A stretch of 50,988 bases of DNA from a virus (IMGVR_UViG_3300020469_003577:1-50988); one strand, 5' to 3'; counted from the first letter of the stretch, positions 1 to 50,988 are shown. The notes: generated from the sequence alone by a model not told the origin. A program made the numbers and translations.

Positions 1-4
1 AGTA

Positions 5-18
5 TGAGCTATAGCTCA
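5..18. repeat. 14-bp perfect palindrome at the window edge
   Basis: TGAGCTATAGCTCA reads the same on both strands. It lies in about 95 bases with no gene, beyond the end of the last minus-strand gene. It could form a small hairpin, or be the beginning of a structured RNA continuing past the window edge, because TAGCTCA on the minus strand resembles the 8-14 segment of a tRNA. The rest of that RNA is outside the window, so no RNA gene is called. Confidence 0.35.
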
Positions 19-95
19 ATTCCATTCCATGTACCATCGGCCATCCTATACCATATAATATAGCATAGCAGCATAATGCGAATCTAATCCATAGT

Positions 96-461
96 CTACT
101 CTTCTGGTTGACCATCCGATGTTCTCCAATTGGGTGTATGTTCTACATAATCATCCATTCTAGTACTTGTATCACTCCAATCACCTTGAACAGCGACCGT
201 TTGCTTGTCTTTGCGGAACTTTCGATCATTTCGCGTTTCCGTCCGATTCCAATGGCCTACTATGTCAAGATTAATCCAAGCTGACATTACATCATTACTA
301 TATGCCATTGCTGGATACCTTTGCGCGATTACGTTCCTTCCGTCCGCATCCGCTACATAAAATCCCGCCCGTTCATTTGCAATTGTTTTCGCGGCGGGCA
401 TTTTCTTTAAAATTCGGCGCTTCGCCTCGTAATAGGCTCTTAATCTCGTCTCTTTATTCAT
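96..461 (-). CDS. Hypothetical phage protein
   Basis: A 121-residue polar, basic protein with no family I recognise. An upstream ATG at 470 is in frame. The ATG at 461 (MNKETRL) is preferred because it overlaps the preceding gene's stop by only 8 bases, the usual arrangement here. The stretch MPAAKTIANERAGFYVADAD near the N terminus looks globular, and the C terminus is hydrophilic. Local base composition is richer in G and C than most neighbours (for example GCGGCGGGC near 390), which may mean a different origin. Last gene of the operon seen in the window. Confidence 0.6.
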   Translation of the reverse strand: MNKETRLRAYYEAKRRILKKMPAAKTIANERAGFYVADADGRNVIAQRYPAMAYSNDVMSAWINLDIVGHWNRTETRNDRKFRKDKQTVAVQGDWSDTSTRMDDYVEHTPNWRTSDGQPEE

Positions 462-792
462 CACTATCATTTACCATTTTTCTTATTAATGCTCCTAGTT
501 CAAAATTATTAGGAGTCGCTCTAGTCAGATCATACACATCAGCAAATGATGGTATCTCTTTTAAACTATAACTCACATCCCATTCAGCTCCTTCAGGTAA
601 GCTGCATTCCCAAGTAGTTTCTAAATCTATAGCTTGTCTATCTATTATTTCATAGTACTCATCTTCTGATACTTGTACTTGTAATGTATCAACATGTTCA
701 CCGGGCTCTCTCATATAGACCCTTCCTGTTATAGGCTCACCTGTGTTAATTTCCTTAAGCGTCTCTTCGCTTATCCATAATGTAATTTTCAT
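454..792 (-). CDS. Hypothetical acidic protein
   Basis: A 112-residue acidic protein beginning MKITLW. The frame is open upstream to a TTG at 813, but the ATG at 792 has AAAGGA just upstream and clears the stop of the large VWA gene by a few bases, so it is the better start. The predicted mix of short strands and helices, with many Glu and Asp residues, gives no recognisable domain. It overlaps the next gene by 8 bases and is probably co-transcribed with the VWA protein from the promoter near 2860. Function unknown. Confidence 0.65.
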   Translation of the reverse strand: MKITLWISEETLKEINTGEPITGRVYMREPGEHVDTLQVQVSEDEYYEIIDRQAIDLETTWECSLPEGAEWDVSYSLKEIPSFADVYDLTRATPNNFELGALIRKMVNDSDE

Positions 793-796
793 ACTC

Positions 797-2827
797 TTAT
801 CCTTTAGTTGCAAATTTACTATTTAATGACTTAGCTAATGGCATGATCTTATCAGTAGCTATCTTTTCAGCATCCTTACCATACATCTTTTTGAAAGTAC
901 TCATATCAGCTCCATCATAAGAACAAATATAATAAGATAATATCTTGATACCAGCAGCTCTCATTTTCTCTACTTGAGCTTTAGTATGGTTTGTTGCACT
1001 ATCTCCATAGTAATCAACTCCAGGACCACTGAATCCAGGCATACCATCTGAGAAGTTTATGAAGTAAGTGTCTGTATTGTTTGATACCTTAAGCATCTCT
1101 TTCATTGTTGCTTCGAAGCAAAGACCTTCTGGAGTAGAACCTGAACATCTGATGTGAGCAAACAATCTAGTAATCTTGCTGAACTTATCTTTTCTTGAAT
1201 CATATGCTATAAGCATACAAGGTAGATACTTATCACCTACATAGTCAACACTTCTGTAAGTAATAACAACATCCATATTGCTAACCATCGAAGCAGCTTT
1301 TGCAATTGCTACTGCAGCTGTTTGAGCTTGCTCCCATTCAGAGCCACTCATAGAACCAGAAGCATCAATTGATAAGTAAAGAAGTACAGGATTGAAAGTA
1401 TCAACGTCTAACCTAGAGAAAACAGCTTCAGCACCATGTCCTAAAGATGATATCAATCTTCTGTCTATCTTACCATTACGTAATCTAGTCGTCTTAAGAG
1501 TAGTATCTTCATTACGAACTTGTAACTTACGACCTAACATAGTTCCCATTCTTGTACCTTTCTCGATACATGCAGCCCATCGTTTATTGCTCGTTGAGAA
1601 CATAGTTGTATATACCTCTGATTCTATTAAAGCTTTTGTCATATTGTTAATAACAATGCAATCAATACCTTTTTGAGTACCATAAGCATTACCATAGTAA
1701 TCAGTCTTCTCAATACCTTCACCAACCTTCTTCATATTCACGTCAGCTTCAGTCATTGCATCTACTTTCTTATTATCAGATTTAGATAACTTAGACTTCT
1801 TGATATCTCCTTCCATGAAGTCTTTTTGCTTTTGAATTGCATTATCTAACTGACGACGTTGTCTTGGATTTAAGTCATAGTTCTTATCATCTGTACCAGT
1901 AGTAGCTTCACCACCTTGAGCTGAACTACCATCATCTTCTCCTTGATCAGAACCTTGACCAGTACCTTCTCCTTGACCTTCTCCGTCTTGAGGAGTATCT
2001 TGATCTTGCATCTCGTCCCCTTGCGGATTATCTTGAGCTTCTGCTTCTGCTTTCGCTTCTGCTTCTGCTTTCGCTTGAGCTTCTGCTTTCGCTATATTCG
2101 TAGCAATGATAGTTTCAATCTCAGCAGCAACATTTAATGCATCTTGAGTAGATTTTAATCGCTTGATATTACGAAGATCTAATACATTCCAGATATCTCT
2201 AAGACCTGGCATAGCATCTAAGTCAGTAGCAGTATTAGTAAAGTTAATGATACGGAACATGTAGTTATCACGAGTTACTTCGCGCTTATCACCACTCTTA
2301 AGAGCTTTTGTAATAATATTAGCTTCGAAGTACTTCTTATACATAGCTTTATAATATGCCTTATAACCAGGTGCACTACTATATACGAAATAATCGATTC
2401 TTCTATCTTCTACATAATTAAGAATTTCTTTAAGATTTAAGTAAGTATCGTACCCACCATCTTCAAACCAATCTTTACCAGCTTCTTTCCACTCATTTCT
2501 CAATGCATCTTGCATATCTGAAAGAATGTTGAAGTCAGTTAAAGCGCAGTGAGAACCTTCATGAAGTGCTAATCCTACTACATGATCGAAATTGCTATCA
2601 TCTACCTTAGAAGATATAGTAACAACTTGACCATCTGTGTAGCTATCATTCCCACTATTATATTTAACAGGAATTGACTTACCAGTAACTATACTTACGA
2701 AGTTAGCAATAGCACGCTTCGTAGCAGCAAGTTTAACATAATCTTTACTAGGAGCTAATCTCTGCCCTGTTAGCACATCTACGTCAGTGCCTCTATCCAT
2801 CCAAAAATCTGTGTGTAATGTATTCAT
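797..2827 (-). CDS. HExxH zincin-like / von Willebrand factor A domain protein
   Basis: A 676-residue protein with two recognisable parts. The N-terminal third holds HEGSH at residues 89-93, the zinc-binding signature of gluzincin-like peptidases. Residues about 240-310 are a low-complexity Ala/Glu/Lys then Gln/Asp/Gly linker. The C-terminal 190 residues form a VWA domain with an intact MIDAS: D488-A-S490-G-S492, T565 and D594 bind a divalent metal. In bacteria, similar proteins usually pair with a MoxR-type AAA ATPase; none is adjacent here. A protease or a metal-dependent protein-remodelling factor is inferred. It has its own promoter-like motif at 2854-2886, giving a leader of about 26 bases. 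Confidence 0.8.
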   Translation of the reverse strand: MNTLHTDFWMDRGTDVDVLTGQRLAPSKDYVKLAATKRAIANFVSIVTGKSIPVKYNSGNDSYTDGQVVTISSKVDDSNFDHVVGLALHEGSHCALTDFNILSDMQDALRNEWKEAGKDWFEDGGYDTYLNLKEILNYVEDRRIDYFVYSSAPGYKAYYKAMYKKYFEANIITKALKSGDKREVTRDNYMFRIINFTNTATDLDAMPGLRDIWNVLDLRNIKRLKSTQDALNVAAEIETIIATNIAKAEAQAKAEAEAKAEAEAQDNPQGDEMQDQDTPQDGEGQGEGTGQGSDQGEDDGSSAQGGEATTGTDDKNYDLNPRQRRQLDNAIQKQKDFMEGDIKKSKLSKSDNKKVDAMTEADVNMKKVGEGIEKTDYYGNAYGTQKGIDCIVINNMTKALIESEVYTTMFSTSNKRWAACIEKGTRMGTMLGRKLQVRNEDTTLKTTRLRNGKIDRRLISSLGHGAEAVFSRLDVDTFNPVLLYLSIDASGSMSGSEWEQAQTAAVAIAKAASMVSNMDVVITYRSVDYVGDKYLPCMLIAYDSRKDKFSKITRLFAHIRCSGSTPEGLCFEATMKEMLKVSNNTDTYFINFSDGMPGFSGPGVDYYGDSATNHTKAQVEKMRAAGIKILSYYICSYDGADMSTFKKMYGKDAEKIATDKIMPLAKSLNSKFATKG

Positions 2828-2853
2828 CTTTATCTTTTTACTAATTTCTATAC

Positions 2854-2886
2854 CTTAATATAGTAATAATATCTCGGGTATGCAAC
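2854..2886 (-). promoter_or_regulatory. Promoter of the Bacteroidota type for the VWA gene
   Basis: On the minus strand GTTG is followed by exactly 20 bases and then TATATTAAG. This fits the Bacteroidota vegetative promoter (-33 TTG, -7 TAnnTTTG). It lies about 26 bases upstream of the ATG at 2827, in the only gap between this gene and the one before it. Confidence 0.65.
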
Positions 2887-2913
2887 TTTTTTACCAATTA
2901 TTTTCAAAAAAGT

Positions 2914-3228
2914 TTAGTATTTATCATACCAATTGAATAGCCCATCTTCCAATGCTTGCATTTTAGCATCATGCTTTGCTTGAGCCTTAGCTTCATTCTC
3001 CATGCTGAAGTAGCCATTAATAACTGATTCAAAATCACCACCACTTGATATTGGAGTATCAGTAGTAGCTACAACTCTATATGTAGGTTGAAAATCCTCA
3101 CATAGAGCTTCATCATAAGCCTTTAGCTTATTATATTGCTCAATATTAATATGTGTTTGTCTAGAGATCCACATAATCATATTGTATTCATTGATGTTGT
3201 CTGCTGTAATTTCGATGTCTTTAATCAT
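2914..3228 (-). CDS. Hypothetical small acidic protein
   Basis: A 104-residue protein, MIKDIEITADN at the N terminus, with charged amphipathic helices and a C-terminal Ala/Lys/Gln-rich helix. No family recognised. It sits alone between two promoter-like motifs: one upstream at 3263-3296 drives it, the other downstream at 2854-2886 drives the VWA gene. Its leader ends in CACACACT directly before the ATG, a feature shared with small genes at 47422 and 47603. That suggests a common early-expressed class. No clear ribosome-binding site. Confidence 0.65.
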   Translation of the reverse strand: MIKDIEITADNINEYNMIMWISRQTHINIEQYNKLKAYDEALCEDFQPTYRVVATTDTPISSGGDFESVINGYFSMENEAKAQAKHDAKMQALEDGLFNWYDKY

Positions 3229-3262
3229 AGTGTGTGTTTTACTGTTCTTGAATTTCTTATAG

Positions 3263-3296
3263 TATAAATATACGAAGAGTTATTCGGGGAGGCAAC
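3263..3296 (-). promoter_or_regulatory. Promoter, strong GTTGCCTCCC class
   Basis: Minus-strand GTTG, 20 bases, TATATTTATA. The 34-base block differs at one position from the promoter at 47621-47654, far more similar than the general motif requires, including the segments GCCTCCCCGAA and CTCTTCG. Drives the 104-residue gene starting at 3228. Confidence 0.75.
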
Positions 3297-3312
3297 TATT
3301 TACACAACTATT

Positions 3313-3858
3313 TTATAGAAAACCACCATTTTTTTTGAATCTATTCTTTTCGATTGTCGAACGACATGGTGGACCTACTTGGAGGTAGTAACAATTAAGG
3401 CATAGTACACGGAGATTATTTAGCTCATGATTAGTTTTATCACCATCTATCCAATCTAGCATAAGTGGTGCATTTAAATCAGTAATACGCTTTTCATCAA
3501 AGCCGCATGACTCACATGCTTCAGCTTTATAAGCTTCTCTAAATAATCTTTCTTTAAGTTTATCAGTAGGATGCTCTGGATGCATTCCAGCTAGAACCTC
3601 TTCGATTGGATACTTATCTTTGTAACCTTTTCTTGATTTGTGTGTAATACCTGCACCTCGTTGATTTTTATGAGATTCAAATAATGAAATACCATCATCG
3701 TTGAAGTACATTTTAGCATATTTTTTATAAGTATTATAGTGAAGACCTAGAAATTTAGCAGCAGATCTATTCGACAGAGTATTCTTCATAGCATGTTCTA
3801 TCTCACTCTGTAAGATATTAAATGAACCGCTCTTACCCTGTCGTTTAAAACGTCTCAT
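3313..3858 (-). CDS. HTH plus HNH-type nuclease-like protein
   Basis: 181 residues. The N-terminal segment around residues 28-50 (SNRSAAKFLGLHYNTYKKYA) looks like a helix-turn-helix of the kind found in homing-type nucleases. The C-terminal segment has a Cys pair (CESC), then LDWIDGDKTNHELNNLRVLC and a second CxxC (CLNC), the layout of a zinc-stabilised HNH fold. The usual first His of HNH (HHxD or DHxD) is Trp in LDWID, so catalytic activity is uncertain. It may be a nuclease or only a DNA-binding protein. Its ATG overlaps the upstream stop as TAATG. Confidence 0.7.
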   Translation of the reverse strand: MRRFKRQGKSGSFNILQSEIEHAMKNTLSNRSAAKFLGLHYNTYKKYAKMYFNDDGISLFESHKNQRGAGITHKSRKGYKDKYPIEEVLAGMHPEHPTDKLKERLFREAYKAEACESCGFDEKRITDLNAPLMLDWIDGDKTNHELNNLRVLCLNCYYLQVGPPCRSTIEKNRFKKNGGFL

Positions 3859-4076
3859 TACTTCTTAGGAAAATTGGAGAATTGATATTCACAATTATAT
3901 TCTTCTGCAAGGCGTCTTGTTGCAACTAAAGCGTTATTAATACCATCAACTACCTCTGCAGCAATTGGAGTATCATGGTGAAACACACTAATAATAAATT
4001 CGTTTGTATTATCTTTAATAAGGGATGCTCTCACATTATAATCTGTTGTTTTACCCTGTGGTGTATTAAATGGCAT
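3858..4076 (-). CDS. Hypothetical small protein
   Basis: A 72-residue protein beginning MPFNTPQGKTTDYNV. It reads as a two- or three-strand sheet followed by a helix (GINNALVATRRLAEEY). No family recognised. It ends in a TAATG overlap with the HTH/HNH gene, and its own start lies 2 bases after the stop of the 66-residue gene, so the three are probably translated together. Function unknown. Confidence 0.6.
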   Translation of the reverse strand: MPFNTPQGKTTDYNVRASLIKDNTNEFIISVFHHDTPIAAEVVDGINNALVATRRLAEEYNCEYQFSNFPKK

Positions 4077-4078
4077 AA

Positions 4079-4279
4079 CTATTCCTCTCTTAATTCATAT
4101 AACTTTTGTTTAAACCTAAGCTGTAAATATTTGCTAGTAATATACTTAATATCATAGTTACGCTGTAACAATCTTATTAATCGCTTGCAGGTTGATAATT
4201 GCTCTTGATTTATACAAGATCTAATACATTGTATCACCCATATTATAGCAAAGTCTTTACGTGTTGGCTCTTTTTTCAT
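4079..4279 (-). CDS. Hypothetical basic small protein, possibly leaderless
   Basis: A 66-residue Lys/Arg-rich, mostly helical protein (MKKEPTRKDFAIIW). No family recognised; small basic helical proteins in phages often bind nucleic acid or host proteins, but nothing specific points to that here. There is no ribosome-binding site. The ATG lies 3 bases after the TATATTTATA element of a promoter-like motif at 4283-4316, so the message may begin at or next to the start codon. Confidence 0.6.
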   Translation of the reverse strand: MKKEPTRKDFAIIWVIQCIRSCINQEQLSTCKRLIRLLQRNYDIKYITSKYLQLRFKQKLYELREE

Positions 4280-4282
4280 ATA

Positions 4283-4316
4283 TATAAATATACGAAAAAT
4301 AAATTAGATAACCTAC
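4283..4316 (-). promoter_or_regulatory. Promoter of the GTAG-N20-TATATT type
   Basis: Minus-strand GTAG, 20 bases, TATATTTATA preceded by TTCG. The GTAG end overlaps the TAG stop of the DUF5675 gene. Two other motifs with GTAG in place of GTTG (30687-30720 and 39987-40018) have the same GTAGGT start. The start codon at 4279 is 13 bases from the first T of the -10 element. Confidence 0.6.
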
Positions 4317-4798
4317 TACCCTACAAAATCATAATCAGTGTAAGTAATCCAAACTTTCTCACCGCGCTCAAGTTCATTAGCTATCATAGGATAAATACGC
4401 TTGTATGCTTGTGTTGATTTACCTATAAATCCGTTCTTTACTAATTGATTATTCTCTTGAGAGTCACCTATAATAAGGCAACCACTTGTGTGCTCATCTG
4501 TATTACCTGTATGAATGAGTATGTATTCGAAGCCTGGTACATCTTGCACATGCAGCATTCCTTTATGCATATCAGGGAATCTTTTTGTATACTTTCCATG
4601 GAATCCACCAACTGTTCTTAATTTAATCTCATAAGTACCAGCAGGTACACGAGTTTCATGCATTACTTTATCATTACGAAACTCATCCTCTAATGTATAA
4701 CATAAAAACTGACGCATACTTGTGTCAGCACCTAATTGAAATAATAATCCAGATGATGAATCAGATTCTGAACTAATTCTTAAAACTTCTAATTTCAT
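4316..4798 (-). CDS. DUF5675 family protein, possible cell-wall-active enzyme
   Basis: 160 residues with the DUF5675 pattern: YTLED near residue 35, a VPAGTYEI strand, then ILIHTGN and TSGCLIIGD. The HTGN...SGC arrangement resembles the His and Cys of L,D-transpeptidase-like or endopeptidase folds, so a lysis or cell-wall role is a reasonable inference; catalytic function is not shown by the sequence. The start at 4798 (MKLEVLRI) is chosen over a longer open frame because it follows the upstream stop by one base (TAATATG). It sits close to holin-like and membrane genes. Confidence 0.7.
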   Translation of the reverse strand: MKLEVLRISSESDSSSGLLFQLGADTSMRQFLCYTLEDEFRNDKVMHETRVPAGTYEIKLRTVGGFHGKYTKRFPDMHKGMLHVQDVPGFEYILIHTGNTDEHTSGCLIIGDSQENNQLVKNGFIGKSTQAYKRIYPMIANELERGEKVWITYTDYDFVG

Positions 4799-4799
4799 A

Positions 4800-5423
4800 T
4801 TACCACTTTTTACAAGACCAGTACCCTGGTGTTGTTTTATCTTTCTTTTGATCACATTTATGTCTAGCTCTGAATGATTTGCGTCGTTCAGGATTATCTT
4901 TTTTAATTACCATACCTTTCTGACCAAAGTTTACTTTAACAATATTACCTTTAGCATTCTTAACATATACTTTAAACTTTTTAACATCGCCTTGCATAGG
5001 AGTATTGAGCTTTACCTTTCTACCTTCATATTCACCTTCCTGTAACTCATTGTGAGGATTCTGCTTCTTAATATAATCAGATAATTTATTTAGTGCATCA
5101 TACTCTTTCAAATAACCTTCCTTTATCTTAACGCATTTATCCTTACCATTAACTGTACCTGCATAACGATACCCATCCCAACATGCTTTACCATCTGCAC
5201 CTTTAATCTTTGCCTCACTAGTCTTTTTCTTACCTCTACGCATGTTTAATTGCCACCGTGCCATTCTACCCTTCTCTCCACTTGCCTTTGATAATTTTTG
5301 TAATTGCGCCATAGATGCTTTTTTAGGTATACCTACTCGTTTTGATATACCCTTTCGACCTGGATTCTTACCATCTTTAAAGTTTTCATCCATACATGTA
5401 TTACATCCACAGCCACAACTCAT
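4800..5423 (-). CDS. Basic Cys-rich virion-type protein
   Basis: 207 residues, very Lys/Arg-rich. The N terminus carries a Cys cluster (CGCGCNTC). Residues about 35-70 have the segment ASMAQLQKLS followed by RMARWQLNMRRGKKK. The C terminus reads NPERRKSFRARHKCDQKKDK and then YWSCKKW, a module I associate with structural proteins of T4-like and marine phages. Binding to DNA or to capsid components is inferred from the charge. Its ATG overlaps the upstream gene's stop (ATGA), placing it in the virion/lysis operon. Exact role unknown. Confidence 0.65.
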   Translation of the reverse strand: MSCGCGCNTCMDENFKDGKNPGRKGISKRVGIPKKASMAQLQKLSKASGEKGRMARWQLNMRRGKKKTSEAKIKGADGKACWDGYRYAGTVNGKDKCVKIKEGYLKEYDALNKLSDYIKKQNPHNELQEGEYEGRKVKLNTPMQGDVKKFKVYVKNAKGNIVKVNFGQKGMVIKKDNPERRKSFRARHKCDQKKDKTTPGYWSCKKW

Positions 5424-5776
5424 AAGAACCTCGCTAAGTCTGAAACTGCTTGTCTAGCACTTGATATCTTTAACCCATAGTATTTTACTAAATATGTAAG
5501 TAATTTACCGGCTCTATCTAACGTCTTATTACTAACTTCGTTAACATTTTCTTTCTTATCTATCTCAGGATGGAATCCAAGATACACTCGCTTGGCTTGA
5601 CCATGTGATTTACCATCACCTTTAAGTTCTGCGGATACAATATTAGATGGCTTATCATACCAATAATAAACATCATACCCCTTATCTTCTCTCCACTTAA
5701 CAACGAGCCCTCTTTGATGCTCATCAGTATCAGCTTGTAGTACTACTGCTTTCCCTTTAGGTAATTTTACTGCCAT
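5420..5776 (-). CDS. Hypothetical protein in the virion/lysis operon
   Basis: 118 residues. The N-terminal half is predicted to be beta-rich (KAVVLQADTDEHQRGLVVKW, then YDVYYWYD), the C-terminal half helical (LLTYLVKYYGLKISSARQAV). No family recognised. It is coupled at both ends: TAATG with the gene before and ATGA with the gene after. The context suggests a structural or assembly function, but this is only context. Confidence 0.6.
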   Translation of the reverse strand: MAVKLPKGKAVVLQADTDEHQRGLVVKWREDKGYDVYYWYDKPSNIVSAELKGDGKSHGQAKRVYLGFHPEIDKKENVNEVSNKTLDRAGKLLTYLVKYYGLKISSARQAVSDLARFL

Positions 5777-6099
5777 TATACATCCTTTACACTTTTACTT
5801 TTATAATCAATAGACCTTGACCTACCTCTATTATCTGTTACCTGTTGTATTTTTCTAACAGCTAAATAAGCTTGACTAACAGGGTCTCTATCTGAAGAGG
5901 TTATTCCCATGGTAAATGAGAAAGTCATCTTATCTAATTCATCTAATCCATTATCTGCGTCTGTTTTTGTATTATAAATACGAATTTCAGCCACGGTATT
6001 AGGTGACTGATTAGCATTGTAAATTATATTAGTAATTTTATGATATGCCTTACTAGATGTAACACCATGTCGTGTTGTATATCCAAACTCTAGTGCCAT
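5776..6099 (-). CDS. Hypothetical beta-rich protein
   Basis: 107 residues from the ATG at 6099 (MALEFGYTTRHGV), chosen because it follows the upstream stop by one base (TAATATG), the same junction as at 4798. An upstream in-frame start at 6144 would overlap the neighbour by 44 bases. Alternating polar and hydrophobic strands (AEIRIYNTKTDADNGLDEL) look like a small tail, neck or baseplate component, but no family is recognised. Confidence 0.6.
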   Translation of the reverse strand: MALEFGYTTRHGVTSSKAYHKITNIIYNANQSPNTVAEIRIYNTKTDADNGLDELDKMTFSFTMGITSSDRDPVSQAYLAVRKIQQVTDNRGRSRSIDYKSKSVKDV

Positions 6100-6100
6100 A

Positions 6101-6430
6101 TTATCTCTTCCAGTATGATCGCCATTCACTAAAGCTAGGAGCATTAGAAACAGCTGTTACATCATTTGATTTTAATTTGTTTTGTGCACCTAATCCATCT
6201 CCGTCAGAAGTAATCATAAAAGCAAATTTCTCTTTAGTATTAACAGCAAAAAGCCCTGCAGGTAAGCTTACTATATATGTTCCTTTAGGTACCTTAGCAT
6301 AGCTCTTATCAGTTGTATATAAAGCTCCAGGTACTCCACCTCTTGCTTTTGTATTAAACTTAACCATAGCTGGTCGTTTAATTAGCCACCCCTTTGCATT
6401 ACCTTCCATTAATAAATCTCTTAATTTCAT
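6101..6430 (-). CDS. Hypothetical protein
   Basis: 109 residues, MKLRDLLMEGNAKGW at the N terminus. The opening KLRDLLMEG is a short amphipathic helix like those at the start of several virion-associated proteins of T4-like marine phages. The rest is predicted strands rich in Gly and Ser. Start is coupled to the previous gene by ATGA. No catalytic motif seen; function unknown. Confidence 0.6.
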   Translation of the reverse strand: MKLRDLLMEGNAKGWLIKRPAMVKFNTKARGGVPGALYTTDKSYAKVPKGTYIVSLPAGLFAVNTKEKFAFMITSDGDGLGAQNKLKSNDVTAVSNAPSFSEWRSYWKR

Positions 6431-6621
6431 AGTCCCATACCTCGTCGGTTATATTTTGTTCTTTGGTCTACATCTACATATTGTACTGAATCATATGTTC
6501 CACAATGTGGACATCTTAATTTATCTAATCTAGATGCTTCATTTATTTTCCACTCTTCATCACAAGCTTTATCAGCACATTTATAAATATATGTATGTCG
6601 AATAAAAACCTTGTGCGGCAT
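6427..6621 (-). CDS. Small zinc-ribbon protein
   Basis: 64 residues with one predicted zinc ribbon: C15 and C20 (CADKAC) and a second knuckle CPHC near residue 38. The second knuckle matches the rubredoxin-like CPxCG form; the first has four residues between its cysteines rather than two. Such small ribbons bind nucleic acid or protein partners. It is flanked by TAATG (upstream) and ATGA (downstream) overlaps. Confidence 0.65.
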   Translation of the reverse strand: MPHKVFIRHTYIYKCADKACDEEWKINEASRLDKLRCPHCGTYDSVQYVDVDQRTKYNRRGMGL

Positions 6622-6962
6622 TAGAAGGCCTCCATTACTAATTCATCAATAGCATTTTGGACCTCTTTTCTAGTAGCTTCCATAGTCATCATAATATTTG
6701 CTTGAAACCTTTTCGCTTCTTCATTATTATTAAATACTACTAATGTGGGTACTACTACTATTTTATATTCTGAAGCCCATCTAGAATCAGCAGCTATATC
6801 AACTCTTTGTACCTGACAATCAGTTAACTTACTTAACCATTCAACATCATTAGATTTATTAAAACTAGCATTAAATTCAACAATTACCATGCCATCAGGA
6901 AAATCTTGTCCAATACATAGTGTGTTTATTATAAATAGTATTCCAAATATTATCTTTTTCAT
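6621..6962 (-). CDS. Secreted thioredoxin-fold protein without the CxxC active site
   Basis: 113 residues. Residues 1-19 are a signal peptide (two Lys, then a hydrophobic core, ending near IGQ). The remainder has the thioredoxin layout: a beta strand MVIVEFNAS, a helix, a central strand, and KIVVVPTLVVFNN with the cis-Pro of the VPT motif. Where thioredoxins carry WCxxC there is FNASFNKSNDVEW, so disulfide exchange is not expected. A periplasmic binding or chaperone role is inferred. It has a strong ribosome-binding site (AGGAG) that includes the stop codon of the preceding gene. Confidence 0.7.
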   Translation of the reverse strand: MKKIIFGILFIINTLCIGQDFPDGMVIVEFNASFNKSNDVEWLSKLTDCQVQRVDIAADSRWASEYKIVVVPTLVVFNNNEEAKRFQANIMMTMEATRKEVQNAIDELVMEAF

Positions 6963-6969
6963 AACTCTC

Positions 6970-7254
6970 CTATCTTAATTTATCAATCTTATCCTCAATA
7001 CTCTTCAAATCATCTTTAATCTCCTTCACATCATCTTGAGTTGTCATAATAGTTTGACGGATTAATTGATCTTTCATATCATACTCCATTCTAGTTATTT
7101 CAGGATCAGGTGGTAGAGGGAGTTCCTTAGCCTCAGCTATATCATTTTGTAGTGTAAACCACATACCTACCAATGTAAATATTAACACAGCTATACCTGC
7201 TAACGTTTTTACACTTATATTTAAACTAGTATCTTCACTCAATTCTTTAGCCAT
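6970..7254 (-). CDS. Single-pass membrane protein with C-terminal coiled coil
   Basis: 94 residues. One transmembrane helix at about residues 16-36 (VKTLAGIAVLIFTLVGMWF) is followed by a Pro-rich turn and a strongly charged helix ending in DDVKEIKDDLKSIEDKIDKL, with the heptad pattern of a coiled coil. Small proteins like this beside lysis genes in marine phages are often called holin- or spanin-like, but the topology alone does not prove it. Its TAG stop forms part of the next gene's ribosome-binding site. Confidence 0.65.
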   Translation of the reverse strand: MAKELSEDTSLNISVKTLAGIAVLIFTLVGMWFTLQNDIAEAKELPLPPDPEITRMEYDMKDQLIRQTIMTTQDDVKEIKDDLKSIEDKIDKLR

Positions 7255-7263
7255 TGCTATCTC

Positions 7264-8301
7264 CTAAAATATTACATAGTTAAGCCCAACACTAAAGTTG
7301 TGCCATCTTCTGTTCCAGTATTTGTTGTATCTTCCTTCTACAAATACACCTAAACTTTTATTAAATCTGTAACCAAATATTAGGCCACCTGAATAATCAA
7401 CCCACTGTCCATTGTTATATTTGTAATAAGAATATTTATTTTCTGTATTTATGTGGTAAGGCATTATATTACCCCATGAATGAAACCAAAAGTCTTTTGT
7501 GAAATGGTAATAATCAAATCCAAAAACAGCTGAATATTCTACTATATTAGATAATGAAGCTCTTTGGGATTCAGCATAATCATCTATAACTTGAGGTATA
7601 ATAACCTCTTCCCAAACTTCTTGACTTGTTGCAACAACATTACCAGTCGGATCTGTATAAATCCCATCTAATGTTATATTGTATCCCTCTTGAAGTGCCA
7701 GATATGTATAATGTAAATTGCCATTGTCCAAAACCCAATCTGCTAAAGGGTTAAACCCATAAGGCTCTGCCAGTCTCTGAACAGCCCCTAAATTAACAGA
7801 TAATTTACCAAGCTCACCTATTTTAAACCTGTATCTTTCTGAAGATTCAAAATATCTAATATCAGCAAAACCATCTTCTAAGTACTCTACCTTAGCAACC
7901 CACTTATCTGCTACATACCTTATAAAATGATGTTGATTTGTAAAGTTTACACCTAAGCGTCTTACAAAATCTGTTTCAAATAAATATTCAAAACCATCTA
8001 ATCGGCCTAACGTAGCTGCATCGCTGTAAGAATTTTCTGTACCATTATAAAACGTTAATGCTCTATTTTCATATCCGAATCTTTTAATTTTTCTAATACC
8101 AATTGAGAATGCATAATCAAAAGGTGTTTCAATAGTCTGTTCTTGCAACGTTCCTGATGTTACTGACCATACTTGATCGTCTCCTAAAGAAGTACCACCA
8201 TTTACAGCTGCATAAAATGTAGAATATTTAAATATATTTTTAAAGGTTTGTGCATTGCTATAAGTAGATAAGCACAATAATAATACTAATAATTTTCTCA
8301 T
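7264..8301 (-). CDS. Outer-membrane beta-barrel protein
   Basis: 345 residues. An 18-residue signal peptide (MRKLLVLLLCLSTYSNAQ) precedes a chain of short amphipathic strands rich in Tyr, Phe and Trp, for example RYRFKIGELGKLSVNLGA and KSLGVFVEGRYNKYW. The protein ends in NFSVGLNYVIF; an aromatic last residue is the usual signal for BAM-mediated insertion. It does not show the opening of PorP/SprF proteins. Its ATG overlaps the stop of the T9SS-tailed gene (ATGA), so the two are made together. A phage-encoded host surface protein is inferred; a receptor-masking or cargo-anchoring role is possible. Confidence 0.75.
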   Translation of the reverse strand: MRKLLVLLLCLSTYSNAQTFKNIFKYSTFYAAVNGGTSLGDDQVWSVTSGTLQEQTIETPFDYAFSIGIRKIKRFGYENRALTFYNGTENSYSDAATLGRLDGFEYLFETDFVRRLGVNFTNQHHFIRYVADKWVAKVEYLEDGFADIRYFESSERYRFKIGELGKLSVNLGAVQRLAEPYGFNPLADWVLDNGNLHYTYLALQEGYNITLDGIYTDPTGNVVATSQEVWEEVIIPQVIDDYAESQRASLSNIVEYSAVFGFDYYHFTKDFWFHSWGNIMPYHINTENKYSYYKYNNGQWVDYSGGLIFGYRFNKSLGVFVEGRYNKYWNRRWHNFSVGLNYVIF

Positions 8302-10988
8302 TGTTTTATTACCTTTTTATTAATAGATTTACCTTCATAAGTTACTACAAAGTTATAAACACCATTCGGTAGTTGTGATACATCTAATTGATTTACTTCT
8401 TTATGAAGTTGGTTAGATTTAACTTTTATAATTAATCTACCATTTATATCATAAACATCTAATTCTATTTCTTTATTAGTAATAATATTAACAACATCTT
8501 TAAAAGGATTTGGATATATTACCACTTCAGCATGTTGTAGTAGTTCACTAATATTAAGTCCGTTTTGAACTTGACAGTAATCATATAACCCTTCACATTT
8601 AATATCCCATTGATAATTACAGCAGTTAGGATCTACGGCTATTACCCATGCATAACATGAGTCGTTTAACCAGTAAGGTTCTCCAGGTCCATCAATACAA
8701 CCTGCATCATATAAACAACTAGCATTATCTAAGTTAGCAAATGCATCATAGTTATAAGCTGTTTCATCCATACAGCCTTCAAGTATTTCTATACAAGAAC
8801 CATCTTCTGTGTTGGCATCTATACTATAATTTAATGCTTCAGTATCCATGCAACCGTAAATTATATCAATACAAGTAAAGTCATCAGTGTTTGCTTCTTC
8901 ATTATAATTAAAAGCATTAGGATCTGTACAACCTAATATAGTTGTAAAACAAGCTCCTTCTAACTCTACATTAGCATTTGGGTCATAATTATCTGCAGCA
9001 GGATCCATACAACCAAAATATAAACAAGAGGTTGCGTCATTTAAATTAGCTAATGAATTATAGTTCCAGGCTTGTTCATCTGTACATCCTATAATCCATG
9101 GTTGACAAGAACCATCATCTGTAGTTGCATTCGCATTATATCCATATAAAGTAGAATCTGTACAACCTTCTAAAACAGGAATACATGGTGCAACATTAAA
9201 ATCATATGTATTTGCCAATGGATCATAGTTAAACATTTCCAATCCTTGCCAATTAAATTGCTCAGTACATCCATATACTATAGGCTCACAAATATCACCA
9301 CAATAAGGTAATGCTGAATAAACGTTCCAAAATGGTGGTTGGAATGGTTGTAATGCACCTGCTCCATTGTCTTCAAAAGGATTAACACCACCTGATAATA
9401 ATTCAACTCCATCATCTCTTACAATTGTAAAAGAATTATGCATTGTTTGAAATAATACTTCTTGAATTGGTTGCTGAGGAGCTTGTACTTGAAAATAGTA
9501 TACTTCAACAGACTTATCAGATTCTAATTGTATATTCCATGATTGTTCTTCTATACCAGGACCTAATGTATATATCCATTCTTGTTCTCCATGGAATACA
9601 GCTAAATAAGAATCACCCCATCCATCAGATGCATCATCTTCAATAGTAATAGTATAGTTACAAGGAGATATAAGTTCTAATGAATTAGCATTAGGATCGT
9701 AATTAAATTGACTATCATCAGTACATCCATATATTTTTTCTGTTTGGCAATCTTCAGGAACATTAACATTAGCTGCTAAATCATATTCTAGGAAGTTATT
9801 ATCCATACAACCATAGATAGGTGGTATTTCACAATATGGTAACCAAATGGGACCAGAATAAATAGCTACACCAAACCCTACTTCAGGTAAAGCCCATACT
9901 GTATCTAATCCATCACCACAAGGTTCTGTATCTGCTAATATTACAAAATTACCATCTGTTCCACCATTGTATAAAGATCCTTCCATTCCATCACCATAGT
10001 CATCACTTAATATAAGTTCAACACCTGTAGTAGGAACACATAATTCATATGGTATAGTTGTATTAGCTTGTGAATAATCATATTCTCCACCTACAACATT
10101 GGCTACTGGTTGGCCTGTACTAATATCTGTAAGTATCCAACCTGTCTCACCTGGAAATTGATCTAATGTAATTTGAAGTATCATTTTAGCTTCACCATCA
10201 GAACATACTCCATTAACACAAGAACCATTATCAGCTTCTGCTAAAGGATTATAATTAGGCGATCCTGGATCTGTGCATCCAAATATAGGAAATTCACATG
10301 TAAAGTTTTCTACATTAGCTTCTGGATCAAAGTTTAATGCTGTATCATTTGTACAACCTTCTACAACTGGTAGACATGACCCATCATCTGTGTTTGCATC
10401 TGGGTTAAAATTAAAAGCAGAAGAATCTATACAACCTAAAATTTCTGCATTAGGATCAGGACAATCTCCTTCATCCCAATTGAATTCTTCACAGTCAAAA
10501 TAAACAGGATTTCCTAAATAGGAATAAATCCCATTATCACAATAACCATCACCTATCCAACTAGTAATATTAGTTACATCAGAACCATTACAATCAAGTA
10601 AAGGATATTGACAAGAATCATTATCGACATTTGCGTTTTCATTATAATTTAATGCTAAACTATCTGTACAACCTTCTATATCTGCAGAACTACAGTCTCC
10701 TAATAAAAATGAACCTACACTGCCTTCTAATTCATTAATTGTCCAAGAGACTTCGCCTCCGTAAGAACCGCCACCTACTTCAATTGTATTGCATTCATTT
10801 AAATCAACACATATAGTATCAATTCCTTCTGCTCCTGTAATGAGTGTAAGAGAATTATCACCTACTGTTAAAGTGTTTCCATTCCAACCGTCTCCATATG
10901 AATCATACATATAAACAACTACATCTGTACAATTTTGACTATACAGAGTTGTTGATATTAATAATAATAATAAAAATAACTTCCTCAT
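8298..10988 (-). CDS. Large secreted repeat protein with T9SS sorting domain
   Basis: 896 residues from the ATG at 10988, chosen because AGGAGAG lies just upstream and the signal peptide (MRKLFLLLLLISTTLYSQ) starts there; a GTG at 11021 is open but less likely. After the signal comes a DSYGDGWNGN-type domain. A segment containing DGYCDNG and EGDCP resembles a Lin-12/Notch repeat. About 13 copies follow of a Cys-containing unit of the form GCTD-x-A-x-NY...AN...DGSC, interrupted by two non-repeat domains. The last 75 residues begin IYPNPFKDVVNI and end in GKSINKKVIKQ, the type A C-terminal sorting signal of the Bacteroidota type IX secretion system. Translocation by T9SS and cell-surface attachment or release are expected. 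Acidic, low in Lys until the tail. Confidence 0.85.
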   Translation of the reverse strand: MRKLFLLLLLISTTLYSQNCTDVVVYMYDSYGDGWNGNTLTVGDNSLTLITGAEGIDTICVDLNECNTIEVGGGSYGGEVSWTINELEGSVGSFLLGDCSSADIEGCTDSLALNYNENANVDNDSCQYPLLDCNGSDVTNITSWIGDGYCDNGIYSYLGNPVYFDCEEFNWDEGDCPDPNAEILGCIDSSAFNFNPDANTDDGSCLPVVEGCTNDTALNFDPEANVENFTCEFPIFGCTDPGSPNYNPLAEADNGSCVNGVCSDGEAKMILQITLDQFPGETGWILTDISTGQPVANVVGGEYDYSQANTTIPYELCVPTTGVELILSDDYGDGMEGSLYNGGTDGNFVILADTEPCGDGLDTVWALPEVGFGVAIYSGPIWLPYCEIPPIYGCMDNNFLEYDLAANVNVPEDCQTEKIYGCTDDSQFNYDPNANSLELISPCNYTITIEDDASDGWGDSYLAVFHGEQEWIYTLGPGIEEQSWNIQLESDKSVEVYYFQVQAPQQPIQEVLFQTMHNSFTIVRDDGVELLSGGVNPFEDNGAGALQPFQPPFWNVYSALPYCGDICEPIVYGCTEQFNWQGLEMFNYDPLANTYDFNVAPCIPVLEGCTDSTLYGYNANATTDDGSCQPWIIGCTDEQAWNYNSLANLNDATSCLYFGCMDPAADNYDPNANVELEGACFTTILGCTDPNAFNYNEEANTDDFTCIDIIYGCMDTEALNYSIDANTEDGSCIEILEGCMDETAYNYDAFANLDNASCLYDAGCIDGPGEPYWLNDSCYAWVIAVDPNCCNYQWDIKCEGLYDYCQVQNGLNISELLQHAEVVIYPNPFKDVVNIITNKEIELDVYDINGRLIIKVKSNQLHKEVNQLDVSQLPNGVYNFVVTYEGKSINKKVIKQ
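8301..8525 (-). other. T9SS type A C-terminal sorting domain (Por_Secre_tail-like)
   Basis: Codes the last 75 residues of the repeat protein. Key features are YPNPF at its start, the motif ELDVYDINGRLI in the middle, LPNGVYNFVV, and a basic end. In Bacteroidota these tails take proteins through the outer membrane by T9SS and are normally cleaved on the surface. Confidence 0.85.
8700..10690 (-). repeat. About 13 Cys-rich GCTD...DGSC protein repeats
   Basis: Repeat units of roughly 22-26 residues share GC-(T/M)-D, an aromatic NY or NF, an AN pair and a final Cys, so each could close one disulfide. Some units are near consensus (GCIDSSAFNFNPDANTDDGS) and others drift (two lack a clear DGSC). 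Nucleotide identity between units is low, indicating old duplication. Confidence 0.75.
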
Positions 10989-10996
10989 ACGCTCTC

Positions 10997-11311
10997 CTAC
11001 CGAATATTCTTTTTTAACCACTTTGCAATATAATTAAGTAGCTCTTTCTGTGCTGGTTTAATATCAGATGCTTGAGTCTCAATACCCTTTCTCCAACCCA
11101 TCCATGCATCTTTAATAAGATCTAATCCATCATCAAGATCATACATACCTTCAATATACTGTTCTTTTAAAGGCTTGGCCTCTTCTTTAACCTGCTTTGC
11201 AGCTTGTTTTGCTTGAAACTCTTTCTGAATACTAGCTAATGTTGGTAACGGTGCACCAAATGTTCTATTTTTATACCCGGGTGTATTTTCGTTTAATTTT
11301 TTCTTAGACAT
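10997..11311 (-). CDS. Hypothetical basic helical protein
   Basis: 104 residues, nearly all predicted helix, with a Lys/Ala/Gln-rich centre (FQAKQAAKQVKEEAK) and a C-terminal helix that ends in WLKKNI. The opening NENTPGYKNRTFGAPLP looks disordered. No family recognised; such proteins in the virion region are often scaffold or chaperone-like. Its TAG stop is embedded in the TAGGAG ribosome-binding site of the T9SS-tailed gene, and its own site is another TAGGAG shared with the holin-like gene. Confidence 0.6.
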   Translation of the reverse strand: MSKKKLNENTPGYKNRTFGAPLPTLASIQKEFQAKQAAKQVKEEAKPLKEQYIEGMYDLDDGLDLIKDAWMGWRKGIETQASDIKPAQKELLNYIAKWLKKNIR

Positions 11312-11319
11312 TCTTTCTC

Positions 11320-11535
11320 CTACTTTTTAGCGAACTTTTCAACGCCGGCAATACCAAAACATCCTAGTACTACCCATACAAATGAGTTATAAACAAACTC
11401 GTTAATTACTAAATCTTTACCAACATAGCCTGTTACTAAATCAGCTACCATTATTGCTATCATAATAAGAAATGCTATAAATCCTATTATAGATTTCTCA
11501 TTGTATTCGTTTTCGTCTTTAAAGATATTCCACAT
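11320..11535 (-). CDS. Holin-like membrane protein
   Basis: 71 residues with two predicted transmembrane helices, about 16-36 and 46-64, separated by the loop TGYVGKDLVINEFVYNS, and a short Lys-rich C terminus (KFAKK). The combination ADLVTGY...FVWVVLGCFGIAG is familiar from holin-like proteins of marine T4-like phages. Expected to sit in the inner membrane and permit release or activation of lysis enzymes. Start is supported by TAGGAG 8 bases upstream. Confidence 0.65.
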   Translation of the reverse strand: MWNIFKDENEYNEKSIIGFIAFLIMIAIMVADLVTGYVGKDLVINEFVYNSFVWVVLGCFGIAGVEKFAKK

Positions 11536-11544
11536 GTTAGACTC

Positions 11545-12183
11545 CTAATTCATGTTTTTAAGCATATTTGCAATAACAGATACAGCTCGAACTCTATATT
11601 GTTTTCCAATAAGTCTTGAAGCTGCTAATTTATCAAATATAGTCATTGCTGCCTTTGTAGGATTCACAGCTTCCTTAACAGACTCTTTCTTTTTTTTCTT
11701 ATAATCTTTATGCCAGTGCTCATTCTGAGTAACTATTTTAAGTTCTTCAACAGGAATATCTTCTACCGTCTTTCCACTCTCAAATAATACATCGTAATGA
11801 GTAACAACATATCTATTACCTTCTTTAATTAGAGTATGCTTTTCTGGTATGCAATCACCTTTACCATAAGTTTCATGAACTACTTTAGCAGCACAATCAT
11901 GCTTATAGCCTGGTGCAGATTCTTTCATAGGTTGAATAGAAACAACTTCTAATCCAACTCTAATGGTTTTCTTTAACATCTTAACGATTTCAGCCTTACT
12001 AATACCGGGCGGTATTTGAGCTGTGTAAGTTTTATCAAAAGCTTTATCACGATATATAACATTATAACCTGATGTCTTTGCTTCCTTATGCATTCGCATC
12101 TTACCAGGTGTAGTGAACTTCTCTTTCTCTAAACGTTCTATAAGTTTAGATTCTAATAAAGCACTTAATTTTTTTGCATTCAT
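11545..12183 (-). CDS. Virion-type structural protein
   Basis: 212 residues. The N terminus (LSALLESKLIERLEKEKF) is a charged helix. The centre has a module with two cysteines (KHDCAAKVVHETYGKGDCIP), then a beta segment (NRYVVTHYDVLFESGKTVEDI) and HWHKDYKKKKK. I associate this module with structural proteins of T4-like marine phages. Exact position in the virion is unknown. Start ATG at 12183 has AAGGAT upstream. A weak promoter-like element (TTT, 20 bases, TATATT) lies near 12220. Confidence 0.6.
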   Translation of the reverse strand: MNAKKLSALLESKLIERLEKEKFTTPGKMRMHKEAKTSGYNVIYRDKAFDKTYTAQIPPGISKAEIVKMLKKTIRVGLEVVSIQPMKESAPGYKHDCAAKVVHETYGKGDCIPEKHTLIKEGNRYVVTHYDVLFESGKTVEDIPVEELKIVTQNEHWHKDYKKKKKESVKEAVNPTKAAMTIFDKLAASRLIGKQYRVRAVSVIANMLKNMN

Positions 12184-12218
12184 ATAAGTATCCTTGTTTA
12201 CGATATTATTCTTATATA

Positions 12219-12247
12219 AATATATGTAACAGTATTAATACACTAAA
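12219..12247 (-). promoter_or_regulatory. Weak promoter-like element
   Basis: Minus-strand TTT, 20 bases, TATATT, followed by TATAAGAATAAT. It has the -10 element and the spacing of the window's promoter motif but lacks the G of TTG. It is in one of the few gaps (59 bases) of the virion region, upstream of the 212-residue structural-type gene. Confidence 0.3.
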
Positions 12248-12422
12248 TATCAGAGCGATTAATCCATAAAACTCTTCCAACTGCATCATTAACTCTAATA
12301 ACACCATTATCTAGAATTTCATCAATCTTAATCTTACTACCTTTTGGTATATATTGCCCTGTGTGAGCATCATATATATCTCTCTGAACAACTATCTTAT
12401 TACCTTTTCTTATGTTTAACAT
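12243..12422 (-). CDS. Small SH3/KOW-like hypothetical protein
   Basis: 59 residues from the ATG at 12422 (MLNIRKGNKIVVQRD); a GTG at 12437 is an alternative start. The pattern GNKIVV, then PKGSKIKIDEILDNGVIRV, then GRVLWI is a run of short strands of the kind seen in small barrel (SH3 or KOW-like) folds. No catalytic motif. Overlaps the preceding gene by 23 bases. Function unknown. Confidence 0.5.
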   Translation of the reverse strand: MLNIRKGNKIVVQRDIYDAHTGQYIPKGSKIKIDEILDNGVIRVNDAVGRVLWINRSDI

Positions 12423-12636
12423 ATCTATAACCCTCACTCATTAATTCTTCAGCGTGTACTCTAGCTGCTTCATGTGATTTAAACGGACCTGCTAATTTAT
12501 GTTTACCTTGACATACAAATACCTCAACGTTACCTTTACTTACCTTTTTTGATGGGTAAGTTATTCGCTGACGAATATCAAAGTATCCAATCTTACAAAT
12601 ATAATTCCCTAATCTTGTCCGCTTACTACTTTTCAA
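12400..12636 (-). CDS. Small hypothetical basic protein
   Basis: 78 residues if it starts at a TTG at 12636, which has a perfect AAGGAG six bases upstream. The ATG at 12654 gives 84 residues but no ribosome-binding site. The chain reads as beta strands (RLGNYICKIGYFDI, VEVFVCQGKHKLAGPF) followed by a helix (SHEAARVHAEELMSEG), similar in layout to small SPOR-like or AP2-like folds, though no family is assigned. Confidence 0.5.
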   Translation of the reverse strand: MKSSKRTRLGNYICKIGYFDIRQRITYPSKKVSKGNVEVFVCQGKHKLAGPFKSHEAARVHAEELMSEGYRYVKHKKR

Positions 12637-12677
12637 ATGTATACTCCTTAGCATAATGTTCTTATATAAATATATAT

Positions 12678-12791
12678 TTATTTATCTTCCCTAGGTTTCA
12701 TCTTACGTATTTTCTTTTTTATTTTAACTTTAGAGCGTTGGACATCATTGTCACTCTCATAATCTAATTTATTTACATTTATCTTAACCAT
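12678..12791 (-). CDS. 37-residue basic small protein
   Basis: A short open frame beginning MVKINVNKLDYESD and ending KKKIRKMKPREDK. The ATG overlaps the TAA stop of the preceding gene (TAATG), the coupling used throughout this window, which is the main reason to accept it. The N terminus is polar and the C terminus strongly basic. It fills the otherwise empty 136-base gap between two clear genes. Function unknown. Confidence 0.45.
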   Translation of the reverse strand: MVKINVNKLDYESDNDVQRSKVKIKKKIRKMKPREDK

Positions 12792-13033
12792 TAGTTAATC
12801 CTCACCTTATAGCTTTTTATTTCATCTAAGAACTCTGTTACTGTTAGTGTTTTATTTTGATCTGTCTTAATCGTTACATGCTCAAGTAATTCTGGTTGGC
12901 TTGTAGTCATCTTCATAAGAGTACTTAAGCCTTGCCCACCCCAAAATACTTTAAAACTAGTCTCACCTAATAAATTACTATCTAGATAAGCATCAGATTC
13001 ATCATCGCCAGGCATCATTAGATAGTATTGCAT
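12791..13033 (-). CDS. Conserved-type phage protein (YYLMMPGDDES)
   Basis: 80 residues. The opening QYYLMMPGDDESDAYLDSN followed by LGETSF and a Trp-Gly-Gly-Gln-Gly turn resembles small conserved proteins near structural genes of T4-like marine phages. The C terminus is a helix (VTEFLDEIKSY). It overlaps the epimerase gene's end by 16 bases, with no better internal start. Role not known. Confidence 0.6.
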   Translation of the reverse strand: MQYYLMMPGDDESDAYLDSNLLGETSFKVFWGGQGLSTLMKMTTSQPELLEHVTIKTDQNKTLTVTEFLDEIKSYKVRIN

Positions 13034-13866
13034 ATAATATAATCCTCTAAATTTTTAGTTGGCTCCCACCCTAACTTCTCGCGCGCGTTTGATGTATCAC
13101 ATAGTGTTACAGGATATTCTCCTTTACGAGCAGGAATATACTTTCGATCAACACCATACATATCTACTATCTCATTAATAGAGAAATTTTTACCTCTTCC
13201 TAGTTCAAATATATCTGCTCTATGTTCTTTACCTAAGCATTTATAAAACCCATCTACTATATCATCTACATGGGTAAAATCACGACGCTGCTCGCCTGTA
13301 CCAGTTATAGTTAATGGTTCTTTATTTCTAAATTGTCTGTTAAAAATACCTAGAACGGTTGAATACTCACCCTCTTCTAATTGATGCGGACCATATACAT
13401 TATAAAATCTACAAATAGATGTATTCATCCCATAAACCTGAGAATATAAATTACATAGCTGTTCACCTGCATGTTTTGACCATGCATAAGGACTTCCATA
13501 TAATCCATGGTGAAACGAACTAGACCCAGCATATATAAAAGGTATATTTAATTTTCTAGCTAATTCTAAAATATTTAATACGCCATTAACATTAGCCTCA
13601 ATAGTTGGTTGTGGATTTTTTAATGATGGTTGTATTCTAGCTAATGCAGCTAAATGAAATATAGCATCAAGATTTTGAAATTCTGATCTATCTATTATAC
13701 TCTTATTATTAATATCTATATTATGATAAGTACAACCTAGCTGTTCATTAGAATGCTTACCTGTCGAATAATTATCTATTGAAATTACATCGTGATTTTC
13801 TATAAGTAATCTCTTTACTAAGTTTGTACCCACAAACCCAGCACCACCTGTTACTAATATTTTCAT
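13018..13866 (-). CDS. NAD-dependent nucleotide-sugar epimerase/dehydratase
   Basis: 282 residues, extended short-chain dehydrogenase. The NAD-binding GGAGFVG is at residues 8-14 (GxxGxxG), the YxxxK catalytic pair lies in SPYAWSKHAGEQL near residue 129, and a substrate-binding region includes RRDFTHVDDI. It likely interconverts or dehydrates UDP- or dTDP-sugars to supply the nine neighbouring glycosyltransferases. A UDP-glucose 4-epimerase-like activity is the closest guess. Start has TAAGGA upstream, where the TAA is the stop of the preceding gene. Confidence 0.85.
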   Translation of the reverse strand: MKILVTGGAGFVGTNLVKRLLIENHDVISIDNYSTGKHSNEQLGCTYHNIDINNKSIIDRSEFQNLDAIFHLAALARIQPSLKNPQPTIEANVNGVLNILELARKLNIPFIYAGSSSFHHGLYGSPYAWSKHAGEQLCNLYSQVYGMNTSICRFYNVYGPHQLEEGEYSTVLGIFNRQFRNKEPLTITGTGEQRRDFTHVDDIVDGFYKCLGKEHRADIFELGRGKNFSINEIVDMYGVDRKYIPARKGEYPVTLCDTSNAREKLGWEPTKNLEDYIICNTI

Positions 13867-13874
13867 ATCGTTCC

Positions 13875-15398
13875 TTAAAATATTTTTATTGGATTATTTT
13901 TTGTGATACGTCCATTGACTATACCCCATTTATTAATAAATTTATTATGTGAGTGATGCTCAACTGCTTGCCATTCTCCTCGCCTTGATGTTTTACTACC
14001 AAAGTGATAAACAGCGGCAGATGAGACTTTTTTATTAAAACCAGCTATATCGTATCTAAGCATAATATCATCATCTTCTCTGAACTTAACAAATGTATGA
14101 CCATCAATGCCGATATAATCTCTTTTAAATACAGCAAAGAATAATTGTGAACCACCATCAATAACTTTATCTTCCACCTCAAACTCACCCCACTTATCTT
14201 TATCAAAATCATCTAAAGAGTAACCACAATCTAATATTACTTTACCAGGATATGTATCAGGATATTTAGGAGGCTCTACTCTTGTGTAAGTTAAGACAGT
14301 ATTAGGAGTTATATCACGCCGTATCTTTTCAACAAACCCTTCCTTTAATATCATATCATTGTGAAGTAAAACAACAATGTCACCAGTAGCTTTAGCGATA
14401 GCATTATTATAATTAACACCTAACGTAACATTATCTATATGATCAATTACCTCAATAGTATCATCATTACCATATAATGATTTAATATTATTAAGTAGAT
14501 TTAACGTATAATCTCGATTAGTACCATCTGAAGGTATAATTAGAGATACTTTATTAACTCTACCTTTAATACCACATATTTGATGTTGCGAATCAAATTC
14601 AGGCATTCCTCCCCACTTATCTACAAACTTCTTTGCATTCACTCTTTCAGCTGTTGATTGACGTTCTGATGTTGTATTATTATTTTCCTCTAATCTATGA
14701 CTCCCTCTAGCTCCAAAATGGTAAACAAGACTTTTTGTAGTAGTTACAAATTTAAATCCTTCACGATACATTCTCCAAAACAGGTCATGATCATCCCAAC
14801 TAGTAGGAGCAAATATAGGATCATTACCACCAATAAAATCCCAATCACGCTTTTTAATTAGAGCACTCACTCCAAGTCCCCTCGTATACTCTATATCATT
14901 TTCCTCTTTGAATTCTTCAGACCATTTATCAAATATTTCAGTATCAAATGAATCATAGTAAGCTCCAAAAGCATCTTGTGGTACAACTATATTTCCTGGC
15001 GTTGTTTGTGACCCGGGAAACATTTGTGGCTCTATTCTAGCTGAATTAACCCATAGACGCTCATTAGGATACTTATCAAAAAGATGCAATAATGATCTAT
15101 CCCAATCTTTAGTAACGTAGAAGTCAGAGTGTAAGAACATTATATATTCTGTTTTAACTCTATCAGCACAATAATTCATCCCACCTCCTATACCTTTAGG
15201 TGAGTCATTCTTATCTATATAGACATCTAGATTATAATGCTCTTTAACACTCGCTAACCATTCATCTGTACCATCAGTACAATTCTCTGCATGAATAACA
15301 AACGGAGCATCTTTATAATAGCTATTTTTACGAACAGATTCTATTGCTATTTTTAAGTATTCTAAATTATTATATGTTGATATACAAAATGTTATCAT
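13875..15398 (-). CDS. Tandem-domain family 2 glycosyltransferase
   Basis: 507 residues from the ATG at 15398, which overlaps the preceding stop (ATGA); an in-frame TTG lies nine bases upstream. It contains two GT-A domains. The first opens MITFCISTYNNLEYL, with metal-binding HSD in MFLHSDF. The second opens VSLIIPSDGTNRDYT, with HND in VLLHNDM. Each half ends in the same kind of segment (VYHFGARGS and VYHFGSKTS), so the gene looks like an internal duplication. Two sugar-transfer steps on one glycan are possible. Confidence 0.85.
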   Translation of the reverse strand: MITFCISTYNNLEYLKIAIESVRKNSYYKDAPFVIHAENCTDGTDEWLASVKEHYNLDVYIDKNDSPKGIGGGMNYCADRVKTEYIMFLHSDFYVTKDWDRSLLHLFDKYPNERLWVNSARIEPQMFPGSQTTPGNIVVPQDAFGAYYDSFDTEIFDKWSEEFKEENDIEYTRGLGVSALIKKRDWDFIGGNDPIFAPTSWDDHDLFWRMYREGFKFVTTTKSLVYHFGARGSHRLEENNNTTSERQSTAERVNAKKFVDKWGGMPEFDSQHQICGIKGRVNKVSLIIPSDGTNRDYTLNLLNNIKSLYGNDDTIEVIDHIDNVTLGVNYNNAIAKATGDIVVLLHNDMILKEGFVEKIRRDITPNTVLTYTRVEPPKYPDTYPGKVILDCGYSLDDFDKDKWGEFEVEDKVIDGGSQLFFAVFKRDYIGIDGHTFVKFREDDDIMLRYDIAGFNKKVSSAAVYHFGSKTSRRGEWQAVEHHSHNKFINKWGIVNGRITKNNPIKIF

Positions 15399-16252
15399 GC
15401 TTCCCAATACTCCTTAACTAGACTCTGAACTTCACCAAAGGTTAATTTAGCTTTATCAGAAATATTAACTGATAACATAGATTTTAAATAATCTTTACCT
15501 TCTAAGTACCTATTGCCTATTTCAGTAACAAATATGCCATCTAGAATATACTGTTGGACGTTATGCTTACCACAGCAATACATAAAGTACGTATCATCAT
15601 CACCATACGATTTCAAACCAGCTGGCAGAGGTATTGCTTCGAATGCACTAGATTTAAATAGATTAAACCACCCACCACCAAATTTTGGCTGCTTGTTTAA
15701 TTTAATAGAAATAACACTATTTAATACTGTATCATCTATTGAATAAGAATCAAAGTAATCACGATGATTGAAAGGTTCATTAATAAATTTATTATTAACT
15801 AACACATCCCATGATGAATCCCAGTACTTAATAATTTGTGGGGAGATAAAAAAGTAATCATCGGTACAAACTTTACTTGAGTTTATAAGGCATGGTAGAG
15901 TAGCTTTTGAAAAATACATGTCACTATCTAACCATATAATGAAATCTTGTTTCTTTTTTGAACATACTCGTCGCTTATCTGTACAACCTTGTATTGAATT
16001 ATCTGTATCAAATTCAGTAACAAAATATTGCTTTACTAATTTCTCTAAATATTTAAATTTATTTACAAAAAATTCTTTAGGTAATTGTGAATTATTCCAA
16101 TCCACTATAGTATCACTTATATTCATTGTTATATCCCATACAACAGTATCAGAAGAATCAATATGATATGTAGAAGGTATCATGCAATGAACCTGTCTTT
16201 CTAAATCATCTATTTCCCATGGCTGAATATACTGTACAATTCTATATAGCAT
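15395..16252 (-). CDS. GT-A-type glycosyltransferase
   Basis: 285 residues. A putative metal-binding DSD lies in FIIWLDSDMYF near the middle, followed by GGGWFNLFKSSAFEAI and a GDDDTYF acidic motif. The N terminus (MLYRIVQYIQPWEIDDLE) is unlike standard family 2 openings, so it is a divergent member. Overlaps the previous gene by 11 bases and couples to the tandem glycosyltransferase by ATGA. Donor and acceptor are unknown. Confidence 0.7.
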   Translation of the reverse strand: MLYRIVQYIQPWEIDDLERQVHCMIPSTYHIDSSDTVVWDITMNISDTIVDWNNSQLPKEFFVNKFKYLEKLVKQYFVTEFDTDNSIQGCTDKRRVCSKKKQDFIIWLDSDMYFSKATLPCLINSSKVCTDDYFFISPQIIKYWDSSWDVLVNNKFINEPFNHRDYFDSYSIDDTVLNSVISIKLNKQPKFGGGWFNLFKSSAFEAIPLPAGLKSYGDDDTYFMYCCGKHNVQQYILDGIFVTEIGNRYLEGKDYLKSMLSVNISDKAKLTFGEVQSLVKEYWEA

Positions 16253-16970
16253 AATTTGCTCCTTCTTGTCTGTAACGGATAAACATTTCTTTATATATTG
16301 AGTGATTTAAAAAATAATTATGCATATTGCCATCTGCTTGCTTACAGAAATCTGACTCTTTTATTTCTGTAGCACCAGCTTTAAATGTTTGACTGACAAG
16401 GTGAGCTAATGTTATGTTGTCACTAACTCCAACCTTTAACCCATGACGCTCTGCTATCATTCCTGAATAGAAATCAGCTCCCCAACCTAAAAATAATTCA
16501 TCAGGAAACTTTACAATAGCTTCAGCTAAATCTCTTCTTATTACAGGACACATAAAATCAATAAAAGGTACTTCCCTTACTGTACCTGTTCCCCAGTTCC
16601 ACATCTGCTTCCAAAAACATTGATCAACACCGATTTGGTTGATAGCTGGAGAGTATAGTGCTAGATCTTTTTCCTTCATCTCAGCTAACATGTTAGTTAA
16701 TAGTTTAGGTCCATGAAAAATTAAGTCGTTATTAAACAGAATAAAGTATTCATGGCGTGTTGTTAAAAAGTATTCTAAAACTACATTCAATCCACCACCA
16801 AACCATAAATTCTCTTCAAGTTCATGTGTTGTGCTTTTTGCCTTTTTAGTTTTAGAACCATTATCTAATACCATAAGCTCATGACTATTGAAAGATTTAT
16901 CATGACGCAATTGATTAACTAAATTATCAGTTAAATCTGGTTGATTATAATTAAGTGTAGCTATTAACAT
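16242..16970 (-). CDS. Family 2 glycosyltransferase
   Basis: 242 residues, GT-A fold. It opens MLIATLNYNQPDLTDNL, has VLDNGS as the nucleotide-binding segment, and FILFNNDLIF where the DxD metal motif is expected. The remainder includes GWGADFYSGMIAERHGL, typical of rhamnosyl- or glucosyltransferase-like members. Overlaps its neighbour by 7 bases. Substrate unknown. Confidence 0.8.
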   Translation of the reverse strand: MLIATLNYNQPDLTDNLVNQLRHDKSFNSHELMVLDNGSKTKKAKSTTHELEENLWFGGGLNVVLEYFLTTRHEYFILFNNDLIFHGPKLLTNMLAEMKEKDLALYSPAINQIGVDQCFWKQMWNWGTGTVREVPFIDFMCPVIRRDLAEAIVKFPDELFLGWGADFYSGMIAERHGLKVGVSDNITLAHLVSQTFKAGATEIKESDFCKQADGNMHNYFLNHSIYKEMFIRYRQEGANYAI

Positions 16971-17893
16971 AAAAATACTTCCTTGAATTTATTCATAACA
17001 TTTTCTGGTGTAAACTCTTTATAGCAATTCCAATCTTTATTTTCTATATCGCTTTTTGTAATATACATTAATAAAGAATACAATTCATCATAATTTTTAT
17101 AATAAAATCCCTTATCACCTAAAGTATCGATATGATTACGTTCTGGTGATTCACTATATGTAATTACAGGTTTATTACATGTTGAAGATTCTGCTATTGT
17201 TAACCCAAATGTCTCTCCTCTATAGCGACCATGTAGTAGTATATCAAATGTATTAATAAATGCTACCTTTTGGTTTAAATCGAATATAGGGTTAATAAAT
17301 AATACATTATCCAAATTACAGAAAGGGTCATGATTCATAAATAAGAATACAATATCATCGCGTTTATTTGCAACGTCAATAACTACATCTCTTGCAAACT
17401 GTAAATCGAAATTGTTACCACCATACCAACCTACAACAAATTTATCCTGAATATTAAAAGTTTTTTTATAATTGATAGCTTGCGGTACATTAGGAAGGTT
17501 TACCATATGAGGTACCCATGGTATATTATATCGTGTACCTAACCATTTAGATATACCAACATATTTATCTCCATGCTTATGATTGCCATGAAATACAACA
17601 TGTATTAAATTTGTTATTCCATCAATAGTTTTATCAACTTCACCAGACCTTAGATAATAGATCGCATCACATTCTGTCTTTTTAACTATTGTAGGTACAT
17701 CAATGTCAAAGTCATTGTATTTATAGACTTTAAACTCACTTTCAAATTTAGCTAATGTACTCATATCAGAGTCTTTATTTACTAAAATAATAGACTCATT
17801 ACCAAGTATATTGCGATTATGTAAAGCATAATCATATGTAGCTACGTATGTACCTCTTAAACCTAATTTATTGCAGTGGAAAGCTATTTTCAT
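16964..17893 (-). CDS. GT-B glycosyltransferase
   Basis: 309 residues. It opens MKIAFHCNKLGLRGTYVATY, a Rossmann-type start, and the C-terminal half has VVGWYGG and GETFGLTIAESSTCNKPVITY, the E-x7-E donor-binding motif of families 1 and 4. It is shorter than most GT-B enzymes (usual length 350-400), mainly in the N-terminal domain. Coupled by ATGA to the gene before it. Sugar not predictable. Confidence 0.8.
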   Translation of the reverse strand: MKIAFHCNKLGLRGTYVATYDYALHNRNILGNESIILVNKDSDMSTLAKFESEFKVYKYNDFDIDVPTIVKKTECDAIYYLRSGEVDKTIDGITNLIHVVFHGNHKHGDKYVGISKWLGTRYNIPWVPHMVNLPNVPQAINYKKTFNIQDKFVVGWYGGNNFDLQFARDVVIDVANKRDDIVFLFMNHDPFCNLDNVLFINPIFDLNQKVAFINTFDILLHGRYRGETFGLTIAESSTCNKPVITYSESPERNHIDTLGDKGFYYKNYDELYSLLMYITKSDIENKDWNCYKEFTPENVMNKFKEVFLC

Positions 17894-18642
17894 ATATTAT
17901 ATAAATTCTCTACTATTTCATAACTATCATTATTGTAAAAACTTTTACCATTAAAATCTCTAGAAAACTCTTCATTCACTAACGATATCCAATCTGTATC
18001 ATTTCTATGACCCCATGTTGTTACTTTAGTTATCATCTGCTCTTTAGTTCTAACCCAAGAGAAGTGATGAATCAATGGTAAATTATTATGTAATACCATA
18101 CGCTTTTTTCGTAATTGATAGACATTATTTAAATCATAATACTGCTCTCTATCCAAACCTGATAATGAACTATCATTAACAGCGTATTCTTTACGAACCA
18201 TTACAGCAGAATCTTCAAATGATAGTGAACGATATATTGGTTCCCTAAAGTATGTATAATTTGCTATCTTTATACTATCATAATTCTCAAACGGAAACTC
18301 TTTTAAAAACTCATTAAACGCCTTAACATCAATAATTTCATCAGCATCTAGAAATAATACCCAATCTATATCATCATCAACTAAAGAAACACCAATATTA
18401 CGTGCTGTGAGTAACCCATACCTTGTATGATTACCTTGCTCCCATTCGAACGAAGTAACATTAACATTAGGATACTCATTTGCTAAATTAGTAACTGACT
18501 CCATATCTTCAGGTGTACCATCCCACCAATGAGAACTAACAGGAACAATAACCTGATCGCTCACTTTTAAAGCATTATCAATAGTCTTTCGAATAAAACG
18601 CTCATCATTGCTACAGTAGCATATAATTGTAGCTAATTTCAT
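17890..18642 (-). CDS. Family 2 glycosyltransferase
   Basis: 250 residues from ATG 18642, supported by GGGAGA upstream and ATGA overlap with the previous stop; a longer open frame has no ribosome-binding site. The opening MKLATIICYCSNDERFIRK and VLFLDADEII (DxDE) are typical of this family. TARNIGVSLVDDD marks the nucleotide-sugar pocket. It is followed by a C-terminal helical region. One of six GT-A genes in the cluster. Confidence 0.85.
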   Translation of the reverse strand: MKLATIICYCSNDERFIRKTIDNALKVSDQVIVPVSSHWWDGTPEDMESVTNLANEYPNVNVTSFEWEQGNHTRYGLLTARNIGVSLVDDDIDWVLFLDADEIIDVKAFNEFLKEFPFENYDSIKIANYTYFREPIYRSLSFEDSAVMVRKEYAVNDSSLSGLDREQYYDLNNVYQLRKKRMVLHNNLPLIHHFSWVRTKEQMITKVTTWGHRNDTDWISLVNEEFSRDFNGKSFYNNDSYEIVENLYNI

Positions 18643-19328
18643 ATTTTCTCCCAATCTGTTAACGGTGCTAACCATCTTGTTTCACCGTGAGTAGAGAATC
18701 CCGGTATACTTGTTATTAATAATTCATTATTAGCACGCAGTTCTAAAAACATTTCATAATCACTTGGATGTTTTGAATTTGTCCACTTTCTTAATATAGG
18801 CTCAACCTTTTTAAGAGTACTAACTTTTGCTGCAAATGTCATAGTTGTGGAGTTAGTAATCTTCCAGTGACAAGAGTTAGTTAAATGTACTCTTGTATCT
18901 TCTGCTCCTCCATCGCAATAAGAATTACCACCCATGGCTGGTTCTAGATATTTATCTGGATGATCATATAATGACACAAAAGATGCACCTAATTCAAACC
19001 CTTCCTGAATTACATCTTCAGATTGCGGTTTATGAAGATAATCGTTTTCAATAAAGTATATTATTTCTCCATCATCATAATTTAATGCTTCATTTAAAGC
19101 TATATTAAAAGTACCAGCACCATGACCAATTGAAACATAATTAATATGATCTTTTGATATATACTTTTGAATCATATCATTTGTTTCAGGCGATATATTA
19201 TCGGCTATAATACTCCAATCTGACTTTTTAAAAACATTTATAGCATTAGATAAACAAGTTTCATTACTTATATATGCAGGCTTTACTTTATTATAACCAG
19301 TATCAGATAATCTATAAATAACCTTCAT
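18639..19328 (-). CDS. Glycosyltransferase-like protein
   Basis: 229 residues. There is an internal GT-A pattern: GTFNIALNEALN, then IIYFIENDYLHKP with END in place of DxD. The region SCHWKITNSTTMTFAAK follows. The N terminus (MKVIYRLSDTGYNKVKP) is unlike typical family 2 openings, so this is a divergent branch. Coupled by TAATG and ATGA to its neighbours. Activity inferred from fold pattern and context. Confidence 0.7.
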   Translation of the reverse strand: MKVIYRLSDTGYNKVKPAYISNETCLSNAINVFKKSDWSIIADNISPETNDMIQKYISKDHINYVSIGHGAGTFNIALNEALNYDDGEIIYFIENDYLHKPQSEDVIQEGFELGASFVSLYDHPDKYLEPAMGGNSYCDGGAEDTRVHLTNSCHWKITNSTTMTFAAKVSTLKKVEPILRKWTNSKHPSDYEMFLELRANNELLITSIPGFSTHGETRWLAPLTDWEKI

Positions 19329-19951
19329 TAAATTCCTTCGTAAAATTCGTTTTGTTTTTCTTGTCGCTTTATACCTTTATGGTGCCATAAACATAAATCA
19401 CCATAATCATCAGGAAAACTTGAAAAAGTCTTGTAACCTATTAATTGTTCATGGACAGATTTAGTCCATCTAATACTATCTTTATTTTTATACAATCGCA
19501 TTTGATAATCAGGATAATTAATATAACCGTGCTCATCTACTCTCCATCTCCATTTTTGAATATGTTCAGGTGTTATATCAAATACCCGATTTTTTCTAGG
19601 TACCCAAAAGGCGTCTGTTGTTTCAAAATTCTCTTGAAGAATATCAGGAAGATTAGATATAAAAGATGCATCAGGAGTTTCATCTGCATCAATTTGAAAT
19701 ATCCAATCACCTGTACAGTTGTTATTTAAATTATTTTTAAAGTCAGCAAAATTATTATTTAAAGCATACTCTATAACCTTTACAAAATCATACTTCTTTA
19801 GTACATCGTATACTTCAGGAGTAGTATTTCCTTTATCACACTGTACTATAACCTCATCTTCCTTTCTAATATAAAATGATAGTAAATGAAGTAATCGATT
19901 TATTTCTACATGTTCATTACAAACAGGTATGGCGTAACTAATTTTTATCAT
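19328..19951 (-). CDS. Family 2 glycosyltransferase, possibly leaderless
   Basis: 207 residues with a standard opening (MIKISYAIPVCNEHVEINRL), the nucleotide-binding VIVQCDKGNT, and the DADE metal motif in WIFQIDADETPD. The C-terminal segment (YQMRLYKNKDSIRWTKSVHE) is typical of the SunS/lipopolysaccharide-glucosyltransferase branch. There is no ribosome-binding site: the ATG lies 3 bases after TATATTAAG of a promoter-like motif. It heads the transcription unit down to the epimerase. Confidence 0.85.
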   Translation of the reverse strand: MIKISYAIPVCNEHVEINRLLHLLSFYIRKEDEVIVQCDKGNTTPEVYDVLKKYDFVKVIEYALNNNFADFKNNLNNNCTGDWIFQIDADETPDASFISNLPDILQENFETTDAFWVPRKNRVFDITPEHIQKWRWRVDEHGYINYPDYQMRLYKNKDSIRWTKSVHEQLIGYKTFSSFPDDYGDLCLWHHKGIKRQEKQNEFYEGI

Positions 19952-19954
19952 AAC

Positions 19955-19987
19955 CTTAATATACGATATTTATTTTATATTGACAAG
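19955..19987 (-). promoter_or_regulatory. Promoter for the distal glycosyltransferase genes
   Basis: Minus-strand CTTG, 20 bases, TATATTAAG preceded by ATCG. The start codon at 19951 is 12 bases from the first T of TATATT, so a transcript would begin at the ATG. The motif straddles the end of the preceding unknown gene. Confidence 0.65.
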
Positions 19988-20412
19988 AATTTTTTAATAA
20001 GTTTTTCATCAAAATTATAATCTATCAATCTTAATGAATTAATTTTTTTAACATCAAAAGTACGGTAACAATCTTGCAAATTATTCTTCAACTTACCAAT
20101 ATAAAATCTTCGAGATGATACGTCCATTACTACTTTAGAAATATTAACACCTCTGTACTTTTGAAATCTTGGAATATATCGAATTCCAACATCATCAACA
20201 AAATCAGTATAAGCATTATGAGATACATTCTCCATAGATACAGCATGCATCTTTCCTTGATAATTTGCATTCAGTACTGTAAGGACATAGCGTTTGAGAT
20301 TACCTTTTATTGGTTTATACATCATCTCAATCACCATGCCCTTCTCTAACTGAGCTTTTGATAATGCTACTTTTTTATTAGCTCTACGTAAATGCTCATT
20401 AAGGTGCTTCAC
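19975..20412 (-). CDS. Conserved-type hypothetical protein, GTG start
   Basis: 145 residues. It begins with GTG at 20412, overlapping the preceding TAG stop (TAGTG), with AGGA upstream. A charged helix (NEHLRRANKKVALSKAQLEKG) is followed by a beta-rich body (RYVLTVLNANYQGKMHAVSM; VSSRRFYIGK). I recall related-looking proteins in T4-like phages but cannot name the family. It interrupts the glycosyltransferase run together with the next gene. Confidence 0.6.
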   Translation of the reverse strand: MKHLNEHLRRANKKVALSKAQLEKGMVIEMMYKPIKGNLKRYVLTVLNANYQGKMHAVSMENVSHNAYTDFVDDVGIRYIPRFQKYRGVNISKVVMDVSSRRFYIGKLKNNLQDCYRTFDVKKINSLRLIDYNFDEKLIKKFLSI

Positions 20413-20780
20413 TATAGCATTCCTAAATATACTAGCGCTTCTTGAAACTTATCAAATTTCTTAGCTTGTTCAACAGCAACACGAGTTTCATCCACATCTG
20501 AGTATTGAGATTTCATATCTTCTTCCATGGCTATTACAGGTGCTACCAACCAATGATAACTTTCTGTTGTTCCTGCTGGAAATAGAATACCACCGGGCAA
20601 TGCAATCGTTGTAAGGTACCAAATAGCACCATCTTTAGTCTGCTTTGTATCTCGAATCAATTGAGTGCATGTTGTTTCATACTTTTCAATAGCTATATTA
20701 TTATCTATAAAACTTTTACGAGTGAAGTAGCCTGATTCTAAATCAAGCTTATCTCCACCTTCATCTATTACTGAACTCAT
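20412..20780 (-). CDS. Hypothetical protein
   Basis: 122 residues, MSSVIDEGGDKLDLESGYF at the start. Contains a Gly/Pro-rich turn region (ALPGGILFPAGTTESYHWLV) and a C-terminal helix (FDKFQEALVYLGML). No family recognised. Coupled by ATGA to the preceding GT-B gene. With its neighbour it may be an ordinary phage gene pair into which the glycosyltransferase block was built on both sides. Confidence 0.6.
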   Translation of the reverse strand: MSSVIDEGGDKLDLESGYFTRKSFIDNNIAIEKYETTCTQLIRDTKQTKDGAIWYLTTIALPGGILFPAGTTESYHWLVAPVIAMEEDMKSQYSDVDETRVAVEQAKKFDKFQEALVYLGML

Positions 20781-22084
20781 ACCTTGGTACCTACCTTTTT
20801 AAGCTTTGGAAGCTTTGGTAATTTTAGAGGAACCTGCACCGAAAATTGTGGTACATTATCTTTAATTAAGTTAGCAAACACTTCATTCATTTTTTCAATA
20901 GTAAAATTATCTTTAATATATTGTGTTTGCTTTCGTGTCTGCTTATTAATATCTTTATAATTAGAGTGACACTCTTTTAATATATTTGAAGCAGCTCCAT
21001 AATTTACATAAAACCATTTAGACTCAGGTATTATTACTTTATCCCATACAGCTGATTTATGGACTTGTTTTAATTCACCTGGTAACCCAATACCATATTC
21101 ACTAATAAAATCAACATGTCCTGACCAGTTACTAGCTATAACAGGTTTACCTGTCATACCGAATTCAAGTAATGGTCTACCAAAGCCTTCACCGTGTGTA
21201 AAACTTACCATTGCTTTTACTTTAGGGTGATTGTACAATCTATTTAAATCGTTCTGCTCTACATCGCCATGAAGGAGATATATAGGAGGAACGCGAACAC
21301 CTCTAAAATAACTCTTAATAGTGTTAATCTTTTTAAGAATCTCTTCACGATCTTTAATACTATATGTTGCAGAAGATGTTTTTAATATAAGTGCAGGTTG
21401 ATTTTTCAAAGACTTATCTTTAAACGAATGAATAAAAGTTTGTATTAACCCTCCTATATCCTTTCGGTCATGACCAAATTCACCTTGAAGCCAATGACCA
21501 ACAAACAGGAAGCAATAATCTTCTTTAATATCTTTCATAGAATCAATTAATACGCTTGACTCTTTTTTAAATTCCTTTTCAGATATTTTATTAAAGACAT
21601 TGGTATCTAGTCCTTCAAATAATACATGAACAGGCTTTTCAACTTTTAACTGACCTGTCACATTACCTGAATTCTTATCTGTCTGATCATATATCGTATT
21701 TTCAAATGCAAATTTAGAATGTTCAGAAGGAACAATAATCATATTCATACGATTACAGCCTGCAACCCATTCAGCAGAAACTAAATCAGTTTCCATTCCT
21801 GCTGTAATACCAATATTGTATTCACCTACTGGTTGGAACTCATTAGGTACAGTTATTTGAACCCATACATTAGGTTTTGCGTTGAGGGAAGTAATTAAAC
21901 GACTAATAATATCATCATCTTTACCACTTGTCAAGCTATTACGGGGACAACCACCCCAAACTTGGTCTAGTACTTTAACATTAAATTTATCCATAGCTAT
22001 AAAACTACGAATAATATCTCTCGAATGATCTCCATAACCACTACGACTAGTAGCGGGACAACTTATAACTAATTCTGGTTTCAT
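20777..22084 (-). CDS. GT-B glycosyltransferase
   Basis: 435 residues. The N-terminal Rossmann-like domain opens MKPELVISCPATSRSGYGDH, a glycogen-synthase-type GYG. The C-terminal domain has FLFVGHW and GEGFGRPLLEFGMTGKPVIA, the E-x7-E donor site. Between them is a helical insert rich in Lys. Family 1/4 assignment is firm; donor sugar is not predictable. Start ATG overlaps the previous stop as TAATG. Confidence 0.85.
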   Translation of the reverse strand: MKPELVISCPATSRSGYGDHSRDIIRSFIAMDKFNVKVLDQVWGGCPRNSLTSGKDDDIISRLITSLNAKPNVWVQITVPNEFQPVGEYNIGITAGMETDLVSAEWVAGCNRMNMIIVPSEHSKFAFENTIYDQTDKNSGNVTGQLKVEKPVHVLFEGLDTNVFNKISEKEFKKESSVLIDSMKDIKEDYCFLFVGHWLQGEFGHDRKDIGGLIQTFIHSFKDKSLKNQPALILKTSSATYSIKDREEILKKINTIKSYFRGVRVPPIYLLHGDVEQNDLNRLYNHPKVKAMVSFTHGEGFGRPLLEFGMTGKPVIASNWSGHVDFISEYGIGLPGELKQVHKSAVWDKVIIPESKWFYVNYGAASNILKECHSNYKDINKQTRKQTQYIKDNFTIEKMNEVFANLIKDNVPQFSVQVPLKLPKLPKLKKVGTKV

Positions 22085-23517
22085 TATATTAACACTCCAT
22101 CTGGATATTTAATCGGTTCAACATCTGTATTTATTAATACGAAAGGTTTTGCTTTAGTCCATGTCTCTAAACATTTATCAATAGATTTTGCCATTTCAGA
22201 ACACATACCTTCAGCTGTAAAGCCATTTGCAATAGCCCATTCACGTCCTGCTAATCCGCACGCTTCTCTCTCCTGACTATCCATTTGATACCACCATTCC
22301 AATGCTTTAGTTATTTGCTCTATACTAACTCTAGAATCATAAATATACGGTGTCATTGGAGAGCCTTGAAGATTCATTTGTGGCCACAATGGATATGTCC
22401 ATTTACCCCAATCTTTAGAAATCTCACCTGAACTATTACTTGGAACTTCAGCAGACAAATGCTTAATGTCGAATGGTTCTCCTTCTTTTGTGGTAAATCC
22501 CATTTGATCTTGTAATCCACCTACTACAGTAGCAATAGTTGGAGTACCAGCCATCATTGATTCCATATGAGATAAGCCAAATCCTTCAGCTGATGATGGG
22601 TTACATGTTACATCAACAACATTATATAGTAAATTTAATTGCTCTGTAGTTATTTTACTGCCACTAAATATAATTGTATAGTCAGGGCAAAGTGCTTTCC
22701 CAACAGCAGCAAGGTCAGTACCATGTTGATCTACAACATCGGTGTGAAATATTATAGCGCACTTTTCTGATTTATCTTTTGGTAAAGAATCACAGAACTT
22801 CTTATATGCTAACATAAGATCAGAAGGTCGCTTACGTTGAATATTTCTACTATTAAAAAGAGCTATAAAATCAAATTCCCTACCATGCAATATTTCTTTA
22901 CGAAATTTTAAGTACTCCTCGCTCAGTTTATCTACAGGATAGAATTTTTTATCATTTATACCGTGAGGAACATAAGTGAGATCTACACCTTCTACTCTAG
23001 GTTTACGCTGACAAACATGTTTATTAATATTATATGTTTGTTTTGATATTGCCATGAGAAGATCACAAGATTCGTAAGCATTTTCATTCCAATGAGGGAA
23101 CGGTAGATCATCCCATATATTATAATACATAATAGGAATCATGCGTCTTAATTCATTTTCCATATCATATAACCATCCCCAAAATCTTGGATCAGTGAAA
23201 TGTAATATTGCATCAACCTTTTCCTGTTGTATAATTTGACGGACCATATTAGGATTACCATAGCCTGATACACCTAAGACGCGTACGTATGCATCTTTAA
23301 CACCTGTTTTCTCTTGAACTTCTTTAGATATATCAGAAAACTTGTCTTGTTCAGGATGATTTACTGCTCCTCCAATCTGAACCCAGTCATATTTATCAAC
23401 AGTACCCATGACAAATTCTCTTGCCATTGTACCTATTCCAGAATGGAGTCTCAAATCATCAGAAAGTAGTAGTATTTTTTTCTTTTTATTTTGTTTTTGT
23501 AACCTTGGTATTTCCAT
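22084..23517 (-). CDS. GT-B glycosyltransferase
   Basis: 477 residues. After a basic N-terminal extension (QKQNKKKKILLLSDDLR) comes a GT-B enzyme. HSGIGTMAREF marks the N-terminal domain, FIALFNSRNIQRKRP the linker, and AEGFGLSHMESMMAGTPTIA the donor-binding E-x7-E. The first gene of the cluster in transcription order, two bases after the stop of the ribbon-helix-helix gene with AAAAGG as ribosome-binding site. Confidence 0.85.
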   Translation of the reverse strand: MEIPRLQKQNKKKKILLLSDDLRLHSGIGTMAREFVMGTVDKYDWVQIGGAVNHPEQDKFSDISKEVQEKTGVKDAYVRVLGVSGYGNPNMVRQIIQQEKVDAILHFTDPRFWGWLYDMENELRRMIPIMYYNIWDDLPFPHWNENAYESCDLLMAISKQTYNINKHVCQRKPRVEGVDLTYVPHGINDKKFYPVDKLSEEYLKFRKEILHGREFDFIALFNSRNIQRKRPSDLMLAYKKFCDSLPKDKSEKCAIIFHTDVVDQHGTDLAAVGKALCPDYTIIFSGSKITTEQLNLLYNVVDVTCNPSSAEGFGLSHMESMMAGTPTIATVVGGLQDQMGFTTKEGEPFDIKHLSAEVPSNSSGEISKDWGKWTYPLWPQMNLQGSPMTPYIYDSRVSIEQITKALEWWYQMDSQEREACGLAGREWAIANGFTAEGMCSEMAKSIDKCLETWTKAKPFVLINTDVEPIKYPDGVLI

Positions 23518-23519
23518 TT

Positions 23520-23690
23520 TTACCTTTTTGTAATTAAATCTCTAAAATCATTATCATTGATATACATATCTATCGCAATATTAACTAGCTTTTGAAAAGT
23601 AATGTTATCTCTAATACAAAGCATTTTAAATTTTTGATGATTATCCTTATCAACGTTAACGGAAGTTAGTTTAGTTTTATTTTTATCCAT
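23520..23690 (-). CDS. Ribbon-helix-helix DNA-binding protein
   Basis: 56 residues. After a basic arm (MDKNKTK) the sequence LTSVNVDKDNHQKFKML is a beta strand and first helix, and ITFQKLVNIAIDMYI is the second helix, the layout of Arc/CopG/omega-type repressors. A strong ribosome-binding site (AAAGGAG) lies upstream of the ATG at 23690. Directly before the glycosyltransferase genes, it may regulate them or a host gene; its target is not known. Confidence 0.7.
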   Translation of the reverse strand: MDKNKTKLTSVNVDKDNHQKFKMLCIRDNITFQKLVNIAIDMYINDNDFRDLITKR

Positions 23691-23734
23691 AACATTCTCC
23701 TTTGTATATATAAATATACATATATACTAAAACA

Positions 23735-24136
23735 CTATGAAATAATTACTACTTTTTTTCCTCTTTTTTTAGCTTCTCTTACAGTATGCGTTGAGCCTTT
23801 TGATGGTACATTATCGGGAATGAACGCAATAAGATAGTCAACAAAGTTAGCAAGCATTGTATTACGTTGATAAAAATATTTAGGATGATAGTCTTTATTA
23901 TAGTAGGAATCACGCATTGCAGAATATAAGTTACGTTGCGAATGAGCTGGATTAAACTCTAAATATCTGCAGTCTAATTCTAATGCAAATTTACGTGCAT
24001 ATTTATCAGCACCATTTAGAGCTCCTCCTGAAACGATTGTTAATTCGTCACCGAACTTACGCTTAAGATTATATATCATTTGCTTAATCTTAACTTTATT
24101 TTCATACTGACGTGATCCTACTATACCTATTCTCAT
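23735..24136 (-). CDS. SLOG/DUF2493-like nucleotide-binding protein
   Basis: 133 residues from ATG 24136, one base after the previous stop (TAGTATG). It opens MRIGIVGSRQY and has IVSGGALNGADKYARKFA and RNTMLANFVDYLIAFI, the pattern of the YspA/DprA-like Rossmann fold in the SLOG superfamily. Such proteins bind nucleotides or nucleotide derivatives; some act in defence signalling, and phage versions might bind the signal. That role is inference only. Confidence 0.75.
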   Translation of the reverse strand: MRIGIVGSRQYENKVKIKQMIYNLKRKFGDELTIVSGGALNGADKYARKFALELDCRYLEFNPAHSQRNLYSAMRDSYYNKDYHPKYFYQRNTMLANFVDYLIAFIPDNVPSKGSTHTVREAKKRGKKVVIIS

Positions 24137-24137
24137 A

Positions 24138-24359
24138 CTACTCTTGTGACTTATTAGCTGCCTCAATTAAAGCATTTAATGATTGTATCTCACCATCAGA
24201 TTTTGATATGGCTTCTAACAATTTATAACATTCAGTTACAATATCTGGATGTTCACCTATACCTACAGATGTAGATAAAAATGTTTGTAGGTTTGCAACT
24301 GCTTTTAATCTATCAGATACTACCTTGGCACGAAGTGCATCAATAATTAGTTGTGACAT
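24138..24359 (-). CDS. Small helical hypothetical protein
   Basis: 73 residues, wholly helical by pattern (MSQLIIDALRAKVVSDRLKAV ... LLEAISKSDGEIQSLNALIEA). No family recognised. It sits between the nuclease and the SLOG gene, with AAGGAG just before the nuclease stop serving as its ribosome-binding site. May be an adaptor or subunit of a neighbour; nothing in the sequence decides. Confidence 0.6.
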   Translation of the reverse strand: MSQLIIDALRAKVVSDRLKAVANLQTFLSTSVGIGEHPDIVTECYKLLEAISKSDGEIQSLNALIEAANKSQE

Positions 24360-24361
24360 AT

Positions 24362-25252
24362 TTACTCCTTTACTCTTTCTTTTTTAGGACATAAGTCCGG
24401 TTGATCTTTAAATTCACAATATTTACAATGTTTATTATTTTTACCTGCGAACGCTATAAAGTTTCCGTCAGTGTTATGTGTACCATCTGCTTTAAAGCCA
24501 TGTTTAACAAATGCTTCAACTGACTCAGCAACACGATTCACAGTAGGCGTACCAGCAGCAGGCTCAAATAATTGAACACGCTTTTGGGGGAAGTCAAGTC
24601 CTTCATACAGTCGTCGTTTTACTATAAAATACTTAACTCTAATATTTTTAACAGGCACATCAAACTGTCTAGCATAATATGACTTATACAATACCAATTG
24701 AGATGTCTTAATCTTATCTGCTTTCTGGTATTTATTCCACCCCATAGTTGACGTTTTAATATCGATAACCTCGTAAGTATTATCTCTAAGGTCTTTTATA
24801 ACTAAGTCTATATAACCAATAAAGTTAACATTTTCGTTACAATCCATCTTTTGGTTTATAGGTATCTCAATACCGACCAACTCAAAGTTACGTTTTGCAA
24901 AATATTTACCTCTATTTTTTATAAAGAACTCTATAATAGCAATACCATCATCATAGAACTCTTGCATTTCTTTAGCATTAGTAAATGCAGGTTCTTGTCC
25001 CATGGCCATAGCTTTACGGTACTCTTTAGCCATAAAGTTTTGCAGATGCATACCCCAATCTTCTTTCTCAGCTGCTGCTATCGAATCTTCATACATAATA
25101 GTTAAGTATGACTGTAAGACTTCATGCATAGCAGAACCAAACAGAGTAAATATAGATTGCGAATAAGTACCTAACTTATCTATATAGTTAAGCTTCCATC
25201 TCTTAGGACAGGTTGCATACTGTGAATATTGACTATAAGATATTCTACCCAT
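24362..25252 (-). CDS. PD-(D/E)XK nuclease, RecB/Cas4-like
   Basis: 296 residues. N-terminal YSQYATCPKRWKLNYI carries the first cysteine, GSAMHEVLQSY is the helix before the core, GYIDLVIKD then EVIDIKTS give the D and (D/E)xK catalytic residues, and the C-terminal HCKYCEFKDQPDLCPK holds three cysteines. Four cysteines of this arrangement bind an iron-sulfur cluster in AddB/Cas4 nucleases. A single-stranded DNA exonuclease in recombination or host DNA degradation is expected. Overlaps the MazG-like gene by 8 bases. Confidence 0.85.
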   Translation of the reverse strand: MGRISYSQYSQYATCPKRWKLNYIDKLGTYSQSIFTLFGSAMHEVLQSYLTIMYEDSIAAAEKEDWGMHLQNFMAKEYRKAMAMGQEPAFTNAKEMQEFYDDGIAIIEFFIKNRGKYFAKRNFELVGIEIPINQKMDCNENVNFIGYIDLVIKDLRDNTYEVIDIKTSTMGWNKYQKADKIKTSQLVLYKSYYARQFDVPVKNIRVKYFIVKRRLYEGLDFPQKRVQLFEPAAGTPTVNRVAESVEAFVKHGFKADGTHNTDGNFIAFAGKNNKHCKYCEFKDQPDLCPKKERVKE

Positions 25253-25433
25253 TTTTTACTATTTTAATTATCTTCTCTAAATAAACAGCTAAATCCATCG
25301 CTTCTTCTTGAGCATGTGTTAACCACTCTACATTAGTTAAATCGGTGCGCTCCATTGTAACACCATATTTATTTTTACCTAACTCAGCGCGCTTCTGAAT
25401 CTTTTTAGCAACTGCATCTTCTATCTTACTCAT
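25245..25433 (-). CDS. Small MazG-like nucleotide pyrophosphohydrolase-type protein
   Basis: 62 residues: KYGVTMERTDLTNVEWLTHA followed by QEEAMDLAVYLEKII. The EExxD motif and the preceding helix are those of compact MazG-like proteins, which hydrolyse nucleoside triphosphates. It is only about two-thirds the length of usual members, as often seen in phages, and probably works as an oligomer. May clean up modified or excess dNTPs, or act on signalling nucleotides. Confidence 0.65.
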   Translation of the reverse strand: MSKIEDAVAKKIQKRAELGKNKYGVTMERTDLTNVEWLTHAQEEAMDLAVYLEKIIKIVKNG

Positions 25434-26451
25434 TTAATATACCCTTATTAACTCTTACTGATTCAAATAATGCATGCTCTTTTGCTTTAGCTTCTAATAC
25501 AATATCTATATCTAGACCATATGTATTAATAGGCTCCTTACAATAATCAGCATGAGCTTGCACTCTAATTTTACCCCAGTCATGCTTAAGTTTAGCAAAC
25601 GTAGGCCAATCTTCTAATTCATCGAATTCTATATTATTAGTTTCACATACTTGCAATAATTTACGCTTCTTCTCATCACGTCGCGATTCTGAATAATGAG
25701 TACATTGAGTTACATTACCTGGCCAAGTCGTAGCAGCTAGTTTAAGAGCTTGTTCTTCTGATAAGTCACTTGTGTGAAACGAATGATGAAAGTAATCGAA
25801 CGTAATCGGTATACCGATCTCTTTATGAAAGTAATCGTATAACATTTGTACAGACCACATACCAGGCTTATCGTCATTTTCTAAAACTAAACGTTTTTTA
25901 AGATTATCAGATAATCTATGCCATGAAGCAATCCATCGCTTTGCAGTACCTTCTGCATCACCATACATACCACCTACATGGATGTTAATTTTATTCTCGA
26001 AAGAAGGTTCAAATCCCATCAGGTCAAACATTTCACTATGACGCTCAAGCCCAATAATAGATTTTTCTACTACATCAGCATTAGGTGAACCTAATACATG
26101 AAACGGACCAGGGTGCGTAGTAAGACGATGTCCATGCTTACGTGCATAGTCACCTGCTGCTAATAACTTAGATTTTATCTCGTCAATTTGAGGTAGCATA
26201 GTTAACTCGTAATGATCATGCCAAGGAATTAACTCTGACCCAACACGGAATAATCGTATATTATGCTCTTCATTCCACTTCAGGTAATGTAATAAATCAG
26301 TAGCATTTAACAATGCACGTTCACCTAAGAGGTGATAGTTATCAGGCCACCAGGTCGCTTTCCTAGCTGTTCTTGATGTCGTGACAGGACCACCTTGCTT
26401 TTTCTTGCGGTTAGTCAAACCCATATTTACACACGCATAACCTATTCTCAT
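25426..26451 (-). CDS. uvdE: UV damage endonuclease (UvdE family)
   Basis: 341 residues matching UvdE. It opens MRIGYACVNMGL, followed by LFRVGSELIPW, HPGPFHVLGSPN, NIHVGGMYGD, LVLENDD and FDYFHHSFH, supplying the His, Glu and Asp metal ligands of the TIM barrel. The enzyme nicks 5' of UV photoproducts and some abasic sites. It is full length and likely active. In a sunlit marine phage it would replace or add to a T4-type DenV glycosylase. A promoter motif lies 60 bases upstream inside the preceding gene. Confidence 0.92.
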   Translation of the reverse strand: MRIGYACVNMGLTNRKKKQGGPVTTSRTARKATWWPDNYHLLGERALLNATDLLHYLKWNEEHNIRLFRVGSELIPWHDHYELTMLPQIDEIKSKLLAAGDYARKHGHRLTTHPGPFHVLGSPNADVVEKSIIGLERHSEMFDLMGFEPSFENKINIHVGGMYGDAEGTAKRWIASWHRLSDNLKKRLVLENDDKPGMWSVQMLYDYFHKEIGIPITFDYFHHSFHTSDLSEEQALKLAATTWPGNVTQCTHYSESRRDEKKRKLLQVCETNNIEFDELEDWPTFAKLKHDWGKIRVQAHADYCKEPINTYGLDIDIVLEAKAKEHALFESVRVNKGILNE

Positions 26452-26885
26452 ACTTTCGTCAATTTTTTTATTTGCTTCTTATCGTATCCATACTTCTCTA
26501 GTATCGATATTAAGCTTAATATACGAACTTTATCTCGATAAAACAACTGTAAGTATGTTTTTATTTCATCTTTTGAAACTTCATAATACTTACACAATAT
26601 ATTAATAAGTTCAGGATTATACTTTGAATCCTTTTTACCTTTAATATACTTGGTAAACGCTTTACGCTTAGGTAATATACTTGAGAGCATCTTATAATGA
26701 ATTTTCTTATCTAATCCGTAATAAGGTTGTATTAAGTCTATAATATCTATATAATTCCTATTCATAGACAACCACTTGTTCATCATATAAGGTGAGTAAG
26801 ACTTCCAGTCAGACTCTGTATAACTATCAGCGTCAATCTTTTTATAAGTCACATTAGCGATATGTTCAAAGATAGGTTTAGACAT
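26448..26885 (-). CDS. Clamp-loader small subunit (gp62-like)
   Basis: 145 residues from ATG 26885 (MSKPIFEHI). Longer starts (GTG 26927, ATG 26924) would overlap the zinc-ribbon gene more. The segment YSPYMMNKWLSMNRNYIDII and LPKRKAFTKYIKGKKDSKYN fit small clamp-loader subunits of T4-like phages, which complete the pentamer with four ATPase subunits. Its position just after the ATPase gene, separated by one small gene, agrees. Sequence is weakly conserved, so the call rests partly on context. Confidence 0.7.
   Translation of the reverse strand: MSKPIFEHIANVTYKKIDADSYTESDWKSYSPYMMNKWLSMNRNYIDIIDLIQPYYGLDKKIHYKMLSSILPKRKAFTKYIKGKKDSKYNPELINILCKYYEVSKDEIKTYLQLFYRDKVRILSLISILEKYGYDKKQIKKLTKV
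26515..26547 (-). promoter_or_regulatory. Internal promoter for the UvdE unit
   Basis: Minus-strand GTTG, 20 bases, TATATTAAG preceded by TTCG, inside the clamp-loader subunit gene and about 64 bases from the UvdE ATG. It matches the consensus at all fixed positions, although it is inside coding sequence. Confidence 0.6.
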
Positions 26886-27105
26886 TCTGAGGTAAGAATT
26901 CTTGATTAATATGCCCACATGCATCACACTTATATACTTCTAGTGGAAATAGCGCTTTCTGACCATTAGGTGATAGTACAGCAGATATTTTTTTAAATAG
27001 TACTACCGGCACAAACATTTGACCACCACATTCATCGCAGCAAACATCTTCTAAGTCTTCAGGTTTTATATTTACATTAAGGCCTTGATTATCTTGTTGC
27101 ATCAT
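26878..27105 (-). CDS. Small double-CxxC zinc-ribbon protein
   Basis: 75 residues. Two cysteine pairs, CDEC near residue 23 and CDAC near residue 60, would bind one zinc. The region between has VPVVLFKKISAVLSP. It overlaps the clamp-loader ATPase by ATGA, with AGGAG upstream. It is inserted between the two clamp-loader genes; a role in replication or late transcription is possible but not shown. Confidence 0.65.
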   Translation of the reverse strand: MMQQDNQGLNVNIKPEDLEDVCCDECGGQMFVPVVLFKKISAVLSPNGQKALFPLEVYKCDACGHINQEFLPQNV

Positions 27106-28010
27106 TTTACAGCTCCTAGTATTTGATTAAACATTGACATTACGTTTATCTCTTTATCAACAGCAAAAGATGATTGATATTGAGTTTGTGCTATAATTGT
27201 TATTACAGCAGCAATATCAGATGAATAACTATCAACGTTATCATAAAGAAACTTAAATAAATCATCAAAAGTTTTCACCTTACTATCAGCTATTATTTGT
27301 CTTATCTTTGTAAATGATTTGTTATTCTGTAACTCATCTAATATCTTAGCCATATAATCAGCTTCTAGTAAAGATACATCATCTATAAGTATTTTACCAT
27401 TAACTATCTGACGCTGTAGTGCATTTATTGATCTACGAATATCAGGATACGTAGAATTTACAATAGTTACTATAGCGTCTTTATCTTCGACTATTGACTC
27501 ACTTTTAGTAATAGTGAAAAGTCTCTCAGCAACATCTTTCCTTGATGGTGGAGTAACACCAAACACTTGGCATCTACTTTGAATAGGATCAATAATCTTT
27601 TCAACATAATTACATGTTAGTATAAATCTTGTATGTTTAGAGAAAGTCTCCATAAGGTTCCTCAATGCTGCTTGAGCATTAGGAGTCATATAATCAGCTT
27701 CATCAAGTATAATCACTTTAATAGGTTCAAATCCTACACTACTAGCAAAATTACGTATCTTATTACGAACAGTCTCTACATTATTTTCATCGGATGCATT
27801 GATGTAAATATAATCGCAATCTATATTATTTATAATAATTTTTGCTAGTGTAGTTTTACCTGTACCAGCTTTACCGTATAAAAGGAGATGGGGAATATCC
27901 CCGCTCTCCAAATATACTTTTACCTTACTAGTAATGCTATCATTACCTATATAGCCTTGTAATGTATCAGGTCTATACTTTTCAGTCCAAATTGAATGTT
28001 GTTCTATCAT
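27102..28010 (-). CDS. Clamp-loader ATPase large subunit (gp44-like)
   Basis: 302 residues, AAA+ ATPase of the RFC/gp44 type. Walker A GKAGTGKT at 46-53, Walker B VIILDEAD (D103, E104), sensor 1 FILTCNY, the RFC-box QSRC (arginine finger region) and sensor 2 in DIRRSINALQ. It loads the sliding clamp encoded just beyond groESL. No ribosome-binding site: ATG lies 2 bases after TATATTAAAG of the promoter at 28012-28045. Confidence 0.92.
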   Translation of the reverse strand: MIEQHSIWTEKYRPDTLQGYIGNDSITSKVKVYLESGDIPHLLLYGKAGTGKTTLAKIIINNIDCDYIYINASDENNVETVRNKIRNFASSVGFEPIKVIILDEADYMTPNAQAALRNLMETFSKHTRFILTCNYVEKIIDPIQSRCQVFGVTPPSRKDVAERLFTITKSESIVEDKDAIVTIVNSTYPDIRRSINALQRQIVNGKILIDDVSLLEADYMAKILDELQNNKSFTKIRQIIADSKVKTFDDLFKFLYDNVDSYSSDIAAVITIIAQTQYQSSFAVDKEINVMSMFNQILGAVK

Positions 28011-28011
28011 A

Positions 28012-29659
<1,648 letters not shown>

Positions 29660-29947
29660 TTATTCCTTTATTATTGTTAATAGATCTGCTTCTTTACAGA
29701 TCATAAATTCTTCACCTTCAAAGTCTAATTTTTTAGCTCCAAATTTTGCATATACAACCTTATCACCAACAGTAACCATCATATTATGACGCTTGCCATC
29801 TAATAATACAGCTCCAGGACCATGTGCAATAACTTCAGCTTGCATGGTAGCTTCTTGAGAAGTATCTGGAATAATAACACCACCGTGTGTTATATCTTGT
29901 GCATCTATAGGTTTGATAACTACGTTATCGTTAATTGGTTTGAACAT
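29660..29947 (-). CDS. groES: GroES co-chaperonin
   Basis: 95 residues, standard cpn10. It opens MFKPINDNVVIKP, has the mobile loop THGGVIIPDTSQE that contacts GroEL, then EVIAHGPGAVL and GDKVVYAKFGAKKLDFEGEE. It contrasts with T4 Gp31, which replaces GroES with no sequence likeness; here the canonical bacterial-type protein is encoded with its own GroEL. The unit follows the clamp gene with an eight-base gap and a ribosome-binding site AAGGAGA. Confidence 0.96.
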   Translation of the reverse strand: MFKPINDNVVIKPIDAQDITHGGVIIPDTSQEATMQAEVIAHGPGAVLLDGKRHNMMVTVGDKVVYAKFGAKKLDFEGEEFMICKEADLLTIIKE

Positions 29948-29955
29948 AACTCTCC

Positions 29956-30669
29956 TTATTCTAATTGTTTATTTACTAAATAATATTCAGCGCTATAATC
30001 ACTTGTTTTAAATGTTGCGCGTAATAATCCCACAGGACTAATTTCTATCTGACCAGGTATACCTTTATTAGCAATTAATATATCTCTCATCTTATCAGAT
30101 GAAAAATGAATTGGTTCTAAATCTTGAGTGGCGTTACTCTGTACACTATATGTTATCATATTTGAGTTTATATCAGAATAACCAAACGTTACCTGTGTAT
30201 CTAATGCGTCACGAGTAACTGTAAAGTAATTACATTCTGGTAAAGCACCTTTTGATTTGATAAATCTAGAACTAAATTCAGTATCAACATCAATATTACA
30301 TACAAATGTTGGAATCATTTTTAGTTTACCAGGCTTAGGTATAATATCTAATTGTCCTAGTATATAACTCAAAGATGTCTTGTTATCAGATACATCTAAT
30401 GATATAGATTTACCTTTCTGTTTACGTATATCAATAATAATATCATTATCTAATATATTTAACATTCTTGATAATTGTTCAGTATCAATAATACCTATTT
30501 CTGTATCAGGTAAATCAATCCCTTTAACAGATACAGAACCTTTACATGTCTTGTCTGCTGTTTTAAAATCTGTTGTTAGCAATTTATCTTTAACATTCCA
30601 AGTGACTGCTTCTGATTCATTACCAAGCGCATATCTGCTAATAAAACCTGCTATTAATGTCTTTTCCAT
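29956..30669 (-). CDS. DNA polymerase sliding clamp (gp45-like)
   Basis: 237 residues in two repeated clamp domains. The N-terminal half (MEKTLIAGFISRYAL ... IDTEQLSRMLNIL) and the C-terminal half (LPECNYFTVTRD ... IHFSSDKMRDILI) each show the helix-and-sheet repeat of gp45. It forms a trimeric ring tying the family B polymerase to DNA; in T4 it also activates late transcription. Adjacent to the polymerase gene, with its own promoter. Similarity is moderate but the context is decisive. Confidence 0.85.
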   Translation of the reverse strand: MEKTLIAGFISRYALGNESEAVTWNVKDKLLTTDFKTADKTCKGSVSVKGIDLPDTEIGIIDTEQLSRMLNILDNDIIIDIRKQKGKSISLDVSDNKTSLSYILGQLDIIPKPGKLKMIPTFVCNIDVDTEFSSRFIKSKGALPECNYFTVTRDALDTQVTFGYSDINSNMITYSVQSNATQDLEPIHFSSDKMRDILIANKGIPGQIEISPVGLLRATFKTSDYSAEYYLVNKQLE

Positions 30670-30686
30670 AACCTCTTTCTTATACT

Positions 30687-30720
30687 AATAAATATACGAA
30701 AATTTAATTAAACTACCTAC
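30687..30720 (-). promoter_or_regulatory. Promoter for the clamp-groESL unit
   Basis: Minus-strand GTAG, 20 bases, TATATTTATT preceded by TTCG. The GTAG includes the stop codon of the family B polymerase. It lies 18 bases upstream of the clamp ATG, which has an AGAGG ribosome-binding site. Confidence 0.6.
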
Positions 30721-33245
30721 GAGAAGTCAAAAAATTTATTAACTTGTCTCATAGATTGTGTAGGCACTTCACCCCACTTCATGGCACTATAAAACGCTTC
30801 CAACTTGTTGTGTAGTTCACGAGTAAATATCATTTCGTAATTTATATACTTTTTAATAAACTCTAATATTTCATCTGGATCATCGTAGTTTTTAAATGCT
30901 ATAGCACCTAAACCAAATTTATTATTACGTAAGTAAACCCATTTAATTTTATCACCACTACGTATTTCACCTAACTGGGTATTGTTAGTTCGTCTCAACA
31001 TATTATTGTACGCTGCTGCAGCTTTTACATGAGCGGGAGCTCCTTTAGATAGTTCAATAATACCCTCATCTTTAAAAATATGCTTCTCTATATCTTTTAC
31101 ACCAGTTGATTTAGCTATATCTCCTATGTCCATTGATTTCATATCTTCTTTAAAATCTAAAACCATTTCATCTAACGTATGCTGCGTTTTATTTTCTAAG
31201 ATACTTTGTAGTACATCAGCTAGAAACTTACGCATAGCAGTAGGGAAATTAGATCTCACTACATCTATACCCTTTACATCTAATTTATCTACAGGATGTC
31301 CTTCTTGATTAATTACCCATTGAGCATATCGTTTTTTTGCAATCCATATTCCAGCTTTTGAAATAAGCTCTTGTTTAATATCAAATCTGTGAGTTGATAC
31401 ATTGTGTATACGCGTTGCATATAAATCATACATCCTATTTATAAATTCTTGCACTTCTTCTGCAACCGGTAAAATAGCTTCTGTCATTGCTACCTTATCA
31501 TCATGGTCAATATTTGGATATCGTTTTTCTATAATAGGTTTTGCAGAAAAGAATACTGAATCTGTATCTGTATAAATACAGTAGTCTATATTATCTGTTC
31601 CTAGCTCATCATTATAAAACTTACTGCCAAACTCACCTGTTGCTTTTATTAACTGCTGACCTGTAAGAGTAACAGCTTCTGCATTATCTATATCAAAGAA
31701 CCTGAACGTTTTATTACCAAGTACACCATACATACTATTAAGTAAGATTTTAGTTGTATATTGAAGTTGATCAAAATAAGCTGCTTTTGCTTCATCACCT
31801 TCTTTCTCATACTTCTTACGCAAGTTTTTGTATTCAACACGCTCTTTAAACCATCTATCAAGAATAGAGGGGATTAGTCCTGAGCGTTCCGTTCTGTATA
31901 TTGCACCATTAGATGCAAGAGAGCATTGCTCTTCTGCCAGCATTTCATCTAACTCTGTTGTAGACAGTTTTCTATATTTACCATTAGCATGTAAAGTCCA
32001 ATCACGCTGTTTACGAACTCTATAATCAGCAGTATCAAAATCATCTATAACACCCAATTTAGTTTCAGGTGATATATTAAGTGTCATAATAATAGACGGA
32101 TAAAGTGAAGTTAAATCTAAGTCATATATCCATTCATATCTACCTGGCTCAGGAATCTTGACATATGCACCTGAAAATTTACTCTCCTTTACAACGTTAT
32201 ACGGTTTATTTTGAGTTACAATATCTAATCTTCGAGTGTGAGTTAGAATAGCTCCTTCCTGGTAAGCAGATGTAATATGTATTTGTTGATAAGGTATATG
32301 TCCTTTGTGACATATAGTTCTACACAAATCTATAAATTTAAGTTTATCATCTAACTTCTTTACAATCTCAACGTCATTTAAATTATATTCAATATATTTG
32401 TTTATATCAGATTCAAATAAATCATCTAAATTTCCTTCGTATTCTATCTTTCCTAGATCAACTTCATACTTACCAATTGCATCTAACCTATAAGAAGGTC
32501 GCTCACCCATTGTAAACTTTTTATATAATAGCATGTAATCTAATATAGATATACCTTCTATAAACCACTTCTCTATACCTTCCCTATAATTTATAACACC
32601 AACAGGACTTAGAGCTCGCTCTGCACCTGAACCTAATACATAAGATATACGATTTAAAAGGTAAGGAACATCAAACCCTTCTATATTCCAACCAGTAATT
32701 ATATGAGGAGCTATCTCTCTAAAACGTTCTATAAATGTTTCAAGCAAACCTTGCTCAGTAGCAAAGCTTACTATCTCTACGTTACCATTTACAGAACCTT
32801 CAACACGATCATCCTCATCTAATACTAATACACAATATTCATCAGATAACTTTTCATGCCATGCAATAGCTGTTATTTTATTGATAGGATTTTGCCAGTC
32901 AGGAAACCCGTGAAGTATTTCAGTCTCAATATCAAAATTAAGCTCACGGTGACCTGTACTAGGTTCATCTGTATCACCATATTTATCAATAAGCACTCTA
33001 GTCTCAAGAGGTACATCTGTCTCATAATATAAATTTTGAGTTTCAGGATGTCTAGCTGCTTGCTTAACTTGCTCAGTAACCTTTATCTTACGAACCCACT
33101 TATTGTCAATTGCTTTTTTAGCACCTCTAGCATCCTTAACATACCCGTACATATATGGGTGGAGAGACTCGATTAGATATCCCTCCTTATCATCCCATAG
33201 ATGCACTTTACGCTTATTTCTATCTATAAATATACTCTGATACAT
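30717..33245 (-). CDS. Family B replicative DNA polymerase (gp43-like)
   Basis: 842 residues. The 3'-5' exonuclease is intact: FDIETE (D105, E107), WNIEGFDVPYL and YNLNDVEIVKKLDD. Polymerase motifs: DLDLTSLYPSIIMTLNI (A), KILLNSMYGVLGNK (B) and YTDTDS (C, D560 and D562), then AKKRYA. The C terminus ends in VNKFFDFS, where gp43 carries its clamp-binding tail. Likely the main replicase. It starts directly at the end of a small membrane-protein gene with little room for its own promoter. Confidence 0.96.
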   Translation of the reverse strand: MYQSIFIDRNKRKVHLWDDKEGYLIESLHPYMYGYVKDARGAKKAIDNKWVRKIKVTEQVKQAARHPETQNLYYETDVPLETRVLIDKYGDTDEPSTGHRELNFDIETEILHGFPDWQNPINKITAIAWHEKLSDEYCVLVLDEDDRVEGSVNGNVEIVSFATEQGLLETFIERFREIAPHIITGWNIEGFDVPYLLNRISYVLGSGAERALSPVGVINYREGIEKWFIEGISILDYMLLYKKFTMGERPSYRLDAIGKYEVDLGKIEYEGNLDDLFESDINKYIEYNLNDVEIVKKLDDKLKFIDLCRTICHKGHIPYQQIHITSAYQEGAILTHTRRLDIVTQNKPYNVVKESKFSGAYVKIPEPGRYEWIYDLDLTSLYPSIIMTLNISPETKLGVIDDFDTADYRVRKQRDWTLHANGKYRKLSTTELDEMLAEEQCSLASNGAIYRTERSGLIPSILDRWFKERVEYKNLRKKYEKEGDEAKAAYFDQLQYTTKILLNSMYGVLGNKTFRFFDIDNAEAVTLTGQQLIKATGEFGSKFYNDELGTDNIDYCIYTDTDSVFFSAKPIIEKRYPNIDHDDKVAMTEAILPVAEEVQEFINRMYDLYATRIHNVSTHRFDIKQELISKAGIWIAKKRYAQWVINQEGHPVDKLDVKGIDVVRSNFPTAMRKFLADVLQSILENKTQHTLDEMVLDFKEDMKSMDIGDIAKSTGVKDIEKHIFKDEGIIELSKGAPAHVKAAAAYNNMLRRTNNTQLGEIRSGDKIKWVYLRNNKFGLGAIAFKNYDDPDEILEFIKKYINYEMIFTRELHNKLEAFYSAMKWGEVPTQSMRQVNKFFDFS

Positions 33246-33437
33246 TTACACCATTTCTTCTACTATTCCTAATAATTCACTGAATACTAATATAGCTGTT
33301 GCCCATAGTATATTTACAGGTAGTAACATATACCCACCAAGTCTAAAAGCTGATTTTATAAAGCTAATCTGCTGGTGCATTTTAGCATCTGGATGATCTA
33401 TATTACGATCTTTGCTTGTCATTCTGGAATTGTCCAT
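33246..33437 (-). CDS. Small membrane-associated protein
   Basis: 63 residues from ATG 33437, chosen because AAGGAG lies nine bases upstream; an ATG at 33455 is itself part of the region before that site. The N terminus is polar (NSRMTSKDRNIDHPDAKMHQ) and the C terminus hydrophobic, with one membrane helix (YMLLPVNILWATAILVFSEL) followed by LGIVEEMV. Similar short proteins occur beside replication genes in marine phages. Function unknown. Confidence 0.6.
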   Translation of the reverse strand: MDNSRMTSKDRNIDHPDAKMHQQISFIKSAFRLGGYMLLPVNILWATAILVFSELLGIVEEMV

Positions 33438-33894
33438 TATATACGTCTCCTTCATTATTTTCGTGAAAATACATTTGCGCTACTCTAGCATTTAATTCTA
33501 TAAATATACGTTTTGTAACTATCATTACTGTACCAATATTATCAGTACAAAACCCTGGATCGAAGATAGAGCTTGCTATAATAGCACCATTCCGTAACAG
33601 AGATGATCGTTGTCTAACCATTGCTGTTCTATTAGCAGGAATACGACATCCCTCGTTCATTTCTATATCATATGTACCGGGCTCTAACCACCATCCATTT
33701 TCACCAGCTTGTAGAGTATACATTGGTATATTAGATAAGTTATTTACCTCTGTTCCTTTGATAAGAACCTTACCACTGCCATCAAGGCGCTTGATCCATT
33801 TTACACTTAAATCATAACCAACTTGAGCAGGTTTACCTTTAGCATTATCTAATACTATTAGATTTTCTTCAAGAATTTCTTTCGCGTTTAACAT
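33403..33894 (-). CDS. dUTPase/dCTP-deaminase-fold protein
   Basis: 163 residues with features of the dUTPase superfamily: QVGYDLSV (motif 1 Asp), an RSSLLRNG motif like the trimer-interface RSS, and IFDPGF in place of the usual (V/I)DxGY. LNARVAQMYFHE is the motif 4 region. The chain is shorter than dCTP deaminases and the usual Glu of a deaminase (xxEx) is not obvious, so a dUTPase or a modified-nucleotide hydrolase is equally possible. Overlaps folE. Confidence 0.75.
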   Translation of the reverse strand: MLNAKEILEENLIVLDNAKGKPAQVGYDLSVKWIKRLDGSGKVLIKGTEVNNLSNIPMYTLQAGENGWWLEPGTYDIEMNEGCRIPANRTAMVRQRSSLLRNGAIIASSIFDPGFCTDNIGTVMIVTKRIFIELNARVAQMYFHENNEGDVYNGQFQNDKQRS

Positions 33895-34550
33895 TTATAT
33901 CCTTTACAAAATTCATAAAACTCGGCTCTTGCAGAATCTTCTTCCAAGAACGAGCCAGTTAATTTACTTGTTTTCATACTTGCACCTGAGTGCATAACAC
34001 CTCTACATGATACACAATTATGACCTGCTTCAATCATAACAGCAACACCTAGATTACCTTCACATATCTGATCTACAGCATTATGAATAGCTACTGTTAA
34101 TTGCTCTTGTATAGCTCCCCTTCTTCCAAAGTGCTCTACAATTCTATTTAACTTACTTAATCCTACAACGGTGCCAGTTTTTGAAGCTATATAACCTATA
34201 TGTACTTTACCTTTAATAGTCTGATGATGATGAGAACACATAGACGTAAGAGGTATCCCACCTTCAAATACTATACCATCATATCCATCAGATGGAAACC
34301 CAGTAATAGACGGAGGAGCTCCGTATCTACCAGCCCATAAGTCATTTACATACGCCTTAGCTACTCGCTTAGGTGTATTATCAGAGTTAGGATCGTTACG
34401 CCAATCACATTTAAGTGCATCTAAAAACTTACCAAATGCATCAGCTGCATCCATAATCATTAACTCTTTCTCTTTTTGAGTTAAAGGAGTAGAACTTGCT
34501 ACACCATTAGCATGACCTACTTTAGTTATTTCAATATCTTTCTTACACAT
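33888..34550 (-). CDS. folE: GTP cyclohydrolase I (FolE)
   Basis: 220 residues. Zinc ligands are present: Cys and His in TSMCSHHHQTI and the later Cys in GHNCVSCRGV. VGLSKLNRIVEHFGRRGAIQE is the family's GTP-binding segment. The enzyme makes 7,8-dihydroneopterin triphosphate, the first step to 7-deazaguanines, used by QueD. Start is supported by AAAGG and by a promoter motif 22 bases upstream. Confidence 0.95.
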   Translation of the reverse strand: MCKKDIEITKVGHANGVASSTPLTQKEKELMIMDAADAFGKFLDALKCDWRNDPNSDNTPKRVAKAYVNDLWAGRYGAPPSITGFPSDGYDGIVFEGGIPLTSMCSHHHQTIKGKVHIGYIASKTGTVVGLSKLNRIVEHFGRRGAIQEQLTVAIHNAVDQICEGNLGVAVMIEAGHNCVSCRGVMHSGASMKTSKLTGSFLEEDSARAEFYEFCKGYKC

Positions 34551-34571
34551 ATTTAACCTTTATTTTATTAT

Positions 34572-34604
34572 CTAAATATAAGAAATTTATTTCGAATCAT
34601 CAAC
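34572..34604 (-). promoter_or_regulatory. Promoter for folE
   Basis: Minus-strand GTTG, 20 bases, TATATTTAG preceded by TTCT. Its 5' part overlaps the end of hpt. Leader to the folE ATG is 22 bases and holds the ribosome-binding site AAAGG. Confidence 0.7.
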
Positions 34605-35123
34605 ACTTGCACTGTAAATGTTTCTATAATTTCTCTTTAATCCATTATCATCAAATCCATAACCAACAAACCAATCATCACCCATATTAGGAAATGCTGT
34701 ATGCTTATTTGGTAAATCTTCACGTGAGTCTTTTCTATCTACTAGAGTAACTATTTGAATATCAGCAGGCTTTTTTTCTTCTATACGAAATATCACCTCT
34801 AACATTGTAGCTCCAGTATCAATCATATCATCAACAATATAAACACGTTTGCCGAGTAAATCTATTTCTACATTTTTAGTAATTTCAACACCACCTGTAT
34901 GTGTAATACCATTACCTTTATATGACTTAGCTCTAATAAAATCTATCTCAACATCAATCCCCATATCTTTAATAAGATCAGTAAAAAACATAAATGCACC
35001 ATTTAATACGCATACCATTACAGGTGGATATGCATTACCAGATTCTTTATGTTCTTCAGATATTCTATGAGCTAATGCTCTAACACGTCGCTCAATTTTA
35101 TATTCTGGAATAAGTAACTTCAT
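34587..35123 (-). CDS. hpt: Hypoxanthine/guanine phosphoribosyltransferase
   Basis: 178 residues. The PRPP-binding loop VYIVDDMIDTGATM is intact, with VCVLNGAFMFFTDL (first loop) and DFIRAKSYKG (flexible loop), plus WFVGYGFD near the end for base recognition. Known members salvage hypoxanthine and guanine to IMP and GMP. Located between queE and folE, it may recycle guanine released when DpdA exchanges bases in DNA; that link is inferred. Coupled to queE by TAATG. Confidence 0.9.
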   Translation of the reverse strand: MKLLIPEYKIERRVRALAHRISEEHKESGNAYPPVMVCVLNGAFMFFTDLIKDMGIDVEIDFIRAKSYKGNGITHTGGVEITKNVEIDLLGKRVYIVDDMIDTGATMLEVIFRIEEKKPADIQIVTLVDRKDSREDLPNKHTAFPNMGDDWFVGYGFDDNGLKRNYRNIYSASVDDSK

Positions 35124-35896
35124 TATACTCCTCTCTCTGTATCAAATGCTATTATGTGATCTCTACCTGTCATATTATAACCCCTCTCAGCACACATATC
35201 AAACACTTTAGGGTACATTTCAACTAAAGTATCTCTAGTATCCCCAGCAGGCATAATATATGTTTTATCTTTAGGAACACCTAACTCTATTCTATAAGAT
35301 TCAATCTCTTCTAGATTTTCATCAGTTCCATCCCATACAGGTTTGTAATGATAATCTTTATGAAAAGCTAGAGTTTTTTTAATCTCCTCTGTATTCTGTC
35401 TTTTCATATTATGTATTCTTATCATTTTTTCGTCAACCACTTGCCCATTAGGAGTAACAGCTCCGATAACAGGGACTGAATTACTGAATTTAGGGCTAAG
35501 GCTGATAAGATCAATAGGATAATCGGTTTCAACAAAACGAGATCCTTCAGTTTCGATAGTAATAATAATGTTTCTTTCATGAGCAAAATGTGTCAATTCG
35601 TTTACTAATGCTGGGTGCATTGTAGGTGATCCACCTGTTAACATCATCTCTTTTACATGAGGATTATCATCGTATATTTTAATAATATCATTAAATGTAA
35701 AAGTTCCTTTTTCAGGATGTATAGATGTATACCATGAATCGCACCAGCCACCTGCCCCAAAATAGCATCGATGAGTACAGCCGGTAGTTCTAACAGCAAT
35801 AGTTGGTCTCCCAAATCTACTGCCCTCGGATTGAATACATCTATATACTTCTAGTACAGGGAGTACTTTGTTATAATCTTTAATTCTTTTATTCAT
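35123..35896 (-). CDS. queE: 7-carboxy-7-deazaguanine synthase (QueE)
   Basis: 257 residues from ATG 35896; longer starts would run into queC. Radical SAM enzyme: GCTHRC then WCDSWYTS supply C40, C44 and C52, i.e. CX3C followed by X7C rather than the textbook CX3CX2C. MMLTGGSPTMHP (GGE-like motif), IIITIETEGS and LSPKFSN are typical QueE segments. It converts carboxytetrahydropterin to 7-carboxy-7-deazaguanine. Overlaps queC by 8 bases. Confidence 0.9.
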   Translation of the reverse strand: MNKRIKDYNKVLPVLEVYRCIQSEGSRFGRPTIAVRTTGCTHRCYFGAGGWCDSWYTSIHPEKGTFTFNDIIKIYDDNPHVKEMMLTGGSPTMHPALVNELTHFAHERNIIITIETEGSRFVETDYPIDLISLSPKFSNSVPVIGAVTPNGQVVDEKMIRIHNMKRQNTEEIKKTLAFHKDYHYKPVWDGTDENLEEIESYRIELGVPKDKTYIMPAGDTRDTLVEMYPKVFDMCAERGYNMTGRDHIIAFDTERGV

Positions 35897-36725
35897 ATTG
35901 TGCCAATAAAGTTTCCACATGAGACTTAGCTGTATCCCATCCATCAACATACGCTACAGGATCTCTTCTACCTAATTTGATAAACGCTTCAATACGTTCA
36001 ACCGATGATGCAGATTTATAATCTGATAACCCTTCTATAGTTGGTTTGTAAGAAGTATTAGTACGCTTATATACTTCGTCAAAATCTAATCCTAACTTAT
36101 TACAACATACCTCACCATCTTTCAAGATATCAAATTTATCACCATTTAGATACGGTGTAGTATAAGTTACTTTTTCAGCTTCCCAATTGCCTTGCTTAAA
36201 TGCTTCATAGTCTGCATCTCTAAATTCCTGTCGACAATCAGGATATATTGCATGATCCCCTGCATGAATACCCATTGCTATTTCTACAGGGCAATTTTTC
36301 TCATTTGCAATAGATAATGCTATTGCTTGGATAATTGAAGAAAACATTTTATTGCGATTTGGTACAACTGTATCTTTCATATTCTCTTCTTCATAGTGAC
36401 CTTCTGGTACCTCCTCACCACCTTCAACTAAATTAGAGTTTAATAAATCTACTAAACCATCTAATTTAATGACTTGATAATTAACTTTATTATCAAAGTG
36501 ATGAACTACAGTTTTACCCATTTTATTTTGAGCTAGAACTTGATCCTTGTTAGTATTTACATAATCTACTAATTGTTGAGCTCGTTCTAACTCTACACGA
36601 TGCTTTTGCCCGTAATCAAAGCTTACGGCTGTTACATCGTATCCTTCGGATAACAGGTGTAGCAGAACTGTTGATGAATCCATACCACCGCTTAACGATA
36701 ATACAGCTTGTTTATTTTTAGCCAT
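35889..36725 (-). CDS. queC: 7-cyano-7-deazaguanine synthase (QueC), zinc ligands replaced
   Basis: 278 residues, ATP-dependent PP-loop enzyme. SGGMDSST at 12-19 binds ATP, FDYGQKH and VPNRNKMFSS are further family motifs, and GIHAGDHAIYPDCR is the substrate region. QueC normally has a Cys and a CxxCxxC zinc site near its end; here the aligned region reads TNTSYKP and DYKSASSVER, with all four cysteines absent. It has an insert of about 40 residues relative to E. coli. Expected to make preQ0 for QueF. Ribosome-binding site AAAAGGA. Confidence 0.92.
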   Translation of the reverse strand: MAKNKQAVLSLSGGMDSSTVLLHLLSEGYDVTAVSFDYGQKHRVELERAQQLVDYVNTNKDQVLAQNKMGKTVVHHFDNKVNYQVIKLDGLVDLLNSNLVEGGEEVPEGHYEEENMKDTVVPNRNKMFSSIIQAIALSIANEKNCPVEIAMGIHAGDHAIYPDCRQEFRDADYEAFKQGNWEAEKVTYTTPYLNGDKFDILKDGEVCCNKLGLDFDEVYKRTNTSYKPTIEGLSDYKSASSVERIEAFIKLGRRDPVAYVDGWDTAKSHVETLLAQYE

Positions 36726-36738
36726 TTTGTTTTTCCTT

Positions 36739-37662
36739 TTATTGTCTTAAAGTTTTTTCATTTAAGAATTCTACATTATAAAATTGTGGATCTAATAACT
36801 CCACTTTGTTTGCTCTTATTGGATTAATATCTAAACCACCTCTACGTGTATAAAGACAAGCTACCATTAATTCTTCAGGATTAAACCTATCTAGTAAGTG
36901 TTTATAAATCATCTCACAAATCTCTTCATGGAAGTGAGATACCTTTCTATGTGATACAATATACTTTCCAAAAGATTCAGGAGTTACTATCTCTTTACCT
37001 TTCATATAAACATATACATCACCCCAATCTGGTTGATTAGTTACACGACAGTTTGACCTAAGCATGTCAGTATGTAAATGAGTAACAATACTCATATCTG
37101 GTGACTCAGTATAACCTTCTAGCTGAGTTTCATCTGATTTAAACGATGTAAACTCTACATCATCGAAATCTAATAACGTTTCAATATTATCAAAACTACT
37201 AAAACCTATCCAAGTTTTTTCTCCATACTTATCTTCTGTTACACTTTCATTTGTATGAAGCTTACAATCAACATCAGCTTCTAATAGTTCTGTTAAATCT
37301 CTTGCAACTGTATTTTCTATAATTGTTATACACTCATCTTTATGCTCACCGAATTGATTCATATTAAATGAATTTAAGTATAATTTAATACTCTTAGATT
37401 CAACGTGATATTCACTATCCGCAGGACATGTAATCTTTAATACACCGGTAACGGGCCTACCTTTTTCTGTTATTGCTGATACTTCATAACAATTCCATAC
37501 ATCATATCCACTAAATGGTAAATTTTTACCATCAATACCATATGCTTCACGATTTAAATATCGTGGTACTTTAACTAATAATGACTTATCATATAAGTCT
37601 GAATAAGCACTTACTGTTTGACCTAAATGCTTGCTTGCAATTTCTACAACTGAATTACTCAT
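36739..37662 (-). CDS. queF: NADPH-dependent preQ0 reductase (QueF, long form)
   Basis: 307 residues, bimodular long-form QueF. The N-terminal half has the NADPH-binding ESKSIKLYLNSFN (E89-S91). The C-terminal half has the catalytic Cys in SNCRVTNQPDWG (C205) and the HE pair in SHFHEEICEMI (H245, E246). It reduces the nitrile of preQ0 to the amine of preQ1. Presence with a DpdA-like gene indicates that preQ1 is the base meant for DNA. Coupled to the kinase gene by TAATG. Confidence 0.95.
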   Translation of the reverse strand: MSNSVVEIASKHLGQTVSAYSDLYDKSLLVKVPRYLNREAYGIDGKNLPFSGYDVWNCYEVSAITEKGRPVTGVLKITCPADSEYHVESKSIKLYLNSFNMNQFGEHKDECITIIENTVARDLTELLEADVDCKLHTNESVTEDKYGEKTWIGFSSFDNIETLLDFDDVEFTSFKSDETQLEGYTESPDMSIVTHLHTDMLRSNCRVTNQPDWGDVYVYMKGKEIVTPESFGKYIVSHRKVSHFHEEICEMIYKHLLDRFNPEELMVACLYTRRGGLDINPIRANKVELLDPQFYNVEFLNEKTLRQ

Positions 37663-38195
37663 TAATATACTCCTATTGTTTGTCTTACTTTATTTACTCT
37701 ATCTTCTCTTGAACCAGAAATATGAATTACAGGAATATCACACTCTAGTATATAACGTTCAAATAACTTAACTATTTGATTTCTAAAATCTCTATCTGTA
37801 GATCTGACACCATCATCAGCAATATCAAACTCTGGTGATAGGTAGAATATATAGTCATACTCTTGTATTGTCATTTGAAATATTCTTTCAGCAAAATCCA
37901 TAACCCATTCACTAATTTGTCCACGCTCAAATAAGTAGCGAGTATAAACTATCCCATCTAATGAACATCTATCCATAACAATATCATCTTTATAGATATT
38001 TTCTAGATGTTTACTCATTATTAACAGCTGGGTACTGTCTCCTCCACTTTCATTTATTTCTAAGTTAAGTTTTGCTATATCGCGAGTTATTTCGCGTAAA
38101 AATTTAAATTTATGAGCATATGGATAAAACAATCCTAATTTATCCATTACAGTAGTTTTACCTGTACTTTGTGCTCCAGTAAATGCTATTTTCAT
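37662..38195 (-). CDS. P-loop nucleoside/nucleotide kinase (NadR-like)
   Basis: 177 residues. GAQSTGKTTV is the Walker A loop, DRCSLDGIVYTRYLFERG a lid or substrate motif, and IFYLSPEFDIADDGVRSTD the DRxxD-type region known from NadR-C/AAA_28 kinases. Substrate unknown; its place in the deazaguanine run makes a modified nucleoside possible. It overlaps the formyltransferase by ATGA, and a promoter motif lies about 46 bases upstream inside that gene. Confidence 0.8.
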   Translation of the reverse strand: MKIAFTGAQSTGKTTVMDKLGLFYPYAHKFKFLREITRDIAKLNLEINESGGDSTQLLIMSKHLENIYKDDIVMDRCSLDGIVYTRYLFERGQISEWVMDFAERIFQMTIQEYDYIFYLSPEFDIADDGVRSTDRDFRNQIVKLFERYILECDIPVIHISGSREDRVNKVRQTIGVY

Positions 38196-38722
38196 ATTTT
38201 ATCTTTTAAGAAATTGCTCCACAGCTTTAAGCTTGTTTCACTTAATATACGAAATATATCTGATTCTACCAACCCTTTTGATGAAAAAGAATCAGATAAA
38301 ATAATTTCACCTTCATCAACACCAGCTGACACCTTGTGAAGAACACAACCTAACACTTTATAACCAGCATTAATAGCTCTCACTTGAGGATCTTTTCCTT
38401 TTAATTCAGGGTAAGTTGTTATAAGTCCTGGATGACCGTTATATATTTCATATGTTTCACAGATTTCAGGTGGCATAATACGGAGCCAACCATGTAGAGT
38501 TATAATAGGGGTTTCAAACCACTGTAAAATATTTATTAACTCTGATTCAGTTGGCCTGTTTGAAACAAAAACAACCTTTTTATTTTGCAATCTACTATCT
38601 ATAACCCGTTCAACCTTGCGCTCATTCACAACAATTACATCGGGCCATCTACCTAATTGCTCTGATAAGTTTGCAATTTCAGAACCAGTTTGACTAAAAA
38701 ATGCTATCCACGGTCTCATCAT
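38192..38722 (-). CDS. dpdN: Formyltransferase-fold protein, candidate dPreQ1 formyltransferase
   Basis: 176 residues with the PurN/Fmt formyltransferase core: LHGWLRIMP, then YNGHPGLITTYPELKG (N95, H97, where PurN has NIHPSLLP) and LGCVLHKVSAGVDEGEII (D136). These are the Asn, His and Asp catalytic residues. It lacks part of the usual N-terminal nucleotide domain. Phages with formyl-preQ1 in DNA carry a formyltransferase named DpdN; here the gene is between dpdA and queF genes, supporting the same role. ATG overlaps the dpdA stop. Confidence 0.75.
   Translation of the reverse strand: MMRPWIAFFSQTGSEIANLSEQLGRWPDVIVVNERKVERVIDSRLQNKKVVFVSNRPTESELINILQWFETPIITLHGWLRIMPPEICETYEIYNGHPGLITTYPELKGKDPQVRAINAGYKVLGCVLHKVSAGVDEGEIILSDSFSSKGLVESDIFRILSETSLKLWSNFLKDKI
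38241..38273 (-). promoter_or_regulatory. Internal promoter for kinase-queF-queC genes
   Basis: Minus-strand GTTG, 20 bases, TATATTAAG preceded by TTCG, inside the 3' part of the formyltransferase gene. About 46 bases to the kinase ATG. Matches the full motif. Confidence 0.6.
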
Positions 38723-39507
38723 TTACAAAAAGATCTAAATTTACTAACATTGAACATAATATCACTATACATAGCCTCTGTGATATCTTCATTTAATAAC
38801 TCAACCAATTTTATACTCTCTTTGTCTAATAATCCTGTCTTAGAATAACGTGTTCCTTTTATACCATGCACTATAGGATTACTGGTATCAATTGTATCAA
38901 TCCATCTATAACCTTTATAAAAAGAAAATTCTTGAGGCAAAGCACAACCAAGAAGGTGATGAGGAATATTTGTATTAATAATACCTTCACGTAACATTCG
39001 CTCGATTAAATCTCTACGACCTCTCATCCATGCAATAAACTTATTATCACAATTAGAATTTGTTATTTGGTAATAACTATAATCAAATGATATAGCGATT
39101 TTATCCACACCTAAACCGAGTAAAGATTGATAACAATTAACAATTTCATCATACGTTTTACCTTGCACTACACCAATACATTTGCTTGACAATCCAGGCT
39201 CATAATTTTGCATCCACTCAGTTGCGTTGGATATAGTAAGCTGATAATCTTCAAGACTATCAGGAATAATATATTCTGTTGGATTTAAGTACTTAATCCA
39301 ATCAGCAAACAGCTCCATATCAAACGCTGTTCCTAACTCAAATATACTATTATCTAAAATAACATGTCTGTTATTATTTACACAATTTTTATAAAATTGC
39401 AAATATTCAGGATCTGATTCAAATAAATGCACTAATGCATAATCGTAATCGTTAAATTGCAAACTTTGATCAAATAACTGTTTTGGCACTTCATGACTTA
39501 TTCTCAT
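38719..39507 (-). CDS. dpdA: DpdA-like DNA guanine transglycosylase
   Basis: 262 residues, TGT-like TIM barrel. Segments matching DpdA-type proteins are VILDNSIFELG (D52), YIIPDSLED (D83), GVVQGKTYDE, LGVDKIAIS, HHLLGCALPQEF and RWIDTIDTSNPIVHG (D204, D207). These Asp residues are candidates for the general base and nucleophile. The tRNA-guanine transglycosylase zinc motif is not present. It should swap guanine in DNA for preQ1. Located between queD and the formyltransferase. Ribosome-binding site GGAG. Confidence 0.85.
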   Translation of the reverse strand: MRISHEVPKQLFDQSLQFNDYDYALVHLFESDPEYLQFYKNCVNNNRHVILDNSIFELGTAFDMELFADWIKYLNPTEYIIPDSLEDYQLTISNATEWMQNYEPGLSSKCIGVVQGKTYDEIVNCYQSLLGLGVDKIAISFDYSYYQITNSNCDNKFIAWMRGRRDLIERMLREGIINTNIPHHLLGCALPQEFSFYKGYRWIDTIDTSNPIVHGIKGTRYSKTGLLDKESIKLVELLNEDITEAMYSDIMFNVSKFRSFCK

Positions 39508-39509
39508 AC

Positions 39510-39971
39510 TTACTCCGAATATATTGCTGTATTTTTACCGTTTTCCATAAACTCAACTTCTGTTACTCTAACTCTACCATCTGTCTCTTCTTTAACAAAA
39601 TGATTTAGTTTATCATAAATTAATTCTGAGAATCTTTCTGCACCAGTAGCTTTAACGGTGCGTAATTGAATAATACCCATTATTTCCATAGTCTGAAAGG
39701 TTGATAGGTTTGGATCATCTTCTGCTATAATAGTAGTATGATCAAATACATAATCCATCCATGCTTTCGGTTGCAATCCATTAATAAGGGTTTTAGCTCT
39801 TTTCATTCCACCAAAATCCCAAACCCAGTTTTTATGATCTAACTCACCTTCAAACGTAACTTTAAACGATACAGCATATCCATGTAAAAATTTACAATGT
39901 GTTTCATCTGCGCGCCACTGTCTAAAGCAGCAGCTAAATCCATCAAATAATTTTGTACTTTTATAACTCAT
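39510..39971 (-). CDS. queD: 6-carboxy-tetrahydropterin synthase (QueD), altered zinc site
   Basis: 153 residues of the 6-pyruvoyl-tetrahydropterin synthase family. The catalytic Cys is kept (C26 in HCKFLHGY), as are the D77-H78 pair (VFDHTT) and E112 (ATGAERF). Two of the three zinc histidines are changed: FSAAH becomes FSCCF16, and HGH becomes H30-G-Y32. Known phage relatives have similar changes, but the metal requirement is unclear. It converts the FolE product towards the QueE substrate. Has a promoter motif and AAAGGA upstream. Confidence 0.85.
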   Translation of the reverse strand: MSYKSTKLFDGFSCCFRQWRADETHCKFLHGYAVSFKVTFEGELDHKNWVWDFGGMKRAKTLINGLQPKAWMDYVFDHTTIIAEDDPNLSTFQTMEIMGIIQLRTVKATGAERFSELIYDKLNHFVKEETDGRVRVTEVEFMENGKNTAIYSE

Positions 39972-39986
39972 ATTTTATCCTTTTAT

Positions 39987-40018
39987 ATAATATAAGAAAA
40001 TAATATATAATAACCTAC
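39987..40018 (-). promoter_or_regulatory. Promoter for queD-dpdA genes
   Basis: Minus-strand GTAG, 20 bases, TATATT preceded by TTCT, in the 55-base gap upstream of queD. The queD ATG follows 15 bases later after AAAGGA. Confidence 0.65.
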
Positions 40019-40026
40019 TCTTTATA

Positions 40027-42031
<2,005 letters not shown>

Positions 42032-42100
42032 TGGTATTTTCCTTTATTAATTGTTTTTTGTTTTTTGGTGTAATAATAATTATCATCTCAATGACTAATA

Positions 42101-43480
42101 CTATAAATTTTCAAAAGGATCTTTTGACTTTTCTTCTGGTGCCTGTACCTCTTTATATTTGTTAGCTAATCTCTTTCTCATAGCCTCAGAACCTTGATCC
42201 ATCTGACCCTGAGTACTCTTTCCTTGTATAGATGTTTGTTCAAAAATATCTATTTGACCGTTTGACATATTCATTTTACTAGGGAAAGTAATTCCATCAG
42301 GTCCAAATCTATTTTTAATAACATGAAATCTACCTGTACCTGCTATTTTATCTTCTATTTTTCTAGATAATGAAATTACAAAATCAGCTGTCATTATCTT
42401 TGAGTATGATTCAGCTATTTTTTCAGCACCAATAACATCATCGTCTAGCGCTGACCTATTAGCTTGAGATGCAGTCCATATAGGTATCTCATATTCTCCA
42501 GCCATACCTCTCAAATCCTCATAAATATTTCCTAATTCATGTCGTATTTCTTTACCGGTTCCACGAAGTAAATCTGCGTAATCTACAATCACTAGATCAG
42601 GTTTTTTATTTAACATAGTACAGCGTTCTAAATGAGCTTTCAATGTATTTACTGTAGCTGTTTTAGTAGGAAAATATTTAATTACTAAGTCACCCTCTAA
42701 TTGATCTACCTTCTCTTTAATATCATCTTGATAAAATTTTAAATTTTGCGCTGCTATACCCGTAAATACAGAATCAAATCTTAGCCCTACATATGCTCCA
42801 TTAAGTTCAAGAGTATAATGTATAACTGTTTTACCTGCTTTAACAGCGTTAGCAGCAGCATTAACGAGTCCCCAGGACTTACCAATACCAGCTGGTGCTA
42901 CAAATACACCTAATTCACCAGGTCCTAATCCTCCATCCATTAACTGATCGATTGCATCCCATCCCGTAGAAGTTGTTTGCCTAGTAGTTTCAGAAAATCT
43001 TTCCTCTATATGAATATTGTATTCATGTCCAATATCTCTATCAGTACCAGCTTTCATAGCTTCATCTACACGAAACTTAATTTCGTCATATGCTCCACGC
43101 TGTAATAGTTCTACAGAATCTACAATAGCTGATTTTAATTTTTGATTTTTGCAAAATTTAATAGATTCATCTTTTACAAAATCAATATCATCAGCATCGA
43201 AATTGCGTACCACTTCCTTAAGGGTATCAATAACAGAAGCTTTTAGAACATCGTTATCAATATCATCTATCTTAACTTTCATAACATCTAATGTTGGTGA
43301 AGTTTTATATTCAGAAAAATATTGACCGACTGATTTAACAATCCATTTATTAGCATCAGATTCAAAATAGTTATTATCTAATATATCTGAAATTTGTTGT
43401 AGGAAAGGTTTATCTTTAAATAAAGCTGATAGTAGCTTGACTTGAAAATTGTAACCATATATTTGAAAAGTATCACTCAT
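42101..43480 (-). CDS. Replicative DNA helicase (DnaB/gp41-like)
   Basis: 459 residues. The N-terminal helical domain (KLLSALFKDKPFLQQISDIL) precedes a RecA-type ATPase: Walker A APAGIGKS at 195-202, VIHYTLELNG, LVIVDYADLL (Walker B) and the H4-like IWTASQANRSAL. It unwinds DNA ahead of the polymerase. The end is Gln/Glu-rich. No ribosome-binding site; the ATG lies 2 bases after TATATTAAAG, suggesting a leaderless message. No primase gene is seen in the window. Confidence 0.93.
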   Translation of the reverse strand: MSDTFQIYGYNFQVKLLSALFKDKPFLQQISDILDNNYFESDANKWIVKSVGQYFSEYKTSPTLDVMKVKIDDIDNDVLKASVIDTLKEVVRNFDADDIDFVKDESIKFCKNQKLKSAIVDSVELLQRGAYDEIKFRVDEAMKAGTDRDIGHEYNIHIEERFSETTRQTTSTGWDAIDQLMDGGLGPGELGVFVAPAGIGKSWGLVNAAANAVKAGKTVIHYTLELNGAYVGLRFDSVFTGIAAQNLKFYQDDIKEKVDQLEGDLVIKYFPTKTATVNTLKAHLERCTMLNKKPDLVIVDYADLLRGTGKEIRHELGNIYEDLRGMAGEYEIPIWTASQANRSALDDDVIGAEKIAESYSKIMTADFVISLSRKIEDKIAGTGRFHVIKNRFGPDGITFPSKMNMSNGQIDIFEQTSIQGKSTQGQMDQGSEAMRKRLANKYKEVQAPEEKSKDPFENL

Positions 43481-43481
43481 G

Positions 43482-43515
43482 CTTTAATATAAGAACAATT
43501 AATTAGTTTTACAAC
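43482..43515 (-). promoter_or_regulatory. Promoter for the helicase gene
   Basis: Minus-strand GTTG, 20 bases, TATATTAAAG preceded by TTCT. It overlaps the end of the nuclease gene. The start codon is 11 bases from the first T of TATATT, the same distance as for the clamp-loader gene. Confidence 0.7.
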
Positions 43516-44554
43516 TTTTATTATAAATATTTGCTTGAATATCTAGTTGTGAGAAGCGTTCACGTAACCAAAACTCTAAATTACGAAAAGCACCAGTAAT
43601 AGTATCTTCAAGTAACATTACTTTAAATTGCATTGAGTTTAACCTAGGTATAACATTGTCTGCTACATGTAATATCTTATGCTTACTACTACCACTAATA
43701 TCCACTTCAGTAAGTTGCATTAATTTATAATTTAACTCTAATACATCTCTATTCTCACGTATAGTGTTTAATACCTTAACTTTAGAGTCTGCACAATCAT
43801 TTATAATATCATCAATAGTTAAAGTCTCATCACTAAATAGTCTGGGCAATCGCTTTTGTAATGTTTTAATCCCTGTCCCACGAATTCCGGGTATATTATC
43901 TGATTTATCTCCTGTTAAAGTTCTATATAAAAGATAATTATGAGCAGGTATTTTATAGTCTAACGTAACATCATCTTTAAAGTATAACTTCTTTTTAGTA
44001 GGAGACCAAACAGCAATCCTACTGTCAACTAATTGAATAAAATCCTTATCAGAAGACATTATAAATATTTTACTTTGTGTTAATACCTGTTTAGATAGAT
44101 AAGCGATAGCATCATCCGCTTCGATATTCTCAGGCGCTAATATTTGTACTGGTAAATTATCTAAGTATTGTATTAACCTTCCCAGTTGCATTTTCATGTT
44201 TTGAGATTCTGCATCCTTATCACCAAATGCATTTGTTCTATTAAGTTTAGTTCTCACTAATCTGTTAGCTTTATAGTCAGGGAATAGCTTTCGGCGTCGT
44301 TGACTACCACCCTTCCCATCAAAACATATTATGACACGAGTTGGTTGAAGCATTTTTATTGCATATCCTATAGACATTAAAAATCCTGTTATACCACCAA
44401 CATGAATACCATCATCATTTGTAACAGGTGATACAGCAAAACTACGAATAAATGTATTCAATCCATCTATAATTAGAACTCTGTCGTTTGGATTACTATG
44501 TGGTGTATTACCCTCTTCTAATCCGTCAAATATTTTTAAATAATCTTTTTTCAT
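43499..44554 (-). CDS. 5'-3' exonuclease / flap nuclease (RNase H-like)
   Basis: 351 residues, FEN/PIN nuclease. VLIIDGLNTFIRSF has the first Asp, VIICFDGKGGSQRR the next, ENIEADDAIAYL and MSSDKDFIQL the central acidic cluster, and GDKSDNIPGIRGTG the helix-hairpin-helix. Equivalent to T4 RNase H, which removes RNA primers. A terminator hairpin lies directly before its ribosome-binding site (AAAGGA), so its expression depends on read-through or RNA processing. Confidence 0.88.
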   Translation of the reverse strand: MKKDYLKIFDGLEEGNTPHSNPNDRVLIIDGLNTFIRSFAVSPVTNDDGIHVGGITGFLMSIGYAIKMLQPTRVIICFDGKGGSQRRRKLFPDYKANRLVRTKLNRTNAFGDKDAESQNMKMQLGRLIQYLDNLPVQILAPENIEADDAIAYLSKQVLTQSKIFIMSSDKDFIQLVDSRIAVWSPTKKKLYFKDDVTLDYKIPAHNYLLYRTLTGDKSDNIPGIRGTGIKTLQKRLPRLFSDETLTIDDIINDCADSKVKVLNTIRENRDVLELNYKLMQLTEVDISGSSKHKILHVADNVIPRLNSMQFKVMLLEDTITGAFRNLEFWLRERFSQLDIQANIYNKSCKTN

Positions 44555-44561
44555 AACTTCC

Positions 44562-44593
44562 TTTAATAAAAGTAAGGGCCCGAAGGCCCCTAC
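44562..44593 (-). terminator. Rho-independent terminator with UUCG loop
   Basis: On the minus strand GTAGGGGCC pairs with GGCCCTTAC around a TTCG loop (one mismatch), followed by TTTTATT. It ends the recA transcript and stands eight bases before the start of the nuclease gene. It is the only strong GC-rich hairpin with a T-run seen in the window. Confidence 0.8.
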
Positions 44594-44737
44594 TAAATGA
44601 GCTATTAGCTTGCTATATTTTCTAGTACACTTTAAGGCGCTCTTGAGTACACATTGGTTTCAGCTTTATAGCAACGAGCATAACACTCTGACTAATATTA
44701 CATATCTATGTGGCTCCATTACATTTCAACGTACTCA
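44594..44737 (-). other. Non-coding, structured 3' region of the recA message
   Basis: 144 bases with no convincing gene. It holds an 8-base inverted repeat (TTGCTATA and TATAGCAA about 58 bases apart), a direct repeat GTGTACT, and AGCTAATAGCT next to the terminator. This may fold as one hairpin-closed RNA, either a 3' end stabiliser or a small RNA. The structure is inferred only from pairing. Confidence 0.4.
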
Positions 44738-45862
44738 TTAACCTTCTGGTATAGGCTCATCACTTATTTGTATATCATCTATTCCTATAGTTTCAGATTT
44801 ATACTCCATTACAAGAGCATCACAAATTTTAAGATATACTTCTTCTTTAATATTTGGATTTTCTTCAAGTAATTTTTGCCAATCTTTTGATAGAAATTTA
44901 TGAGTTGTACCAGCATCTGTTACATAAGTATACCATGCACCACCTGCTGAGACAAGCTTTTGAGCTTTCATAACCTTTAACCAACCACCGTAATCATCTA
45001 TACCTGAATCGAAGTATATCTCGAATTCAGCTTTACGAAGTGGAGGTCCCATTCTATTTTTTACAACTTGCGCTTGAGTTTTAATACCTATTGTCTCATC
45101 TACACCGTTTACTTTGGCTTTAATTTGACCCATCGATTTTAATCTCAATCTACAACTTGAGTGGAATGCAATTGCCTTACCACCAGAAGTAGTCCAAGGA
45201 TCTCCAAACATTACACCTAACTTCTGACGAAGTTGGTTAGTAAATACTAAAGCAACTCTCTGTCTTCCAACCATTTGAGTTACCTTTCGCATTGCTTTAG
45301 ATAATATAATCGCTTTAGATGTTGCCCAACCATCTTTAGAGTAATCTGCTTCACTTTCAACAGCTGTTGTAGCACCAGCTACAGAATCAACTACTATAGA
45401 TACTAGTCTATCTTTACTCGATTCTCTAACTTTAGTTATAATACTTTCTATAACTTCGAAAATATCTTCAACTGTTTCTAGTTGTACATAAACCATATTT
45501 TCTACATTAACACCAATGCAGCGTAGAAACTCTTCATTCATTGCATTTTCTGTATCAATATAAACTGCTAAACCACCTTTCTTTTGCGTGTTTGCTAATA
45601 GATGTGCAGCGACAAGTGACTTACCACTTCCCTCAAGACCAGTTACTTCGGTAATTCTACCAACTGGTATTCCTCCATTAGGTCTGTTTGCAATAGCAAG
45701 ATCTAGCATTGATGAGCCTGTAGATATCCATTCTGTTAAATCAGTAGGTGTTTCTTCAGAACCATCTAGAAAATAAGCGACCTTATAATCCTTGAATTTT
45801 TTGTTCAAACTATCAGCTAGCACTGATGCTAACTCATCTCTGTTACTTTTAACTTTAGCCAT
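44738..45862 (-). CDS. uvsX: RecA/UvsX recombinase
   Basis: 374 residues. Walker A is GLEGSGKS at 75-82, LAVYIDTENAM and IVVDSVAGAT the Walker B region, and FTNQLRQKLGVMFGDP with TTSGGKAIAFHSS the L1/L2 DNA-binding region. It is closer to bacterial RecA in motif spelling than to T4 UvsX. Catalyses strand exchange for recombination-dependent replication. The start has AGAGG upstream, nine bases from the SSB stop. Confidence 0.93.
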   Translation of the reverse strand: MAKVKSNRDELASVLADSLNKKFKDYKVAYFLDGSEETPTDLTEWISTGSSMLDLAIANRPNGGIPVGRITEVTGLEGSGKSLVAAHLLANTQKKGGLAVYIDTENAMNEEFLRCIGVNVENMVYVQLETVEDIFEVIESIITKVRESSKDRLVSIVVDSVAGATTAVESEADYSKDGWATSKAIILSKAMRKVTQMVGRQRVALVFTNQLRQKLGVMFGDPWTTSGGKAIAFHSSCRLRLKSMGQIKAKVNGVDETIGIKTQAQVVKNRMGPPLRKAEFEIYFDSGIDDYGGWLKVMKAQKLVSAGGAWYTYVTDAGTTHKFLSKDWQKLLEENPNIKEEVYLKICDALVMEYKSETIGIDDIQISDEPIPEG

Positions 45863-45870
45863 ATAACCTC

Positions 45871-46620
45871 TTAGTTATTGAATAAATCATCAAACGCTTT
45901 ATTTACATCATCTACCTTATCTGTATTTCCTGATGCAGCAGCTGTAGATTGCTCTTGAGTTGCTTCTTCTTCAGGATTCAACCATTCACCTAAAGCAGCT
46001 TTTAAATCATCATACGATACTTCTTTGAAGATATCTGTAATATTCTTTTGATTATTCATAATTCGATCAGCAATATTCTTATCTGCTGTTGCAGCAGTTT
46101 GATTAGGCTTTACACGAATTGATGTCTTAGGAAAAGAACCAGCACCTTCAGCAGCGGTAAATTCTACAGATATATCTCTACCATTCATTACATCAGTAAT
46201 ATCACCATAATCAGGATCTGATATAATACTTAATAGTTCTTGATAAACTGTCTTACCAAAGCCCCAAAATTTAACGCCTTCTGACTCTTGTCCACGAACG
46301 ATAACAGGAACATAAGTTCTCATTTTCGGTTCCATTTTACGAGCCATTTGCCAGTCTTCTTTATTACCTGTAGCTTTAAGTTGTTCACAGAACTCTACAA
46401 CAGGGTCTGCTTTACCAAAAGTTACGGGCGATAGATAAGTTCTCTTCCCTAAATTGTAATGAAAATACAATTCCTGAAAAGGATTATCTTTATTAAACTG
46501 ATAAGGTACGATTCGGATTGTTTGCTTGCCTGGTTCAGGCTTCCAAAGATTGTTTTGTTTCCCCGTCTGGGATTGCAAGTTATTTAGTTTCTTGCGAATA
46601 GCGTTCAAGTCAATTGCCAT
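45871..46620 (-). CDS. Single-stranded DNA-binding protein (gp32-like)
   Basis: 249 residues. Opening MAIDLNAIRKKLNNLQSQTG is a basic cooperativity-type segment, the middle (KQTIRIVPYQF ... FWGFGKTVYQELLS) matches phage gp32-type OB folds, and the end is acidic with FDDLFNN, the protein-interaction tail. The zinc site of T4 gp32 is not recognisable. Its leader has features of an autogenous operator (separate entry). Co-transcribed with recA. Confidence 0.85.
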   Translation of the reverse strand: MAIDLNAIRKKLNNLQSQTGKQNNLWKPEPGKQTIRIVPYQFNKDNPFQELYFHYNLGKRTYLSPVTFGKADPVVEFCEQLKATGNKEDWQMARKMEPKMRTYVPVIVRGQESEGVKFWGFGKTVYQELLSIISDPDYGDITDVMNGRDISVEFTAAEGAGSFPKTSIRVKPNQTAATADKNIADRIMNNQKNITDIFKEVSYDDLKAALGEWLNPEEEATQEQSTAAASGNTDKVDDVNKAFDDLFNN

Positions 46621-46730
46621 TTGTTATTCCTTTTAATTTTTAATTGTTAATTGTTAATTGTTACAGTAATAAATATATAACAACTAACTTTCAGTTGTAA
46701 ATATATGAAATAAAATTCGTATAAAAAACT
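46621..46730 (-). promoter_or_regulatory. SSB leader: promoter-like element, hairpin and AT repeats
   Basis: Reading the minus strand: a -10 element TATATTTAC with weak GTTT 20 bases before, a 6-base stem (ACAACT/AGTTGT, 7-base loop), then three ATTAACA-type repeats and AATTAAAAATTAAAAGGAA around the ribosome-binding site. T4 gene 32 is autoregulated through a folded element followed by unstructured UUAAA repeats before the start codon. The same layout here suggests the SSB represses its own translation. Confidence 0.45.
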
Positions 46731-47072
46731 TTATCTCCAAAAAATTTGTATTAATACTAGCACACCTGATAACAGTAAACTAATAATAGTTTTAGTAGTT
46801 ATTCCTTCACCCATAAACCACCAAGTACATATTGTCATAACTATCATACCAGATGCAAATCCGAGTAATCTTCCTGGCCAGAGTGAGCCATCAAACCCTT
46901 GTACCACCTGTGTAGTTGCAAGTATTAATATGTATGATATCGGTATACCACATAAAGCTAGGATACCAGGATGTTCTTTACACCATTGAGATAGGAATTG
47001 AGAGTTGGTTTGAAACCATATTAACAATTGTCCTAAAAAGAATAACAAAAACCCTGCTATAATATGCTTCAT
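46731..47072 (-). CDS. Four-helix membrane protein
   Basis: 113 residues from ATG 47072, which overlaps the stop of the small ORF before it (ATGA) and has AGGACA upstream; an ATG at 47102 is less likely. Four hydrophobic helices: IIAGFLLFFLGQLLIWF, ILALCGIPISYILILAT, LLGFASGMIVMTICTWWF and TIISLLLSGVLVLIQIFW. I recall similar proteins in marine T4-like phages but no function. Not a transporter by any motif seen. Confidence 0.65.
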   Translation of the reverse strand: MKHIIAGFLLFFLGQLLIWFQTNSQFLSQWCKEHPGILALCGIPISYILILATTQVVQGFDGSLWPGRLLGFASGMIVMTICTWWFMGEGITTKTIISLLLSGVLVLIQIFWR

Positions 47073-47179
47073 GCTTGTCCTGTTGCTATAGCGTGCATCC
47101 ATAACGCTGTTACAAATAGTGCTACTACACTAAATAAAAATCCAATAGCTAATAATGCTTCTTTATCTGTTTTATGCAT
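47069..47179 (-). CDS. 36-residue membrane peptide
   Basis: A short frame MHKTDKEALLAIGFLFSVVA continuing LFVTALWMHAIATGQA with one transmembrane helix and a charged N terminus. Its TGA overlaps the next ATG. The neat coupling and hydrophobic profile support it as a real gene. It would join the inner membrane with its partner. Confidence 0.55.
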   Translation of the reverse strand: MHKTDKEALLAIGFLFSVVALFVTALWMHAIATGQA

Positions 47180-47182
47180 AAC

Positions 47183-47422
47183 TTATTTATTTATAATTTT
47201 ATAATCTACTTTTCTACCACAATCATCATCGTGATCTTCCCAATTCAGAACAATCTCGTGACAATGTCCTAAAACTTCATTAATATATTCGATTTGTAAA
47301 GGATCTAATTCATTCCAGTACCCAAATCTTAGAGTAATAGATGAATGTTCAGTACCAATCTCAACATCGAAATTCGATATCTTTTGTATTTTAACTATTT
47401 TTTCTAAATCTATTCTGTGCAT
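47183..47422 (-). CDS. Hypothetical small acidic protein
   Basis: 79 residues with alternating strands (VKIQKISNFDVEIG, SITLRFGYW) and an acidic end containing HDDDCGRKV. No family recognised. Its leader ends in CACACACACT before the ATG, like the gene at 3228, with a near-identical promoter. No ribosome-binding site. An early-expressed gene is inferred. Confidence 0.6.
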   Translation of the reverse strand: MHRIDLEKIVKIQKISNFDVEIGTEHSSITLRFGYWNELDPLQIEYINEVLGHCHEIVLNWEDHDDDCGRKVDYKIINK

Positions 47423-47452
47423 AGTGTGTGTGGTTTAAGTAATTATCTATAT

Positions 47453-47485
47453 CTAAATATAAGAACTATTATTCAGGGAGGCAAC
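47453..47485 (-). promoter_or_regulatory. Promoter, GTTGCCTCCC class
   Basis: Minus-strand GTTGCCTCCCTGAATAA begins the block and TATATTTAG ends it, with 20 bases between GTTG and TATATT. Shares its first 11 bases (one mismatch) with the promoters at 3263 and 47621. Lies at the end of the 44-residue small gene. Leader about 30 bases. Confidence 0.75.
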
Positions 47486-47603
47486 TTTTTTCAAGTCTTT
47501 TTTCCTCTTTTTTTAGTAATCTAGCTATCATTCTTGTCATATTATGACAATCTGTTTGCTTGTAGTGCTTTAACTCTTCTTTAAGGTGTTCTAAGTACGT
47601 CAT
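47469..47603 (-). CDS. 44-residue basic helical protein
   Basis: MTYLEHLKEELKHYKQTDCH at the start, then a Lys/Arg-rich helix (RMIARLLKKEEKRLEK) and SCLPE at the end. It starts six bases after a TATAAATA stretch, under its own promoter. No ribosome-binding site. The end of the frame overlaps the next promoter. Size, promoter and charge resemble T4-style small host-takeover genes. Confidence 0.5.
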   Translation of the reverse strand: MTYLEHLKEELKHYKQTDCHNMTRMIARLLKKEEKRLEKSCLPE

Positions 47604-47620
47604 AGTGTCTTTATTTATAA

Positions 47621-47654
47621 TATAAATATACGAAGAGTTTTTCGGGGAGGCAAC
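47621..47654 (-). promoter_or_regulatory. Promoter, GTTGCCTCCC class
   Basis: Minus-strand GTTGCCTCCCCGAA, then CTCTTCG and TATATTTATA; only one base differs from the promoter at 3263-3296 across 34 bases. Drives the 44-residue gene at 47603, with a 17-base leader ending in ACACT. Confidence 0.75.
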
Positions 47655-47661
47655 TTTTTAA

Positions 47662-48066
47662 CTAGTTATTTTTAACTTTTATGTAAATTATTTCATCGAT
47701 TTCAGTATCGATACGACGAAGGCCTTCATCGTTGGTAAGTAGAATACAATCTCTGTAACCTTCCCAATCTAACTGGAATGAAGTATCTAAAACACCATTG
47801 TTATGTGCTTGAATTAAATGGTTAAGAGCATTAATTGTATATAATGTATTTGTGTATTTTTTTCTATGTAAGGATATTGTATTTTGCATTGCAGAAAAAT
47901 CTTGATTACGTTCAATATTATAAGTACATAATCGTTCATAACTATTATCTATATTTTTTAAAATAAATATTTTATTGAATAAGATATCATATGATTGTAC
48001 AATTTGATCAATTGTTTTTCTTACTGTTTTTTCTGTTGAAAATGTACATAATAGTTGTGTGCGCAT
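47662..48066 (-). CDS. Conserved-type hypothetical protein (MRTQLLCTF)
   Basis: 134 residues. RTQLLCTFSTEKTV, NKIFILKNIDNSYERLCTYNI and SLHRKKYTNTLYTINALNHL resemble a small protein common in marine T4-like phages near replication or head genes; the name of that family escapes me. Alternating helices and strands, no catalytic motif. Two bases after the HNH protein gene. Confidence 0.6.
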   Translation of the reverse strand: MRTQLLCTFSTEKTVRKTIDQIVQSYDILFNKIFILKNIDNSYERLCTYNIERNQDFSAMQNTISLHRKKYTNTLYTINALNHLIQAHNNGVLDTSFQLDWEGYRDCILLTNDEGLRRIDTEIDEIIYIKVKNN

Positions 48067-48068
48067 TA

Positions 48069-49523
48069 TTACTTTTTAGACTTCAGAGTTTTAATTTGAC
48101 TCTTACGTGACTCAATTTGATCAATTATTTTTTGCATCGCACCATCAACAACTTGAACTTCAGATGTACTAGGTATATCTAATCCAGCACCTACCATTTT
48201 AGATTTTATAACATCTATTAACTCTGCTCTACCAATAGGCTTACCACCACCTGCTCTTCCGGAAGCTCTATCTGCTGATGATCTATATCTAGCAACAAAA
48301 AAGTCTGTACCCTCAGGGTGTGATTTATTCCAACCTTTGACTAAGAAATCAAGTTGCTGCTTATTCATTTTATCTATTGATACTTCCGTTAATCCATGAT
48401 CCCCACTACTTCTAAATTTTTTATCCCAATAATCAATAAGTGCTGTTTTAGAGAATTGTTTTAATTCTATTTCTAATTTTTTAGCGCGCTCTTGCTCAGG
48501 TGTCATAGAGAGTTTCTTTTTTATATTTTGCATAATTTTATCATTACCTAATGCACCTTTAAATTGGTTGAATCTTGACTCCATAAACTCCCAGTTAGCA
48601 GGTTCATCTTTACCGCCATTATCTAACGATACTTTATGATCTAATTGAGATTCATTGAATGGTACCATCTTACCTGTTATAGTACTAATACCACCTGTTT
48701 GTAGGTAGTGTTTCAGTACAGCACGTATTCTTTCAGAGCCCGCTTCACCAGTTCGAAATTCTTTTGGTGGATCACCCTTTTTACGGAGTCGCTCCCTAAA
48801 ACTTTTAAAGTATGTTGGATTAGCTTGTTTTACAAAAGAAACAACTGTATCTATATCCTCATCGGAAATATCATAGAATGGGATTTCAGGCACTTCCCCT
48901 TCAAGATAGTTTTTATATATAGTAAGATCTTCACGAGACATATTAAATCTACCTGCACCCATTCCTGCTGTTTCATCTTGCATTAATAAAACAGAAACCA
49001 TCCCTTTCAAGAACGTTTTCTTTTCTTGCTCATTTTTTAGTTGAGCAGGCGTTGGACCATCAGAAGTAGTACCTACCACATCCTTCGCTCTAGCGTTTGC
49101 TTTCTGCTTTTTATCTTGCTCTTTTTCCTTATCAGCATCAGAACCTGGTTCAGGTGTATTAAGCATATTTTTAGTATACTCTCTACTATCTTGGCCACCT
49201 TGCTCTTGACCATCTAATTGAGTAAATTTTCCAGCATCTGTTTTTTGATATTTTTGAGCATCAGGTCGATTTTCTTGACCTTTCTTGACATATATACCAT
49301 TACCTAAGTGAGCATAATTATCATCATCTGAATTAGTAGGGTTGTCAGGATTATCTTTACCTGCTTCACGTAAGTTTTGTATAGATATGTTTATTTCAGA
49401 TTCAGGGAGCCCAAGAGATCTTAAAACTTGCTCTAATAAATTAACATGATGAGCATTATTAAAATCAGGACAACCGTTATCTGTTTTCCAACTAACTTCT
49501 TCTAAAATATCGAGTATATTCAT
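48069..49523 (-). CDS. HNH-motif protein
   Basis: 484 residues from ATG 49523, which has TAGGA upstream; a TTG at 49547 is open but lacks support. The first half is polar and low-complexity (GQEQGGQDSREYTK, KEQDKKQKANARAK). Near residue 287 LDHKVSLDNGGKDEPANWEF is an HNH-type core: DH, then N and a later Asn-Trp. The C terminus is Lys-rich. A nuclease or a head-associated protein is possible. Confidence 0.65.
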   Translation of the reverse strand: MNILDILEEVSWKTDNGCPDFNNAHHVNLLEQVLRSLGLPESEINISIQNLREAGKDNPDNPTNSDDDNYAHLGNGIYVKKGQENRPDAQKYQKTDAGKFTQLDGQEQGGQDSREYTKNMLNTPEPGSDADKEKEQDKKQKANARAKDVVGTTSDGPTPAQLKNEQEKKTFLKGMVSVLLMQDETAGMGAGRFNMSREDLTIYKNYLEGEVPEIPFYDISDEDIDTVVSFVKQANPTYFKSFRERLRKKGDPPKEFRTGEAGSERIRAVLKHYLQTGGISTITGKMVPFNESQLDHKVSLDNGGKDEPANWEFMESRFNQFKGALGNDKIMQNIKKKLSMTPEQERAKKLEIELKQFSKTALIDYWDKKFRSSGDHGLTEVSIDKMNKQQLDFLVKGWNKSHPEGTDFFVARYRSSADRASGRAGGGKPIGRAELIDVIKSKMVGAGLDIPSTSEVQVVDGAMQKIIDQIESRKSQIKTLKSKK

Positions 49524-49543
49524 AATTTTCCTACATATAAATA

Positions 49544-50821
49544 TCAAGTAATAATATTAAAATCAAAGGCTTTCATATTTTTATAATCTCTCCCTGTCTT
49601 ACATTTTACTGGAAATTTCATTAGATTTGAAATATCTTTCATTATATTAGCTTCAGACGGATGAAGATCAAACAGCATTGCATCATACGTATATAGTATA
49701 AGCTTAGTCTTTTTATCGTTTAAGAATGTGTGTATATCTTTTATAACGTTAATATTTTGCTCCGTCTCTACAGCCTGTATTGTATAATTAAATAATGTTT
49801 GTGGTTTTATATCACGTGATTTTAAATTATCTCTATAGATTTTACGTTTAAAAATTGGTGTTTGTACATAACCTTTACGCTTATAAATATCCCAAACTTC
49901 AAAAATATACTTCTTTATTTCACTGAAGAATGGTATATTCTCGAATTCTTTAGGAATCCCGCCATATAGTATCTTAAACGTTATTGATTTTGATTCATTA
50001 TATTCATCTTCTGTTAGCAGTTCTTTATCGAAATAATACTTTCCTAAGTATGCATGTATAGAAGTATCTGGTAATTCATAATCAATTATATTAGCAATCA
50101 ATCTTAAGTGATATGCATCATAATCAAATTCAACTAATTTACCATCATCAAATCTACTAATATATCGCTCTCTCGTTTCATCATCTTTATTCAAAGCAGC
50201 GTAATTTATACCATTAAATGCATTACTAGGGCGACCAGTAATAGACCATGGATTGTATCTTGTATGCTCTAATGTATTATCAGTTGTATATAATCCTGCA
50301 GATTCAATTTGTTTTAGTTGTGGTAATAGTATATCATTATACTCAGTAAATCCAGGTTCATTGCATAATTTTAATAAAGGTAATATGATATCTACTATCT
50401 TCTTACAGTACTCTTTATGCTTTAGTAAAGGTATTATATCATTAATATTATTTAATCTCCAACATCTATTATAATAATATGCATGTGCATTTGTATATAA
50501 ATCAGATTCTTTTATATTTGTAGATTTATGGAAATAATATAACGCATCTATATTTACTGAATTCTTAATTCCACTGCTATAAGTATATGTTTTAGCATCA
50601 TTATTTATGAAATTCAAATCTCTGATATTATGGATTTTATCAGAGTGATTGATAGGGATAATATATTCACTCTCTGTATTGATATTGTAAATATATAGTA
50701 GAGATACACGATTATGTATGCGATGTTTATTAACATCACTGTAAATAGGTATTACAATATTTTCTGAGTCTTTATACTTAGACTTTAATTCATTAAGAAT
50801 TAGATCGCTATCTACAATCAT
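49544..50821 (-). CDS. Compact family A DNA polymerase-like protein
   Basis: 425 residues. RYNPWSITGRPSNAFNGINY is the segment before motif A. Motif A is FDYDAYHLRLIANI (D233). Motif B (O helix) is ESKSITFKILYGG, keeping K278, F282 and Y286-G287 at PolA spacing. Motif C is LYTYDAMLFD, with D380 retained but His and Glu replaced by Tyr and Ala. NYTIQAVETEQNI fits the QxxA(A)D helix. The first 190 residues may be a worn 3'-5' exonuclease. Catalytic aspartates are intact; its role beside the family B enzyme is unknown. Promoter 20 bases upstream. Confidence 0.8.
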   Translation of the reverse strand: MIVDSDLILNELKSKYKDSENIVIPIYSDVNKHRIHNRVSLLYIYNINTESEYIIPINHSDKIHNIRDLNFINNDAKTYTYSSGIKNSVNIDALYYFHKSTNIKESDLYTNAHAYYYNRCWRLNNINDIIPLLKHKEYCKKIVDIILPLLKLCNEPGFTEYNDILLPQLKQIESAGLYTTDNTLEHTRYNPWSITGRPSNAFNGINYAALNKDDETRERYISRFDDGKLVEFDYDAYHLRLIANIIDYELPDTSIHAYLGKYYFDKELLTEDEYNESKSITFKILYGGIPKEFENIPFFSEIKKYIFEVWDIYKRKGYVQTPIFKRKIYRDNLKSRDIKPQTLFNYTIQAVETEQNINVIKDIHTFLNDKKTKLILYTYDAMLFDLHPSEANIMKDISNLMKFPVKCKTGRDYKNMKAFDFNIIT

Positions 50822-50840
50822 ACAAAACCTTTATTAATAC

Positions 50841-50873
50841 TTGAATATAAGAAATATTTTTTAAGTAGACAAC
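50841..50873 (-). promoter_or_regulatory. Promoter for the PolA-like gene
   Basis: Minus-strand GTTG, 20 bases, TATATTCAAG preceded by TTCT, in the gap upstream of 50821. Leader about 20 bases with AAAGG as the ribosome-binding site. Confidence 0.65.
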
Positions 50874-50988
50874 TTAAACGCTTCTAGATTTGCAAAATAT
50901 TGAGTAAATGCAGGTCTCAAAAATTCTGGTAATCTCTTACTGCTTACCTCTATAAAATAACGATTAACACTGGCACATGTTGTATTTT
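50861..50988 (-). CDS. C-terminal end of an unknown gene (partial)
   Basis: The minus-strand frame is open from the window edge to TAA at 50861: about 41 residues that include NRYFIEVSSKRLPEFLRP and end NLEAFKLST. Only the C terminus is visible, so no family can be given. Codon use and the overlap of its stop with the next promoter match the rest of the genome. Confidence 0.5.
   Translation of the reverse strand, partial: NTTCASVNRYFIEVSSKRLPEFLRPAFTQYFANLEAFKLST

What the first reader, a model, noticed from the sequence alone, without database searches (positions are those of the whole stretch)
8298..10988. Phage gene encoding a type IX secretion system substrate
Seen: signal peptide, Cys-rich GCTD/DGSC repeats, LNR-like segment and a C-terminal YPNPF...GVYNFVV tail. 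Established: that tail is the T9SS type A sorting signal used only in Bacteroidota. Inference: the phage uses the host's surface-export machine to display or release an 896-residue protein from the infected cell, perhaps to block receptors, alter cell adhesion, or help virions find cells. Phage-encoded T9SS cargo is not something I know as described.
Basis: partly seen in the sequence, partly recalled or inferred. Interest (0 to 1): 0.85.

Follow-up and report, generated by a model that had tools for sequence, protein, structure and literature searches.

The report
Phage cargo for host's export machine
This ocean virus of bacteria carries a gene for a large protein bearing the address tag that Bacteroidota bacteria use to send proteins to their surface, and the gene almost always travels with genes for an outer-membrane barrel and two helper-like proteins in hundreds of related uncultured viruses.

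Summary
Confirmed, with corrections. The gene is on the MINUS strand (10988 to 8298, 896 aa). It has a Bacteroidota-style signal peptide, 13 GCxD/DGSC units, an LNR-like segment, and a C-terminal domain above the curated cut-offs of TIGR04183 and PF18962. The predicted tail has seven strands and matches the NucA cargo domain solved in the type IX translocon (TM 0.81). It is not host DNA: 193 IMG/VR stretches encode relatives, and T4-type capsid genes lie on the same long contigs.

What I did not find described is the setting: a conserved four-gene module of cargo, an orphan roughly 12-strand outer-membrane barrel, an inner-membrane coiled-coil protein and a secreted thioredoxin-like protein lacking CxxC. 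Of 80 loci fetched with the barrel alone, 72 hold the cargo. Cargo and barrel genes mostly overlap by four bases. The barrel was not found in 295 of 296 Flavobacteriales genomes; the exception is a MAG holding a phage contig.

Best reading: the host T9SS exports the cargo to the infected cell's surface, where with the barrel it blocks re-adsorption. Export is well supported; the purpose is inference.

The parts
8298..10988 (-). T9SS type A cargo protein, 896 aa (an upstream GTG at 11021 would give 907 aa)
   Evidence: homologues in 193 IMG/VR stretches
10938..10988 (-). putative Sec signal peptide, residues 1-17, next residue Gln18 as in the Bacteroidetes Q-rule
   Evidence: sequence; Gln18 invariant in the 39-member alignment; Q-rule-like N-terminus in 91 of 106 cargo relatives by a regular-expression heuristic
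8703..10673 (-). region of 13 Cys-rich GCxD...NYxxxANxDDGSC units, in clusters between the other domains (residues 106-762)
   Evidence: 8 to 23 GCxD matches per homologue
10461..10595 (-). LNR-like segment (about residues 132-176)
   Evidence: read from sequence; no Pfam match at E 0.01
9834..10205 (-). beta-rich domain 1 with YGDG motif (about residues 262-385)
   Evidence: AF2 strands, pLDDT mostly 79-90
9309..9671 (-). beta-rich domain 2 (about residues 440-560)
   Evidence: AF2 strands, pLDDT mixed, 35-85
8301..8519 (-). C-terminal T9SS type A sorting domain (residues 824-896), seven predicted strands
   Evidence: TIGR04183, PF18962, AF2, Foldseek to 8glk_D TMt 0.81, profile match to 8glk_D, 8glj_D and 5hfs_A
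7264..8301 (-). phage outer-membrane beta-barrel, 345 aa, signal peptide, C-terminal NYVIF; overlaps the cargo gene by 4 nt
   Evidence: 43-member alignment; AF2 about 12 long strands, pLDDT 76.5; generic barrels in PDB; at least 586 viral relatives
6970..7254 (-). 94-aa protein with one predicted TM segment and a C-terminal coiled coil, no signal peptide
   Evidence: present in 73 of 80 OMP-fetched loci; sequences
6621..6962 (-). 113-aa secreted thioredoxin-like protein lacking the CxxC motif
   Evidence: PF00085 22.4 bits, just under its cut-off 23.5; 75 of 80 OMP-fetched loci; Q-rule signal peptide in 98 of 102
11320..11535 (-). 71-aa hydrophobic holin-like protein, frequent neighbour
   Evidence: 40 of the loci

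Best explanation
A large group of uncultured marine T4-related phages of Bacteroidota carries a surface-remodelling module. Step 1 (well supported): the cargo crosses the inner membrane by Sec, is cut before Gln18, and its C-terminal type A domain hands it to the host's own type IX translocon, which puts it on the surface of the infected cell or releases it; the phage supplies the cargo and the host the machine. Step 2 (supported by linkage only): it works together with the phage outer-membrane barrel made from the next gene, while the coiled-coil and thioredoxin-like proteins help from the inner membrane and the periplasm. Step 3 (inference): the Cys-rich repeat body with the barrel covers or replaces the surface structures the phage's own fibres bind, so that infected cells and debris no longer adsorb virions (superinfection exclusion, as Llp does for T5). 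My estimates: about 0.9 for step 1, 0.7 for step 2, 0.35 for step 3.
For: Sorting domain above both curated cut-offs, in 38 of 39 homologues, and in 16 of 17 phage records searched, one copy in 15 of them. The tail folds as seven strands and matches the CTDs of NucA (8glk_D, TMt 0.81), RemZ, RemA and mirolase; a sequence profile also finds 8glk_D and RgpB CTD. Gly850, the loop glycine that is functionally required in RgpB (PMC11285876), is invariant in 39 of 39, and Lys895 in at least 90%. Q-rule signal peptides in cargo, OMP and thioredoxin-like protein but not in the 94-aa protein. Module linkage found from both sides; ATGA overlap of cargo and OMP in 64 of 74 distinct junctions. Purifying selection: cargo dN/dS about 0.12/0.53, OMP 0.10/1.11. 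OMP in 1 of 296 Flavobacteriales genomes, the one holding a phage contig. Both MAGs holding phage contigs encode SprA; three long phage contigs do not. Cargo diverges faster than OMP (mean identity 53% against 68%; pairs with OMP over 90% and cargo near 65%), as for a surface-exposed part. T9SS/gliding mutants of F. columnare are phage-resistant (PMC9233685). T5 Llp sits next to the receptor-binding gene and blocks adsorption (PMC9586334); large fibre-like ORFs flank this module in relatives.
Against: No experiment shows secretion. Step 3 has no direct evidence: the body has no recognised enzyme or binding domain, and no receptor is known. Exclusion genes are often expressed early, whereas this module sits near structural genes. 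Signal peptides were judged by a heuristic, not by a trained predictor. In two relatives the tail is degraded or lost (L005 weak, 16.5 bits; L076 absent). CTDs can be species-specific (PMC11285876). The host is not known; MAG binning of a phage contig is not proof.
Confidence: 0.42

Rival explanations
1. Egress module: coiled-coil inner-membrane protein (i-spanin-like layout), outer-membrane barrel, secreted thioredoxin-like protein and surface cargo together weaken the outer membrane at lysis, or keep released virions from sticking to debris.
For: The 94-aa protein has a TM segment then a coiled coil; a small hydrophobic holin-like gene lies close by in many loci; order OMP-94 aa-Trx is conserved.
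Against: No lysis family was hit in PHROGs; lysis does not need a T9SS-exported protein of 600 to 1,150 residues.
Confidence: 0.15
2. Released or displayed adhesin/glycan-binding protein: the cargo makes infected cells or debris stick to particles or other cells, bringing new hosts close to virions.
For: Repeat-rich Cys-stabilised architecture with a variable unit number; the same GCxD units occur in very large fibre-like ORFs of the same phages without a signal peptide; host T9SS proteins share pieces of the body.
Against: No carbohydrate-binding family detected; does not explain the constant barrel partner.
Confidence: 0.2
3. T9SS jamming: abundant phage cargo occupies the translocon and lowers export of host surface proteins that act as phage receptors or defences.
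For: T9SS and gliding genes are needed for phage sensitivity in F. columnare (PMC9233685); the CTD is the most obviously conserved host-facing element.
Against: A long, conserved body under purifying selection is not needed for jamming; the tail evolves no slower than the body (dN 0.28 against 0.11 between window and L007).
Confidence: 0.08
4. Virion protein: the cargo is added to virions outside the membrane or is a misread structural gene.
For: It lies next to tail-fibre-like genes, and GCxD units are shared with large ORFs there.
Against: Signal peptide and sorting domain are both kept, and the adjacent OMP and Trx-like proteins are exported too; virions assemble in the cytoplasm.
Confidence: 0.08
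5. Host DNA misassembled into a phage contig.
For: Host Bacteroidota encode related domains.
Against: Same module in dozens of independent viral contigs up to 171 kb, several with T4-type gp23; in host genomes the OMP appeared only in MAGs that hold phage contigs.
Confidence: 0.01

Closest known systems
Cryophage T9SS-tagged cargo (Bellas et al. 2020, PMC7468147)
   Same: Phage-encoded proteins with T9SS type A sorting domains; same proposed hijacking of the host system.
   Different: There an endoglucanase, a GH39 and a PA14 protein, described as variable islands that differ between close genomes; here a non-enzymatic repeat protein in a conserved module with its own outer-membrane barrel.
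T9SS sorting domains near BACON-repeat ORFs in crAss-like phages (de Jonge et al. 2019, PMC6949934)
   Same: T9SS sorting domain in phage genes near structural genes.
   Different: Gut crAss-like phages, BACON domains; no partner module was reported.
Host T9SS type A cargo (F. johnsoniae NucA, RemA; P. gingivalis RgpB)
   Same: C-terminal seven-strand domain; profile match to 8glk_D and 5hfs_A, fold match TMt 0.81 to 8glk_D.
   Different: Encoded by a virus; body not enzymatic as far as tested.
T5 Llp-type superinfection exclusion lipoprotein (PMC9586334)
   Same: Phage-encoded envelope protein next to tail receptor-binding genes; works like it, if step 3 is right.
   Different: Llp is a small periplasmic-face lipoprotein; here a large surface-exported protein and a barrel; no sequence relation was claimed or tested.
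PorV (FadL family) and PorP/SprF, outer-membrane T9SS partners
   Same: A beta-barrel outer-membrane protein encoded beside or working with T9SS cargo.
   Different: No NCBIfam or Pfam match of 43 OMP members to those families; the fold search shows only generic barrels.
Q-rule secreted proteins of P. gingivalis phages (PMC10367356)
   Same: Phage proteins adapted to the Bacteroidota signal peptidase rule.
   Different: T9SS, type IX and sorting domains are not mentioned in that paper's text.

Membership tests
T9SS type A cargo | C-terminal domain above the curated cut-off of TIGR04183/PF18962 | tested here: met
   44.0 bits (cut-off 23) and 50.4 bits (cut-off 27)
T9SS type A cargo | Compact seven-strand Ig-like beta-sandwich at the very C-terminus | tested here: met
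   AF2 strands 822-895; Foldseek 8glk_D TMt 0.81, 8gl8_D 0.76, 8gl6_D 0.73, 8qb1_A 0.68
T9SS type A cargo | Lb3b4 loop glycine and C-terminal motif needed for export (PMC11285876) | tested here: met
   Gly850 invariant in 39 of 39, Lys895 at least 90%; ending KKVIKQ
T9SS type A cargo | N-terminal Sec signal peptide | tested here: met
   Hydrophobic N-terminus ending YSQ; heuristic only, 91 of 106 relatives with Q-rule pattern
T9SS type A cargo | Made in a cell that has a T9SS | tested here: inconclusive
   SprA in both MAGs that contain a phage contig; true host unknown
T9SS type A cargo | T9SS-dependent secretion shown | not testable with these tools
   Needs an experiment
PorP/SprF or PorV outer-membrane partner (for the OMP) | Match to the family models | tested here: inconclusive
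   No such match at E 0.1 among 43 members; only generic barrels in structure; the sampling by Foldseek does not exclude them
Thioredoxin (113-aa protein) | CxxC redox motif | tested here: not met
   VEFNASFNKSNDVEW at the expected site; PF00085 below its cut-off
Superinfection exclusion protein | Expression blocks adsorption of the cognate phage | not testable with these tools
   Needs an experiment; position near fibre-like genes is only suggestive
T4-type phage (origin of the contig) | T4-type replication genes and gp23 capsid protein | tested here: met
   PolB, UvsX, gp32, clamp-loader AAA protein, DnaB-like helicase in the window; gp23 on relatives of 127-171 kb; the window itself has no gp23 match and may be a fragment

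The most novel reading that the evidence does not exclude
The phage barrel is a dedicated outer-membrane partner of the phage cargo, acting as its docking site or as a virus-encoded counterpart of the PorV/PorP-type proteins, so that these viruses build their own two-part surface complex on the host's type IX machine.
Probability: 0.2. Interest if true: 0.88.

Novelty: new variant of a known kind. Interest (0 to 1): 0.66.

Why it matters
Phage-encoded T9SS cargo had been noted as scattered, variable genes. Here it is a conserved part of a marine phage group, tied to a virus-specific outer-membrane barrel. If right, viruses of some of the ocean's main polymer-degrading bacteria routinely use the type IX machine to rebuild the infected cell's surface. 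It also gives a testable question: what does the barrel do for the cargo?

Tried and rejected
Host contamination: rejected. Cultured relatives: no tblastn match of cargo, OMP or 94-aa protein in INPHARED phages and no megablast match of the first 25 kb; a tail alone found only one gut phage record at E 5e-4 and two weaker ones. OMP identity: Pfam, NCBIfam, PDB sequences gave nothing meaningful; PDB folds only generic barrels (CymA, OmpG, NanC, OpcA, Z about 10), PorV/PorP not singled out, which does not exclude them; one unnamed BFVD protein matched at TM 0.70 (A0A516LKJ4). Body of the cargo: whole-model Foldseek hits outside the tail are low-TM and not used. Literature searches for T9SS and phages returned no description of this module; the library is open-access only, so absence there is weak evidence. 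The + strand reading was discarded.

Full report
Observation. The tail passes both curated cut-offs, TIGR04183 44.0 bits (cut-off 23) and PF18962 50.4 bits (cut-off 27). A search of the record finds one such domain, at 8301-8519. The signal-like N-terminus ends LYSQ, there are 13 GCxD...DGSC-type units and 46 cysteines. The LNR likeness is by eye only.

Is it viral? The record is an IMG/VR virus contig with DNA polymerase B, DnaB-like helicase, UvsX, gp32, clamp-loader AAA protein, ribonucleotide reductase and a GroEL-like chaperonin. With an alignment of six relatives, 193 stretches of IMG/VR encode relatives of the cargo. Several long relatives (127-171 kb) also carry the T4-type capsid protein gp23. 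No cultured phage in INPHARED carries it at the thresholds used.

Is the tail a real T9SS signal? It matches TIGR04183 in 38 of 39 diverse homologues. AlphaFold2 gives seven strands from 822 to 895 with block pLDDT about 70-89. Foldseek aligns the tail with cargo CTDs solved in the F. johnsoniae translocon: 8glk_D (NucA complex, TMt 0.81), 8gl8_D (0.76), 8gl6_D (0.73), and mirolase CTD 8qb1_A (0.68). A sequence profile of the family finds 8glk_D, 8glj_D and RgpB CTD 5hfs_A independently of the fold. The loop glycine shown to be needed in RgpB (PMC11285876) is invariant (Gly850). Gln18 follows the predicted signal peptide in all 39, the Bacteroidetes Q-rule (PMC5837995). The same pattern is seen in 98 of 107 OMP and 98 of 102 thioredoxin-like relatives, and in none of 91 of the 94-aa proteins.

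The module. The neighbours are as constant as the cargo. In loci fetched by cargo, the barrel, 94-aa and thioredoxin-like genes are found in 74, 66 and 73. The orders are cargo-OMP-94-Trx, or OMP-94-Trx-cargo in part of the family. Retrieval with the OMP alone, which does not presuppose the cargo, gave cargo in 72, 94-aa in 73 and Trx in 75 of 80 loci; several of the exceptions are short or end beside the module, but I did not check each. The two sets of contigs overlap, so they are not fully independent samples. Cargo and OMP genes overlap by four bases in 64 of 74 distinct junctions.

What the partners are. The OMP model (pLDDT 76.5) has about 12 long strands. It resembles small barrels in general and matches no sequence family. 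The thioredoxin-like protein has lost CxxC. The 94-aa protein has a TM segment and a coiled coil and no signal peptide.

Evolution. Between the window and L007 the cargo has dN 0.12 and dS 0.53, the OMP 0.10 and 1.11: purifying selection. Cargo diverges more than OMP (53% against 68% mean identity) and can differ strongly where OMPs are over 90% identical. Unit number varies from 8 to 23. Very large ORFs in the same phages, without a signal peptide, also carry GCxD units. Host Bacteroidota proteins share pieces of the body at low identity, so an origin from a host T9SS protein is plausible but was not tested by a tree.

Mechanism. Shown by computation: signal, sorting domain, linkage, selection. 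Inferred: export by the host T9SS, partnership with the OMP, and the purpose. I favour blocking of re-adsorption, for three reasons: the module encodes envelope proteins beside fibre-like genes; T9SS and gliding mutants of F. columnare are phage-resistant (PMC9233685); and T5 offers a worked example, Llp, next to its receptor-binding gene (PMC9586334). Adhesion and egress remain open.

Novelty. Phage T9SS cargo is known (PMC7468147; PMC6949934), and Bellas et al. already proposed hijacking and exclusion. The conserved module with a virus-specific barrel is what I did not find in the papers searched. I therefore file it as a new variant of a known kind.

Noticed in passing
13018-23517 (-): A cluster of sugar genes: an NDP-sugar epimerase and at least seven glycosyltransferase-like genes (GT2 and GT1/GT4), about 10 kb, next to the cargo module; most are not found near the module in relatives. 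It could glycosylate the surface or the virion.
   Followed up: partly
34587-39971 (-): 7-deazaguanine genes: QueC-like, radical SAM (QueE-like), QueF-like, PTPS (QueD-like), with a phosphoribosyltransferase nearby; suggests modified bases in the phage DNA.
   Followed up: partly
28031-29947 (-): GroEL-like chaperonin (phrog_5725, E 2.8e-157) followed by a 95-aa gene that looks like its GroES partner by eye.
   Followed up: no
L015:13-7542, L016:386-10300, L008:473-8074: Very large ORFs (2,500-3,300 aa) without a signal peptide carrying GCxD/DGSC units like those of the cargo; perhaps tail-fibre proteins sharing modules with the exported protein.
   Followed up: partly
25426-26451 (-): UV-endonuclease UvdE homologue (E 1.5e-54) in a phage.
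   Followed up: no
window 30717-33245 (-): The closest DNA polymerase in INPHARED is that of Microcystis phage Mel-JY01 (43.6% identity), well above other cyanophages (about 30%); the recorded host of that phage may deserve a check.
   Followed up: no
L076:9974-11854: One relative of the cargo has lost the sorting domain and ends differently; a natural case to compare.
   Followed up: no
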